Source of the DNA: a virus
DNA: 52,903 nt
Virus record (IMG/VR): IMGVR_UViG_3300044610_000678
Location: 1 to 52,903 of that record
Strand: one strand, 5' to 3'
Shown: one piece after another, positions 1 to 52,903 of the stretch
Layout: each line of letters starts with the position of its first letter
How positions within the stretch are numbered: position 1 is the first letter of the stretch
The notes under the pieces: model-generated
The model's input: only the letters and a program-made list of their open reading frames with translations
What the model was told of the DNA's origin: nothing
The model's database searches: none
Position numbers and translations under genes: made by a program

Positions 1-1524
1 ATGAAAAAGAAGCCCGATAACACTCCTGCACTTCCCTCCCCTGCTGAAATTGTAGCTCACCTAGACAAGTTCGTTCGCGGCCAAGATCGAGCCAAGCAAG
101 ACATCGCCGTATCCGTCTACAACCATTACATCTCTCAGGTGTACCGAGACCTTCATGGAACGGACCTTGGGAGGTATCACATCCTAATGCTCGGACCTAC
201 CGGTTCAGGAAAGACTTTCATCGTAAAAACGCTTGCGGACTTTCTCGGAGTCCCCGTGAGCTTTGCCAGCGCTACATCTCTAGTGGAGGCCGGTTACAAA
301 GGACGTTCCGTCGATGATATCATCAAGTCGCTACTTGACCAAACCAAAGGCAATCCACGTCTAGCCGAACGGGGAATCCTATTCATCGATGAAATCGATA
401 AGATTCGCAGACAAGATGTTGGAGGACAACGAGACGTAAGCGGCGAAGGAGTACAAAACGCATTGCTTACGTTGCTCGATGGCAGAATTGCAGATAATGT
501 CGATAGTGTCAAACACGAGCCCGTAGATTCATCGAGAATCCTCTTTGTCTGTACCGGGGCGTTTGTAGGTTTGCAAGAAATCGTCGAACGAAGACTTGGA
601 GCGAAAGATCATGCTGCAATTGGCTTTTCCAAGCGAGAGCACGAGGAAGTCGAAAAGGTCCCAGACCAGCCGATCTACCATGCATTGTGTAGCGCAGTGA
701 CTACCGACCTTGTTCAGTTCGGCATGATCCCTGAATTCATAGGACGTTTCGCCACAATTACAGCACTTCACGAACTTGGACGAAGCGACCTTCGAGCGAT
801 CGTCAGTGACAGCACCCAAGGATCCGCACTGGACAAGCAGAAGAAACTCGCAGAAGTCCACGGCATCGAATTGGAAATCACCGACGATGCTTTGGATGCA
901 ATTGCAGATGAGGCTATGCGTCTGGGTACCGGCGCACGCGGACTCCACAGGCTTATCGGTCGAGCTGTTGACTCGGTGGATCACCGCTGGGTGGAGCTAG
1001 CAGACCAAGGGGTTACCCGTGTTGTTATAAACCGCCAAGCCGCACTTGGAAAAGCCGAACCGATTCTGGAGAAAACAAAACGAAAGCATGTCAGAATTGA
1101 TCTCGAAATGCGGCAAGAAGCCATGGCATCGATGCCCAGGCCCCCGGCTGCTGTTGGCTCGACAACCGCTCAAAAAGCATCAAACGAGGTTGCCCCCGGG
1201 ATCACCAACACGGCGGGTTGGACCGCCGAGCAGATCGATGAGCTCTTGCAGGAAGTCAAGAATGAATTGGACTGGGATAACACGACCGGTAGCGCAAGAA
1301 AATGGTGGCAAACCTTCGAGGAAGAAAACAAAACTCGCACACCGCTTGTGCTTAGACTGGCAGAGGAGCTGCGGAACCGAAAAGCCACAATCACCGAGTT
1401 CTTTCTGGCTTACGTTTACAGCAACACCGACAACATTCAGGCAAATTTGCATTACCTCGATTATGTCCGAATCAAGCGCGAAGACGAGCGAAAGAAGAAA
1501 GGACCCTCTGGCGATAAGGGGTGA
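1..1524 (+). CDS. ClpX-like AAA+ unfoldase lacking the zinc-binding domain
   Basis: 507 aa. Seen: a ClpX-type AAA+ core begins almost at residue 1. Walker A GPTGSGKT is at 65-72, Walker B ILFIDEID at 126-133, an arginine-finger segment IPEFIGRF near 243-250, and a sensor-2 GARGL motif near 312. The IGF tripeptide that ClpX uses to dock on ClpP is kept at 207-209. The substrate-gripping pore loop is GYKG (98-101) instead of the usual GYVG. The N-terminal Cys4 zinc domain of ClpX is absent, although the window begins on this ATG and upstream sequence is not available. A C-terminal extension (about 395-507), with a WW-containing helical stretch and a basic tail, is not part of ordinary ClpX. Family knowledge: ATP-driven protein unfolding for ClpP. 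Inference: a phage- or element-encoded adaptor-specialised unfoldase; a divergent host paralogue is the alternative. Confidence 0.85.
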   Translation: MKKKPDNTPALPSPAEIVAHLDKFVRGQDRAKQDIAVSVYNHYISQVYRDLHGTDLGRYHILMLGPTGSGKTFIVKTLADFLGVPVSFASATSLVEAGYKGRSVDDIIKSLLDQTKGNPRLAERGILFIDEIDKIRRQDVGGQRDVSGEGVQNALLTLLDGRIADNVDSVKHEPVDSSRILFVCTGAFVGLQEIVERRLGAKDHAAIGFSKREHEEVEKVPDQPIYHALCSAVTTDLVQFGMIPEFIGRFATITALHELGRSDLRAIVSDSTQGSALDKQKKLAEVHGIELEITDDALDAIADEAMRLGTGARGLHRLIGRAVDSVDHRWVELADQGVTRVVINRQAALGKAEPILEKTKRKHVRIDLEMRQEAMASMPRPPAAVGSTTAQKASNEVAPGITNTAGWTAEQIDELLQEVKNELDWDNTTGSARKWWQTFEEENKTRTPLVLRLAEELRNRKATITEFFLAYVYSNTDNIQANLHYLDYVRIKREDERKKKGPSGDKG

Positions 1525-1819
1525 TGTAGTCCTGATAAGATGGTCACATTTGGGTTTCGATTATATTGGCATTTTTGCGACTTTGTTTGGTGCCTAATGG
1601 CAAAATATGGGTTCACTTTGATTTGCCCACCTCCGGTTTGAGGGACTGCATAGTGTCAAGGAAGTGAAGATAATTTGCAAAAAAAATTGTTGAATAACCA
1701 ATAACGCGTAACTACCATCTGGTACTTGTTACCAGCTTAAAAGTTCCTGGTTTACGCACTGATTTAGTTAGATCCGTCGATTATGATCGTAGAATCTTTA
1801 GTTTTCCGAAGAGAGTCTG
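1525..1819. other. Intergenic spacer before cargo gene I, small palindrome
   Basis: No gene is visible. A perfect 6-bp inverted repeat CTGGTA/TACCAG (1719-1724 and 1730-1735, loop CTTGT) lies about 85 bp before the next start codon and could be an operator, but nothing proves it. TTGAAT at 1689-1694 followed 18 bp later by TACCAT is a weak promoter-like pair overlapping it. Confidence 0.25.
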
Positions 1820-4246
1820 ATGCCCGCTGGAATCCCACCCCATGATCTGAGATCCCCTTTTCTTATGGGGATTTGGTGTAGTGAATACCTCTCCTTTGAT
1901 ACTACAGAGGCAAAGCAACTGGAAAGCGAGCTTTGCGCGACGTTTCATGGAGTCCTGAAGTGGGCGTTTCTGTCGACCGACGCTGGATTTTTGTGCCCAG
2001 AAAAACGTATTTTTATTCATGGGAAAACAACGCCTCGAAGCGAGTACGATAAGCACGGTAGAATGACACTTTACAACGAATGCTGGAAGCCTCTAGCCAT
2101 TCACGCGACACCTTTGGTTCTTCTCACCTCGTTGAAACCGGGACTAGACTCGCACTTTGTTAGAGAAGCAATCGAATTCAAGAGGTTGAACCCATATTGG
2201 CCGTTAACGATTAAAATGGTTTTACCCTACGACGATAAGGATAAATATCTGCGATGTGGTATCTTTGATTCAGCTCAAAAAATTCAGGACTTCAATCGAC
2301 TTTACGAAGCTATCACTAAGGAAGTGGCGAATCTTGAAGAGGTTGTCATACCCGTGCCATTGGATAATGACTGGTGTCGAAAGAACTCCCCTTCGGAGGT
2401 CGACGTTGATCTATTAAATAAGATAAAGGGCGAGCGGAAATTATCCCAGACGGTCGAATCTCTAGAGCTTGGGCTTAGGCTCAGAGCGACAGGTGAATAT
2501 ATCGCTGCATTCTCAGATCTTTTGGTTGCGTGTTATGACCCACCATACGAGCATGGAAGATCCGACCCGGAAAATGTCTTTGACTACTCGGTTGGTTCGG
2601 TGGTAGAGGCCAAGAGAAGTGGGCTATCGTGGGAGTTAATCGCACTTACAAACAATTTCACTTGGGCGGATAATGGGCCTGTGTTGCAGATTCGTTTCGA
2701 ACGCAATAAGTGCAAAAGTGGTCTGGTACAACCGTCACAAAATCCAGACCAAAGGCTACGGTTTCTACATCCATATGAAACAAAACCAAAAGCTAATTTC
2801 GCACCCGTGCAAAGTCAATTAATCGAAGCTGCATGGCAAGCAGCAGGAGATTCGATCTTTAGACGCATTCTGATGTTGCAGGATGAATTCAACACTCTGC
2901 CGGAAAATCCAAAGGAGCGGACTGAAGTAAGTCGGATGTTTCCTATGGCAACTGTCGAATCAAGTGCGATAGCTAGGAAAATGCTCCAAGGATTAGGGAA
3001 AGCAGCGAGTATTCGTCGACGGGCAGCGGATGTCTCTATCGCACTTACGAAAAAGCGAGAAGGCATGCTTAAGCGGCTAGTAATACTGATTGGGTTCGCA
3101 GCGATTTGCTTAGGTTGTTACGAGCACTGGCATTCTCAGAATCACGACACTCTTCTCGACAATTGGATCAAACTTCTTTTGTTGTTCGGAGTCGTTGGAT
3201 GCGTGTCTGCCGCTGCTTTTACCTATAGTTTATACGCAAGATCCAAAAAGGAGGAAAAGCGGTTTGACTACCGTGCAATTGGCGAGGCGCTTCGGATTCA
3301 GATCTACTGGGCAATTTCTGGGCTAGAAAGATCGGTAGCATCTGATTATTTGCAGCGGCATCGAGACGAGTTGGATTGGATACGTTATATCGTATCCGGA
3401 GCTAGCTTTCCTTTCCGGAGGTGGAAATTGCATTTTCTTGACTTGAATCGCTCAGACCAATGGTGCATGCTCGAAGGGGTTCGGCAGGCTTGGGTTCAGG
3501 TTCAAGAGGAGTACTTTGAAAAGAATGTTAAGAAGCTGGAAGCCAAGCACCATTTTTGGCACAAGATGGCTTGGTCATTTGCGTTTGCTGGATTAATACA
3601 ACCGGTTTTTATGTTAGGGCAGCACTTGTCTGAATGGCTACACTTAGAGGGTGTGAAAGCCGCTTTATGGTACATGCAGTTAGCTGTTGGAAGTGTAGGG
3701 TTGCCATCGGTCGTTACCTGGGCTTTCGGGCGTAATGAGCAGGAGAGCCATGTCGATCATCAGCAAGTACAAGGCACGTACGAAGTCACCTTGCTTCAAT
3801 GGTTGCACAAGCGACTAGACGTGATCGGTGTAGGCTTATTCATCAGCGGGATACTCGGTTTGTTGTATACGTTACTTCCAAAGCTTCCAGGGGTAGGAGA
3901 ATACTTGCCAGGCGAACATGACTGGTGGATTATTCTCAATGGTGTAATTCTTCTGATTGGTGCTCTCTCTCTGGCTTGGACAGAAAGGAACTTCCATACT
4001 GAAGAGCATCGAAACTTCTCGTCAATGCGTATGCTGTACCACTCTGCGAATCTCAGACTTCAGGATATTCTCATTCAGATGTCTCCATTGAAAGACGACC
4101 AAACGCTGAGAAATACAGACTGGGAACGCCTCAGATTGGAGGCACAGGACATTCTGTACAATCTAGGTTGTGAGCATCTGAGCGAGAATGCTGATTGGCT
4201 AATCTACCACCGAGCAAGACCTTTAGAGCCATTTATGGCTGGCTAG
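1820..4246 (+). CDS. Large SLOG-like/six-transmembrane protein, copy 1 (cargo block I)
   Basis: 808 aa, not assigned to a named family. Seen: a soluble N-terminal half (about 1-410) and a membrane half. Hydrophobic segments start near residues 418, 450, 583, 615, 667 and 701. Between the second and third is the block FDYRAIGEALRIQIYW, followed by DYLQRHRDELDWIR. The C-terminus is RARPLEPFMAG. The same blocks and ending recur in the 932-aa product of 28845-31643, so the two are paralogues. RATGEYIAAFSDLLVACYD (from about residue 226) resembles the second half of a SLOG-type Rossmann domain, but the N-terminal glycine-rich loop present in the other copy is missing here. Family knowledge: SLOG domains joined to membrane modules are proposed nucleotide sensors in conflict systems. 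Inference: membrane effector or sensor. It sits alone between phage genes. The start is ATG preceded by AAGAGAG. Confidence 0.75.
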   Translation: MPAGIPPHDLRSPFLMGIWCSEYLSFDTTEAKQLESELCATFHGVLKWAFLSTDAGFLCPEKRIFIHGKTTPRSEYDKHGRMTLYNECWKPLAIHATPLVLLTSLKPGLDSHFVREAIEFKRLNPYWPLTIKMVLPYDDKDKYLRCGIFDSAQKIQDFNRLYEAITKEVANLEEVVIPVPLDNDWCRKNSPSEVDVDLLNKIKGERKLSQTVESLELGLRLRATGEYIAAFSDLLVACYDPPYEHGRSDPENVFDYSVGSVVEAKRSGLSWELIALTNNFTWADNGPVLQIRFERNKCKSGLVQPSQNPDQRLRFLHPYETKPKANFAPVQSQLIEAAWQAAGDSIFRRILMLQDEFNTLPENPKERTEVSRMFPMATVESSAIARKMLQGLGKAASIRRRAADVSIALTKKREGMLKRLVILIGFAAICLGCYEHWHSQNHDTLLDNWIKLLLLFGVVGCVSAAAFTYSLYARSKKEEKRFDYRAIGEALRIQIYWAISGLERSVASDYLQRHRDELDWIRYIVSGASFPFRRWKLHFLDLNRSDQWCMLEGVRQAWVQVQEEYFEKNVKKLEAKHHFWHKMAWSFAFAGLIQPVFMLGQHLSEWLHLEGVKAALWYMQLAVGSVGLPSVVTWAFGRNEQESHVDHQQVQGTYEVTLLQWLHKRLDVIGVGLFISGILGLLYTLLPKLPGVGEYLPGEHDWWIILNGVILLIGALSLAWTERNFHTEEHRNFSSMRMLYHSANLRLQDILIQMSPLKDDQTLRNTDWERLRLEAQDILYNLGCEHLSENADWLIYHRARPLEPFMAG

Positions 4247-4440
4247 CGAACATTTTCAAACGTATTATCCACTTCTGATTCGATTGCGGAGGAACCTCGC
4301 GAGCACAGTTGTATAAACTGTTGCTTTCGCTCCGACATACACCGATTTTTCTTCCAATCTCTCGCTAAACCACCCCATCAATCCGGCCTTTGTTTACGCA
4401 GGTTCTCGCTTCAAGTCCCCGTAAACAAAGAGGCAAAGCC

Positions 4441-4920
4441 ATGGGCAATCCATGGGTAAATCCGGTTTGCTCCCACATTATCAAAGGCGATCCCAAAGAC
4501 GGGGTCGTCGTAATTCTCACCCTAGGCCAAGCATCCATAAGTCTTTGGCTCGAAGACCATCGGGATGTCTTCACCGAGGAGTTTTACCGCTGGTACCAAT
4601 CTGCCACGATGATGCTCTTCAGGGTAGCCATCGCCAAGCCGCACTACCGCTTTCCCCAACTGGAAATCCATAAGGCCCGAAATCTCTTTCACGACGGAAG
4701 CCCAAACACCAAGGTTCGATTCGTTGGAAACTACTGCCGAAAGGACACCATCGGTGACTATGGACACATAGGACATCTATTCACTGTCCGAGGGCTAGGT
4801 GGTACCAAGGCGATCCTATGGGACAAAAAAGGATCCCATACGCTCTTGGCCGTTCTACCGGTTCGAGACGAATACGAGATGTTCGACCGGATTTTCTTAC
4901 CGTTCGCTGCCTCGAAGTGA
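4441..4920 (+). CDS. Hypothetical protein, 159 aa
   Basis: Not recognised. The ATG at 4441 is chosen over an upstream in-frame TTG at 4390 because of AGAGG just upstream. The product is soluble-looking, with no signal peptide or membrane segment. It is rich in His/Arg in the middle (KPHYRFPQLEIHKARN) and ends with a charged segment (LPVRDEYEMFDRIFLPF). It lies about 95 bp before the portal gene and in the same direction, so a packaging or head role is possible, but no motif supports this. A terminase small subunit was considered, but no HTH is apparent. Confidence 0.6.
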   Translation: MGNPWVNPVCSHIIKGDPKDGVVVILTLGQASISLWLEDHRDVFTEEFYRWYQSATMMLFRVAIAKPHYRFPQLEIHKARNLFHDGSPNTKVRFVGNYCRKDTIGDYGHIGHLFTVRGLGGTKAILWDKKGSHTLLAVLPVRDEYEMFDRIFLPFAASK

Positions 4921-5015
4921 CTGTAGGAAGCTAACTCTCCACAGACGCGAGCGCGCGGCGGATTTCGGTTTCAAACCCAAATACGCTAGTCTCGGGCGCA
5001 TAAGGAAACCCACCG

Positions 5016-7280
5016 ATGCGCAATTACCGAGAAGTTGAAAACCTCTACGACCAGCTTGAGGCGATCTTAAGCACTCTGCAACTTGGAGACGTTTCGAGCG
5101 ACCACAGAGCCGAACTAGAAGGTTTTCGAGGATGGAACTACGTTGCCATCAGTGCCGTTGCCAAGCAAGCAACAAGGTCGCTGATCTACGTCTATGACGA
5201 TGTCGACCCAAGCCAGAAGGCCTTTCGCAAATCGATGCGACTTACGCATGGAAGCCAGTGGCGAAAAGCAGTCGTGCGAGAACACCAAGGACAGATCCTC
5301 GATTCTTTGCATCCGCTTGTGAGACTATTGCACCGCCCCAACCCTTACCAAAGCGGCGGTAGCTTCCGCTGGGAGCAGCTTCAGCAGTTACGACTCCATG
5401 GATCCTGCATTGTCTTTAACCGTCCCAACATTGCCAGAACACGCACGGTCCAGCGTTACGTCGTTCCCTTGGCCCTCATCACCCCCATCAAACCCTCGAT
5501 CGCAAGGGGAATGCCAAGAGGAGGCATTACAATCCATCCGAGTTCTGCGACGGTTCCTAGTGAAGCGATGCTGGCAGAGGGATGGGGCAACGGCCTTCAG
5601 CAATTCTTCGGCGTAGAGATTCCCGTCGAAATGCTCACCATCATCAAGTACCCCCATCCGTATCTGCGAGGCGACGGGGCATCACCTACCGGAGCAGCAA
5701 GCCACTGGATTGATGCAGGATCGATGATCGATGCATCGCGAGCCAAGTTCTACGCCGAGGGTCCCAACGGAAAGATGCTTATCTCTGCCGATGTGGATTC
5801 CCCCTCTCAGGTTCAGGAACTCGAAGAGAGACTCTCACGGCGACTTGCCGAAGACGGTCCTCGGGTAACGATCATCGGAAATGGCGCGACGATAGCCACC
5901 AAGCGAACTGCCGATGAAATGGCCTACGACGTCGGGCACGATCAAATGCGTGATGCGGTGCTTGCTTCCCACGGAGTTCCGAAGGCCATGGTAGGCCATC
6001 AGGACGGAATGACTTACTCGAGCCTAGCTGCCTCATTGCTTGGCGCGACAATGCTCTCGATCCAGCCGGACATGGATCTGATTGCCGATGAAGAAACCGT
6101 TGCCATCGGCAAAGAGTATGGCCCAACGATCTCGATCGAATACGAAGTCCCAGCCATCAACGATCCTGAACTCGAAGAGCGAAGACTCGCCCAAGATGCG
6201 CAGCTCGGGGTAATCACCGTTGGAGAGTACCGACAAAAACGAGGCGAAAAACCCTTTGGCACTCCCTACGACCATTGGCTCCTAACAGCCCGAGGCCCAG
6301 TGGATCCAGCAAGCCTAGTCCAACAGGCCGGGGCCCCAAAACTCGATTTGCCAGGGCAACTGCCACCCTGGGAAGACCAACCTGTTTTGCTACCCTCTAG
6401 GCCCCAAGGATCCCCTAGCGATCTTGGCCAATTCCCACAGGAGCAAGGAGGACTCGCAAGCAAAGCGATGGTAAGCAAATCTGCAAGCCAGCATCCTTAT
6501 GAGCAAGAAACGATCCTCGTGGATGAAACGCTTCTTGAAGTGCTTCAGGCTGGCTGGATCGAGATTGTTCGGAAGGCTGGTTACAGACTCGCAGGACTTT
6601 TTCAAGAAGAACATCTTGGAGCTGGAGTCGTGTGGGACTGGTCAATCGGGCCAGAGGTTGAAAGCTTACTGAAGCACTTACCTCCAAGCCATTCGCGTAA
6701 GAGGCTCCAGGAAGGCCTCCTTTCCTGTGGGAACACAGGTAATAGAACTTCAGACGGATCAGGCTCGATCGAGTTTTGCTTACCTAAGGAGGCAAGCACG
6801 CTTCTTTCAAGAGAGCTTCAGAAAGCCTCGGGATTAACCACCGCCGAATTAGACCTATTGAAGGACCGATACGCGATTAGAGTCATGGAAGGGATCTTGG
6901 GCATTTCTACCGAGGAGGTAGTTCGAGCCGTTTGCCGTATCGAGGCTCCTTACGTGAGTTATCGAGACGCGAGTGTTTCAAAAGGCACAGAGTCCGATTC
7001 AGGGCTTCGCGTCGAAGTGGTTTCCCAAGACCTCGAAGGAATTCATAGGTACTTGGCACGAAACCTGCCTCACCGCCGTCGGAAAGAGAAAGGATTTTCG
7101 ATCGATCTGGGGAGTGTTTTTTCAAGTACTCAGGCCGGAGAAATCCTACAAAAGGGCCTTAGTCTAGCTGGCAGGGGGTTTTTATTGCCAACTGCGGTTG
7201 TAAGAATGCCAGGAGAGCCTGCTGTGATCGTACCGCTTCGTCCTCCACCATCGGTCGGTAGCATCGACAAGGGAGCATAG
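5016..7280 (+). CDS. Phage portal protein with long C-terminal extension
   Basis: 754 aa. Seen: a HK97/lambda-type portal core over about residues 20-440. It includes an N-terminal 'WNYVAISAVAKQATRSLIYVY' style segment (the WACVRLIAD position of the family), HPLVRLLHRPNPYQSG, and the wing/stem region ending ASHGVPKAMVGHQDGMTYSS. Family knowledge: twelve copies form the DNA entry channel at one capsid vertex. Typical members are 400-500 residues, so about 300 residues are extra. The linker (about 440-480) is Pro/Gln-rich and the domain beyond it (about 490-740) is not recognised. The ATG at 5016 has AAGGAAA upstream. The terminase that should act with it is not in the window. The early-type genes downstream separate it from the protease and capsid genes, which is unusual. 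Confidence 0.88.
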   Translation: MRNYREVENLYDQLEAILSTLQLGDVSSDHRAELEGFRGWNYVAISAVAKQATRSLIYVYDDVDPSQKAFRKSMRLTHGSQWRKAVVREHQGQILDSLHPLVRLLHRPNPYQSGGSFRWEQLQQLRLHGSCIVFNRPNIARTRTVQRYVVPLALITPIKPSIARGMPRGGITIHPSSATVPSEAMLAEGWGNGLQQFFGVEIPVEMLTIIKYPHPYLRGDGASPTGAASHWIDAGSMIDASRAKFYAEGPNGKMLISADVDSPSQVQELEERLSRRLAEDGPRVTIIGNGATIATKRTADEMAYDVGHDQMRDAVLASHGVPKAMVGHQDGMTYSSLAASLLGATMLSIQPDMDLIADEETVAIGKEYGPTISIEYEVPAINDPELEERRLAQDAQLGVITVGEYRQKRGEKPFGTPYDHWLLTARGPVDPASLVQQAGAPKLDLPGQLPPWEDQPVLLPSRPQGSPSDLGQFPQEQGGLASKAMVSKSASQHPYEQETILVDETLLEVLQAGWIEIVRKAGYRLAGLFQEEHLGAGVVWDWSIGPEVESLLKHLPPSHSRKRLQEGLLSCGNTGNRTSDGSGSIEFCLPKEASTLLSRELQKASGLTTAELDLLKDRYAIRVMEGILGISTEEVVRAVCRIEAPYVSYRDASVSKGTESDSGLRVEVVSQDLEGIHRYLARNLPHRRRKEKGFSIDLGSVFSSTQAGEILQKGLSLAGRGFLLPTAVVRMPGEPAVIVPLRPPPSVGSIDKGA

Positions 7281-7398
7281 CCTTGCCCTGCATAGCCTTG
7301 CAAATCCGTTGTGCTAGAGGGCCTATTTGAATGTCGAGGTTGCAAGTGCAACCCAAAGCTCAAAGGTCTTTGAAAACTCTCTAGGAGTCCATTCTACG

Positions 7399-8385
7399 AT
7401 GGCACACAACATTCGCGAGCACGATTCGATGATTTCAGTAGGTCAGCGCCCATGGCATGGCCTTGGTGTAACCTTGGATGAGCCCCCAAAGGACGGCCAA
7501 GAAGCCCTCAGGCTTGCAAACCTCGATTGGCGAGTGACCAAGGTTCCGATGTACCTGTCCGACGGCAGACAAGTTCGCATCAGCGGCGGAGCAAGCCGGA
7601 AGAACGACGGCCACTATGGAACGATTTTGCGCGAGGACACAAGCGAGCAGCTCGGCGTGGTTGGCCCAGGGTACACCCCCTACCAAAACCAGCAAATGGC
7701 AAAGCTTTTCGATCCGCTGATCGCCGATGGAACCGTTCGCATTGAAACCTGTGGATCCTTGTTCAACGGTCGACGAGTCTGGATGCTCGCCAAATTCCGA
7801 AGCGGAGAGTCCCAGATTTCCACTTCCGAAGACACGGTCGCTCGGTATTTGATGCTTGCCCACGGACACGACGGAACCCTGGCCGTTCGCTTTGGTTTCA
7901 CGTTCATTCGCGTTGTGTGCTGGAACACCATGTCGCTTGCCATGACCGACAACCGAAGCAAGCTCATCCGCTGTTTGCATACGAGCAACCTCGAGCGGAA
8001 CTTAGAGACCCTCCGAGATGCGATCGATGCGAGCCAAAGCGTCTTTGAACTCACTGCGGATGATTACCGTCGACTGGCAAGTCGCGGAGTTAGCCGAGTG
8101 GATCTGCGGGAGTACGCTAGGATTCTCGTCGAAGCGCCCAAAGAGGAATCCGATTGGACTGCCCAGCAGCGCCGTAAAGTCGGTCAAATCGTCGGTGCGG
8201 CCATGGAAGGAATCGGCAACAAGGGTCGCACTTGGTGGGATGCCTACAATGGGGCCACCGAGTACCTGACCTGGACGGCAGGTCGACGGCGCGAGAATCG
8301 CCTCGATAGCCTTTGGTTTGGCAGCAACGCCGATGTGAACCAAAAAGCGCTGGGCCTTGCCCTGGAAATGTCGGTGGCTTCCTAA
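7399..8385 (+). CDS. DUF932 phage/plasmid-like protein (TIGR03299 type)
   Basis: 328 aa from the ATG at 7399. An in-frame TTG at 7327 would add 24 residues not found in the family. Seen: the family's N-terminal signature MAHNIREHDSM followed by PWHGLGVTL, then an alpha/beta body with GFTFIRVVCWNTMSLAM (near 175) and TWWDAYNGATEYLTW close to the C-terminus. Family knowledge: DUF932 proteins are common in phages and plasmids. Their biochemical role is unsettled, with links to recombination or replication modules suggested. Its position at the head of a non-structural gene run fits that. A strong hairpin follows the stop codon, so its transcript probably ends or is attenuated there. Confidence 0.88.
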   Translation: MAHNIREHDSMISVGQRPWHGLGVTLDEPPKDGQEALRLANLDWRVTKVPMYLSDGRQVRISGGASRKNDGHYGTILREDTSEQLGVVGPGYTPYQNQQMAKLFDPLIADGTVRIETCGSLFNGRRVWMLAKFRSGESQISTSEDTVARYLMLAHGHDGTLAVRFGFTFIRVVCWNTMSLAMTDNRSKLIRCLHTSNLERNLETLRDAIDASQSVFELTADDYRRLASRGVSRVDLREYARILVEAPKEESDWTAQQRRKVGQIVGAAMEGIGNKGRTWWDAYNGATEYLTWTAGRRRENRLDSLWFGSNADVNQKALGLALEMSVAS

Positions 8386-8413
8386 GGCGAATTAGTCTTG
8401 CCGTCTTCGACCC

Positions 8414-8448
8414 AAACCTCTGGGGCACAACCAGCGCCCCAGAGGTTT
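8414..8448 (+). terminator. Perfect 13-bp hairpin after the DUF932 gene
   Basis: Left arm AAACCTCTGGGGC (8414-8426) and right arm GCCCCAGAGGTTT (8436-8448) are exact reverse complements around a 9-nt loop, 29 bp after the stop codon. Only three T residues end the right arm, so it is either a weak intrinsic terminator or an mRNA 3'-end stabiliser. Confidence 0.7.
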
Positions 8449-8561
8449 ACAGCGTCCAAGGCCAGAAATGCCAACTAGAAAAGAAATTTTCTCTGCGAGA
8501 GCAGACAGGTTGTGTTATTATCTCTAACCCTAGAAGTTCGCATCATTGAAGAGACACTCCC

Positions 8562-9113
8562 ATGCAAGACACGGTATTTCTTGAAGCTAAGCAGGGATCA
8601 GCCCGAGCACTCAATCAGCTTTTGATCTTATCTGGCGGCCACGTCCACACCGTTGTGGCTCGGTTCCTTGGCAACCATTTTTATCCGAAGCTGGAAATCG
8701 AGGACATCGTTCAAGATGTTTTGCTTAAAGTCGCAACAGATGTTTCCTCTTGCAACGCCCAGAACTTCAAGGCTTACCTAGGCTGGCTCTCATACGTTGC
8801 TCGAAACGAAACTTACAAGCAGATCGAACGTCTCAAAGCCATCAAGCGCAAGCCCGACCGAGCCCAAGGACTACCCTCGATCGTTAGCGCCGCACTCTAC
8901 CATCCGTCTGCCGAAGCAACGCTTGTTGCCACCGAGACTAAAACTCAGATCCTTCGTACGGCATCTAGCATCAGTCCACTTACCTACGAAGTAGCCTTGC
9001 GGCTGATGGATGGAATGCGCCCCGGCCAAATCGCTTCGGAACTGCATGTGGAAGTCAGCGCTATCTACAAAGTCCTAAAAACCTTCAAGGCCGCTGTCAG
9101 ACAGTCCGTTTAA
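8562..9113 (+). CDS. ECF-type RNA polymerase sigma factor
   Basis: 183 aa. Seen: a sigma region 2 pattern at about 15-105, including LEIEDIVQDVLLKV and LGWLSYVARNETYKQIER, and a region 4 helix-turn-helix at about 130-180 (LTYEVALRLMDGMRPGQIASELHVEVSAIYKVLKTF). There is no region 1.1 or 3, as in extracytoplasmic-function and phage late sigma factors. No anti-sigma gene is adjacent. It is likely to redirect host polymerase to element promoters; which ones cannot be told from sequence. It sits first in a run of plus-strand genes (8562-11736) after a hairpin, so it probably has its own promoter in 8449-8561, where TATTAT (8516-8521) is only a weak candidate. Confidence 0.8.
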   Translation: MQDTVFLEAKQGSARALNQLLILSGGHVHTVVARFLGNHFYPKLEIEDIVQDVLLKVATDVSSCNAQNFKAYLGWLSYVARNETYKQIERLKAIKRKPDRAQGLPSIVSAALYHPSAEATLVATETKTQILRTASSISPLTYEVALRLMDGMRPGQIASELHVEVSAIYKVLKTFKAAVRQSV

Positions 9114-9153
9114 AGTCGCAACATTTGTTTCCCGAAGGCGCAGGAGCCAAGGC

Positions 9154-9693
9154 ATGATCGATTCCTCTGTCCATTACCAAGACGCCTTAGGGGCTAGTTC
9201 CCTGAGTTTTTGGAGAGTTTGCTCGCGGTCAACCCAGTACAAGCTTCAAGTCGAGCAAGACCGCCAATCATGGCAACGCGAGCAGCCCAAATGCTGCATG
9301 TACTGTAGAGAGAATCCTCGCTGGCCTGAATTGCAAATCCATGAGATCGAACGAAAGTCCCAAGCACCTTTGTCGTGGGCAAGTCGGAGTAACTACCTGC
9401 TTCTTTGCCAATCTTGTCACGCAGACGTCTTTGCAACGATGCCTCACGCAAAGCAATTGGCGCTGAAGTACCTGTGTGACCCAAAGCATTACAACCTTTC
9501 AGAGTGGCTAAGGATCAAAGACCCCAAAGGCCGTGCTCCGAATCGAGTCACTCAAGAGGAAGTCGATCGATATGCACAAGAGCTACTGCTTCTTCCGGTC
9601 TTAGCCCAGTCATTGTCGACCGTAAGCCAAACCGTTTGCTCAAAGAGCCTAGTAACAAATAGTCACCCAACCAAAAGGAAAGACGATGAGTAA
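9154..9693 (+). CDS. HNH-type zinc-ribbon protein, putative endonuclease
   Basis: 179 aa. Seen: C-x2-C (CMYC, about 48-51), then LQIHEIERKS, then NYLLLCQSCHADVF, in the order and spacing of the Cys4 HNH fold (zinc CxxC, first His on the beta strand, Asn, second CxxC-His). Family knowledge: HNH enzymes nick or cut DNA, and many phages use one next to the terminase during packaging. Here the gene lies in the sigma/ATPase module, so recombination or DNA metabolism is equally possible. The C-terminal 60 residues are Ser/Thr-rich and unassigned. The start has CAGGAG 7 nt upstream, and the 3' end overlaps the next gene by 8 bp. Confidence 0.7.
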   Translation: MIDSSVHYQDALGASSLSFWRVCSRSTQYKLQVEQDRQSWQREQPKCCMYCRENPRWPELQIHEIERKSQAPLSWASRSNYLLLCQSCHADVFATMPHAKQLALKYLCDPKHYNLSEWLRIKDPKGRAPNRVTQEEVDRYAQELLLLPVLAQSLSTVSQTVCSKSLVTNSHPTKRKDDE

Positions 9694-10315
9694 GCGTTGC
9701 AACAAAAAGAATTCCGATCCTCGGCAAATAGCCAAGCCCCTTGTTTCCCTTATGCAACTGTGCGCTCTGCTTGATACCTACGTCGACACCGAAGATTGGG
9801 AGCCGATCGACAAACAGCGTATCGCAGCGGCATGGAGAATCCTTAACCGAAAAGGGATCACCGCAGCCATGGTTCAAAAGAGCATCCAGTTTGAAGATGG
9901 CCCGCACGAGCGTCCGACGGCTAAGTCCCATCCGGGCCCATGGCATGTAGAGGGTAATGAAATACGCTGCGAACCTGACGATGAGGACGGGGGAATGGTG
10001 ATCTGCGAAATGATCAGTTCCAGATCCATCGGAGAAACGCATGCCAATGGTCTTTTGATCCGAAGCGCTCCCGAGCTGCGCACGATCCTCGAAGAGATTA
10101 CTTCGACTCGCTCGGATATCCCCAGGATCGGACTTTCGCTCATATCGCTCGATGTCATCGAGAAGGCCCAGGAACTCATAGACTCTATGAATCGCTCGCC
10201 AATCCATGCGGGGAATCGGCCTAGTGAATTGTCGCAGCATTCCTGCGAAGAAATTCCCATCCCGAGCAAGCAAGAAAGTCCCTTGTCATGTCTACCGTCG
10301 AGCTTAAATCCGTAG
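9686..10315 (+). CDS. Phage protein with HANGLLIRSAPEL motif, function unknown
   Basis: 209 aa. The segment GPWHVEGNEIRC followed about 45 residues later by HANGLLIRSAPELRTILEE matches a pattern seen in many small phage proteins of unknown role (ANA-x-LI-x-AAPEL). The C-terminus is Ser/Pro-rich and probably disordered. The ATG at 9686 has AAAGGAA upstream and lies inside the end of the HNH-type gene. Its own 3' end overlaps the ATPase start by 28 bp, so the three genes are likely translated together. No enzyme motif is seen. Confidence 0.65.
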   Translation: MSKRCNKKNSDPRQIAKPLVSLMQLCALLDTYVDTEDWEPIDKQRIAAAWRILNRKGITAAMVQKSIQFEDGPHERPTAKSHPGPWHVEGNEIRCEPDDEDGGMVICEMISSRSIGETHANGLLIRSAPELRTILEEITSTRSDIPRIGLSLISLDVIEKAQELIDSMNRSPIHAGNRPSELSQHSCEEIPIPSKQESPLSCLPSSLNP

Positions 10316-11736
10316 GCCCCATTGAATCGATCCTGTTTGATCTCCCCGAAGGCCAAGGGGGAGTGAAAGTTTTTCGCGGAACTTCCGGTGTCGGAAAAAC
10401 CACCGCCTTGCGAGCCCTCAGTGGCCTGATCGGAGATAAAGATTCGTTGGGAGATCTTGCCCCCTACGATGGCTCGGATCGTGGGGAGGTATCTGGACTA
10501 GGACGGTCTTTGAAAATCTCCCAGCGGGTCAGTGCCGCTGGGGCCTCGAGCGTACCGCATCTTGCGGGCAAGCTCGATGTTTCGATGTTGGTCGACCCCA
10601 AACTCATCGACCCTTGTGCTCGAACTAAGGCCAGAGTCCGATGCCTTGTCTCTCTGGGAGGCCAGAAGCTTAGTCCCGAACAACTTCTTGGCAGCGACTA
10701 CGAAAAGTATTCGCAGAAGATCGACATCGATGCTTTGCGAGACTCCGACGACCCGGTTGCCATGGCAGACAAAATCAAACGCTCGCTCGAACGCTATGCT
10801 ATCGAAGTGGAGCGGGAATCTGACCGCTGTGCGGGTATGGCCACCGCCAAACGTCAAGAAGCAGGAGACATCGAGTCGCTCCATAGCGGTCCTGAGTACA
10901 AAGATGCCATTACGCTCCACCGACAAGCCATGCTCTGTGTAAGCGATGCCAAACGCCGCCGCGAACAATTTCGGCAGGCCTCTGTGCAGAATGCCAATCT
11001 TCGACAGCAAATCGACCAGCTCGAGCAACAAGACTTTGACGTTTCAGCTATCGAAGCAGATATGCTTGCCCAGAGTCGAATCGTCGAGGGTCTCAAGGAA
11101 CGCCTCCAAAGTGCTCAAATTGCCCTGGCCCAGAAGCAAAGCAGGCTTGAAGAGTCCAAGCGTCATACGGCCACTCTCGAACAACTTCGCCGCAGTCTTA
11201 GCGACCCCGGCCAAGACATTCCTGACGAGGTTCTCACCAGTCTTGAGCAAGCCGAGCAGAAAGCCTTGGAATCCCTCAGCCAAGCAAGCTTGCTTACCAC
11301 TCGGAAAGCAGCGCTACAGCAATCGATCGACTTTCAGCACCAATCCGCAGACCTTGCCGAGGAAGCCTCTGAGGTTCGCGCTGTGGCGATTGCCGTCCAA
11401 GCGGAAGTTCAAAAAGCACTCCCCTCAGGCCCCATCGAAGTCCAAGACGGCAAGCTTGTGGTAGACTACCAAAAGCGAGGGAAGGTGATTCCCTTCGAAG
11501 AACTCTCTACCGGACAAAAGTGGAAAGTTGCCATGGAGTACGCTGTTGCTGCCGTTGGAGAGGGTGGAGTGATTCCGCTTTCCCAGGAAGCTTGGCAAGC
11601 TTTAGGGCCAGACCTCAAAGACTCCATCGCCCAGCAATGCCGAGACGCGAAAGTCTGGCTAGTGACCGGGGAGGTGGCCGACGGGGAATTGAGGGTGGAG
11701 GAGTATGTAACTGTTTCGGCGATTTCGGATATCTGA
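10288..11736 (+). CDS. SMC/RecF-like ATPase with degenerate Walker B
   Basis: 482 aa. Seen: P-loop GTSGVGKTTALRALSGL near residues 31-47, a long coiled coil at about 165-375 (heptads rich in Q, E, L), and an ABC-type signature FEELSTGQKWKVAMEYAV near 405-422. The expected Walker B (four hydrophobics, then DE) is replaced by VIPLSQEAW, so the Mg-binding aspartate is not evident. Family knowledge: RecF/Rad50/SMC-like ATPases hold or process DNA ends; phage forms accompany recombination or replication genes. Inference: DNA metabolism for the element, possibly as a non-hydrolysing clamp. It is translationally linked to the gene before and followed after 17 bp by a broken DUF3037 gene. Confidence 0.75.
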   Translation: MSTVELKSVGPIESILFDLPEGQGGVKVFRGTSGVGKTTALRALSGLIGDKDSLGDLAPYDGSDRGEVSGLGRSLKISQRVSAAGASSVPHLAGKLDVSMLVDPKLIDPCARTKARVRCLVSLGGQKLSPEQLLGSDYEKYSQKIDIDALRDSDDPVAMADKIKRSLERYAIEVERESDRCAGMATAKRQEAGDIESLHSGPEYKDAITLHRQAMLCVSDAKRRREQFRQASVQNANLRQQIDQLEQQDFDVSAIEADMLAQSRIVEGLKERLQSAQIALAQKQSRLEESKRHTATLEQLRRSLSDPGQDIPDEVLTSLEQAEQKALESLSQASLLTTRKAALQQSIDFQHQSADLAEEASEVRAVAIAVQAEVQKALPSGPIEVQDGKLVVDYQKRGKVIPFEELSTGQKWKVAMEYAVAAVGEGGVIPLSQEAWQALGPDLKDSIAQQCRDAKVWLVTGEVADGELRVEEYVTVSAISDI

Positions 11737-11753
11737 TTCGCAGGATCCAATCG

Positions 11754-12155
11754 ATGCCTAAAATACGAGGGTATTAAAGTATAGTTCAGTATTGCCCCGA
11801 TCTCGCGCGACGCGAAGTCGTAAACATTGGCGTAGTGTTATTCGTGGGCGAAAAGTCGCATTTGCGAGTCCGTCTCTGTGAACACAATCGACTTGTAAAG
11901 CAGTTTTTCGGAACAGATACCGATGGATTTAATAATCTCAACGATTTCAAAAAGAGCTTTAAGCACCGCATTGAATTCGAGCAGGATCGGATTGATTCAC
12001 TGGAGCGATTCGAGTATTTCGCAGGCTCTCGGGGAAACCAGCTTCCGTCAACTCACCCTGCGTTCGTCAAAGTAGGAGACTGTCAGTCAACTCTTGACGA
12101 GCTATACGAACGCTTAGTCGAGTTGCCACCTGACTCGCTGCAAAAAGGCATTTAG
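11754..12155 (+). pseudogene. DUF3037-family gene with in-frame stop at codon 8
   Basis: From the ATG at 11754 (AGGA 8 nt upstream) the frame reads MPKIRGY, then TAA (11775-11777), then SIVQYCPDLARREVVNIGVVLF and on to 12155. The joined sequence matches the family start 'GYYSIVQYCPD..R.E..N+GV', so the TAA stands where a Tyr codon (TAC/TAT) is expected. This points to a nonsense mutation, a sequencing error or, less likely, readthrough. A GTG at 11835 could restart translation and give a 106-aa fragment lacking the conserved first strand. Family function is not established. Confidence 0.65.
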
Positions 12156-12167
12156 ATCGGCCTATTT

Positions 12168-12206
12168 AGGTAGCAAGTTGTACCTCCTGATCTCTCACTG
12201 CTACCT
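12168..12206. terminator. 8-bp inverted repeat between DUF3037 relic and next gene
   Basis: AGGTAGCA (12168-12175) and TGCTACCT (12199-12206) are exact reverse complements around a 23-nt loop, without a T-run. It may be a weak terminator or an operator for the small gene starting at 12215. Confidence 0.35.
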
Positions 12207-12214
12207 TGACTACC

Positions 12215-12430
12215 ATGAACCGAGCCAGCCCGTTTCCCCATGCCGATACGAATAATCATATTTCGATTGCTTTGAAAGCCTACCGCGATTCGCTCCTATG
12301 CACAGACTCTGAGCTGATTCAATTTGGCCGCGACAAGGCCGCAAAGCATCTATGGCTTGCTCTAGGGATTTATCCCACGTACGCAAGATCGCAGTGGAGG
12401 AGTCTCAGGCCCGCTCGCGTCAAAGCCTAA
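12215..12430 (+). CDS. Small hypothetical protein, 71 aa
   Basis: Starts at the ATG at 12215 (an in-frame TTG lies 9 bp upstream) and ends RPARVKA. The middle is predicted helical (HISIALKAYRDSLLCTDSELIQFGRDKAAKHLWLAL). No recognised family and no good ribosome site, so expression is uncertain. It lies between the DUF3037 relic and the MuF-like head gene. Confidence 0.4.
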   Translation: MNRASPFPHADTNNHISIALKAYRDSLLCTDSELIQFGRDKAAKHLWLALGIYPTYARSQWRSLRPARVKA

Positions 12431-12443
12431 GGGAATAAGGGCG

Positions 12444-12566
12444 ATGGAATTCAAAAGGCTCGGCTCCTTAGCGTTTGAAGTTGGATACCCATTCTTGTTA
12501 GGCTTGAACTCCAGCAAGGCAGCTTGCATGCACTTGATGCAGAAGGATCTGTTTCTTTGGCTCTAG
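12444..12566 (+). CDS. Possible 40-aa peptide
   Basis: ATG at 12444 with GGGAATAAGGG just upstream; the product begins MEFKRLGSLAF and ends KDLFLWL. Moderately hydrophobic, with no recognised family. It could be a real small phage gene or chance. It fills an otherwise empty 190-bp gap before the MuF-like gene. Confidence 0.25.
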   Translation: MEFKRLGSLAFEVGYPFLLGLNSSKAACMHLMQKDLFLWL

Positions 12567-12619
12567 GGGTAAATCTCTAGGGCCATTTTCATTGACGATT
12601 CGTCGAGCGAAACCGAGCT

Positions 12620-13297
12620 ATGGAAGTAAGCAGACGAGATGCCCAGGAGCAGGCATTGGACGAAGCTCTAGCCCTCGTATGGAGCCAGTGGACCTCGGTC
12701 GTCGATCCAAGTCTCCTTACCGAAGCAGCTTTAATCGAACTCCTAAGGATCCATTGCTACGGGAGTCTCTACGGTGTATGGTTCTCGGCCTACAGGAACA
12801 TCATCGAAGATCTCGGACGCCAAGCACAGCAGCAAACGCCCTTGGCTGCCTTCGCGCTTTTCTTTTTTGCATGGTCAAAGGATATCGCTAAGCGCTGGCA
12901 ACAACGAGTCGCAGATTACCAGGTTGAACGAATCGTCAGTGCCCAAAGTAGGCCAGCGGTCGTTGGACAGCAGGATGCCAGAGTTCTTGCGCAATCGGGC
13001 ATTGCTCCTCCATGGCCCTTTGCCAAGGAGATCATTGTTGCTCCGGAGGACACCAAGCGGGAATCGGTAACGGCAGTCACGCAAGTTCATACGCACGGGG
13101 AGTTGCAAGCGGTGAGAGTCATCGGCCCGTATGCTGGCGACCTAGTGCCGATCTGGCGAACGGAACTGCGAGCATGCAAGAGTTGCGCTGAACTCGAAGG
13201 AACCGGCCCTGATGTTTGGAAAAGGGTTTCGCCCACAGGCCCCCCAATGCACCCGAACTGTCGATGCTGGCTTGAGTGGATTCGCTGGGAGCCATAG
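12620..13297 (+). CDS. MuF/SPP1 gp7-like minor head protein
   Basis: 225 aa. Seen: the C-terminal signature of the Mu gpF family, with C-x2-C (ACKSCAELEGTGP, about 189-200) and then PPMHPNCRCWL (about 211-221), the Cys/His cluster that ends these proteins. The N-terminal 110 residues are helical, as usual. Family knowledge: a minor capsid protein bound to the portal inside the procapsid, with a role in head assembly or DNA ejection. It is shorter than SPP1 gp7 (about 300). No strong ribosome site precedes the ATG. It normally follows the portal directly; here about 5.3 kb of early-type genes lie between. Confidence 0.75.
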   Translation: MEVSRRDAQEQALDEALALVWSQWTSVVDPSLLTEAALIELLRIHCYGSLYGVWFSAYRNIIEDLGRQAQQQTPLAAFALFFFAWSKDIAKRWQQRVADYQVERIVSAQSRPAVVGQQDARVLAQSGIAPPWPFAKEIIVAPEDTKRESVTAVTQVHTHGELQAVRVIGPYAGDLVPIWRTELRACKSCAELEGTGPDVWKRVSPTGPPMHPNCRCWLEWIRWEP

Positions 13298-13357
13298 CAG
13301 CTTTTTGAATTGTGCGATCGAAATCGGCATAGTGAAGCGAATCCAAGGAGATCAATC

Positions 13358-13546
13358 ATGGCCAACGGGCAAATGGGCAAGAGAATCAGCGAAGAAACCA
13401 AAATCTCGGCGCTAAAGCTGATCGCGAAGGGAAATTCTGTTCCGCAAGTAGCTGTTAGGCTCGGGGTATCCCAGTCGGTGATCAGGAACTGGATCAGGGA
13501 AAGCGGTATGAAGCCCCACAGTGGTGCCGTGGAAAACCAGTCGTGA
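13358..13546 (+). CDS. Small helix-turn-helix protein, 62 aa
   Basis: The ATG at 13358 has AAGGAGA 7-8 nt upstream, which decides it over an in-frame TTG at 13310. Residues about 9-45 (EETKISALKLIAKGNSVPQV, then ARLGVSQSVIRNWIRESG) are a transposase/homeodomain-like HTH. It is too short to be a transposase, and could be a DNA-binding regulator or a terminase-small-subunit-like fragment. It marks the left border of cargo block II. Confidence 0.6.
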   Translation: MANGQMGKRISEETKISALKLIAKGNSVPQVAVRLGVSQSVIRNWIRESGMKPHSGAVENQS

Positions 13547-13642
13547 AAATGAACGACAGCTCACCCACCAGAAGCAATGATTGACAATACTTTCCGTTAA
13601 AAACCGTTTCTGACTACGGGGGCCTGCGGCATACTGCTTCTA

Positions 13643-16600
13643 TTACCCTTGAGTAAACGCCTGCTTGAGCTGTTGGTACGTTTGCTCCATCCATTCGTCC
13701 AATTGGCATCCGTTATCTACAAGTGTTTTTAGAACCGTATAGCAAGCACCAAGACATTGGCCACCTAGATTATCTTCCCCTATCAATCGAGATTTTTCGT
13801 ATGCTCGTATTGCAGTAATCGCAGCAGTTCTGCCCAGGAAAAGATTTCCAGGATTGAATTGATGCAGGTTTAGGGCAATTTCAAGGGCTTGAATCTGTAA
13901 CGCGAGCGAATTCTTTTTTGCATCGTCGCTTTCTGTACTTCCAAGAATGTCCGATAGTCTCCCCAGTGAAACTAGTAGGTCGCGGAGTGCCTGGGCCGAA
14001 TTGGGGTTCGCCTCGGCAATCTGCCTTCGGATATCGAGCGACTCTTGAAAGTGCCCCAGAGCCAATTCAGCGTCTCCAGACTTGCCTCGCGCAAGATAAA
14101 AATCACCAAGTTTGTTTAGCGACACGCTCAGGTCGCGTAGTGCCTGGGCCGAATTGGGGTTCGCCTCGGCAATCTGCCTTCGGATATCGAGCGACTCTTG
14201 AAAGTGCCCCAGAGCCAATTCAGCGTCTCCAGACTTGCCTCGCGCAAGATAGAAGCTTCCCTGGTCTGTCAACGCAGCAGAAAACAGGCGACTGGCTTCT
14301 TGATCCGCTTTATTCTTTTCGTAGGAAAACCGCTGACATCGAACAAACTGATCCGTTAACCGCTGCGCATTTGCAATCGACCCAGTGGTCAGTTCGGCTT
14401 CGCCAAGAACTCCGCAACCGACCGCAAAAGTCAATTCTTTCGGGTAGCCTCTTGCTAGATGTATCGCGTTATCTCCGAAGGGTCGCATTACCCAAAGGAT
14501 TGAAGGATCATGCCGCCATCGATCTTCAAGATCTTTTTGCTTCTTATCAAAAACCTCAGCGACATTTTTCACCGCTTGCGAATGAGACGATTCATCCATG
14601 CGTTTTTGCACATGCGCAGCAACAAGTCGGTGGATTTTTGCAACAGCCGGAACACTGAATCTAGGTTGTGGTTCACCCTCTTTGATCACCGGTCGCTCTG
14701 CGCTCTCAGTGAGTAGCCTAAGGCCACTGAGTTGTCTCCAAACTTTAGCCCACTCGTCGGGCTTGGAAACGTCCTTTCGAGGTAACATTGCATCTTCGAA
14801 TAGAGGTTCGAGCACTTGGCGTATTTGCTCTGGAATACCTTCGAATTGAGTACGCATGGTTCGAATAAACTCAGGTGCATGAATTGGATCATCTAGCAAA
14901 TGAAACTGAAAGAGTCCAGAATTTTCGGCATCGGAACTGAGCAATTCTTTAAGCACTCCAACGGCTTTTTCTCGTGCTACTTCAACGTCTCGAAGCTCAG
15001 GATAGTTCTTGGAAGCGATTTCCCTGAGCCAATCCATGATCACGGAATCAGGTTCTAGTATGGCAGCATGATCTAAGACGAATCGAGCTCGCTCATCTAG
15101 TTTGCTCAAGGTCCAATCGGTTACGATTGAAAGCTGCTTCTCTCGATGCCGAACATGAGGAGAGACACCATCCAAGGCAAGGGCTTCTTCGGCTGTTGAT
15201 ATTCCCTCCTTCGCGAGTCTAGCACAATAGTCGTTGGGATCTACCTCTGGATGTTCTGCTAAGAACGCACCAACGATTTCTACTGCAAGGGTAAAGCAAC
15301 CAAGTTCCTCGCAGAGCCTCTTTACACCTTCTTCGTACTGGGGTGATGGAAACTGCTGGTTGGGCTGAAAATCCCTTATCAGTGCAATCGCATCATCGAT
15401 TGGCAGAGAATCCACTGCGATGGGTCTTAGATCTTTACCTACCCCGAATTTCTCTGGATCGAGTCTCGTGGTTACTACCAGCTCAAACCATTCGGATTGC
15501 GGTAGAAACTTGAGTTGCTCGGCGGAAACCAATTCCGGATGATCGACGTTATCAAAAATCACAAGCGCCCTTGGATACAACTCAGGCAGGTTCACTTCGC
15601 TGCTCATGCGATCCTTATCCTGCCGTAGCTTCGCCATGATTCGCTCGGCGTTTTGTTCCATATAACGCTCTAATTGCAGTAGAACAAAACCGATCGTCTG
15701 ATCAGGATCGTTCTGGACGTCCTGTGGAACATCGAAACGAAGCTCTGCTTGACCTGCCAATCGCATCAGAGCGTCTGCTAAAGAGCTCACACCTTCGCAG
15801 GGAACCAGCCAGCGGCCACCTGCTGCATAGAAGTCGGCATAGGCGTGAGCGTACTGAACCGCCAAAGCAGTTTTCCCTTGACCGCCAAGGCCATGTACAG
15901 CGGTTACCACGCCGACTTTATCGCTGATAAGCGATTGGTGGAGTTCTCGTAGTTCACGGTGCCTACCCACGAAATGAGGGTACGTTCTCCCCAAGCTGCG
16001 CCGTCCCGGAGCAAGATCGGCAAGTAAGCATCTATCGAGCCTCGTTGCGATATGCTCATCCATAGACTTAAGCCGTTCTGCCAGGTCAACGATTTTCTCC
16101 TTATCCGATTGGGGATCGGCTCGAAGCTGATCGAGCCGTTCGGAAGCATCGAGCTCTGCAAGAATTTGTGGACCTTTACTGAACCAGGGTTGCAGGACAA
16201 ATGTTGCCCTCGGATTCAGAGCGTTGGCTTGATCGAGGTAATTGTTTCTCCTTCGAAATTCCTCGGAGACCATATCTAGCCAACGTGCGATTTCTTGATC
16301 GGCCCTTAGCTCTCTTTCAAGGGCTTGAACTTTGCCTTCGTCATAATCAGGCAGCTTGCTGATCCCAGGCATCCCTGGAACAATCTCAAAAAAGACCGTG
16401 CGAATCCCATCGTCACCCCTGGCCAGGGAGTGCTCTCTACGAAGGTACTCTTCCCACTCCCATCGGCAGTTCTTTGAACGCATGTAGTTCGGGGATAGAA
16501 AAGCCAAGAATAGATTCGATGTTCGAAGGCCCTGTCCTAGCCTTGCCTTCCAATCACTACCGTTCTCGATTGCCTCGGTGTCAAAGAAAATCCTCAGCTC

Positions 16601-16735
16601 TCTGCCGGTGTAGAGCTTGTGCTGCTTTTGAAGGCGGTTGTAGAAGGCAGTAATCCATCCTTCGGAACTGCCACCCTGGGGCTTGTTGTCCAAACGGGAA
16701 TAAGAAAAAAACAGATGGTGAGTCTGGTGGGGCAT
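13643..16735 (-). CDS. TIR-NB-ARC-TPR (NLR/STAND-type) protein, cargo block II
   Basis: 1030 aa. Seen: an N-terminal TIR domain (about 5-150) with FFSYSRLDN, IFFDTEAIENGSDW and SPNYMRSKNCRWEWEEY, where Glu93 is at the usual NADase glutamate position. NTPase: FVGRHREL, P-loop GLGGQGKTALA near 281-291, Walker B ALVIFDNVD near 395. A helical region follows, and then C-terminal TPR-type repeats (about 800-950), two of them nearly identical. Family knowledge: TIR-STAND proteins of bacteria sense phage proteins and then degrade NAD. Inference: an anti-phage sensor carried by a phage element, perhaps for superinfection exclusion. It stands alone and opposite to the head genes on both sides, with its own promoter-like -10. 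The start ATG complements 16733-16735. Confidence 0.88.
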   Translation of the reverse strand: MPHQTHHLFFSYSRLDNKPQGGSSEGWITAFYNRLQKQHKLYTGRELRIFFDTEAIENGSDWKARLGQGLRTSNLFLAFLSPNYMRSKNCRWEWEEYLRREHSLARGDDGIRTVFFEIVPGMPGISKLPDYDEGKVQALERELRADQEIARWLDMVSEEFRRRNNYLDQANALNPRATFVLQPWFSKGPQILAELDASERLDQLRADPQSDKEKIVDLAERLKSMDEHIATRLDRCLLADLAPGRRSLGRTYPHFVGRHRELRELHQSLISDKVGVVTAVHGLGGQGKTALAVQYAHAYADFYAAGGRWLVPCEGVSSLADALMRLAGQAELRFDVPQDVQNDPDQTIGFVLLQLERYMEQNAERIMAKLRQDKDRMSSEVNLPELYPRALVIFDNVDHPELVSAEQLKFLPQSEWFELVVTTRLDPEKFGVGKDLRPIAVDSLPIDDAIALIRDFQPNQQFPSPQYEEGVKRLCEELGCFTLAVEIVGAFLAEHPEVDPNDYCARLAKEGISTAEEALALDGVSPHVRHREKQLSIVTDWTLSKLDERARFVLDHAAILEPDSVIMDWLREIASKNYPELRDVEVAREKAVGVLKELLSSDAENSGLFQFHLLDDPIHAPEFIRTMRTQFEGIPEQIRQVLEPLFEDAMLPRKDVSKPDEWAKVWRQLSGLRLLTESAERPVIKEGEPQPRFSVPAVAKIHRLVAAHVQKRMDESSHSQAVKNVAEVFDKKQKDLEDRWRHDPSILWVMRPFGDNAIHLARGYPKELTFAVGCGVLGEAELTTGSIANAQRLTDQFVRCQRFSYEKNKADQEASRLFSAALTDQGSFYLARGKSGDAELALGHFQESLDIRRQIAEANPNSAQALRDLSVSLNKLGDFYLARGKSGDAELALGHFQESLDIRRQIAEANPNSAQALRDLLVSLGRLSDILGSTESDDAKKNSLALQIQALEIALNLHQFNPGNLFLGRTAAITAIRAYEKSRLIGEDNLGGQCLGACYTVLKTLVDNGCQLDEWMEQTYQQLKQAFTQG
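13978..14251 (-). repeat. Near-identical tandem TPR-coding repeat (153-bp period)
   Basis: 13978-14098 and 14131-14251 match at 120 of 121 positions by eye (the mismatch is G/T at 13985/14138), giving two copies of a 51-residue unit starting G-x-FYLARGKSGDAEL. Such identity implies recent duplication or conversion within the sensor domain. Confidence 0.9.
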
Positions 16736-16755
16736 ATTGGGCTCTACAACTTGGC

Positions 16756-16761
16756 ATTATA
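16756..16761 (-). promoter_or_regulatory. Consensus -10 box upstream of the TIR gene
   Basis: TATAAT on the minus strand, 21 bp before the start codon, which would leave a short leader. No convincing -35 is found at 16-18 bp spacing, so this is a candidate only. Confidence 0.4.
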
Positions 16762-16862
16762 CGTTTCGGGGGTTGCTAGTCTTGAAAGTATAACAGAGCC
16801 AAACTCAGACGGTTTGAACCCTGCTTTCAAGTTTTCGAGCATAGCGTCCAAGGAGACACCCC

Positions 16863-18485
16863 TTGGACCGCACAACACTAAGCCTCGACCAAATCAAATC
16901 CCTCCTTCCTGGTCTACCGAACCGGGAAGGCTTTTCGGACCGTCTGTATTTGTGCAAAACCGGGCCACTTACCGGGCAATTTGCACAAGACACGCTCTGG
17001 GAACCGGCCATCGACGAGCAATCGATGACTGTCCGAATGAGGATCAGCACCGCCGAGCTAGATCGTGTCAACCACGTTGTTGACCAAGACGGTATCGAGA
17101 CCGACTTCTACCAAGACAACCCCGTGGTTCTCTTTGGCCACGGAATGGAAGGGATCACCCTACCGGTTGCTGTCTCCGAGGATGCCGACGGAATTCTCAC
17201 CATCACCCGAGAGTCCGATGGCACGTATGCCGTAGCGCATCATCTCTCTCGCAACAAACTCAGCTCCCAGTTCTTTGATCTGGTTGTCCAGAAATTCCTT
17301 CGCTCTTCCTCGATAGGAATCACCCCAACGCGATGCTCCAAGGGATACGACACCCAAGGCCAAGAGATTCTTTTTATCGATCAGGGACAGCTCAACGAGT
17401 GGAGCTACTGCACGATCGGAATCAACCCTGGCGCAAGGATCGTCAAATCCCAAGAGAAACTCAGGGAACATCTTGATTTGCAGTCTGAAGCCGCAAGTCG
17501 CATTCTGCAAGCCGACCGCTTGGATGGCTGCTCGATTCACCCGCTGATTCGAAAGAGTCTGCAAGCGAGTCTTGCCACCAAGGTTTCCTCGCCGGGCATC
17601 GGCCAGAAAGTCCAAACAAATCCTATGCCACTAAAAAGACTCACCACCGAAGAGATTCAGGGATTGAAACTCAAGTCCCTTGCCAAGTGCATGATGGAAC
17701 TCTCGGAATACGACGAACCCACTCAGATTCTGCTCAAGGCAGCCTGGGACTATTACCCCGATGATCCTTCGATGCTTGGAGCCTCAGGCCCAGGTCCTGT
17801 GCCTAATCCGATGATGCAGCCACCAGCCGGTGGAGTTCCCCCGGTACCCGGAGGGTATGGGCCTAGTAGTATGCCGGGGCCTAGTGCAGCGGAGATGCAA
17901 AGCGATGAAGCTGCAATACTCGAAGACGACACGCCCCTTGGGGCCAAGGTGATGCGATCGATCTACGAGAACATCCTCAATCTGATCGAGGTTTCAACCA
18001 AGTCGCTGGCTCCAGTGGAATTCACCGAAGTCAAAGATGCCACCACGGAACTGCTTGACGAACTTCGGGGCATTGCAACGAGCATGGAAGGGCTTTTCTC
18101 CAGGCACTACCCGGACCAGACGGGCTTAGCATCGATCCCCGGCGAACCTACCGAAGATGCCGTCAAGAGTTTCCTTGCATCGAGCACCCGAGGCAAAGAT
18201 CAGCTTCAAGGATTAGCGGCGCGAATCGACATGGTGGCCAAGGGGGTAAGCCGAAGCTCCATGCAGATTAGCAGTCCGCATCTGAGGTTGCTAACCCAAT
18301 CGGTCAGTGACCTACAACGCTTGGGCGCTGCGGCCAAGGCATTTAAGGTTCCTGAGAAAAAGACCGAGCCTGCTGCGATCGATCAGCAGAGAGTTGCCGA
18401 AGAGTTTGCGGCTCTGCAAACCCAGTTTGCATCGCTAGTCGAAGCACTAGGTTCGATTCCGATGCCCATTCAAACACCCCAATGA
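16863..18485 (+). CDS. Prohead protease (HK97 S78-like) fused to scaffold region
   Basis: 540 aa, TTG start with AAGGAG 7 nt upstream (16850-16855). Seen: a protease domain at about 45-200 with VVLFGHGMEG (candidate catalytic His93) and FLRSSSIGITP (candidate Ser149/150), the pattern of the HK97 family serine protease. Next is a Pro/Gly-rich hinge at about 310-345, then a helical, Ala/Glu/Gln-rich C-terminal half typical of an internal scaffold. Family knowledge: it cleaves scaffold and capsid N-termini during head maturation. HK97 protease alone is about 225 residues, so the fusion explains the length. It sits directly before the capsid gene, as expected, with a hairpin RNA between. Confidence 0.8.
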   Translation: MDRTTLSLDQIKSLLPGLPNREGFSDRLYLCKTGPLTGQFAQDTLWEPAIDEQSMTVRMRISTAELDRVNHVVDQDGIETDFYQDNPVVLFGHGMEGITLPVAVSEDADGILTITRESDGTYAVAHHLSRNKLSSQFFDLVVQKFLRSSSIGITPTRCSKGYDTQGQEILFIDQGQLNEWSYCTIGINPGARIVKSQEKLREHLDLQSEAASRILQADRLDGCSIHPLIRKSLQASLATKVSSPGIGQKVQTNPMPLKRLTTEEIQGLKLKSLAKCMMELSEYDEPTQILLKAAWDYYPDDPSMLGASGPGPVPNPMMQPPAGGVPPVPGGYGPSSMPGPSAAEMQSDEAAILEDDTPLGAKVMRSIYENILNLIEVSTKSLAPVEFTEVKDATTELLDELRGIATSMEGLFSRHYPDQTGLASIPGEPTEDAVKSFLASSTRGKDQLQGLAARIDMVAKGVSRSSMQISSPHLRLLTQSVSDLQRLGAAAKAFKVPEKKTEPAAIDQQRVAEEFAALQTQFASLVEALGSIPMPIQTPQ

Positions 18486-18491
18486 CCTTAT

Positions 18492-18578
18492 TCCCCGATG
18501 CGCTGGTACGGGGCCAAGTTCTTGCGTGCCAAAGCAGCGGCCACGGATTGCAGAACTTTCCTTGTAGCGCATCGGGGA
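18492..18578 (+). promoter_or_regulatory. 87-nt structured RNA between scaffold and capsid genes
   Basis: Outer stem: TCCCCGATGCGCT (18492-18504) pairs perfectly with AGCGCATCGGGGA (18566-18578). Inside, AAGTTCTTGC (18516-18525) pairs with GCAGAACTT (18550-18558) with one bulge, and GTGCC (526-530 of the 18 kb block) pairs with GGCCAC (539-544) with a bulged C. TTTT follows the outer stem. It is not a tRNA: no T-loop and a 13-bp closing stem. Likely an attenuator or mRNA-processing/stability element that separates scaffold from capsid expression. Confidence 0.7.
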
Positions 18579-18630
18579 TTTTCCAAAACACTTTGCTTGC
18601 TTGTAGAACAGACACACCGGGAGCACCACG

Positions 18631-19887
18631 ATGAGTACCGCTTTGTTAGAGGGCATGGCCGATCTGAAAAAACGGATGGAAGAGATCGGCAACACGGTCA
18701 AAGGGGGGATCGATGCATTCCGTCTCAACGAAGAGACCAACTCCCTTTCCTACTTCGAATCGGAACTCGAAGAGCCTCAAATGGTTCCCGGTAAACTCAA
18801 GCCCCTTCGCAAAGGGCGGTTCTTCAAGCGACCCAAGAACTACCAGTACGAGTTCAAGTCCTTCTCCGACTTCATGCGGATTGGTTTTAAGGACCCCGTG
18901 CTTTTCAGCGAAAAACATGCCAAGGCCATGAACGTTTGGAAGGCGGCCAATTCGATCAACACCCTCGATAGCGAATCGGCTGGGGCACTGGTCTTACCCG
19001 AGTTTGCACCCGAAATCGCATCGATCCTTTACGACAACGATATCCTTAGCCGAACCAATCAGTTTACCATCAGCGGTAACCGGATGGAGTTCCCTAAGAT
19101 GCAAGAAGCATCGCGGGCCGACGGTGCCCGAACCGGTGGTATCCTGGGCTACTGGATTGAAGAAGGGGATCTGGCAAGTGCGACTCGTCCACAGATCCAA
19201 GGAACCGAACTCAAACTCAAAAAGCTCTGCGTCGTGGTCTATCTGACCCAGGAGCTTATCGACGACAACAGCTACGCTCTGGAGCAATGGGTTCGCCAAG
19301 CCGTCCAGCGAGAATTGACTTTCATGATTGGCGATTCGATCTTCAATGGTGCCGGGGGTGGCAGGCCACTTGGAATCTTCAACTCGCCAGTAACCGTTCA
19401 GGTCGCCGCCGAAGCAGGACAAGCCGCTGGAACCATCATTGCGCAGAACATTTTGAAAATGTATGCCCGTCGTCGATACGGCCAACCGGTCAACTCCTAC
19501 GCCTGGTTCATCAATCAAGACTGCGAGCCGCAGCTCAATACGATGACCCTCGGTAGCGGTGGTCAAAACGGCGTGGTCTATCTTCCTCCAGGTGGTCTGA
19601 GTGTAACCCCGTATGCGACCCTCATGGGCCTTCCGGTGATTCCCACCGAGTTCAATTCCGTACTAGGAGCCGTTGGAGATATCTGCCTTGGGAACCTTGG
19701 CAATTACCTAACGATCAACAAAGGTGGCGTTCAGGAACTGGCTTCTCAGCATGTGGAGTTTCTTCGCGAACAGGTGGCCATCAAGTTTACCTTTCGGGTC
19801 GATGGCAGGCCCTTGTACGACCGCCCAACGGTGCCCAAGAACAGCACCAATGCGCAGTCGGACTTCATGGTTCTTGCGGCACGCTAG
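18631..19887 (+). CDS. HK97-type major capsid protein
   Basis: 418 aa, ATG with GGGAG 9 nt upstream. Seen: an N-terminal helical region (about 1-95) like the scaffold (delta) segment removed in maturation. The HK97 fold follows from about 110: SAGALVLPEFAPEIASILYDNDILSR is split here as 'GALVLPEFAPEI' and 'YDNDILSR', then WIEEGDLA, ELKLKKLCVVVYLTQELIDD, GDSIFNGAGGGRPLGIF (E-loop/P-domain region) and LMGLPVIPTEF. Family knowledge: it forms the icosahedral shell. The cleavage site probably lies near residues 95-110, where SINTLDSESAG begins the mature-type sequence. Its neighbours, the protease before and small head genes after, agree. Confidence 0.9.
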   Translation: MSTALLEGMADLKKRMEEIGNTVKGGIDAFRLNEETNSLSYFESELEEPQMVPGKLKPLRKGRFFKRPKNYQYEFKSFSDFMRIGFKDPVLFSEKHAKAMNVWKAANSINTLDSESAGALVLPEFAPEIASILYDNDILSRTNQFTISGNRMEFPKMQEASRADGARTGGILGYWIEEGDLASATRPQIQGTELKLKKLCVVVYLTQELIDDNSYALEQWVRQAVQRELTFMIGDSIFNGAGGGRPLGIFNSPVTVQVAAEAGQAAGTIIAQNILKMYARRRYGQPVNSYAWFINQDCEPQLNTMTLGSGGQNGVVYLPPGGLSVTPYATLMGLPVIPTEFNSVLGAVGDICLGNLGNYLTINKGGVQELASQHVEFLREQVAIKFTFRVDGRPLYDRPTVPKNSTNAQSDFMVLAAR

Positions 19888-19928
19888 TCAATCACTCTTT
19901 GGATCTCATGCAGTAGAGAGAATCAGCA

Positions 19929-20474
19929 ATGGCACTTTTTTCACAGTTTCCTTTTGGTGGGGCGGCAAGCGTTGCTCTTGCGCCTGTAGATCTTGCCGCC
20001 GCCGCACAATCGAGCCTCTGGGCCAGCGTTCGGGATATCAACGACTTCCTTTGGCTCTATTGGTACTTCGGTGCCGGAGCGGCTGCCGAGCACGCCACCG
20101 TCACGTTGCAGCAAGCAAAGACAGCTTCCGGTGGTAGCGCCAAGGCATTGAGCGTCCGCGAAGTATGGTTCAAACGCGGTAATGCAGCATTCACCGCAGC
20201 CAACGCATCGACGACCGATCTATGGTCGAAGTCAGCACTTGCCAATAGGGAAGCACCTATTGCAAGCTACGCAACGGCCACCGATCGAGTCTCGGCAGCG
20301 AATCACTTCGTGGCCGCCCTACGGATCTCAAAGACCGACTTAGATGGAACAAACGGATTTAGCTACGTCGGGGCCTCATGCAATGACGTTGGATCAACCC
20401 CCCAACTTAGCTTTGCCCTTTGGATCCCCGAAGGTCTTGCCTACCTCAATAGTCCGATCAGTCTTTTGTCGTAA
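19929..20474 (+). CDS. Small Ala-rich head protein, possible decoration protein
   Basis: 181 aa, ATG preceded by GAGAGAA. No recognised family. Rich in Ala/Ser with beta-strand patterns and no membrane segment. It follows the capsid gene by 41 bp, the place of decoration or head-stabilising proteins in many phages, which is the sole reason for the suggestion. Confidence 0.6.
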   Translation: MALFSQFPFGGAASVALAPVDLAAAAQSSLWASVRDINDFLWLYWYFGAGAAAEHATVTLQQAKTASGGSAKALSVREVWFKRGNAAFTAANASTTDLWSKSALANREAPIASYATATDRVSAANHFVAALRISKTDLDGTNGFSYVGASCNDVGSTPQLSFALWIPEGLAYLNSPISLLS

Positions 20475-20521
20475 TCGCATTAGGGCTGGGCAGACCCAAC
20501 GGAGTTTACAAGGAGTGGAAG

Positions 20522-21238
20522 ATGGAAGAGCTCGTGTATGTGATTGCAGGAAGTCAGCATGTAGAACCCCTCAAGGGGAAGTACCGATTGGATTTCCTGC
20601 TCGACCGCTGTACCAAAATCGCTGCCCAGTGCTCCGCTTACGAGAATCCCTTCGGTGTTGTGGCAGTGTTCCTAGGTCGCTACGGCAATGGAATTTTGAC
20701 GTACTCCGAAGAATCCATCGAGATGTTTGTTCGGCTTAGCGCCGAGGAGCTTTTAAGCCAAGCATACTGTGAGTATGTCGGTGAAGTCGAACAAGCCATC
20801 AGCCGATACCAGGCCGAGAAAACGCAGCGAAGACTATCTGTAATTCCTTCGTCACAAGATGCGGAACCTCTAGGGCCTCAAGCACAAGCACAAGCACAAC
20901 CTTTAGCTCCAGCTCCAACTCAGGCAGTAGCGGCGGTGCCAACGTCATCAGCAAATAGCACTGAGGACCTGCCCGACCCAGATCCCCTCAGTTCGGTTGC
21001 CACTGCATCGCTGGCGGTCTCCTCGGCACTTCGCAAATCGTTGATTGCCGCTGGACTCTCAAGCGCCAAAGAAGTGCTCGATTTCCACATCGCCAAGGGA
21101 CTCGCATCGCTCGATGGAATTGGAACCACAAGCGAGCAGTACATCCTCGATGCTATCGCGAGTCTGACGGATCAGCAGGCAAGCAACCCTACACCCTTGG
21201 TCTCAGGCGATTTAGGTCAAGCGACTCAAGAGGTCTAA
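20522..21238 (+). CDS. Head-region protein with C-terminal helix-hairpin-helix
   Basis: 238 aa, ATG with AAGGAG upstream. Seen: an N-terminal alpha/beta part (about 1-110), then a low-complexity linker QAQAQAQPLAPAPTQA (about 120-135). After that comes a helix-hairpin-helix-like unit at about 165-215 (LIAAGLSSAKEVLDF, then LASLDGIGTTSEQYILDAI), the type used for sequence-independent DNA contact. Neighbours are capsid genes and the head-tail connector, so a DNA-contacting minor head protein is plausible. The family is not identified. Confidence 0.6.
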   Translation: MEELVYVIAGSQHVEPLKGKYRLDFLLDRCTKIAAQCSAYENPFGVVAVFLGRYGNGILTYSEESIEMFVRLSAEELLSQAYCEYVGEVEQAISRYQAEKTQRRLSVIPSSQDAEPLGPQAQAQAQPLAPAPTQAVAAVPTSSANSTEDLPDPDPLSSVATASLAVSSALRKSLIAAGLSSAKEVLDFHIAKGLASLDGIGTTSEQYILDAIASLTDQQASNPTPLVSGDLGQATQEV

Positions 21239-21239
21239 G

Positions 21240-22067
21240 ATGGCGGCTGTACGACTGGATCGCTTCAGGCTCATTTCAGGCCTGAGCGAATCGCAGCTAC
21301 CTTCGGATTTAGCCTTGCTTGCCCTTCGCAGCGCAAGTGTTCTTGCCAATCGGTTTTGCGGTCGACACTTTGGAGATGTCGTCGAATCGATCAGCGCCTC
21401 TGGGAGCAATGCTACGATCTTAATTCCGGGCCACGGATTTGATCCTTCGGGAACCATGTTGCTCTTAGGGACACAGAACCCAGGACTTACTGGAGAGGTT
21501 GCCTATCAGGTGGTCGATGAGAGCACGCTCAGTGTTGCAGGGGTCACGACCACTCAGCCAATCACCAAAGGATTCGCAGCCAAGAGAATTGTCTCAAAGT
21601 CACGGGTGATGGATATGATCGCCACAATTGCCCCAAGCCCAGTTGCGATGGTCAAAGAGGTGCGCATGCGAAGCGTGGGCCAAGACGATGGGCCATTCCC
21701 TTCAAGCTCTGCGCTGGTGAGTTCCGAATGGTTTTGTGACACACGCGAGCCTAGTCTTTCGGGAGAGCTCGAGGTGTACCGCAACGTCTTGGTTCGCAAA
21801 CGTGTGCCAGGCATGATTCAGCCCGTGGTTCAAAGGTCTCTAAAAGAAATCGAAGTGACCTACTACGCCGGGTTCATCCGAGGCATCCCGGAGGATCTGC
21901 AGACGGCGATTTGCTCGATTGCCAAAGAATTGGCAACCGACTCCTCGGGCCACTTCGCACAGGAATCCTACGAGGACTACAGTTACCAGCGGATGGATCC
22001 GGAACTACTTCGCAGACTTCCTGCTTCCGCCCTAAGTACGTTGGCAAGGTACCAAGTTCCCTACTAG
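21240..22067 (+). CDS. Head-tail connector/adaptor protein (putative)
   Basis: 275 aa. The ATG follows the previous stop by 1 nt. The ends (about 1-45, and 195-275 with LKEIEVTYYAGF, DLQTAICSIAKELATD) resemble helical connector proteins of the gp6/gp15 type. The middle carries an inserted beta domain with ATILIPGHGFDPSG and YQVVDESTLSV, a motif pair also found in the tail protein 40117-43695 (GHGLVSG and VSVIDANTFELV). Position after the capsid genes supports adaptor function; no direct catalytic or binding residues are seen. Confidence 0.6.
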   Translation: MAAVRLDRFRLISGLSESQLPSDLALLALRSASVLANRFCGRHFGDVVESISASGSNATILIPGHGFDPSGTMLLLGTQNPGLTGEVAYQVVDESTLSVAGVTTTQPITKGFAAKRIVSKSRVMDMIATIAPSPVAMVKEVRMRSVGQDDGPFPSSSALVSSEWFCDTREPSLSGELEVYRNVLVRKRVPGMIQPVVQRSLKEIEVTYYAGFIRGIPEDLQTAICSIAKELATDSSGHFAQESYEDYSYQRMDPELLRRLPASALSTLARYQVPY

Positions 22068-22106
22068 GTCCAACTTCATCGGGGATCCTAAAGAGCAAGT
22101 ATAGGT

Positions 22107-22484
22107 GTGGGTGGGCAAGTGATTGGTCGCATATTTTTGCTTGGTCGTCCCAAGATCCTCCCAGGCAAGATCCAGGCGGTGATCTACCGAACGAGCATCG
22201 AGGGGGGCATTACGGCTACCTCCGTGATTCCTGCGATCGGCTACAAGGGCCAAAGCGCTGGCGAATCCCCCAGTGAGTTTGGGCCAAGGCGAGTCGAAAG
22301 ATCGCAAGTATCACTCTATGCGGCTTACCTAGGCAGTTGGCAAGTCTGCGAAAACGATGTCCTTTGCATTTCTGGGGAGGGAATCACGGGGAGTCTTTGG
22401 GTTCGAATCGAGTCGTTCGATACCAAGCTCATGGGTACACGCTTTGAGTGCCAATGTGTCCCCATACTTCCGTTATCACCATGA
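22107..22484 (+). CDS. Putative head-closure/neck protein, 125 aa
   Basis: Small protein of beta-strand character with a GTG start at 22107 (a second GTG at 22119 is possible). No clear family. Its place between connector and tail-completion genes, and its size, fit a head-closure (stopper) protein. Its stop overlaps the next start as ATGA. Confidence 0.5.
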   Translation: MGGQVIGRIFLLGRPKILPGKIQAVIYRTSIEGGITATSVIPAIGYKGQSAGESPSEFGPRRVERSQVSLYAAYLGSWQVCENDVLCISGEGITGSLWVRIESFDTKLMGTRFECQCVPILPLSP

Positions 22485-22954
22485 GTATCTCGGCAAGTGA
22501 GTTTGCAAAAAGACTCAGGCAGTTATCTCAATTGCCACTTGTGCAAGGTGAGCAAGCGTTGCTTGAGACATCTCAGGAAGTCTCAAAGATTATCGCTGGC
22601 AACTTCGCTCGAAAGGAAGACTCCCAGGGTAGGCCTTGGCCGAAGCACTCGGCCCTTACTATCCAGCTACATGGAGTTCATGAGCTACTTGTTTTAAGTG
22701 GCAGGCTTCGTCGGGCAGCAAGTGGTGGGGCAGGTTCCCTGCGACGACTTGTTAGGTCCAGTGGGAAAGGAATCCTGCAGCTTGGAATCTCCAAAAGCTC
22801 TGTCCCCTATTTCGCCGCGCATCAGTACGGACAAGGGCGCATTCCTCGGCGGGAGTTTTTCTACTTGCCCAAGAGACAAAGGACTGTGGTAGTTGAGACA
22901 CTCAGGCAACGAATCAAACATCAAGCCCGAAAGAAACTCCAATGGCGATCCTAA
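22481..22954 (+). CDS. Phage virion morphogenesis / tail-completion protein
   Basis: 157 aa from the ATG at 22481, coupled to the preceding gene by an ATGA overlap. Seen: an N-terminal helix (EFAKRLRQLSQLP), then NFARKEDSQGRPWPKHS and LLVLSGRLRRA, followed by YFAAHQYGQGRIPRREFFYLP. This is the layout of gpG/gpS-like virion morphogenesis proteins (Mu, P2), which help join tails to heads. The C-terminus overlaps the next gene by 13 bp. Confidence 0.75.
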   Translation: MSISASEFAKRLRQLSQLPLVQGEQALLETSQEVSKIIAGNFARKEDSQGRPWPKHSALTIQLHGVHELLVLSGRLRRAASGGAGSLRRLVRSSGKGILQLGISKSSVPYFAAHQYGQGRIPRREFFYLPKRQRTVVVETLRQRIKHQARKKLQWRS

Positions 22955-23670
22955 CCTTCAGCGACAATCGCAACGGCACCGGGGGTGTTTTCCAAATCAC
23001 CGGATCCGCAGGAAGCAGCAACACCCTTTGGGTATCTCAGTTCCACGGGAGCAACAGTTCAAGGATCTTTACAGCAGCAGGCAACGGCCTCTCGGATGGC
23101 TCGCTAAACTGGTCTGCAAGTGTGGGGTGTTACATCGCCCACGTGGCAAGTCTCTTAGGCAATCAGCTAAGCCTAAGTGCCCCGATTTGTTTTCGCGTTA
23201 CCAATGGTTCGCTTTCTCTCTACGAGCAGGTTCTCCTGGCCGTACGAGAGCATATCCTCTCGCTTGCCTTACCGCTGGTTGCAAGCGATCCTGCAAAGCA
23301 TGTGATTTGCAAGATGGGAACCAAGCTTCAAGAACTTCTGCGACAGTCTAGCGACTGCGTCTATTACATCCCCACCGCAGAATCCTTCTCTGGGGCAGAC
23401 AATGCGTATGTGACGGTCGCCTTACCGGTGAACGTCATCTTTTACACTCGCACAGGAAGCTCCGTGCGAGAAGGGCTCACCGAATTGCTCATCGCCCGAG
23501 AAGACGCCAATTTAAGTTTTGCAGCAAGTCCGCTGGCAGATCTTCCGCAAATCCATAGCGTCGAGTGCAAACCCGGTGTGGTGACCGACCCGGGGCAATG
23601 GGCTCTGGGATATGACGTATCGGTCTTGCAGTTTATCGCTTACTCCGAGCAGATCGACGGAATTCTGTAA
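22942..23670 (+). CDS. Putative tail terminator/neck protein, 242 aa
   Basis: ATG at 22942 inside the end of the previous gene. The N-terminal 85 residues are a beta-rich Gly/Ser segment (NRNGTGGVFQITGSAGSSN). The remainder (about 90-242) resembles short alpha/beta tail-terminator proteins: a helix LYEQVLLAVREHIL near the start and strands with SVECKPGV near the end. The family is not certain. It is followed by an intrinsic terminator, so it ends the head/neck transcription block. Confidence 0.5.
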   Translation: MAILTFSDNRNGTGGVFQITGSAGSSNTLWVSQFHGSNSSRIFTAAGNGLSDGSLNWSASVGCYIAHVASLLGNQLSLSAPICFRVTNGSLSLYEQVLLAVREHILSLALPLVASDPAKHVICKMGTKLQELLRQSSDCVYYIPTAESFSGADNAYVTVALPVNVIFYTRTGSSVREGLTELLIAREDANLSFAASPLADLPQIHSVECKPGVVTDPGQWALGYDVSVLQFIAYSEQIDGIL

Positions 23671-23709
23671 GTAGGTTGAGTAGGGGAGGGGGAACCGCAG
23701 CGTTTGAAG

Positions 23710-23740
23710 CCTGCGAGAGCACTCTGCAGGATTCTTTTTT
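23710..23740 (+). terminator. Rho-independent terminator after neck genes
   Basis: CCTGC (23710-23714) and AGAG pair with CTCT and GCAGG (23726-23730), with one bulged G and a 2-nt loop, followed by ATTCTTTTTT. It separates the head/neck block from the tail tube gene. Confidence 0.75.
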
Positions 23741-23769
23741 GAAATCTCAACGGCTCCAGGAGAAAGAGC

Positions 23770-24699
23770 ATGCCTGCAAACAACTGCACAGCCAACGTTA
23801 GCCGAAGACATAGGTTTGCGTTCTCAAGCAGTGGGGCAACGGTTCTTTCAAACCGAATCGCACCGCTTGGCTTCTCGATGAAGTCCCTTACCAGTTATGC
23901 CAAAGACGAGGGAATGAACTCGGGTCCATGGGTTCGAAACGAAGGATTCGTGATCGATAAAACCGCTGTGGCTGGAAGTGTTTCTTGGAACGTTCGGCCT
24001 GCAGAGATGCGATGGGCACTCCCTTTGATCCTCGGAGGAGCATTCACCGCAGATACGATCAAAGCTCAGCCCCAATGTCCATTCTTCAGGATCGGCCATC
24101 TCGATGAAGTTGTAAGCAGGCTCTACACCTACATCGATTGCTCGGTTGGAAAGGCGACTTTTTCGTCGAACGATGCCGCCGGTGGGATGCTCCAAGTGGC
24201 ATTGGATATCGAGGCCTGCCAATCAACCCAAGGCCTTGCAAGCACATGGCCTGCAGGCCTTACCCTTTCTTCCCAACAACCTCTCGTCCACTCGACTTCA
24301 ACACTTACGCTCAACGGTATTGCTCGCCGCATGAAGGACGTCCAGGTTGTTATCGACAACCAGCTTATCACCGACGGATACTTCAACAGTCGCTATCGAG
24401 GCGACAACCCCTCGGACGGTCAATTGATCCAACTGATTCACACCAGTCCTTTTGATGATGCGGATGATCTTGCTTTGACGAATCTCACCGGTTCGGTCTC
24501 CGCGACGCTTGTCTACACCGCTGGAACAACCAGCCTCACGTTTCAGTTTCCAGCCTTGCGATACATCGCCCCAGAACCTGAAATCTCAGGCAGAGGATCC
24601 AGAGTAACCAACCAGTACACATGGGAGGCAGCATTGGCCACTGGGGCCGACCCTTCGACCGATTCCCCACTGACAATCACCCTCGATGATGTGATTTAG
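23770..24699 (+). CDS. Tail tube-like protein
   Basis: 309 aa, ATG with AGGAG 8 nt upstream. Predominantly beta: LTLNGIARRMKDVQVVIDNQL and DGYFNSRYRGD in the middle, LTNLTGSVSATLVY near the end. This is the repeating strand style of phage tail tube proteins, and the gene precedes the chaperone and tape-measure genes as tail tube genes do. The assignment rests on gene order plus strand pattern. Many copies would form the non-contractile tube; no sheath gene is visible. Confidence 0.65.
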   Translation: MPANNCTANVSRRHRFAFSSSGATVLSNRIAPLGFSMKSLTSYAKDEGMNSGPWVRNEGFVIDKTAVAGSVSWNVRPAEMRWALPLILGGAFTADTIKAQPQCPFFRIGHLDEVVSRLYTYIDCSVGKATFSSNDAAGGMLQVALDIEACQSTQGLASTWPAGLTLSSQQPLVHSTSTLTLNGIARRMKDVQVVIDNQLITDGYFNSRYRGDNPSDGQLIQLIHTSPFDDADDLALTNLTGSVSATLVYTAGTTSLTFQFPALRYIAPEPEISGRGSRVTNQYTWEAALATGADPSTDSPLTITLDDVI

Positions 24700-24702
24700 A
24701 GC

Positions 24703-24918
24703 ATGAAAAAATCGATTTGCTTCCAAGGCCAAGAACGAACTACAGAGCAACTCAAACAGGCTCTTGAGCTTGCTGGGGGAATACTTCAATCCCTGGGTGA
24801 TGGAAAAACAGAGTTTACTATCGAGTACTCCAAAGCCGACGGAGCATCGATCCTTACGCTTCAAACACTCCCTCGCGATTCGGCCAAAAAGCCCAAACCA
24901 GCAACTAGCCAAAGTTAG
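24703..24918 (+). CDS. Small hypothetical tail-region protein, 71 aa
   Basis: Starts 3 bp after the tail tube stop. Contains ERTTEQLKQALELAGGILQSLGDGK, split here as a helix ERTTEQLKQALELAGG and a turn, and a Lys-rich end. No recognised family. Probably co-translated with its neighbours. Confidence 0.55.
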   Translation: MKKSICFQGQERTTEQLKQALELAGGILQSLGDGKTEFTIEYSKADGASILTLQTLPRDSAKKPKPATSQS

Positions 24919-24954
24919 ATTGCCGCAGCCAAACCCATCAAAGATTACCCAACC

Positions 24955-25446
24955 ATGACCAAGACTCCATCAAGTACAAACTCCCAAGACCAGCTACTGG
25001 ACTATTTTCCAGAAGAAGACGGGTACACCCTTGCGGCCTACATCGCAGAGGCTCCCAGGCTGCACAACGCGGTAAGGTTTCGTTTCCGACCCGTGGATCT
25101 GATCGAACGATCGATACTGCTTGCCTTCAAGGATCGCAACTACGAGAAAGCCATCACCGAGAAGTTCTGCGAGCTTCTTTCGCAAAGGATCACGGAATGG
25201 TCGCTGACAGAACGTACCGGGGAAACGTCTTTGCCGATGGCAGTGACTGCCGCGAAGATCCGGCGGCTAAGGCCAACACTCTGGACACGGCTAGTGAACA
25301 TAGTCATCTGGGGGGTCGATGGTGGGGACGCAGATCCAGGGCTCTCGATCGACAAGCTCTCCGATCGGCTTGATGCCGATATGGAAGCGCTCCTTGCAAA
25401 TCGTCCCGTGATCGACCAGCAAATTGAGGACCTAAGAAAAAACTAG
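24955..25446 (+). CDS. Tail assembly chaperone, short (G-type) product
   Basis: 163 aa ending LRKN at TAG 25444-25446. It lies directly before the tape-measure gene, as in lambda (gpG) and most siphoviruses. The body is helical and acidic at the start (LDYFPEEDGYTLAAYIAEAP). Family knowledge: it coats the tape measure during tail assembly and is absent from the virion. The last sense codons form a -1 slippery heptamer, so a fraction of ribosomes should continue into the longer product described separately. Confidence 0.75.
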   Translation: MTKTPSSTNSQDQLLDYFPEEDGYTLAAYIAEAPRLHNAVRFRFRPVDLIERSILLAFKDRNYEKAITEKFCELLSQRITEWSLTERTGETSLPMAVTAAKIRRLRPTLWTRLVNIVIWGVDGGDADPGLSIDKLSDRLDADMEALLANRPVIDQQIEDLRKN

Positions 25447-25847
25447 AGGAAGGGTTACTTTTTGAGATTCTCTATCCGAGGGTAGCCCAAATCGACTGCG
25501 AAGATTGCAAAAAGTTTTCTTACAACCTTCGAACCGGTCTTCGCAACACCTATGAAGTTCAAGACGGGGAAATGCTACCGGTTCTTCGAACTGGCCCTCC
25601 ACCGTGCGAATCGTGTCCCAAACGAAGCCCCCAGCGAGCAAAGCAACTCAAGCTCCGAGAGGAAAACCGTTTGATGATCGACTTCTACCAGCGTTATCAA
25701 TCCTCGAAGCTTTCAGGATCCAAGTTGCTTGGGTGTCCGATAACTCAGCGAAACTTAAGGCTCATCGACCAAACGCTCGAAATCGCCAAGTCCAAGCTTG
25801 CTAAGCGAGCCACGCGCAGGGCCAAACGGAGAGTCGCTCGTGGATAA
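24955..25847 (+). CDS. Tail assembly chaperone, -1 frameshift (GT-type) fusion
   Basis: Ribosomes slipping back one base at 25437-25443 would avoid TAG and read CTA-GAG-GAA (LEEGLLFEILYPRV...) to TAA at 25845-25847, adding about 134 residues for a total of about 297. The added domain has paired cysteines CEDC (about residues 182-185) and CESC, so a zinc knuckle is likely, and ends in an Arg/Lys-rich helix. The -1 frame has no ATG before 25572, which would lose the first CxxC, so independent initiation is unlikely. Family knowledge: G/GT frameshifting sets the ratio of the two chaperones in many phages. Confidence 0.75.
25437..25488 (+). promoter_or_regulatory. Programmed -1 ribosomal frameshift signal
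   Basis: Slippery heptamer A AAA AAC at 25437-25443 in the correct phase, immediately followed by TAG. An 8-nt spacer leads to a hairpin, GGGTTAC (25452-25458) with GTAGCCC (25482-25488): seven pairs including one G-U, loop 23 nt. A Shine-Dalgarno-like GAGG (25426-25429) lies 7 nt upstream of the heptamer, as in dnaX-type sites. Confidence 0.8.
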
Positions 25848-28647
25848 TGCCAATGAAGAGGTAATGTTTCAAATCGGGGTGATGGAGCACCCTCAAACCG
25901 CAAGCAGACTCAAAGCCCTTGCTGATTCCGTCGAGCGATACCAGCAATCGATGAGCGCATCGGTTGAAATGATCGGAAAATCGGCTGGGGCAGTGAAGGA
26001 CTCCCTTTCTAGCTTGACCGAGCAGATCAAAGTCTACCGCTCAGAAACCCTCGCAGCGGCTTCTGAAATCCGATCTGCAATGTCCCAGATCGAGGCCGTT
26101 GCAGCCAAACGTGCTAGCAACACCGTTGGCCCATCAGTCGCTTCGGTTGGCTCTGGTCCTACTAGGACATCATCAAGAGGAGCGTTAGGCCCAGGGGCGA
26201 TATCCGCCCCGGATGTTGGCTCGATGTTTTCGGAGGTTTCTCAAGGGGCAGTGGATGCAGAAACAAAGGTTCAGTCCCTGCGAGAAAGGATCGAGGCTCC
26301 ACTGCGCTTTGGCGATGGACTCGACGAAGAAATGACACAGGTCTTGGAGGATCTTGTTGACATCGCACATCAAGAAGCACTGAAGATCCAATCGGCAATC
26401 GACCATGCGACCAGCGGCGGAGTCGATTCCGTGCAAGAAGATTCTCAAAGGCTTCGGCAAGAGTATGCAAACACGATGCTTGCCAGCTCGGAAGCCTACT
26501 CGGAAATGGCTCGGGATGTGACCGCCTACGCAGCCAAGCACGGTAGCGTTTCAGAAAAAATCATCGCCAATGTAGCTTCCGCTGAAAAGGCTCTGCACAC
26601 CCACCGCGATGCCCAAAGAGATGCAGCAGAGGCGATCGACAAAGCCACAGTCAAAGGGCTCCGCTCGGTGGTTCTTGGTGCCAAGGGGATTGCCGAGCTT
26701 GGTCTGATGAGCGAGCAAAGCGCTCAGAAGTTTATGCAGAGCATGGCGGTCATCCAAGGGGCTTTCGATATCTTCGAAGGCGGTGCCGAATTGCTCGAAG
26801 CTTTCAGTGATGGTTGGAAGGCCGTTCGAAAAGCCTCCGACGCTGCGGCCTCCGCCCAAAAACTCCAGTCAGCCATGCAAAGCGCCCAGTTCGCTCAATT
26901 TAGAGCCTACCACGCGCTACTTGCCCAGGAGACTCTGGCGGCCAACTCCGCTGCGGCTGCCAATGCACGCCTTGCTGCATCCAGGAGCGCTCCGTTATCG
27001 AGTCTTGCTCAAGCCGTCGTGCCCGGAGCTGCTCGAGGGGCAGCACTCTCGGCAGGTTCTGCTGCTGCGGGTTCGGCAGCAAGTTCGGCAATCGCAGGAG
27101 GAGCTGCGGCGGGAGGTGCCGGCGCGGCGGCCTCAGGATTTGTTGCAACGGGTGTCGCTGGTGTGGTCACGACGCTAGCGGCGGTTGCCGCAGCAGCCGG
27201 GGCATTGGCTCTGGTGTTGTATGAAATCGGTGAAATTGCCACGGGATATGCCGATAAACAAAAGTCAGTGACTAACACGATTGCAAGCACGGAAGTCTCT
27301 ATCGCCGCAGGTGCCCTAAGGCTTACAGGTGCTTTCGAAAAATCCGATAGCGTCGCTCTACGGTGGGCTCAATCGTTTTCTTCGGCAGTGGACGTTGCGG
27401 CAAGCTCAGTACCGGTATTTGGACAGCTCATCTCCAAGGTAAATCTCTTGGGGGATGTTGCAGCGCTTGCTGCGAGCCAAGCTGGCGTCGAGAGGGCTGA
27501 AAAGCGACTTGCCAGGGATCGAATCGTTAACCAAGCCAACTTCGATCGCAAGGATGCAATATCCTCGGCGACGCGAGAAAAACAGATGGCTGATTTTCAG
27601 CTCTTTGCCAGTGAGTCCAGGGATGCATTCTCGGACTCTGGCCAAAGTGCTCGAGTGCTTGCGGCCCAGGCGACTCAAGAAGAGCAAGCACGCCTCGTTG
27701 CTTCCCTGAGTCTTGCGCGTAGTAACAGAACTCTCGATGAGTATCGCATGGGCGGAAACGTGGATCCAAATCAGCTTGCCGATGCAAAGCAAAGCGCTAG
27801 GGATTCTAGCCAAGAGCTAATTTTTTCGGCTAGGAGGCAGCAATCGATCGCAGGAGCAAAAGGAGATGGGCGGCTAAGCGCTGAGAAAGAAATCGAACTG
27901 CGAGCAACCGCCGAGCTAGTTAAGCAGCAAACACTCCTTTCGCAGATGAAACAGGGGCTAGTCGGAACCGAGCAGGAACTCTTGGCTGCAGAGCAAGCCA
28001 AAAAGTATTGGACCGATCAAGTAACAGAGTCACTGGGGCGACAACGTCAGATCCAAAACGAGTCTGCCACCGAGCGATTGGCAGCCGAGAAAGGCATCCA
28101 AGACGTTCTGAGAAATCAGATCGATTCCCAGACCGCTAGCATCCAGGCCCTTCGAGACCAGTACCGAAGTGCTGCCTCGAATTTTTCAAAGCTAGGTGAC
28201 ATTGAAAAGGATTTTGCCAAGCAGGCCATCGAGCAAGCGAGAGCCAAAGGAGCATCGAGTCTAACCGACCAGCAGCGGGACCTACTAAGGCAGGTGGGAA
28301 CTTCCGAAGCCAATCGATTTGCCGAGCAGGCCGACCAGGCCGAAGCGAAGCGTTTTGGGTTCGACCAAACCTTCGGTTCATCGATCGAGGCAGAGCGCAA
28401 AGGCCTCGAAACAACACGGGCCACCCTTGAGGCTGAGCTCAAAACCAGCTACGAGGTGGCTGTTACGATGCAGTTTGATACTGCTGGGATCGTCGGCCAA
28501 GTGACCGAACAGGTCGGGGTTTTGATGGCCCAAAACAACGAATCTCTCAAAGAGCAAATCGATCGGAAGTTGCAAGATAGGCTCGGGGAGATCCAGCAGA
28601 AGGCCAGCTTGGATCTGCGTGCCAAGAAGCAAGGTCAAAAGGGTTGA
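25840..28647 (+). CDS. Tail tape-measure protein
   Basis: 935 aa from the GTG at 25840, chosen because GGAGAG lies 6 nt upstream and it overlaps the chaperone stop. An ATG at 25864 is the alternative. Seen: long coiled-coil/helical stretches rich in Ala, Gln, Ser and Glu (about 1-330 and 560-935), and a hydrophobic Gly/Ala block at about 405-470 (GVAGVVTTLAAVAAAAGAL and LVLYEIGEIA) of the kind that enters the host membrane on DNA delivery. Family knowledge: it sets tail length at about 1.5 angstrom per residue, so roughly 140 nm if fully helical. In usual phages tail-tip genes follow at once; here block III intervenes. Confidence 0.85.
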   Translation: MDNANEEVMFQIGVMEHPQTASRLKALADSVERYQQSMSASVEMIGKSAGAVKDSLSSLTEQIKVYRSETLAAASEIRSAMSQIEAVAAKRASNTVGPSVASVGSGPTRTSSRGALGPGAISAPDVGSMFSEVSQGAVDAETKVQSLRERIEAPLRFGDGLDEEMTQVLEDLVDIAHQEALKIQSAIDHATSGGVDSVQEDSQRLRQEYANTMLASSEAYSEMARDVTAYAAKHGSVSEKIIANVASAEKALHTHRDAQRDAAEAIDKATVKGLRSVVLGAKGIAELGLMSEQSAQKFMQSMAVIQGAFDIFEGGAELLEAFSDGWKAVRKASDAAASAQKLQSAMQSAQFAQFRAYHALLAQETLAANSAAAANARLAASRSAPLSSLAQAVVPGAARGAALSAGSAAAGSAASSAIAGGAAAGGAGAAASGFVATGVAGVVTTLAAVAAAAGALALVLYEIGEIATGYADKQKSVTNTIASTEVSIAAGALRLTGAFEKSDSVALRWAQSFSSAVDVAASSVPVFGQLISKVNLLGDVAALAASQAGVERAEKRLARDRIVNQANFDRKDAISSATREKQMADFQLFASESRDAFSDSGQSARVLAAQATQEEQARLVASLSLARSNRTLDEYRMGGNVDPNQLADAKQSARDSSQELIFSARRQQSIAGAKGDGRLSAEKEIELRATAELVKQQTLLSQMKQGLVGTEQELLAAEQAKKYWTDQVTESLGRQRQIQNESATERLAAEKGIQDVLRNQIDSQTASIQALRDQYRSAASNFSKLGDIEKDFAKQAIEQARAKGASSLTDQQRDLLRQVGTSEANRFAEQADQAEAKRFGFDQTFGSSIEAERKGLETTRATLEAELKTSYEVAVTMQFDTAGIVGQVTEQVGVLMAQNNESLKEQIDRKLQDRLGEIQQKASLDLRAKKQGQKG

Positions 28648-28743
28648 TTCAAGACCTATTAGCAGGGCAAGAATACCGAGACTGATGAGTTTTTTGCCGA
28701 AGCTATATCAAGCCTAAGCGACCGCAGTTGCTAAAGCATGTGG

Positions 28744-28749
28744 TATAAT
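28744..28749 (+). promoter_or_regulatory. Consensus -10 box upstream of SLOG-like copy 2
   Basis: TATAAT about 95 bp before the ATG at 28845. TTGCTA (28728-28733) is too close to be its -35 (10-bp spacing). A small palindrome CAGAC-GATTCA-GTCTG (28784-28799) lies downstream and could be an operator. Candidate only. Confidence 0.35.
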
Positions 28750-28844
28750 CCAGCCTTTTTCCGCAATCGCCCTACGTGTGACACAGACGATTCAGTCTGC
28801 GTCCTCGTGATCGAAGGCCAAGACTATACCCCTGAGGTGCATGT

Positions 28845-31643
28845 ATGTCTGACCAGAGTTCTTCTTCCCAAAGCCCATATTCTAACTTGCATGCTCCCCT
28901 TGCAACTCTCATCGTTGGGGTAACCGGAAATACAGACCCGATTGGCTATGACGCAGCGATAGTGAATCCTGCACTAGCCGCTCCTTCGATTCAGGCGATC
29001 TACTTGAAGGTTTGGCAGTTTCTTGATTGGGTATTCGGGAGCGAAACCCAATCTCCAATCGGTTTACCATCGTCTCTCTTACCCAAGCTACTCGGTGACC
29101 AATGCCTTGACGATTTATGCTTGGACAAGAACGCTCCGCGTCTTCAAAACCAATGCGAGTTTATCTCCGGAAAGCTTGAAGCCTTCAACGCGTGCTGGAA
29201 GCCCTTGGCGATTCAGAATACACCCGTGGTGCTTCTCAGTTCGATCGCTCCTGGGATCGATACACTGGTAGCCGAGGTGTTCCTCGACTACCAAAAAGCC
29301 AACCCAAGTCGCTCCGTATTTGTTAGGGCCCCACTCCCTTTTCCGAAAGAAATTCTTGAGCAATGCTCCTCGTATGAAAAGGACGAGGACAAAGTAAGGT
29401 TGCGGTCTTTGCTCGTGCGACTACGAGAGCAGGCCGGATGGGATGAAGACCGCGATCTTTTCTGCGTGAAAATAGATAGCGACTGGGAGCCATTGGCACC
29501 GAGAATCTCAGCGAAAGCAGACCCAATTGCGATCGAAGTGACTTGCCAGGCCGAGCAATCCCTAGCTTTGCAGCTTGGCCCTGAGGCTGATCTAAAGTCT
29601 AAACTCAACTACATGGGGGATCAAAAATCGAGGCGAAATCTCCGCTATAGGGCCGCTGGCGAATACATCGCTTCCCTAAGCCACTTGCTGCTAGCGATCT
29701 ACGACCACAATTTCGACCACCGAGGGAATAAGGAAGACGAGTTTAGAAAACCATTGAATCCGTTCGAACCTGGTACTTGGGCCATCGTGGAGGCCAAACG
29801 AAGAGGGTTGTCTTGGGAGCTTTTAGCAACTTCAAACAATTTTTCCTGGGCAGATAACGGCCCTGTTTTGCGTTTAGGCATTAGCCGCACGAAGCGAGCG
29901 ACATCATCCCCTGCAGGCGGGGAATCTCAAACAATCGCAACCTCAGAGCCAGTTTGGGAGTTCCTTCATCCATACGACCTCGAGCCGCACGATACGCATC
30001 TGTCTAAAGGCCAAAGAAACGCGATTTGGAGTGCTAGTGGCGATTTTGTTCTCCGAAGAATCCTGGAACTCCAAGAGACATACAACAAAGAAGCGAAGTC
30101 GAAATGGAAGTCTGGCGATCCGAGGAATGCTGGTGAATCGGAATTGATCGAAATGATTGTTCCAAGGTCGGAGGGAAAGACTCCCGACCTGCGGCGGACG
30201 AAACTTGTGGAACTTCTCGGAGATAAGTGGGAGAAATTGCAATCGCTCGGGCAGGCAGCAAGTGTTCGGCGATGTTCTGGTGACTTGGCAAACAAGGTTT
30301 ACGAGCCGAAGAGATTCAGAATACTCTGGGCTCTTATTCTTCTTGTTTTCGTTGCGGCGTTCAGTCTTGGAATGTTCGAGCACTGGCATCGACTCGACCC
30401 AGATGGGCATTCCTTGCGATGGCACCCCAGCGATGTGCTCATTGCCCTTGCAAGCTACCTTCCCGCAGGAGACTCTCATTCCAATTCCGTCCAGCCCTGG
30501 ATACGGGCTGGTCTACTGGCAGTTAGCATTTTGACGTTATCCGCCTCTGGAATTTGGTTTATCTTCTACAATCGCGCTCGAATCGAGCAGAAACGCTACG
30601 ACTACCGTGCAATCGCCGAAGCACTACGCGTGCAAATTTACTGGTGTGTCGCTGGGCTAAATCGATCCGTTGCACATGACTATATGCAACGGCAAAAAGA
30701 TGAACTCGATTGGATTCGCTATGTGGTTTCGGAAGTCTCGTTTCCATTAGAACGATGGCCGAAATTCTTCTCGCAATTGACAAACCAGCAGCAGAATACT
30801 CTGCTTCGTTACGTCAAGGAGAAGTGGATTGGAGGACAAATTGAAAACTCGACAAAGAAATGTGCAAGCCTGTCTCACAAGCTCCACGTGACTCACGTTC
30901 TTTGCTGGGGTCTTGCTTGGGCAGGCTTGATTCAACTTCCTTTTATGCTGCTTACCGAGATAAGCGTTGACTTTCAGGAATGGCTAAAAACAAATCACTG
31001 GTTGCTGACGAAAATCGCTTTCTTTTCAAGCTCGATCGGTCTGCTGGTTTTGCTGGCTTTCGGAATTGAACTCGCAATTCATTCCATCAAGAGTCTCAAG
31101 CCTTGGGTTCCAAAATGGCTCTCAACGGCATTGCACTGGGTTGACCATAACTTCGGCCAGCACGAAGAACCTATTGCAGAACCCCACTTAGGCCGAAAGA
31201 TCATCTCCAATCTAGTTCACTATTGGCAACTTGCTGGTGTGGCACTCTTCGTTGGTGGGCTCGCATTTGAGATGTCCTATCATCTACCGGAACTAGGAGA
31301 GGCTTTCCCCGACAGATCCAACTGGTGGATTATCAACACAGGCGCGTGCCTTCTTGCTGGAGCTTTGATGCTCGCCTGGCAGGAAAGGCGCTTTTATTCG
31401 GAGGAATATCGCAACTACTGTTCCATGAGAACACTGTACCGATCTGCGAATCGAAGACTCGACTTGCTCTTAAAGGAACTAGAAAGCGCGTCGCACCAAG
31501 GGAGTAACGATTGGACTCGCCAAAGACTCGTTGCCGAAGCACAAGACATTTTCTATCAAGTTGGATGCGAAGCATTGAACGAAAACGCTGAATGGCTGAT
31601 TCTTCACCGAGCAAGACCGCTTGAGCCGTTTATGGCGGGGTAA
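28845..31643 (+). CDS. Large SLOG-like/six-transmembrane protein, copy 2 (cargo block III)
   Basis: 932 aa, ATG with GAGGTG 5 nt upstream. Seen: LIVGVTGNTDP at residues 22-32, a glycine-rich Rossmann start of the SLOG/DprA type. RYRAAGEYIASLSHLLLAIYD from about 266 is the companion strand of that fold, followed by AIVEAKRRGLSWELL near 310. Membrane segments start near 490, 552, 685, 722, 794 and 827. YDYRAIAEALRVQIYW and DYMQRQKDELDWIRYVV lie between the second and third. The C-terminus RARPLEPFMAG is the same as in the 1820-4246 product. Family knowledge: SLOG domains bind nucleotide-type ligands and are often tied to membrane effectors in predicted defence loci. Inference: a ligand-gated membrane effector. 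What makes its ligand is not visible. Confidence 0.8.
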   Translation: MSDQSSSSQSPYSNLHAPLATLIVGVTGNTDPIGYDAAIVNPALAAPSIQAIYLKVWQFLDWVFGSETQSPIGLPSSLLPKLLGDQCLDDLCLDKNAPRLQNQCEFISGKLEAFNACWKPLAIQNTPVVLLSSIAPGIDTLVAEVFLDYQKANPSRSVFVRAPLPFPKEILEQCSSYEKDEDKVRLRSLLVRLREQAGWDEDRDLFCVKIDSDWEPLAPRISAKADPIAIEVTCQAEQSLALQLGPEADLKSKLNYMGDQKSRRNLRYRAAGEYIASLSHLLLAIYDHNFDHRGNKEDEFRKPLNPFEPGTWAIVEAKRRGLSWELLATSNNFSWADNGPVLRLGISRTKRATSSPAGGESQTIATSEPVWEFLHPYDLEPHDTHLSKGQRNAIWSASGDFVLRRILELQETYNKEAKSKWKSGDPRNAGESELIEMIVPRSEGKTPDLRRTKLVELLGDKWEKLQSLGQAASVRRCSGDLANKVYEPKRFRILWALILLVFVAAFSLGMFEHWHRLDPDGHSLRWHPSDVLIALASYLPAGDSHSNSVQPWIRAGLLAVSILTLSASGIWFIFYNRARIEQKRYDYRAIAEALRVQIYWCVAGLNRSVAHDYMQRQKDELDWIRYVVSEVSFPLERWPKFFSQLTNQQQNTLLRYVKEKWIGGQIENSTKKCASLSHKLHVTHVLCWGLAWAGLIQLPFMLLTEISVDFQEWLKTNHWLLTKIAFFSSSIGLLVLLAFGIELAIHSIKSLKPWVPKWLSTALHWVDHNFGQHEEPIAEPHLGRKIISNLVHYWQLAGVALFVGGLAFEMSYHLPELGEAFPDRSNWWIINTGACLLAGALMLAWQERRFYSEEYRNYCSMRTLYRSANRRLDLLLKELESASHQGSNDWTRQRLVAEAQDIFYQVGCEALNENAEWLILHRARPLEPFMAG

Positions 31644-31852
31644 TGACTAATAAGGCACTTGCCTAGGTAACCTCTTTGCATCGGTAGTACAAGTTAGCTC
31701 CCTCCCGAAGAACCTTCGAAAAGGCTATGTCCACTTCCATGAGGGCTTGTCCGATCAGCCATTAACCATAAATTTTTTTATAGGAACGGGATCAAAGTAT
31801 TACCGTAAAATAAGTCGAGAAAACACTCCGATTCCGAAGAACGCTATTCCGA

Positions 31853-33454
31853 CTACGACCCGATCGGGAATTCAGGATGCTGCAAAATAGCTGCTTGCAA
31901 ATCGATCGCTCGGACAATATCGCCTATCGGTGTAAACTCTTCTGGTGTATGACTTAGACCATCAATCGATTTAATAAAAATCATCGACGTAGGAATGCCA
32001 ATCTTGTGAGCGTACATCGCATCATGGCCGGCACCACTAGGTATCTCCTCTGTCTCAATCTTAAGTTCCTCTGCAACAAGCTTAACAAACGATCGCAGCT
32101 TATTGTCAAGTTTCGGAACTGGATCAATATCACCAATAGGGTTTCCAACCTCACACTCAACCTGAAAGTCGGAAACAATGTCCTTGAATTCCCTATCAAT
32201 TCTTGAATTGACCGAGTACAACGCCTTGGAAGAATTGCTTCTTAAATCCATAAAAAATTCGATTTCGGTTAAAGGCTCATTAATATATGAGTCGTCGAGG
32301 CTCAAGACAATCTCGGAATGTGCGGCAAGCGCGTCTTGTCTTAATCCCATTTCCGTTCCGCCAGAATGCGCGGTTTGTCCCCGAGTTTCGAGCCTACTCC
32401 CGAAAGCTGCATCGACGTCGTCGGTTACACACCCGCGTCGCGAAGCTATTTTCCTGGAGCTCTCTAAATCAACCGAAGTGAGCGGCTTAACGAAGTGGGA
32501 AGCACAGTACCCACAAACAGCATTGATTTTATCGGCACCAGCGAAATATCCATGGACTTCACCAACCGTACCAACAATATCCTCTCCGGCGTAGCAATAA
32601 TGTTTGGAGATAAACTCGACTGCAAGAATCATCGCCGCGACCGCCTGGACACGTCGCTTACCACTAACGACGACACTCCTTCTCTTAGGCGCTCTGATAG
32701 ATGTAACAAGTCCCAATTTATCGGATTTCTCGAGTTTCTTTGCTTGCTCAATATGGGTTTCAAAATACGCGATGTAATCCTTGGCGTTCTTACAATCCTG
32801 AACAATATTCCTAATATCACACCCTCTATTTTTTAAAACATCGGAGAGTGTTGAACCACGATTTTGACCATCGGCAAGCGAGTTGATCATTTGATTCGAA
32901 AAAAAACCGAAAGCTGCTTGGCTTCCGAGGCACGCCATTTTGAACCTTGTCGACTCCTCGGCCCGAAAGATTGCAATCTCAACTGGATGTCTCAAGCCTC
33001 CGTTTGCTTCAGCCCTTCTTACGCTCTCTATTGCAACGATAAAACCTACCACTCCATCGTAGTTGCCACCATCAATTACAGTATCTAGGTGAGTACCAAT
33101 CATTACGGCTGGCTTTTCCTTGACCCCTTTCCTTCCAAACAGGTTTCCAAAGCTATCGACACTAACCTCGAAGCCCATCCCCTTGAGAACCGAAACCGCA
33201 TACTTATGAACCCGATCCTCTTGCTCAGTGAATGCTAACCTTGTCCAACCTTTCAACCTTTGCTCACCTCCTAAGGTACCCGGAATAGATCGCAAAAGAC
33301 CAGAGTAATCCAACAATGAGTCCATCTCATCCAAATGGGCAGAAGCCAAGGTCAACCAACCGGGTGAGTCTCCTGGAAATCCTATCGCACCTATCTCACA
33401 CAGATGCCTTAGGATGTGGCTTCTAAGCACCGAATATTCTTCTGTTGGGGTCAA
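31853..33454 (-). CDS. M20-family amidohydrolase (allantoate / N-carbamoyl amino-acid hydrolase type)
   Basis: 533 aa, TTG start with AAGGAGG 6 nt upstream. Seen: metal-site motifs GTHLDTVIDGGNYDG (about 120-134), FRAEESTRF (about 163-171), YFETHIEQ, SGAGHDAMYAH and GLSHTPEEF, all in family order with the ligand residues intact. Family knowledge: two-metal enzymes that cleave N-carbamoyl or ureido groups, or related amides. About 80 residues precede the usual start of the domain (family 410-420 residues), and this helical N-terminal region is unassigned. It is the last gene of the minus-strand block, 200 bp after the methyltransferase gene, so it may also have its own promoter. Substrate unknown; here it may act on a product of the methyltransferases, which is speculative. 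Confidence 0.85.
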   Translation of the reverse strand: MTPTEEYSVLRSHILRHLCEIGAIGFPGDSPGWLTLASAHLDEMDSLLDYSGLLRSIPGTLGGEQRLKGWTRLAFTEQEDRVHKYAVSVLKGMGFEVSVDSFGNLFGRKGVKEKPAVMIGTHLDTVIDGGNYDGVVGFIVAIESVRRAEANGGLRHPVEIAIFRAEESTRFKMACLGSQAAFGFFSNQMINSLADGQNRGSTLSDVLKNRGCDIRNIVQDCKNAKDYIAYFETHIEQAKKLEKSDKLGLVTSIRAPKRRSVVVSGKRRVQAVAAMILAVEFISKHYCYAGEDIVGTVGEVHGYFAGADKINAVCGYCASHFVKPLTSVDLESSRKIASRRGCVTDDVDAAFGSRLETRGQTAHSGGTEMGLRQDALAAHSEIVLSLDDSYINEPLTEIEFFMDLRSNSSKALYSVNSRIDREFKDIVSDFQVECEVGNPIGDIDPVPKLDNKLRSFVKLVAEELKIETEEIPSGAGHDAMYAHKIGIPTSMIFIKSIDGLSHTPEEFTPIGDIVRAIDLQAAILQHPEFPIGS

Positions 33455-33654
33455 AATATTCCTCCTTCGAGCTTGTTAGTGGACAATCAAATAATGAGAA
33501 CAGGGGCCGTCAAACTTCCAATGATAACCAAAACTCATGGCTTGTCAAGCAAAACCATCCTCTTAGAAACTCGGGAAATGTAACCTTGGACAAAAAACTG
33601 AAAACGACGTTCACAAATCGCAATAATATCTCCTGTAAACCGCATCAGGGTGTA

Positions 33655-34791
33655 TCAATCATCAAGTTGCGAGTCTTGCCATTTCAAAATACCACGAACA
33701 TAATGAAGGTATCCCAATCGGTTGTCGTTCAGCCCGTCAAGCCAAGACGTCCAGGTATCTATTGTCTTTATTTGCACCTCTGGTGGAAGATTAATTATCG
33801 AATCTTCGCTGGTTTCGTCACCGAGCCTAATAATGATGTATTGCACTCGCATTGGGTTAGGGAACGCTTTGCTGTATTTGTATCTCCATATCTTCTCGCC
33901 TGCTTTCGAAATTTGTTTCGTGAACAACGGTGGGATACTTTTTATCACCTTTAGACCTTTTAATGAATTATCGGGGCCGAGAGTGTACGTGAGAAAATAT
34001 ACTGTGCTATAGTCGTTACGACTTAAGAAAGCGGGAATCTTGGTAAGGATTTCGCTTGTAAGTATATCCCCGTGCCTTCCCCCATGCGTGGACTTCCCAG
34101 GGACGTTATCAGTTGGCTTCGGTGCAAAATTAGGATCCGCGATAATCAAGTCAAACGGACCATCTTGTGCCACGGCGTCAAAAAGATGCCCTCGTCTCCA
34201 ACTAATCTTCTTCGGATCACAATTATTCAAAAAACTATTTTGTGTCGCTGTTAAAATTGCAGCTTCAGAAATGTCCGCTCCAATTATATCGAGATCAGGA
34301 CGCAATTTATGAATACCAATAGCGATTGCGCCCGCGCCTGTGCATAAGTCGAGAACTTTCGCACCTTTAGGTAATACTGCTAAAAACTCGGGTATTTCCT
34401 TTAGGATCTTCAAAGATTCGTCAAGAAACGGCCAAACGGTGTCTCGCTCTGCTGGACCCGAAGAAGAATAAACATTGACGGCATCTGCCTTCTTTACCTC
34501 TTTACCAAAAAAATCGACTGGGAAATCCGAAAAAATGAAAATTTCCTGTCCGTTTTCTAATCCTAAAATATTCAATCTTTGCCTGGGCCTCAGGGATGCA
34601 TTACCTGAAATCTCCACAATCCCTAACTGGAGCAAAGCCTCTGTCAGCATTTCATTCAAAGCATCGATAGGCAGCGAAGAATTCCCCCACCGTCCTAGAA
34701 AGTCTCTCGCAACCTTGGTATCCCCCGAAAGAAGAGGATTTGACAGAATGTCGAAAAGATGCCTTAATGCCTCTGCTTTTTTGTTCACCAT
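33655..34791 (-). CDS. Class I SAM methyltransferase, PrmC/RlmG-like, with DPNF motif
   Basis: 378 aa. Seen: an N-terminal helical region (about 1-70, winged-helix-like), then a Rossmann methyltransferase at about 140-300 with motif I VLDLCTGAGA (146-155), GADIS (171-175), and motif IV IIADPNFAPKP (217-227). In PrmC- or RlmG-type enzymes the motif IV is NPPY/NPPF and its Asn binds the target amide or amine. Here it reads DPNF, so the target is likely different. The C-terminal 60 residues (VQIKTIDTWTSWLDGLND) are unassigned. It starts 14 bp after the stop of the 779-aa gene, so the two form an operon. A DNA methylase was considered, but no target-recognition domain is seen. Confidence 0.8.
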   Translation of the reverse strand: MVNKKAEALRHLFDILSNPLLSGDTKVARDFLGRWGNSSLPIDALNEMLTEALLQLGIVEISGNASLRPRQRLNILGLENGQEIFIFSDFPVDFFGKEVKKADAVNVYSSSGPAERDTVWPFLDESLKILKEIPEFLAVLPKGAKVLDLCTGAGAIAIGIHKLRPDLDIIGADISEAAILTATQNSFLNNCDPKKISWRRGHLFDAVAQDGPFDLIIADPNFAPKPTDNVPGKSTHGGRHGDILTSEILTKIPAFLSRNDYSTVYFLTYTLGPDNSLKGLKVIKSIPPLFTKQISKAGEKIWRYKYSKAFPNPMRVQYIIIRLGDETSEDSIINLPPEVQIKTIDTWTSWLDGLNDNRLGYLHYVRGILKWQDSQLDD

Positions 34792-34805
34792 AAATTTGAA
34801 TCCGT

Positions 34806-37145
34806 CTATGTAAGAATAATTCTTTGATTATTGTTTCTTCCAATCAAAACATAACCTCTATTCGGATCTCTCCCGAGAGTAAAGAATTTGGTTTGCTGAT
34901 CATATGAATTAACTTCGAATTGTTCTTCATCGCTTTTGCCGATAGTAACATAATCGTCTCGATTTTCAACGTAGAAACGCTGTTCGTCTTGCAGTAGCTC
35001 CCTCAAATCATGCAACGTGTGGAAGTTCGCAATCATTATCTCAGGGTCCTCGATAACTTTTTCCAAATTCCACATTGATGTTCCATCTGGATCTGCTATC
35101 ACAAGCAATCCGTCAGGCGATAAAAGGTGCGATAGATGGGTCAGCATTTTATGTTGAGGATTTCGAATTGCCCTAATCGCGCTTCCATTAGGATCCAGCC
35201 GCCAGTTGCTCTTTGGTAAAGAGATGAACTCCTTTATTATCTCTTCGCAATTCAAATTGAATAAAATCGGATCGAGAAACGAAAGGTAAACGCGTTCCTC
35301 CAGGAAACCAGCAAGATTGGAAATAACCCTTGCTTTTGCTTCGTTATAAGACAGTCTCGTCAAGCAGTCCAGGACGTTTTTCCTGAAACCATTGCGCCTT
35401 GATTCGTCCAAAGAGGAAAGGACGTGTGATCGAGCACGTCGATCTATTCTTCTTGTTGTGCCGGTTAGGAACTCACGAAGCGGTTCTCCGTTCGGTACAT
35501 GATGAAACGCATAGGAACAAATGAAAACATCAATCTCACAAGCGGATCTCTCATGTCGAGATTCATTAAAGAGGTCGGCTATGCCGGTTTCCATTGGAGA
35601 ATTCTGAATGAAAGTTTGTTTTGACGGAAGCTTGTTCAAAATGTTACGGCGAAAAAGCTCCGAAAACAAATTCTGTCTTTCACCACTCATTCCTTCGCCA
35701 TGCAACATCGAGTCCATGCTTCTAGCCATGTCAGCAACTATCTCGAATCCCAAATATTCAATATTAAAGTCATTACGTGATTTAATTTGCTCATGGATCT
35801 TCTTTAGCAAAAAGAATATTGTATGCCCACCACCAACCCCTCCCTCAACAATTCTTATTCGTCTGCTGTCCTTCACCTTTTTCGTACCGCGTGAAAATAA
35901 TTTTTCAACCAATCGATTTGCAATCCATTTATTTGAAAATTTCAGATGAGTGTTTGTGTCGCTTGGCTCCTTTGCGATTCGTGCTTGCCACTCTAAACCT
36001 GAAAAATCGCTTTGTGCCGCGAATAACATATCGGAAGGCGTCATCTTACAAGCAGACAGATGGTAGAGCTCTTGCAGGTAGGTTATTGCTGCCGGGACGT
36101 TCTTTTGGCGTAACTCAATAAGGTTCTCTTGCCAATTAAAACCAATCTCTTCCGTGCCCTTCAGCCACACCCTTTGTGCTAAATCAATCTTTCCGCCTAT
36201 TATTTTAATCAAAGAGGGACCAAAATCGGACTGACGATTTACATAGTTTATTTGCCTCCCCCAACCTTCAGGATTATTCGATTGTTGTACGAAAAGGTCG
36301 AAATTGTGTCTTGAAAAAATATTATGCTTCTTGCAGACCTCGAACATGGATTGCTTGCTAATCGAGAGTCTAAGTTGGACCCCATCAGTCAATTGGTTTA
36401 GTGCCGTTTTGCTAACTCCGAGTGTTCCTGCTAATTCATCCGGACTCACTTGACTTGACCTAAGCAGTACGTCTATGATAGCGGCAAAGGCGTGCGGACT
36501 CCACAATTGCTCATCTCTCGTTGTCAAGTAATTTCTTGATTTTAAGTCGTTATCCTTCCACCGAGCTACAATCGTTTGCGATTCGGAACATATCTTGTCG
36601 TGATTTCTTAGGTCTGCATAGTGAGGATAACCGTTATGTTCGCGTAGCATTTCTATGTGAGTTTGAAGATCAAATGTCTCTTTCTCAGATCTTTTCCCTT
36701 CTGCCGTGTTTTCGGTTGTACTATCTTTCGTTTCGCCATTTCTTTGTATTTCTTGTGGTTCAAACTGCGCGATTACTCCGAGTTTCTTATTTAAAAGCAG
36801 TGCGATCCAAGCTTCTAGTTGCGTGTAAGTTAATCGACAAAACATTTCGCCGTTTTTGAATAACTCTTTATCCAATAGATCTTGTCTTACTATAGATCCT
36901 TTTTTTTCTTCGAAGAAATTGTGCCATTCTTTGATTGCTGTATTTATGCGACTTCCTTGATCCACACCAATTACTTGCAAAACAGCATCTACGTCTTCGA
37001 TTTCCTGCCATATATTTATTGGTGCGATGCCAACTGTCGGTAGATATTTCTGTACTCGAACTTCGAAGTTTGAAGCTCTTAGCACTCCTTCGACTTTATT
37101 CCGAAGCTCCTCGATATTTGTTGGCGTTGAAACAAATATTCGCAT
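34806..37145 (-). CDS. DUF4062-like / HTH / SAM-methyltransferase fusion
   Basis: 779 aa, ATG with AGGA 7 nt upstream. Seen: an N-terminal alpha/beta domain (about 1-125) beginning MRIFVSTPTNIEELR, with IWQEIEDVDAVLQVIGVDQGS and RLTYTQLEAWIALLLNKKLGVI, split here for brevity. This is the layout of DUF4062 domains found at the front of conflict-system proteins. An HTH is at about 230-275 (ELAGTLGVSKTALNQLTDG). A methyltransferase domain is at about 390-720, with motif I IRIVEGGVGGGHTIFF, then FHHVPNGE and LSPDGLLVIADPDGTS. A C-terminal tail carries several Tyr/Asn-rich strands. The combination is not one I recognise. As first gene of the AT-rich operon it may sense a signal and modify a small molecule, peptide or protein; the function is unproven. 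Confidence 0.7.
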   Translation of the reverse strand: MRIFVSTPTNIEELRNKVEGVLRASNFEVRVQKYLPTVGIAPINIWQEIEDVDAVLQVIGVDQGSRINTAIKEWHNFFEEKKGSIVRQDLLDKELFKNGEMFCRLTYTQLEAWIALLLNKKLGVIAQFEPQEIQRNGETKDSTTENTAEGKRSEKETFDLQTHIEMLREHNGYPHYADLRNHDKICSESQTIVARWKDNDLKSRNYLTTRDEQLWSPHAFAAIIDVLLRSSQVSPDELAGTLGVSKTALNQLTDGVQLRLSISKQSMFEVCKKHNIFSRHNFDLFVQQSNNPEGWGRQINYVNRQSDFGPSLIKIIGGKIDLAQRVWLKGTEEIGFNWQENLIELRQKNVPAAITYLQELYHLSACKMTPSDMLFAAQSDFSGLEWQARIAKEPSDTNTHLKFSNKWIANRLVEKLFSRGTKKVKDSRRIRIVEGGVGGGHTIFFLLKKIHEQIKSRNDFNIEYLGFEIVADMARSMDSMLHGEGMSGERQNLFSELFRRNILNKLPSKQTFIQNSPMETGIADLFNESRHERSACEIDVFICSYAFHHVPNGEPLREFLTGTTRRIDRRARSHVLSSLDESRRNGFRKNVLDCLTRLSYNEAKARVISNLAGFLEERVYLSFLDPILFNLNCEEIIKEFISLPKSNWRLDPNGSAIRAIRNPQHKMLTHLSHLLSPDGLLVIADPDGTSMWNLEKVIEDPEIMIANFHTLHDLRELLQDEQRFYVENRDDYVTIGKSDEEQFEVNSYDQQTKFFTLGRDPNRGYVLIGRNNNQRIILT

Positions 37146-37253
37146 TCTATCTTCCTAGTAACAGCATTTCTTGTTCGACGTCTAGGGTGGCCTATTTTTC
37201 TCTCGATTTGACCACCGGAAGAATTTACATATCAGCGTGATGAATGGAAAGGC

Positions 37254-37299
37254 TTTTCCCGGTTTTCGGGCAATTTTCTTCCGAAAAATCGGGGGAAAA
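37254..37299. terminator. Long imperfect palindrome flanked by T and A runs
   Basis: TTTTCCCGGTTTTCGG (37254-37269) pairs with CCGAAAAATCGGGGGAAAA (37281-37299) with small bulges. The T-run on one side and A-run on the other suit a bidirectional terminator or an IS-end structure, between the operon start and the IS630 relic. Confidence 0.5.
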
Positions 37300-37399
37300 T
37301 TAGTGTTGTGCTGCAGATTCGCGTTTTTATCAGCTTTTTCTTACTTGACAAACCCACGAATTTTCCGGTGGGGTACGCAGCAAAATCGAACGTATTCCG

Positions 37400-38470
37400 C
37401 ATGCTGGCGTAGCAATTTTTTTCTACCTGAGCGATTCCATGGGAAGGGACGCCAATTCCTGTATCGTTCTACATCGCTGGTTTCGGGTAATTGTGTCATG
37501 GAGATGCCACCATATTCGCTCGATCGGAATGCTTTCTGGAGAATGGGCTTACGAAAAACGCATCTGCATACGACGACTAGATTTATCAAGGTATCTCCTG
37601 AGATCCTTCGACTTGTGAAACGCGGCGTTGTCGTAGATTTCATGGATCTTAGAGTAGGCTCGCAGTCGCCGACGCAGGTCGTCCAAATGAGCCAAAAACA
37701 TTTCTGATTTTCTGCGTGGTTGTGATTCGCTCACCAATGGAGTTTCCTGTCGCCCATATCAAGGAACAGACAGTTAGAGCTTTTGATTGTTACCTGGAGT
37801 TTTGACTTCCTGCTGAAGACCACGGGCCATCCATTGACATCCAATTTTTGGGTTGAGATTGATGACGACCTCGTCCTATAAAATCGCAATCTCGTTGGTA
37901 GTTAAATGCCCTAAAATCGGCTGTATTGGCCACATTTTCTTGCCTTATATTGCATCCGATGGACCTGCCACTTGTCTAACTCCTCTCTATACGAATCCGA
38001 GGCGACGCATCCACCGACTCACCGTTTCAGCAGTACATGAAGTTTGATCCCGTTCCTTTAGAATTTCAGAAAGAATTTCACATGACCATCGCGCTCGAAA
38101 GTAAGCGAAGTCTCGCGGAGTATACTCAATACCCCTATCGCAAACCGTATCGGTCAGATCCGGATCCAAGCATTGGGGGCAGTGATTCCAATTGCAGATT
38201 CCAGACCGGTTTCTAGGAAGCATCTTTTTACATGCGCAATGCAATCGGAGCCATACAACATGGCATCCAGGATTTGCCGATAGGATGAACCGCGATCTAA
38301 ATGTATCAGGATATGTGAACGACGGGATATCCGAGCACTGGCTCCAAAACGCAAATATTCCAGTGTGTTCCTGCTTTGGGACTCGGTCAAGCAAATAGTT
38401 CCATCCATAGCTTGGCTCCTTATGGGATTGTAGTGATAAGTAGATCCTAAGAACAAAGCGACTTTCATTG
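37400..38470 (-). pseudogene. Decayed IS630-family transposase
   Basis: Reading the minus strand from about 38440 down: an N-terminal HTH (RRSHILIHLDRGSSYRQILD, then HVKRCFLETGLESA). After a frameshift, ETVSRWMRRLGFV (about 37990-38030). Then DEVVINLNPKIGCQWM and EVKTPGNNQK (about 37790-37880). Then HEIYDNAAFHKSKDLRRYL. Then, past an in-frame TAA near 37550, SPESIPIERIWWHLHD and TRNQRCRTIQEL (37450-37545). These are the DDE residues and C-terminal IER-WWHLH signature of IS630. At least two frameshifts and one nonsense codon make it inactive. Exact ends and terminal repeats are not resolved. Confidence 0.85.
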
Positions 38471-38513
38471 GAAGAGCAGATCAATACCCTAGCGCACCAG
38501 AAAACTCACGCAG

Positions 38514-38840
38514 CTATTTAGATAGATAAATACCTCCCAGTGTATCATATGATTGGATAGCGTTTTCAGAAGTACTTAGTGAAGCAATCAGCTTTGGCTT
38601 ACCGTATCGCTCGACATCCACCCATCCCTCGGCATCGGAGACGCAAGGACCGAGTGTTGAAAACATCAGTTCGATCAATCGGAATTTCCTACAGCGATAC
38701 ACCCGTGGAGCGTTAACATTTACAAAGTGATTGTTGTTTTTTGACACTACCGTTGATGCCATAGCCGATGTCCGTCGCGAAAATCCAGTAAGACTCCATT
38801 TCCTCTGAATAGGAGTGCCATCAAGCGTCAGCCTTTGCAA
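38514..38840 (-). other. Unsupported 108-codon frame, probably a relic
   Basis: An open frame with no recognised family, no clear ribosome site and unusual composition, lying next to the broken IS630. It may be the 3' remnant of a gene cut by the insertion. Kept only because it is the sole content of this stretch. Confidence 0.2.
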
Positions 38841-39364
38841 GACTCGGAACGATCAAACGCGGGTCCTTCCGGCTTTTGAGTGGGTAAACAAAAACCATTA
38901 AACCACCCTTAAGAGGAGGCTGTTGGGTAGTTTGGCTGAATTGTGGGGCTTTTCAAGCTCAGGCGGTCCGGCTTTGGGCCCTTCGGGGGGAAGGGACCCA
39001 CGCTAAACCCTGATGGACCCAAACGCGACACGCGATTGCCCTGTGAAAAAATCAAGCGATAGATGTCTTTTTCGCACATTGCATGTATCTTGATCGCAAT
39101 GGTTTGATACGAGCTGTCTTTCGTTTGATTATGCGTGCTGCTAAGAGTAAATAAGCAAAGAAGCTGTGCGCGACAGATTAAAAAAACACTAAAAGCGAGT
39201 TTTCCTTAGTTTTAAGTTTCGAAGTGGTTTACTTGTTTTGTATTTCTCTCGAGGGTTTTTTATCTTTCGCAGTACTAAAATTTCGCGATCGCCGAGATTT
39301 TAAATGTTTAGTAGAGGGTCGATTTCTGACTCTTTTTAGAAGCTTTCAAAAAGCGGTGTATAGA
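38841..39364. other. Spacer before resumed tail genes, one strong hairpin
   Basis: No gene is seen. GGGCCCTTC (38976-38984) pairs with GAAGGG-A-CCC (38990-38999) around GGGGG, a nine-pair hairpin with one bulge and no T-run. An upstream GTG in the frame of the next gene (39224) adds a non-homologous-looking leader and is rejected as start. This is the right border of cargo block III. Confidence 0.5.
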
Positions 39365-40105
39365 ATGATCGTCCAATACGGCTCCTACCAGCACAAACTA
39401 TCCAGCACAGGAATCGTTGTTTCTTCCGATGTGGAGGAGAACGAATCGGGCGTACCGATCCGCGTGAAGCACTCCGTGAGCATTGAAGGTCGCCTTCGAA
39501 ACCCACCTGGGGCAACTCCGCGCGATCTCGATGCTTTAATCGCTCAAATGGAATCAGCCTACAGCCAAGTCGGCCAAGATTTTGGGATGCTTCATGACGA
39601 TGGCCGTCGCAGCCAAGCCTTCTGGACAAATGCATCGACGATCGGTGGGATTCGACCGAGGTTCCTAGCGTATCCCAATTACAAAGGAGGAGAGTACTGG
39701 AGCTATCGCCAATTCCAAATCCGCGTGGAGTTCTACACTCCCTACGGCCTTGCTTTTCAGTACGGCAGATTCACCGAGCAACTCTCGATCGAAGGTGGCA
39801 CCGCGTCCTTTGGCGTCAAGGAACTAAACTATGGACCTGGGGTTCGTCAGCGTCTTCGCACTCACACCAAATGCACTGCCACCCAAAGCGGTTCAGCGAT
39901 CGGCAAAAACTTCTTCCCGCCGATCCCGCCCCCTGTTTGGCCGTTTGCTCTGAGTTTTATCGAACCGAAAATCACTCGCACCATTCGGCCTAAGGGCTCC
40001 AGGTTCCATCGCAACGTGGTACTTGAAGAGTGCGAGGTATCCTGGTCCTATGCATTCGAGTGGCCGACTCGGCTCGATGGAATTCCTCATTATGCATTGG
40101 GATAG
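39365..40105 (+). CDS. Distal-tail-like virion protein, 246 aa
   Basis: Starts at the ATG at 39365 with no strong ribosome site. Beta-rich: MIVQYGSYQHKLSS, HSVSIEGRL, and later FQIRVEFYTPYGLAFQYG. It is the first structural gene after the cargo block, and in a normal siphovirus order it would follow the tape measure, the position of the distal tail protein. That placement is the main evidence. It lies 11 bp before the next gene. Confidence 0.6.
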   Translation: MIVQYGSYQHKLSSTGIVVSSDVEENESGVPIRVKHSVSIEGRLRNPPGATPRDLDALIAQMESAYSQVGQDFGMLHDDGRRSQAFWTNASTIGGIRPRFLAYPNYKGGEYWSYRQFQIRVEFYTPYGLAFQYGRFTEQLSIEGGTASFGVKELNYGPGVRQRLRTHTKCTATQSGSAIGKNFFPPIPPPVWPFALSFIEPKITRTIRPKGSRFHRNVVLEECEVSWSYAFEWPTRLDGIPHYALG

Positions 40106-40116
40106 AAGTTCCTCCC

Positions 40117-43100
40117 ATGGCGATCATCCGATGGATTGGAAAAGCATCTGCAGTGCGGGCTTGCACGATGTTCTTACCAAAGAATGTGGGTACCTCTGAT
40201 CGCTTCCAACTCACCAGTGGCGCACTGCGTTACGGAGCCACATATCCGAGTCTTGTGCCCGAGCAGGATCGTACCCCAGAGGATCGGGCAAGACGAATCG
40301 TCGAGCAGATCGTTAGTGCAGCCTCCGAGACGCAAAATCTAGGAGGCGGACTCTCTGGTGGATTGGAGTTTACCTCGACTCTTCACAACGGGTATCCGGC
40401 GATTCGTGTTGTAGGACAGGCAGACGGAAGGCCAGTGGGGCTTATCCCTTCGGCCAGTAGCGGCAGCCAAAACGAAATCCTAGTCCAAGAGGTTCAGTCC
40501 GGATCCAACGGATCGGATTACGTGTTTCGATTGGTTTGGCCAAATGTTCCCACCCTTGGGACTTGGGCGATTGCTGCCAACGGAAAAAAGCCGGTGATTC
40601 TTCCCTTCAATGCCACTTCCGAGCAACTCCGTTCGGCCCTGCTGAGTTTCTCGTTCCCATGCCGGTCGATCCACGTTTCAGGGGATCATACTAACGGTTA
40701 TAAAATTCGGCTTATTGAGCCAACGGCCAGCATCGAAACTCCTCCGGTGCTTTTTCCCATCGTCCCAGTCGGTGGTCAGCCAGCGATCGTCGAGATCACC
40801 CTCTTTGAAGCCTTCAGCTACCGATTTGGTCCCGATGGCATTGCCTATCAAGCTGACGGAGTGTTCGAAGCGAGCATTACCGATGCCGAAATGCTTTCGT
40901 ATCTCTCAAAGAGCATTTTGCTCGGATCGCTTGCTGGGGATGTATCGGTAAGCTCCCAGCGGATTGATCCTTCGTATGAGTTCTTAGCAGGGACGGTATT
41001 TCGATTTGAGTTTGCAAGCAAGGCATCCTATGACGCTTTCATGGCGATGCCCAAGACAAGACTCAACTACACTTGGACTGCCATGCCGCTCCAGTCTTCC
41101 GGAGTTGGGTTTGCAAGGTATCAAAACGTGGACATCCCTGGTGCGATTTCTTGGACGAAGCTCAGGCAGTACGTCACGCCCAAGAACGGCAATAACGGAA
41201 CCTACAATCCACTGAATCGAAGCTTTCACACGAAGGCTTGGCTCGGAGCAACGCCCAATAGCACCTTTGTTTTAAACCCACCGGTTCCAGGTTATGACTC
41301 ATCGCTCGTGCAAGCCAGGCCCCACACGATCACCTGGATGGGTAGCAATATCTGGAGGGTGGAAGTAAGCACAAACTGGAGTGCTCTGGGGGAGTCCTGG
41401 ACCCTGGCGCCAGGGGAGATTACTGCCTCCCTTGGGATTCAAACTTCGACGAGTCCTTTGGAGGTAACGGTTTTGGCCGATGGCTCGGGAGATGAGCTTG
41501 GAGTCAACAACAATGCAGGCTACACCATTGAGACCGTTGGTGTGCCTGGGATCATCAACCAGGAGGTGTTGCTAAGTCCACTGGATGGAAATTTTCAGTC
41601 GCTCTATCAATTCGAATCGGATTCCAAAAGATCTCACTCGTTTACTGGTGCATCGACCCTGGAGCTAGTCCGCGATGCAGCCGAAAGTCTATGGGGAGCG
41701 GGCAACGTGGTCGTCTCGCGCGAAACAGAAGACTATTTTTTGCGGCTATCGTTCGTTGGAAAACTCTCCGAGAGACTCGTTGAGGCAAAGCTCTTTAGAA
41801 CCCAAGCCGATGGACTTGAGGTATCGGTGGATATCGCCGCATCGACCCCGATGAAAGCTTGGGTGCTGCGGTATCGATTCATCGGTGGAATATGCTCAGG
41901 CACGTGGCGATTCTCCTCGGAGTCAGCTAAAACACCCTCACCCACAAGAGGCTTTCCGTGGCTAAGTCTGTCGGATATCACCGCCCAAGAGATCCTCTCT
42001 GCAATCCAACAGGTATCTTCCGATTACGAAAATGTGCTGGAAGTCTCGGACATCACCGTCGTCAACGAGGATGTGGGACGAAAGAGTGTTCTTCGCGAAT
42101 TTACCATCCATTGGCAAGCCCAACCCAGCGCAGCATTTACGGGGCCAACAGGCGTTGGGTTTTGGCTTGGCCTTGAAACCTCGGAGCTTAAGACCGCCGA
42201 GCCTTCGCTCCTGGTAGAGAGCCATGGCCAAGTTGCTCAGCCTGAGATCCAGGTTATCGCACTGAGCAACTCGCCGACTGCCGGTCAGTGGCAATTGGGA
42301 TATGGATCCAAGCTGACGGGTTCTCTTTCTTGGAATTCCAGTAGCACAGTGGTTCAAACGGCCTTGCAGAGTATCGGGGTTTCGACGAGCGTTCTTGGAG
42401 GAAACGGCGGCCCTTACCGTGTGCGCTGGAATGCTGATGGCCCAAGAGACAAACTCCAGGGAATCAATTTGAATCTTACAAAGTCCTCAAACCCGGTGTT
42501 TGAAGCGGTTGTTATCGAGGTCGGCAGCGGGCCGAAACATTTCAACAACCCAGACAACTGGTCACTAGCAAGGACACCGATCGATGGCGATGAAGTGATT
42601 TTCGCCGACGGGAATCAAGATTGTTCTTATGCACTGGATGTGACAGCAAACATCTTATCGATCGACGTCTATCGCTCCTACGCTGGAAGAATTGGCCTTC
42701 CAGAAATCCAAGATGACGGATCGATCGAGACATTATCGCTCTGGCTAAACCTCACGAAACCGAGCTCTGTCTCTCTACCGATCCGCATCGGTCTGGGCGA
42801 TAGCAGTGAAGGCCCTGTCTCGGCGCGAATCTCTCTTACGGATCGAGCCTTTGATGCAAGCGTGCTGTATTCGCAAACGGGTCTAACCCAAAAAACGATC
42901 GCTTTTAGGGGCAACCATGCACTGAGTAAACTGGTCTGTATCAGCGGCGATATCGCGCTGGGTGTTCGGCCAGAGGACATCGCCCTTTGCAAAGAAGTCT
43001 CCATCACTCCGAGCCCTTCGGCAGGAGATAATCTAACTTTTACTTCTGGAGCCTCATCGAAAATCGATTCACTGATGATGCTCGGGGGCGTTGCAACGCT

Positions 43101-43695
43101 AGGGAGTCCACCACGTCGACTCGCGATGCGAGGGGGAACCGCAAGTATCAATGGTAGCGGCATCTGCGAGGAAATCGACATCTCCGATGCTTCGGTGCGC
43201 TGGCTTGCGTCAGGTAACCTTGGAAAATCTCAGCTTGTTTCTGGAGTTACGTTCGGTCCCAATGGGGATGCGATTGCTTGGAGCCCTAGTACCGTACGGC
43301 TTACCGCCGCTGGGCATGGCCTTGTGTCCGGGGCTCGCGTGTATGTCAGGGCATACAGCGGTGTATTGGGAATCGACGGACAAGTGTTTGCTGTATCGGT
43401 CATCGATGCAAATACCTTCGAGTTAGTTGCATCCAAGGGAACCGGCACTCTGGTTGGTTATGAGGGGACTATTGCCTTTGGAGTCGAAAGGGCTCTGATC
43501 GTAAGAGACCAGGGGGTTCTGGATTTTGATTCCGATGGTCGCTCCAGGGACATTGTCGCACCGATTGTCATTCAAGGAACCGCGAAGGTTTCGGATTCGA
43601 AGGTCACCGTCAAGGATCTGCGTCTTTGGCCAGAGCTTGTTGAGGCGTTTTCTGGCTTAGGCCTTGCGATCGAACTTCGCAGGTTTGGAAGATGA
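40117..43695 (+). CDS. Large tail protein, 1192 aa
   Basis: ATG at 40117, preferred over an in-frame GTG at 40030 that lies inside the previous gene. Almost wholly beta-strand with repeated 90-120-residue blocks containing GTWAIAANGK, GQWQLGYGSK and GTWRFSSES, each followed by a segment on subdividing the value, so Ig- or propeller-like repeats are likely. FNNPDNWSLARTPIDGDEVIF begins a parallel beta-helix-like region near 810. Near 1070-1110, LTAAGHGLVSGARV and VSVIDANTFELV form a motif pair common in phage fibres. Probably a tail-tip structural protein. Its stop overlaps the next start as ATGA. Confidence 0.65.
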   Translation: MAIIRWIGKASAVRACTMFLPKNVGTSDRFQLTSGALRYGATYPSLVPEQDRTPEDRARRIVEQIVSAASETQNLGGGLSGGLEFTSTLHNGYPAIRVVGQADGRPVGLIPSASSGSQNEILVQEVQSGSNGSDYVFRLVWPNVPTLGTWAIAANGKKPVILPFNATSEQLRSALLSFSFPCRSIHVSGDHTNGYKIRLIEPTASIETPPVLFPIVPVGGQPAIVEITLFEAFSYRFGPDGIAYQADGVFEASITDAEMLSYLSKSILLGSLAGDVSVSSQRIDPSYEFLAGTVFRFEFASKASYDAFMAMPKTRLNYTWTAMPLQSSGVGFARYQNVDIPGAISWTKLRQYVTPKNGNNGTYNPLNRSFHTKAWLGATPNSTFVLNPPVPGYDSSLVQARPHTITWMGSNIWRVEVSTNWSALGESWTLAPGEITASLGIQTSTSPLEVTVLADGSGDELGVNNNAGYTIETVGVPGIINQEVLLSPLDGNFQSLYQFESDSKRSHSFTGASTLELVRDAAESLWGAGNVVVSRETEDYFLRLSFVGKLSERLVEAKLFRTQADGLEVSVDIAASTPMKAWVLRYRFIGGICSGTWRFSSESAKTPSPTRGFPWLSLSDITAQEILSAIQQVSSDYENVLEVSDITVVNEDVGRKSVLREFTIHWQAQPSAAFTGPTGVGFWLGLETSELKTAEPSLLVESHGQVAQPEIQVIALSNSPTAGQWQLGYGSKLTGSLSWNSSSTVVQTALQSIGVSTSVLGGNGGPYRVRWNADGPRDKLQGINLNLTKSSNPVFEAVVIEVGSGPKHFNNPDNWSLARTPIDGDEVIFADGNQDCSYALDVTANILSIDVYRSYAGRIGLPEIQDDGSIETLSLWLNLTKPSSVSLPIRIGLGDSSEGPVSARISLTDRAFDASVLYSQTGLTQKTIAFRGNHALSKLVCISGDIALGVRPEDIALCKEVSITPSPSAGDNLTFTSGASSKIDSLMMLGGVATLGSPPRRLAMRGGTASINGSGICEEIDISDASVRWLASGNLGKSQLVSGVTFGPNGDAIAWSPSTVRLTAAGHGLVSGARVYVRAYSGVLGIDGQVFAVSVIDANTFELVASKGTGTLVGYEGTIAFGVERALIVRDQGVLDFDSDGRSRDIVAPIVIQGTAKVSDSKVTVKDLRLWPELVEAFSGLGLAIELRRFGR

Positions 43696-45440
43696 GCGTC
43701 TATGAAATCGCTGGCAGAGTAAGCTATGGCCAGATCCAGGGTGTCGAACAATTCCAGATGACTCGTTCACGGGGAATCAGTCCATCGGTCATCCAGATCG
43801 TTGTCCCTGCATTGCCTCAAATCCCCATCGGGCAGTCCGCGCCGCTGGTGCTCAGTGATACGGTGCATCAGATTCGAATCGAAGATTGCATGGTTCAGGC
43901 AATCGATATCGATGATTCTGACGGAACGCGTTTTGTCATAACGCTTCTGGATGGCAAATGGCGATGGGCCTACGGACAAATAAGCGGCCAGTACAACATC
44001 GTCCGAGGAGGAGTGATCCTCCAGAGCACTCGCAAAAGCCCAAGGGAACTTGCCGCCTTGTGCCTACGGGAGATGGGAGTCGACAGGTACGACACTCAAG
44101 AGCTTCCCAACACCACTTACCCGGAGGTCACTTGGGATCTTGAAAACCCAGCAGTGGCACTCGAGAACCTATGCGGAGCTTTGGGATGTGTGGTCGCCGA
44201 GCAACTCTCTGGAGAGGTGAAAATTTGTAAAAAGGGCATCGGAAAGTCTTTGCCCGTGGTGCTCGGTGGACAGACCAAGGAGACGATGAAGCTTGTAACG
44301 GCTCCCGACAATATCTATGTCTGTGGGGATGCAACCGTTTGGGAGGTGTCGTTGCAACTTGCAAAAGCCTTTGGCATCCAGCGATCAGAAGCTCAGGTCG
44401 ACAGGCCGTCGGTAGAGTCACTTGTTTTGATCGATAAGCTCTCGTACCGTCCTGCCGGCGGATGGGGCAATGAGGATCCGATGATCTTTCCGAACGTCGG
44501 TGCGGTTCAGTTTCCCAGCGGCACGATGCGAGAACAGGTCCAAGAGCGCGATCGTATCCGAGGACTTGCCACCGAAAGCGTTTGGAAGATCTTTGGCTTT
44601 AAATTCCCGTTTCGACTTCCAGGTTTGCCTTTCGAAATCAAGGACATCAATCAAATCGTCATGCAAGAGGAACTCTTATCGGAATATACGATCGAGTATA
44701 CAAACGGTTCGCGTGGACAGACTCTCTACGAGACTCGAAGGCAACAACCCTTCGTCTACGGAATCTACTACGATCGGAAAGATACGGGCAAGAACAATTT
44801 CGATACCTTTTCGCATCGATGGTGGACCAGTCGTAAGTTGATCTACCCAGGTAGTTTCCAAATCGACAAAGAACGCAGCGTCATCAAATTCTCCGATGCG
44901 GTCTATGAATACGATTCCTCTTCCGACGCGCCGAGTCGCTTCAAGATTCCAAGGTTATTTCTTCGCGTTGCAATCAGCGTGAAAGATCCCGCCAGCGGAA
45001 CCTATTGGCGAGAGGTTTACAAAAAGCCCACCGGCTGGAGAAATTCCACCAAGCCTCTGTGGGTCAAGCGACCGGACATCCGTCGGGAAATCAAAGTCAA
45101 TCCAGAAACGCAGCTTGCCTTTCGAGATAACGGGGACAATCGGGCAACCGTTGAAAAAGAGCTTGCGACCTACGCCCAATACGAGCAGCAAAAACTCTCA
45201 GGAGTAAGGCCATCGCAGGGAACCTACTGCGGCTTTCAACCGATCGAGCTCGATGGAACGATCGAACAGGTTTCCTACTCGATCAGTGCCTCAGGAGAAA
45301 CCCAGACTTTATGCAGTTACGGATTTGAGCACTCGCTGGTGATTCCCTCGTATGAAGAGAGGCGAAGAATCTCCCTCCTGAACCAGTTTGTCTCCAAGCA
45401 AAGTGCCGTGCTGAACCCAGGTAAGGACACCAGCCGATGA
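43692..45440 (+). CDS. Tail hub/baseplate-like protein, 582 aa
   Basis: Coupled to the gene before by ATGA. The first 200 residues carry IRIEDCMVQAIDIDD, DGKWRWAYGQISGQYN and SPRELAALCLREMGV, a pattern like the N-terminal domains of gp27/gpD-type hub proteins. The rest is beta-rich with YTIEYTNGSRGQTLYETR. No lysozyme or peptidase motif is found. Family assignment is tentative. Confidence 0.55.
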   Translation: MSVYEIAGRVSYGQIQGVEQFQMTRSRGISPSVIQIVVPALPQIPIGQSAPLVLSDTVHQIRIEDCMVQAIDIDDSDGTRFVITLLDGKWRWAYGQISGQYNIVRGGVILQSTRKSPRELAALCLREMGVDRYDTQELPNTTYPEVTWDLENPAVALENLCGALGCVVAEQLSGEVKICKKGIGKSLPVVLGGQTKETMKLVTAPDNIYVCGDATVWEVSLQLAKAFGIQRSEAQVDRPSVESLVLIDKLSYRPAGGWGNEDPMIFPNVGAVQFPSGTMREQVQERDRIRGLATESVWKIFGFKFPFRLPGLPFEIKDINQIVMQEELLSEYTIEYTNGSRGQTLYETRRQQPFVYGIYYDRKDTGKNNFDTFSHRWWTSRKLIYPGSFQIDKERSVIKFSDAVYEYDSSSDAPSRFKIPRLFLRVAISVKDPASGTYWREVYKKPTGWRNSTKPLWVKRPDIRREIKVNPETQLAFRDNGDNRATVEKELATYAQYEQQKLSGVRPSQGTYCGFQPIELDGTIEQVSYSISASGETQTLCSYGFEHSLVIPSYEERRRISLLNQFVSKQSAVLNPGKDTSR

Positions 45441-46735
45441 GTCAGCTCACGAGCATTTCAGCCGACACGCAGAAACGTTTTCTACCATTCTTGAACGTCT
45501 CTCAAAAACGGATTCCACCCTTTGGAGCCATGCAGATTGTGGGCAACCCCAAGAGTTATCAAGAGGCCCTAAGCGATCCATCCCTAGATGAAGTAGGGAA
45601 GTCCTTTGCCAAGATAAGCGATCTTGGGGATGTAGGTCAGTTTGATCGGGGGGTGCAACTTTACTGCGATCAGATTGGACTTGCTGGGGAGTTTCTTCAA
45701 AACCCAGCCTTCATCGCTTTCAATTCCGATTCATCGGTCGATCCAGGCGGTTCTGGAAGATGTTTCTTAGCCGAGTATCCAGTTCGTGGACTGTGTCTAC
45801 AGCATCCAAGTTGGTACAGTTCGTATGCCGTGCGACGAGGCTGCTGGCACCTAAGTAGTATCACTGGAAACTACGGAGCTTTTCGTTCATCGTTCCGTAC
45901 CGGCCAGGGTGTAAGCATCGAAGTCCAAGACGAGCCATCGCAGAATCAAAGAAAAGTCTCCGCGATGGTTCTTGGTTTTATTCCCGTCCAAAGAGATCTA
46001 TGGGTACCATCGATCCAGGCCCAGTGGAGAGTCGATGGTCAAGGAACATTTCCGATCAGTTCGATTCGCTACAACTCAGTAGCAAGCTCCTACAACCAAA
46101 ATCCAATCTTCGATGATGTTGCATTCAGCGAGTCTGAGACACTGACCTTTCGGCTTGCGGGCACCTACATGATCTATCTCGAAGGGGTCATCAAAGTCAA
46201 GCAAGGAATTCCTTCTGAGGCGCTTCGAGTACCGTACCGGATTGGCGTGGTGCCATATTCAAGGGCCGACGCAGCGAAGCTCGACTTCGATAGCTACACC
46301 CCCATGCCTCTTGCGATCCTTCGATGCCATCGGCAAACGCCATTGGATGCCTGGTACCAAATCTCAAGCATGCCTTCCAGTGGAGAGCTTCTTTGGAGTC
46401 GGCACCGATATAGCTCGATGCTTCAGGTCAAAGTCCTCGATGCTCCAGCAAGAATCACCATCTCCCAGGACCAAAGCCCATTTGTTCACACGGTGGGCAA
46501 CGGCAAACTTCTATCGGCTTACTTAGACGACTGGCAACTTAACCGTATGGGACTCGGAATGTGGAGCTCGGTTTCTTGGGGATCTTGGCTCGACTATGCC
46601 TGGCATGGCAGTTATTCATCGGTGGGCCTTGGAGGAACGCCCGTTGTAGAGTTCGATCCTGGTAGCCCGTTTCGGCAGTCTTGGACGGTCGGCCTTGCCT
46701 TTAACGACATCTCCGATGGAATCGTCGAGATTTAG
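45437..46735 (+). CDS. Virion-associated protein of unknown function, 432 aa
   Basis: Starts in an ATGA overlap with the hub gene. Beta-rich, with no signal peptide, no membrane segment and no recognised enzymatic motif. Position between hub and fibre genes suggests a tail-tip or fibre-attachment protein. Confidence 0.5.
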   Translation: MSQLTSISADTQKRFLPFLNVSQKRIPPFGAMQIVGNPKSYQEALSDPSLDEVGKSFAKISDLGDVGQFDRGVQLYCDQIGLAGEFLQNPAFIAFNSDSSVDPGGSGRCFLAEYPVRGLCLQHPSWYSSYAVRRGCWHLSSITGNYGAFRSSFRTGQGVSIEVQDEPSQNQRKVSAMVLGFIPVQRDLWVPSIQAQWRVDGQGTFPISSIRYNSVASSYNQNPIFDDVAFSESETLTFRLAGTYMIYLEGVIKVKQGIPSEALRVPYRIGVVPYSRADAAKLDFDSYTPMPLAILRCHRQTPLDAWYQISSMPSSGELLWSRHRYSSMLQVKVLDAPARITISQDQSPFVHTVGNGKLLSAYLDDWQLNRMGLGMWSSVSWGSWLDYAWHGSYSSVGLGGTPVVEFDPGSPFRQSWTVGLAFNDISDGIVEI

Positions 46736-46789
46736 GTTTTGTTCTCTGCTTTAGGATTCCCTAGCCTGGGAGTCCGAAGGAGCACAGTT

Positions 46790-49700
46790 ATGGCAGAGGA
46801 CATCGCAGACAAGCTACGCAATCCAGACGGCACGCTCTCAGGCACCAATACCGGTGATGCAAGTGCTTCGGAAATTGTTCGAGGCAATGACACTCGGCTC
46901 AGCAACGCGAGAGTCCCGCTAACGCACAGCCATTCGGTGGCAACTACGTCTGCAAGCGGCTTTCTTGCGGCATCGGACAAGACCAAGCTAAACAGCATTG
47001 AGCCAAACGCCACACGAAACGCTCCAGATGCCGACCTTCGCGATCGATCCTCGCACACAGGCCTACAGAGCATCAGCACGATCGACGGCCTTCAAAGCCA
47101 GCTTGATGCCAAGCTTGCCTCAAGTCTATCGATGGTCTCATTGGCATCGCTTAGTACCTCCGGGGTTCCGCAGCGACAATCCGATGGCACCTGGAGCATG
47201 ATCACCGAGGGGGTTGCCCTTGCGTCCCATACCCATGCCCTTGCAACCAATTCTACCCATGGGTTTATGCCTTCAACGGCAGTAACCAAACTCGGCACCA
47301 TTTCAGTAGGTGCTACGGCTAACGCATCCGATATGCAGCTTCGAGACAGATCCACCCATACTGGGGTCCAGTCTCTATCGAGCATTGATGGCATAGGGAC
47401 AGCCGCTTCAAGGAATGCAGGAACGCAGGCAGGAAATATCCCTTTTCTCGATACCACGGGCAAGCTTCCTATCGGAGTCATTCCCCCGATCTCTACTGGA
47501 AGATACTGGCTGGGAGCAGCCTCCAACCAAACCGAGATGCTCGCTTTTCGTGGAGGCCCAGGGGATTGGTGCAGCCGTACAGACTTATCGCGCGACTTTG
47601 TGATCATCCAAAACACAGGCGAGAACCTAAGTGACTGGAGGGGACTGAGCACCTCGGGCTCTTCGGTCACCAGTGTCAACGGTCTCTCAGGAGCTGTAGT
47701 ACTTTCGACGACGCAGGTACTCGAAGGAACCAATCAGTACTTTACCCTGGATCGTGTGCGTGCCGTAGACCTTTCGACCATGAGCGGTTCGGTTCCGCAA
47801 TCGAAAGTGACCGATCTCGTTGCAACGCTCGCATCGAAGCAAACCGCCAGCGCGAATCTAACGGCCATCGCAGGTTTATCTGGATCCGGCGTGCTTGAGC
47901 GACTTGCCAATGGAAACTTCATCCTCAGTGTGTATGCTGCAGTCAACCATACGCACTCGAATGCAACCCAAAGTGTAGCAGGGTTTCTGAGTGCTTCGGA
48001 CAAAGTCAAGATCGATGGGCTTGGAACTGCCTCGGTGCTAAACAGCGGTACGACCGCTGGGTGTGTGCCTGTTCTTGATTCCAATGGCAAACTTGTCTCA
48101 GCGGTCCTTCCACCACAGAGCGTATCGAGCGTCTACACCGTAGCGTCTCAAGCTGCCATGCTAGCCCTTAGTGCAGCAGTCCGTGGAGACTACGCTATCC
48201 GAACAGACGTCAACCAAACATTTATTCTCACAGCCACCCCTTCGTCAACATTAGCCAACTGGACGCAGCTTACGTCCGGCTCGAGCGTAACGAGCGTCAA
48301 TGGACTCTCAGGCGCGGTGAGTCTATCGACAACCAACATCTCTGAAGGGAGCAACCAGTACTTCACCACGGCCAGAGTGCAGGCGGTCTCTTTGGCATCG
48401 CTTACTGGGGATCTTCCTCAAAGCCGCATCACTGGGCTAGTCAGCGATCTTGCAAACCATACCCATGCAGTTGCAACGTCAAGCCAGGCAGGATTTCTAT
48501 CGACGGGGGATAAGGCCAAGCTCGATGGCATCTCTACGGGAGCCACTGCCAATGCTACGAATGCTCAGCTACGAGACCGTTCGACCCATACTGGAACCCA
48601 ACCATCGACGACCATCACCGGCCTTGGATCCAGTGCGACTCGAGATGTTGGATCCGCCCCAGGAAACATTCCGCTGCTCGATAGCCAAGGCAAAATCGAT
48701 GTTGGAATCCTTCCTTCGCTTGCACTCACCGATACCTTTGTCGTCTCCAGCGCTGCGGCCATGCTATCGCTTTCGGCTCAAAAGGGAGACATCGCAGTAC
48801 GAAGCGATTTAAATCAAACATTCATTCTCACGGCAGAGCCTGCGACCACCCTTGCCAACTGGCAACAGCTCCTGAGTCCAAGTTCGAGTGTATCGAGCGT
48901 CAACGGCGCGACAGGCACAGTGGTGCTCTCCTCGACGAACATTCCAGAGGGAACCAATCTGTATTTTACGACATCGAGAGTCCAGGCCGTGGCTCTGTCT
49001 TCCCTCTCGGGGGACATTCCTCAATCGCGAGTCACCGGACTCCTAAGCGATCTTGCCAACCATACCCATGCGGTTGCAACCACATCGGTCGCTGGATTCC
49101 TATCGGCAAGCGATAAAACCAAACTCAATGGAGTTGCCACCGGGGCTACGGCCAACGCGACCGATGCGGATCTACGAAGTCGATCGACTCACACCGGAAC
49201 GCAGTCCTACACAACCATTGTCGGGCTTGGAAGTGCCGCTACCAAAGATACTGGGACCCTTAGTGGTAACGTGCCAGTCTTGGATGCAACTGGAAAAATT
49301 CCAACCGCTCTGTTGCCTGCTGTATCGGTATCGAGTGTCAACGGAGCAACGGGTATCGTGGTCCTTACTAGTTCTTCGATCTCCGAAGGATCCAACCTCT
49401 ACTACACCGATGCAAGGGTTCAGGCGAATTCCCTAACGAGTCTGCAGGGGAACCTTCCACAGTCACGCGTTACGAACCTAGCAAGCGATCTGAATTCCAA
49501 GCAAGCCGCAAGCAGTAACCTTACAGCGCTGTCATCCTTTGCCTCGGGATCTGCAGGCTTTGTCCAGCGAACCGTCGGGAACAGTTTTGCATTGGTTGAT
49601 GGCCAACTGATCACCTCCCAGGACAGAACCAACCTCAATTCACTCTCATCGGCAGCCTACCGCGCCGTCGGAACAGGACTTGGAAACATCCCGGAATTGG

Positions 49701-50716
49701 ACGTCAACGGAAAAATCAATCCGTCGGTACTTCCAACGCTTCAGACTTCGAGTCTGCCGACGATCCCGATAAGCAAAGGAGGCACAGGCCAAACAGAGCG
49801 TGCAGCGGCTTTGAATGCTCTGCTTCCTTCGCAAACCGGAAATGCCGCAAGGCTACTGATGTCTGACGGCTCGAACTGCTCATGGGGACCTGGTGCTCGT
49901 CATGTTGATGTCCAAGGTTTCTCGGCAAACGGCACATGGAATAAACCACCCTATGCCATGCGAACGATCTGCCTGCTTATTTCCGGGGGTGGCGGAGGGG
50001 GTGGTGGGCAGCAGAATCCAGCGGGTAGCATTGCCATCGGTGGTAACGGTGGCAACGCTGGAGGCTGCGTAATTTTGAATCTTGATCCAAGTCAGCTCGC
50101 ATCAAGCGAGACAGTCACCGTCGGTGCTGGTGGAGCCGGCGGAACCTCTCGAACTACCAATGGCAACGGTTCCCATGGAACCGATGGTGGAACATCCTCG
50201 TTTGCTGGTTTCTCGGTCGTCGGAGGGGTTGGCGGACGGGGGGGAGGTTTTACCGGTTCAAATGGCATCGCAAACGGCGAGAACCCCGGTCAGGCTCCCA
50301 ACTTTGGTGATGCGTTTGGGGGAATCGTTGCCTCTCAAGTTGGAGGTATCGCAGGATCGACTCCAACACCCATGGGTTACGAATCCAAACTCCGCTCGAC
50401 CGCCGGGGGGGCTGGAGGAGGGTTCGATGCATCGAACACCACCTATAACGCAGGAGCGGGTGGAGCCATCAATTTTCTTGGCAAATTCATTCTTGGTGCT
50501 CAGCCCAATGGCCTACGGGACGGAACCGTTGGCCATTATTTTGGTACAGGCGGAGCAGGAGCCCAAGCCAATTCAGGATTCAATGGTGGCTTAGGAGCGC
50601 TTTATGGTGGAGGTGGCGGGGGAGGGGCAGGCCGGCGCGATACGAGCACGGCCTCATCGGGTGGTAAAGGTGGAGATGGCTACGTCCTTATCGTTACCGA
50701 GTGCCAGGTTCAATGA
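46790..50716 (+). CDS. Tail fibre with internal repeats and glycine-rich tip
   Basis: 1308 aa, ATG at 46790 with AAGGAG 8 nt upstream (an in-frame TTG at 46739 is weaker). Seen: repeated modules of about 150-205 residues with SSVNG, an EG-x-N-x-YFT-x-RV-x-A block, HTHAVAT, LRDRSTHTGTQ and a VLD-x-x-GKI-x-x-x-LP block. Near 1005, ISKGGTGQTERAAALNALLP is a motif typical of phage fibres. From about 1060 to the end it is glycine-rich with poly-Gly runs (GGGGGGGG), as in adhesins whose tips fold as polyglycine-II bundles. Family knowledge: such tips bind host receptors and vary between strains. Its stop codon overlaps the glycosyltransferase start. Confidence 0.85.
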   Translation: MAEDIADKLRNPDGTLSGTNTGDASASEIVRGNDTRLSNARVPLTHSHSVATTSASGFLAASDKTKLNSIEPNATRNAPDADLRDRSSHTGLQSISTIDGLQSQLDAKLASSLSMVSLASLSTSGVPQRQSDGTWSMITEGVALASHTHALATNSTHGFMPSTAVTKLGTISVGATANASDMQLRDRSTHTGVQSLSSIDGIGTAASRNAGTQAGNIPFLDTTGKLPIGVIPPISTGRYWLGAASNQTEMLAFRGGPGDWCSRTDLSRDFVIIQNTGENLSDWRGLSTSGSSVTSVNGLSGAVVLSTTQVLEGTNQYFTLDRVRAVDLSTMSGSVPQSKVTDLVATLASKQTASANLTAIAGLSGSGVLERLANGNFILSVYAAVNHTHSNATQSVAGFLSASDKVKIDGLGTASVLNSGTTAGCVPVLDSNGKLVSAVLPPQSVSSVYTVASQAAMLALSAAVRGDYAIRTDVNQTFILTATPSSTLANWTQLTSGSSVTSVNGLSGAVSLSTTNISEGSNQYFTTARVQAVSLASLTGDLPQSRITGLVSDLANHTHAVATSSQAGFLSTGDKAKLDGISTGATANATNAQLRDRSTHTGTQPSTTITGLGSSATRDVGSAPGNIPLLDSQGKIDVGILPSLALTDTFVVSSAAAMLSLSAQKGDIAVRSDLNQTFILTAEPATTLANWQQLLSPSSSVSSVNGATGTVVLSSTNIPEGTNLYFTTSRVQAVALSSLSGDIPQSRVTGLLSDLANHTHAVATTSVAGFLSASDKTKLNGVATGATANATDADLRSRSTHTGTQSYTTIVGLGSAATKDTGTLSGNVPVLDATGKIPTALLPAVSVSSVNGATGIVVLTSSSISEGSNLYYTDARVQANSLTSLQGNLPQSRVTNLASDLNSKQAASSNLTALSSFASGSAGFVQRTVGNSFALVDGQLITSQDRTNLNSLSSAAYRAVGTGLGNIPELDVNGKINPSVLPTLQTSSLPTIPISKGGTGQTERAAALNALLPSQTGNAARLLMSDGSNCSWGPGARHVDVQGFSANGTWNKPPYAMRTICLLISGGGGGGGGQQNPAGSIAIGGNGGNAGGCVILNLDPSQLASSETVTVGAGGAGGTSRTTNGNGSHGTDGGTSSFAGFSVVGGVGGRGGGFTGSNGIANGENPGQAPNFGDAFGGIVASQVGGIAGSTPTPMGYESKLRSTAGGAGGGFDASNTTYNAGAGGAINFLGKFILGAQPNGLRDGTVGHYFGTGGAGAQANSGFNGGLGALYGGGGGGGAGRRDTSTASSGGKGGDGYVLIVTECQVQ
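47660..49420 (+). repeat. Four fibre-coding repeat modules
   Basis: SSV(T)SVNG or SSVNGATG blocks begin near 47661, 48281, 48886 and 49327, with spacings of about 620, 605 and 440 bp. Protein sequence is well conserved while the DNA has diverged, so the array is old and under selection. Confidence 0.8.
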
Positions 50717-51891
50717 TCTCCGAGGAACTCCAGCAGCATATTCTTTGTGTGGCTAAGTCTTTAGGTCTAGAAGCGGACTCCCAGAGAATTCGCCTTTGGA
50801 ATACCGATCCTGATAACCCCGAGCGCCGAAGCATCGAAAGAGTTGCTGGAAAGATTTTTCCTAACCAACCCCGAGTTCAGCGCTGGACGGATTGGCACCT
50901 CGAAGGTTTTGATCCAACACACAAGTCTCAAGGCCCCAGCCAAGCAGTAGGAATCGTCCATACGGTATTCCATTCCTGCGGTGGAACCGAAACATGGGCC
51001 AAGCATTTTGTGAGGGTCTTGGGCCAGAGAGTCCCGATAGCAGGCTTGGCTTACCTTGCAGGTGATCGATCGCGGGGTTCAATCGAAGGAGCCGACGGTC
51101 CGGTTCCAATTGCCTGTGGAATTCGGGCGGCTGAAGGACTCTCGTCGGTTTGCGACACGCTGATTCTCTGGGGGCTCTCTGGGCAGATTGTCGAGCAACT
51201 TAGGAAGTCGGCTCGCAGGGACTGCCGCTTAATTCATGTTCACCATGGGGATCCAAATAGCCATTGGTCTACAGGAATCGTGCAAGAGGCCAAAGCACCA
51301 GAGGACTTGCTAGTTTGTGTTCACCCTCAAGTCGCAAGATTAATCGGTGGGCTATGGATACCCAATGCCATTGATCCATGCCGAATAACTACTCAGCGGA
51401 ACGTAAAAGCTCCTACGGTGCTGTTTATGCATCGCTTCTCGGAGGAAAAAAAACCTCTTCTTGCCGTAGATGCCTGCCGACTATTACCAGCCGAATGGAA
51501 AATGGTTTTCGCTGGCAGAGGAGAGTTTTTTGATCAAGCGATCCAGCGGGCCCAAGGCGACATGCGGTTTACTTTTGTTGCCGATGGAGATCCACTTGCG
51601 TTGTTTCCCCAAGCAAGCGTGTTTCTCTCTTTGTCGACGACCGAAGGCTTTGGATACAGTATCGCTGAAGCTGCCGCTTCTGGCTTGCGAGTGGTTTCAC
51701 GTCCGGTCGGAATCGCTATTGATCCCCAGGTGGCGATGCAAATCCCATGGGGCGTTTCGACCCCTCAAGAGATTTCAATGCTGATTCAAAAAGCAGGTCA
51801 AGAGACATCCAAAGCAGCAGCATCAAGAGAATTCGTATTGCAAGAATTCAGCGAGCAAATTTTCGCAAAAAAATGGCTAGGTGTTCTATGA
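50713..51891 (+). CDS. GT4-type glycosyltransferase coupled to the tail fibre
   Basis: 392 aa, ATG at 50713 overlapping the fibre stop (ATGA). Seen: an N-terminal Rossmann half with HTVFHSCGGTETWAKHF near 80-95 and IHVHHGDPN. The C-terminal half has LFMHRFSEEKKPLLAVDA, MVFAGRGEFF, and the family E-x7-E motif TTEGFGYSIAEAAASG near 310-325. It is a retaining GT-B enzyme that uses a nucleotide-sugar donor. The first 70 residues are extra. Inference: because it is translationally coupled to a Ser/Thr/Gly-rich fibre, it may glycosylate the fibre, or alter host surface glycans to exclude other phages. Confidence 0.82.
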   Translation: MISEELQQHILCVAKSLGLEADSQRIRLWNTDPDNPERRSIERVAGKIFPNQPRVQRWTDWHLEGFDPTHKSQGPSQAVGIVHTVFHSCGGTETWAKHFVRVLGQRVPIAGLAYLAGDRSRGSIEGADGPVPIACGIRAAEGLSSVCDTLILWGLSGQIVEQLRKSARRDCRLIHVHHGDPNSHWSTGIVQEAKAPEDLLVCVHPQVARLIGGLWIPNAIDPCRITTQRNVKAPTVLFMHRFSEEKKPLLAVDACRLLPAEWKMVFAGRGEFFDQAIQRAQGDMRFTFVADGDPLALFPQASVFLSLSTTEGFGYSIAEAAASGLRVVSRPVGIAIDPQVAMQIPWGVSTPQEISMLIQKAGQETSKAAASREFVLQEFSEQIFAKKWLGVL

Positions 51892-52036
51892 CAAACCTTT
51901 TTAGCGAATGCTCTAGTATTAACGGATGAAAGATTTTCAAGCAAAAACACAGGGAAAAATGGGGAGCTTGATCGTGACATCAGACTCCCGGTCGTGAAGA
52001 CTAAACAGAAGCAGGAAGTGTTCTGTAGGAACTATC

Positions 52037-52903
52037 TCAAGCCACATCAGGTTTTGGTGGAAGTCTGCCTTGGCGGACTTCACGATGATCGATATAGCTT
52101 GCTCTTACGGTTCGAACTCCACCGACATGTCCTAGAGATTCAGCAGCAGCGACTTCGCCCTCTTTCTTGTAGATCTCTGTGGCATGGGACTTTCTTAGCG
52201 TTCCGATCCCTTGCCCGCGCACGCGTCGAAAACCGAAGCGTTTTGCAGCATCAAAGAGCATCAGTTCAAGTCGACGGCAACCACCTTTGCCGATCGGAAA
52301 GACCAACTCTCGTTCGGGGGATCGGATTGCTTTGAGAGCTTGTTTGCTTTCAGCGCTCAAAAGCGCGGTGTGAGTTCGCCTTGTTTTGTGCTGCGTGATT
52401 GAAACAGTTCCGTATTCGAAATCGATATCGACCCAACGCATAAGCCGAAGATCGATCGGACGCAGTCCTGTGTCGTAACCAACCAAAATCCATGCCCTCA
52501 TCAGATCCGATTGATGGATTCCACATTTGAGTTTACCCAAAAGAACTTGTGTGCCCTTCAGAAGGCAAGACACCTGATCTTGAGTCCAGGACAAAACAGG
52601 TTTATGAATGAGTTTCTGACGCCGAAGTCGCTTCGGATTGTAACCCGGGATTCCTTCGGTTTCCGACGCATAGTTCCATACGCGAGTCATCGCAACGCGA
52701 TAGTTTCGAATGGTTGTCGGATTGAGTTTCTGCTGGGACGCAAGAAGAAAACCATTGAGGTTATCCATGGTAAGGTCAGACAACTCTGCCTTCTTCCCGA
52801 GCCATGCGCTAAAGCGACTCACAACCATTTGATACTGCTTGATCGTGCATGGTTGAAGATCATGCTCAAGAACAATTCTATCAATAACATTCGACAGCAA
52901 CAT
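52037..52903 (-). CDS. Tyrosine recombinase (integrase)
   Basis: 288 aa, with its start codon at the window edge, so an upstream extension cannot be excluded. Seen: a SAM-like N-terminal core-binding domain (about 1-85) and a catalytic domain with GLRPIDLRLMRW (first Arg), ITQHKTRR (Lys), IGTLRKSHATEIY (second Arg), ESLGHVGG (His) and VRASYIDHRE (Tyr nucleophile). The His of the usual HxxR box is Gly here (GTLR). It is compact (family 300-400) and converges on the glycosyltransferase gene. Likely mediates integration or excision of the element, or of a neighbouring island. No attachment site could be identified. Confidence 0.85.
   Translation of the reverse strand: MLLSNVIDRIVLEHDLQPCTIKQYQMVVSRFSAWLGKKAELSDLTMDNLNGFLLASQQKLNPTTIRNYRVAMTRVWNYASETEGIPGYNPKRLRRQKLIHKPVLSWTQDQVSCLLKGTQVLLGKLKCGIHQSDLMRAWILVGYDTGLRPIDLRLMRWVDIDFEYGTVSITQHKTRRTHTALLSAESKQALKAIRSPERELVFPIGKGGCRRLELMLFDAAKRFGFRRVRGQGIGTLRKSHATEIYKKEGEVAAAESLGHVGGVRTVRASYIDHREVRQGRLPPKPDVA

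What the first reader, a model, noticed from the sequence alone, without database searches (positions are those of the whole stretch)
31853..37145. Unfamiliar three-gene operon: DUF4062-like/HTH/methyltransferase, second methyltransferase, M20 amidohydrolase
Three minus-strand genes are clustered, the first two 14 bp apart. The first fuses a conflict-type N-terminal domain, an HTH and a SAM-methyltransferase; the second has an altered methyltransferase motif; the third is an intact M20 hydrolase. The block is visibly AT-richer than the phage genes around it, so it came from elsewhere. I know of no described system with this set. It may make and remove a methylated small molecule or peptide, or act as a new defence module.
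Basis: partly seen in the sequence, partly recalled or inferred. Interest (0 to 1): 0.82.

Follow-up and report, generated by a model that had tools for sequence, protein, structure and literature searches.

The report
Orphan methyltransferase cargo in temperate phage
A temperate phage carries a small, foreign, AT-rich block with two adjacent methyltransferase genes and a separate, internally rearranged amide-hydrolase gene; one methyltransferase has no relative in any collection searched, so this is real accessory cargo of unusual make-up, but it is not shown to be a recurring system.

Summary
The three minus-strand ORFs exist and cannot be chance: A 34806-37145 (779 aa), B 33655-34791 (378 aa), C 31853-33454 (533 aa). 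The window is an IMG/VR virus record of a temperate tailed phage. The block is foreign by GC and codon usage and sits beside a decayed IS630 transposase. A and B are 14 bp apart. C is set off by 200 bp that hold the region's best promoter-like site, and has its own strong Shine-Dalgarno, so a single three-gene operon is doubtful. C is not an intact M20 enzyme: metal and substrate residues are kept, but the dimerisation (lid) domain is scrambled. B is a PrmC/MTS-fold methyltransferase with NPPY changed to DPNF. A has class I methyltransferase motifs, a weak DUF4062-like N-terminus and a possible HTH. A had no credible homologue in 50,697 phages, 72,556 plasmids, pattern scans of IMG/VR and GTDB, or about 1,580 whole genomes, so the recurrence test that would make this a 'system' found nothing. 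Best reading: accessory cargo in which A and B modify a common unknown target, with C a separate, possibly degenerating passenger. A new conflict system is possible but unproven.

The parts
34806..37145 (-). Gene A, 779 aa: DUF4062-like N-terminus, possible HTH, class I SAM methyltransferase domain; no homologue found
   Evidence: ORF; shuffles; orphan status
36756..37145 (-). A residues 1-130, DUF4062-like (TIR-like Rossmann) domain, weak
   Evidence: PF13271 best Pfam match, residues 2-70 to profile 1-71/82, 13.7 bits, E 0.076, below cut-off 24.7
36399..36479 (-). A residues 223-249, possible helix-turn-helix
   Evidence: HTH_11 13.5 bits, E 0.07; MarR_2 and TFIIE_alpha at the same place
34971..35948 (-). 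A methyltransferase domain (about residues 400-725) with an insert of about 100 residues between motif IV and the last motif
   Evidence: Motifs EGGVGGG 434-440 and YAFHHV 545-550, LLSPDGLLVIADPDG; Methyltransf_23 E 5.6e-4 on the fragment; two collinear weak stretches to CurJ 5thy
33655..34791 (-). Gene B, 378 aa: PrmC/MTS-type methyltransferase with its own N- and C-terminal regions
   Evidence: PF05175 34.8 bits (cut-off 23), TIGR03534 64 bits (cut-off 199.1); Sphingobium BDX81376 28% over residues 29-248
34126..34137 (-). B altered catalytic motif IV: DPNF in place of NPPY (residues 219-222)
   Evidence: Sequence; the Sphingobium relative keeps NPPY
31853..33454 (-). Gene C, 533 aa, TTG start: M20 hydantoinase/carbamoylase-family amidohydrolase with a rearranged dimerisation domain
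   Evidence: TIGR01879 224.3 bits, cut-off 204; PDB relatives 3n5f, 1z2l, 8c46; rearrangement
32501..32689 (-). C residues 256-318: first partial dimerisation domain, lacks the HAGxTPM motif, carries the interface strand GTVGEVHGYF
   Evidence: Profile order: 40-303 with the HAG stretch missing
32291..32419 (-). C residues 346-388: second partial copy, carries RGQTAHSGGTEM plus helix, lacks the interface strand
   Evidence: Profile positions 229-271 repeated after 303
33521..33548 (-). Promoter-like site in the B-C gap
   Evidence: TTGACA-16-TATCAT, 11/12, best of the region; total count near shuffle expectation
37400..38468 (-). Decayed IS630-family transposase directly upstream of A
   Evidence: tblastn E 7e-31 over residues 80-319 at 38178-37453 with several stops; HTH_33; IS630 hits

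Best explanation
The block is accessory cargo (a moron island) of a temperate tailed phage, acquired from an unrelated AT-richer source next to an IS630 element that has since decayed (shown by composition, codon usage and the transposase remnant). A and B are co-transcribed methyltransferases, probably translationally linked, that act on a shared host target. A would be the specificity subunit: a DUF4062-like/HTH front end that binds a partner or nucleic acid, coupled to a small-molecule-type class I methyltransferase domain. B would be a second methyltransferase whose PrmC-type site has drifted (DPNF) towards a different acceptor (all inferred). C is a separately expressed N-carbamoyl/amide hydrolase whose dimerisation domain has been scrambled by partial duplication and deletion, so it is a diverging or degenerating passenger and not the third step of a pathway (the rearrangement is shown, the functional loss is inferred). 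In the lysogen, A and B would change a host molecule in the prophage's favour.
For: Virus record with portal and capsid, tail tube and integrase. Foreign composition and codon usage of A, B and C. Decayed IS630 upstream. A-B gap of 14 bp against B-C gap of 200 bp with promoter-like site and strong SD. MTase motifs in A and B. Out-of-order lid in C. Other accessory conflict-type genes lie in the same phage: TIR/NB-ARC/TPR and two paralogous DUF4231-like membrane proteins; a close relative, L002, lacks the TIR gene at its site.
Against: No homologue of A means no test by conservation. Substrates are unknown. The single-sequence models were useless (pLDDT 34 and 32). No relative covering both flanks of the block was found, so an empty site was not shown for this block. 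C keeps all catalytic residues and an open 533-codon frame, which argues against plain decay. The promoter-like site is only a consensus match.
Confidence: 0.4

Rival explanations
1. A-B is a new two-gene phage-borne conflict or superinfection-exclusion system: A's DUF4062-like/HTH part senses an invader and the two methyltransferase domains modify a nucleic acid, protein or signal molecule; C is unrelated or removes the product.
For: DUF4062 is the top, in-register Pfam match of A's N-terminus. The phage also carries a TIR/NB-ARC/TPR gene and two DUF4231-like membrane proteins. Reverse-strand, foreign block in a temperate phage.
Against: No recurrence anywhere, no defence-family match above chance over more than the motif, DUF4062 below cut-off, no NTPase or nuclease effector.
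Confidence: 0.2
2. Fragment of a small-molecule (peptide or modified amino acid) pathway carried by the phage: A is a polyketide/peptide-type C- or O-methyltransferase, B a second methyltransferase, C an N-carbamoyl or amide hydrolase that trims the product.
For: A resembles the CurJ methyltransferase domain in two collinear stretches (E 0.014). C is in the hydantoinase/carbamoylase family.
Against: No assembling enzyme (synthetase, ligase, radical SAM) nearby; C separately expressed and rearranged; CurJ match is weak.
Confidence: 0.2
3. Decaying horizontally acquired debris: A and B still open by chance of recent arrival, C already damaged, all beside a dead IS.
For: IS630 transposase with several stops; C's lid duplicated and deleted; no conserved relatives.
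Against: Three intact long frames, coding-like codon-position GC, strong SD for C, catalytic residues kept; C's changes all stay in frame.
Confidence: 0.15
4. Metagenome misassembly joined or scrambled part of the block, C's lid region in particular.
For: The lid order is unlike all nine relatives aligned; single contig, no second copy.
Against: Frame open throughout and no sharp composition break at the junctions; A and B unaffected.
Confidence: 0.05

Closest known systems
Hydantoinase/carbamoylase family amidases (M20; TIGR01879; structures 3n5f, 1z2l, 8c46)
   Same: C scores above the family cut-off and keeps the metal and substrate motifs (GTHLDT, NYDG, EES, THIEQ, SGAGHDA, DGLSHTPE, and the Arg of FFMDLRS, which by my alignment matches Arg291 of 8c46, named as ligand-binding in PMC10952681)
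   Different: Dimerisation domain duplicated in part and out of order; about 110 residues longer; below every named equivalog cut-off
HemK/PrmC-type MTS methyltransferases, including the uncharacterised Sphingobium protein BDX81376
   Same: B has the MTS/PrmC core (34.8 and 64 bits) and a comparable N-terminal extension
   Different: NPPY replaced by DPNF; far below the PrmC cut-off; own C-terminal 120 residues
PKS C-methyltransferase domain of CurJ (5thy)
   Same: A: motif I region and last motif in collinear order; His in motif IV
   Different: E 0.014 only; about 100-residue insert; DUF4062-like/HTH front end in place of PKS modules
DUF4062 (PF13271) conflict-associated domain
   Same: A residues 2-70 align over almost the whole profile from its first position
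   Different: 13.7 bits against a cut-off of 24.7
MADS defence system (mad2 methyltransferase)
   Same: B matches the mad2 model over the MTase core (E 1.7e-12)
   Different: Only residues 133-225; no other MADS gene in the block

Membership tests
Hydantoinase/carbamoylase M20 amidase (C) | Family score above curated cut-off | tested here: met
   TIGR01879 224.3 bits, cut-off 204
Hydantoinase/carbamoylase M20 amidase (C) | Metal- and substrate-binding motifs | tested here: met
   Alignments with nine relatives and PDB chains; reference residues from PMC10952681
Hydantoinase/carbamoylase M20 amidase (C) | One contiguous dimerisation domain with the interface strand in place | tested here: not met
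   Profile hits in the order 40-303 (HAG stretch missing), 229-271, 300-421
PrmC/HemK protein methyltransferase (B) | PrmC equivalog score | tested here: not met
   TIGR03534 64 bits, cut-off 199.1
PrmC/HemK protein methyltransferase (B) | NPPY motif | tested here: not met
   DPNF at residues 219-222
Class I MTS-fold methyltransferase (B) | Pfam MTS above gathering score | tested here: met
   PF05175 34.8 bits, cut-off 23
Class I methyltransferase (A) | Pfam methyltransferase family above gathering score | tested here: not met
   Methyltransf_23 20.1 bits on the fragment, cut-off 27; motifs present by eye
DUF4062 (A N-terminus) | PF13271 gathering score | tested here: not met
   13.7 bits, cut-off 24.7, E 0.076
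PKS-type C-methyltransferase (A) | Sequence similarity to CurJ cMT | tested here: inconclusive
   E 0.014, two collinear weak stretches
MADS defence system | mad1-mad8 gene set | tested here: not met
   Only a core-domain match of B to mad2; A, C and the neighbours tested gave no MADS match
New defence or accessory system | Genes recur together in unrelated genomes | tested here: inconclusive
   No homologue of A in phages, plasmids, pattern scans of IMG/VR and GTDB, or about 1,580 genomes; most phyla only sampled
New defence or accessory system | Protection from phage or toxicity on expression | not testable with these tools
   Needs an experiment

The most novel reading that the evidence does not exclude
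A-B is the first seen member of a new conflict or host-modification system of phages, in which a DUF4062-like/HTH sensor fused to a small-molecule-type methyltransferase works with a second, motif-shifted methyltransferase; C is an M20 enzyme with a functional re-ordered lid that acts on the product.
Probability: 0.1. Interest if true: 0.75.

Novelty: new variant of a known kind. Interest (0 to 1): 0.36.

Why it matters
If A and B work together they would be a phage-borne pair of methyltransferases with a conflict-type front end, which to my knowledge is not described, and a handle on what lysogens change in their hosts. The rearranged M20 lid, if functional, would be a natural test of how much re-ordering a dimerisation domain tolerates. 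As it stands the case rests on one contig.

Tried and rejected
Recurrence of A: of the eight viral scans, four were on A or its parts; plus genome contigs, plasmids and phages by tblastn, and about 1,580 genomes of the phyla to which MCP-bearing loci labelled Gemmataceae, Rhodoblastus, Acidobacteriaceae, Verrucomicrobiota, Anaerolineales, Actinomycetes and Desulfatitalea belong (searches used A joined to the ends of B): nothing. The two weak hits (L085, L086) were a frame antisense to long ORFs that read like PPDK and glycyl-tRNA synthetase, and a glycosyltransferase (these names are mine from the translations). Structure prediction of A and B without alignments failed, so no fold search was run. 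The PRTase_III-A match of A was rejected: it covers only motif I. The mad2 match of B was rejected as membership. B in 199 Planctomycetota genomes gave only methyltransferase-core hits. DNA-level duplication or inversion inside C was not detectable, so the rearrangement is old or came from a divergent copy. An empty site for the block was not found: L002 ends upstream, and the 1221-aa tail gene downstream had no IMG/VR relative. The Sphingobium neighbourhood gave no clue to B's function. Literature searches for DUF4062 with methyltransferase and defence, and for M20 with methyltransferase in prophages, found no paper. Host: nearest MCP in genomes is a Gemmataceae MAG at 47%, too far to name a host.

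Full report
The window is an IMG/VR virus record of 52,903 bases from a tailed phage. Portal (5016-7280) and major capsid (18631-19887) match PHROGs, tail tube (23770-24699) and integrase (52037-52903, minus) match Pfam, so the phage is temperate. The nearest IMG/VR relative by capsid is L002 at 71%; the nearest in genomes is a Gemmataceae MAG at 47%, too far to name the host.

The three ORFs are as described and beyond chance: the longest stop-free run in 300 shuffles of the block was 208 codons. They are foreign to the phage: GC 41.2, 43.5 and 46.2% against 51-55% in structural genes, and RSCU correlation with the phage core of -0.15, 0.07 and 0.12 against 0.61-0.87. Directly upstream of A lies an IS630-family transposase broken by several stops (tblastn E 7e-31 at 38178-37453). 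This gives a plausible route of arrival (inference).

Operon structure: A to B is 14 bp, B without a clear SD, so translational coupling is likely (inference). B to C is 200 bp; C has a strong SD (AAGGAGG, TTG start), and the gap holds the region's best sigma-70-like match, TTGACA-16-TATCAT (the total number of sites is close to the shuffle mean). I therefore treat A-B as a unit and C as a likely separate transcription unit.

C belongs to the hydantoinase/carbamoylase M20 family (TIGR01879 224.3 bits, cut-off 204) and keeps the metal and substrate residues seen in relatives. A family profile, however, matches it in the order 40-303 with the HAGxTPM stretch missing, then 229-271, then 300-421. 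The dimerisation domain is thus partly duplicated: the first copy has lost the HAGxTPM motif and the second has lost the next strand. In the solved relative 8c46 the dimer interface is formed by strands 269-278 and helices 230-260 (PMC10952681), which by alignment includes the strand displaced in C. None of nine relatives aligned has this. Whether C still dimerises or works is unknown; the frame is open and the codon-position pattern is not abruptly disturbed.

B has an MTS/PrmC core but scores 64 bits against the PrmC cut-off of 199.1 and has DPNF in place of NPPY. Its best relative with an aligned N-terminal region is a Sphingobium plasmid protein of unknown function, 28% identical, which keeps NPPY. 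Loss of the second proline and of Tyr suggests a changed acceptor or reduced activity (inference from known NPPY chemistry).

A has no family match above any cut-off. Motifs EGGVGGG, YAFHHV and LLSPDGLLVIADPDG mark a class I methyltransferase domain. The only PDB lead is the CurJ C-methyltransferase, in two collinear weak stretches (E 0.014). The first 140 residues have DUF4062 as best Pfam match, in register but below cut-off. No homologue was found in phages or plasmids by tblastn, in IMG/VR or GTDB by peptide-pattern scans, or in about 1,580 genomes; the two weak hits were spurious. Pattern scans with a single sequence are insensitive and phyla were only sampled, so 'rare' is shown and 'unique' is not.

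Context: the phage carries other accessory conflict-type genes. 13643-16735 (minus) is TIR/NB-ARC/TPR, and L002 lacks it between the homologous flanking genes. The 932-aa gene beside the block and the 808-aa gene at 1820-4246 are 36% identical paralogues; the former has a sub-threshold DUF4231 match, and I read them as SLOG-SLATT-like membrane proteins from memory. This makes accessory cargo the natural reading of A-B-C, and defence or exclusion one possible role.

Verdict: real, foreign phage cargo with one orphan protein and one structurally odd enzyme. Not a demonstrated three-gene system, and C is not intact.

Noticed in passing
13643-16735 (minus): TIR_2/NB-ARC/TPR protein (1030 aa) between head genes; the closest relative L002 has about 500 bp there instead, so it is an insertion relative to L002. 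It holds a 125-nt direct repeat (98%) in its C-terminal-coding part.
   Followed up: partly
1820-4246 and 28845-31643: Two large paralogous proteins (808 and 932 aa, 36% identical) in one phage, DUF4231-like membrane region and SLOG-like front; both end in the same PFMAG tail; the 932-aa protein had no match in plasmids.
   Followed up: partly
37400-38468 (minus): Decayed IS630 transposase inside a phage genome, which suggests an old or resident prophage.
   Followed up: yes
32291-32689 (minus): Partial duplication and out-of-order dimerisation domain within gene C.
   Followed up: yes
50701-51891 (plus): Glycosyltransferase group 1 gene just before the integrase, a further accessory candidate.
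   Followed up: no
1-1524 (plus): ClpX/HslU-like AAA ATPase at the start of the contig, strong match to phrog_4339 of unknown function.
   Followed up: no
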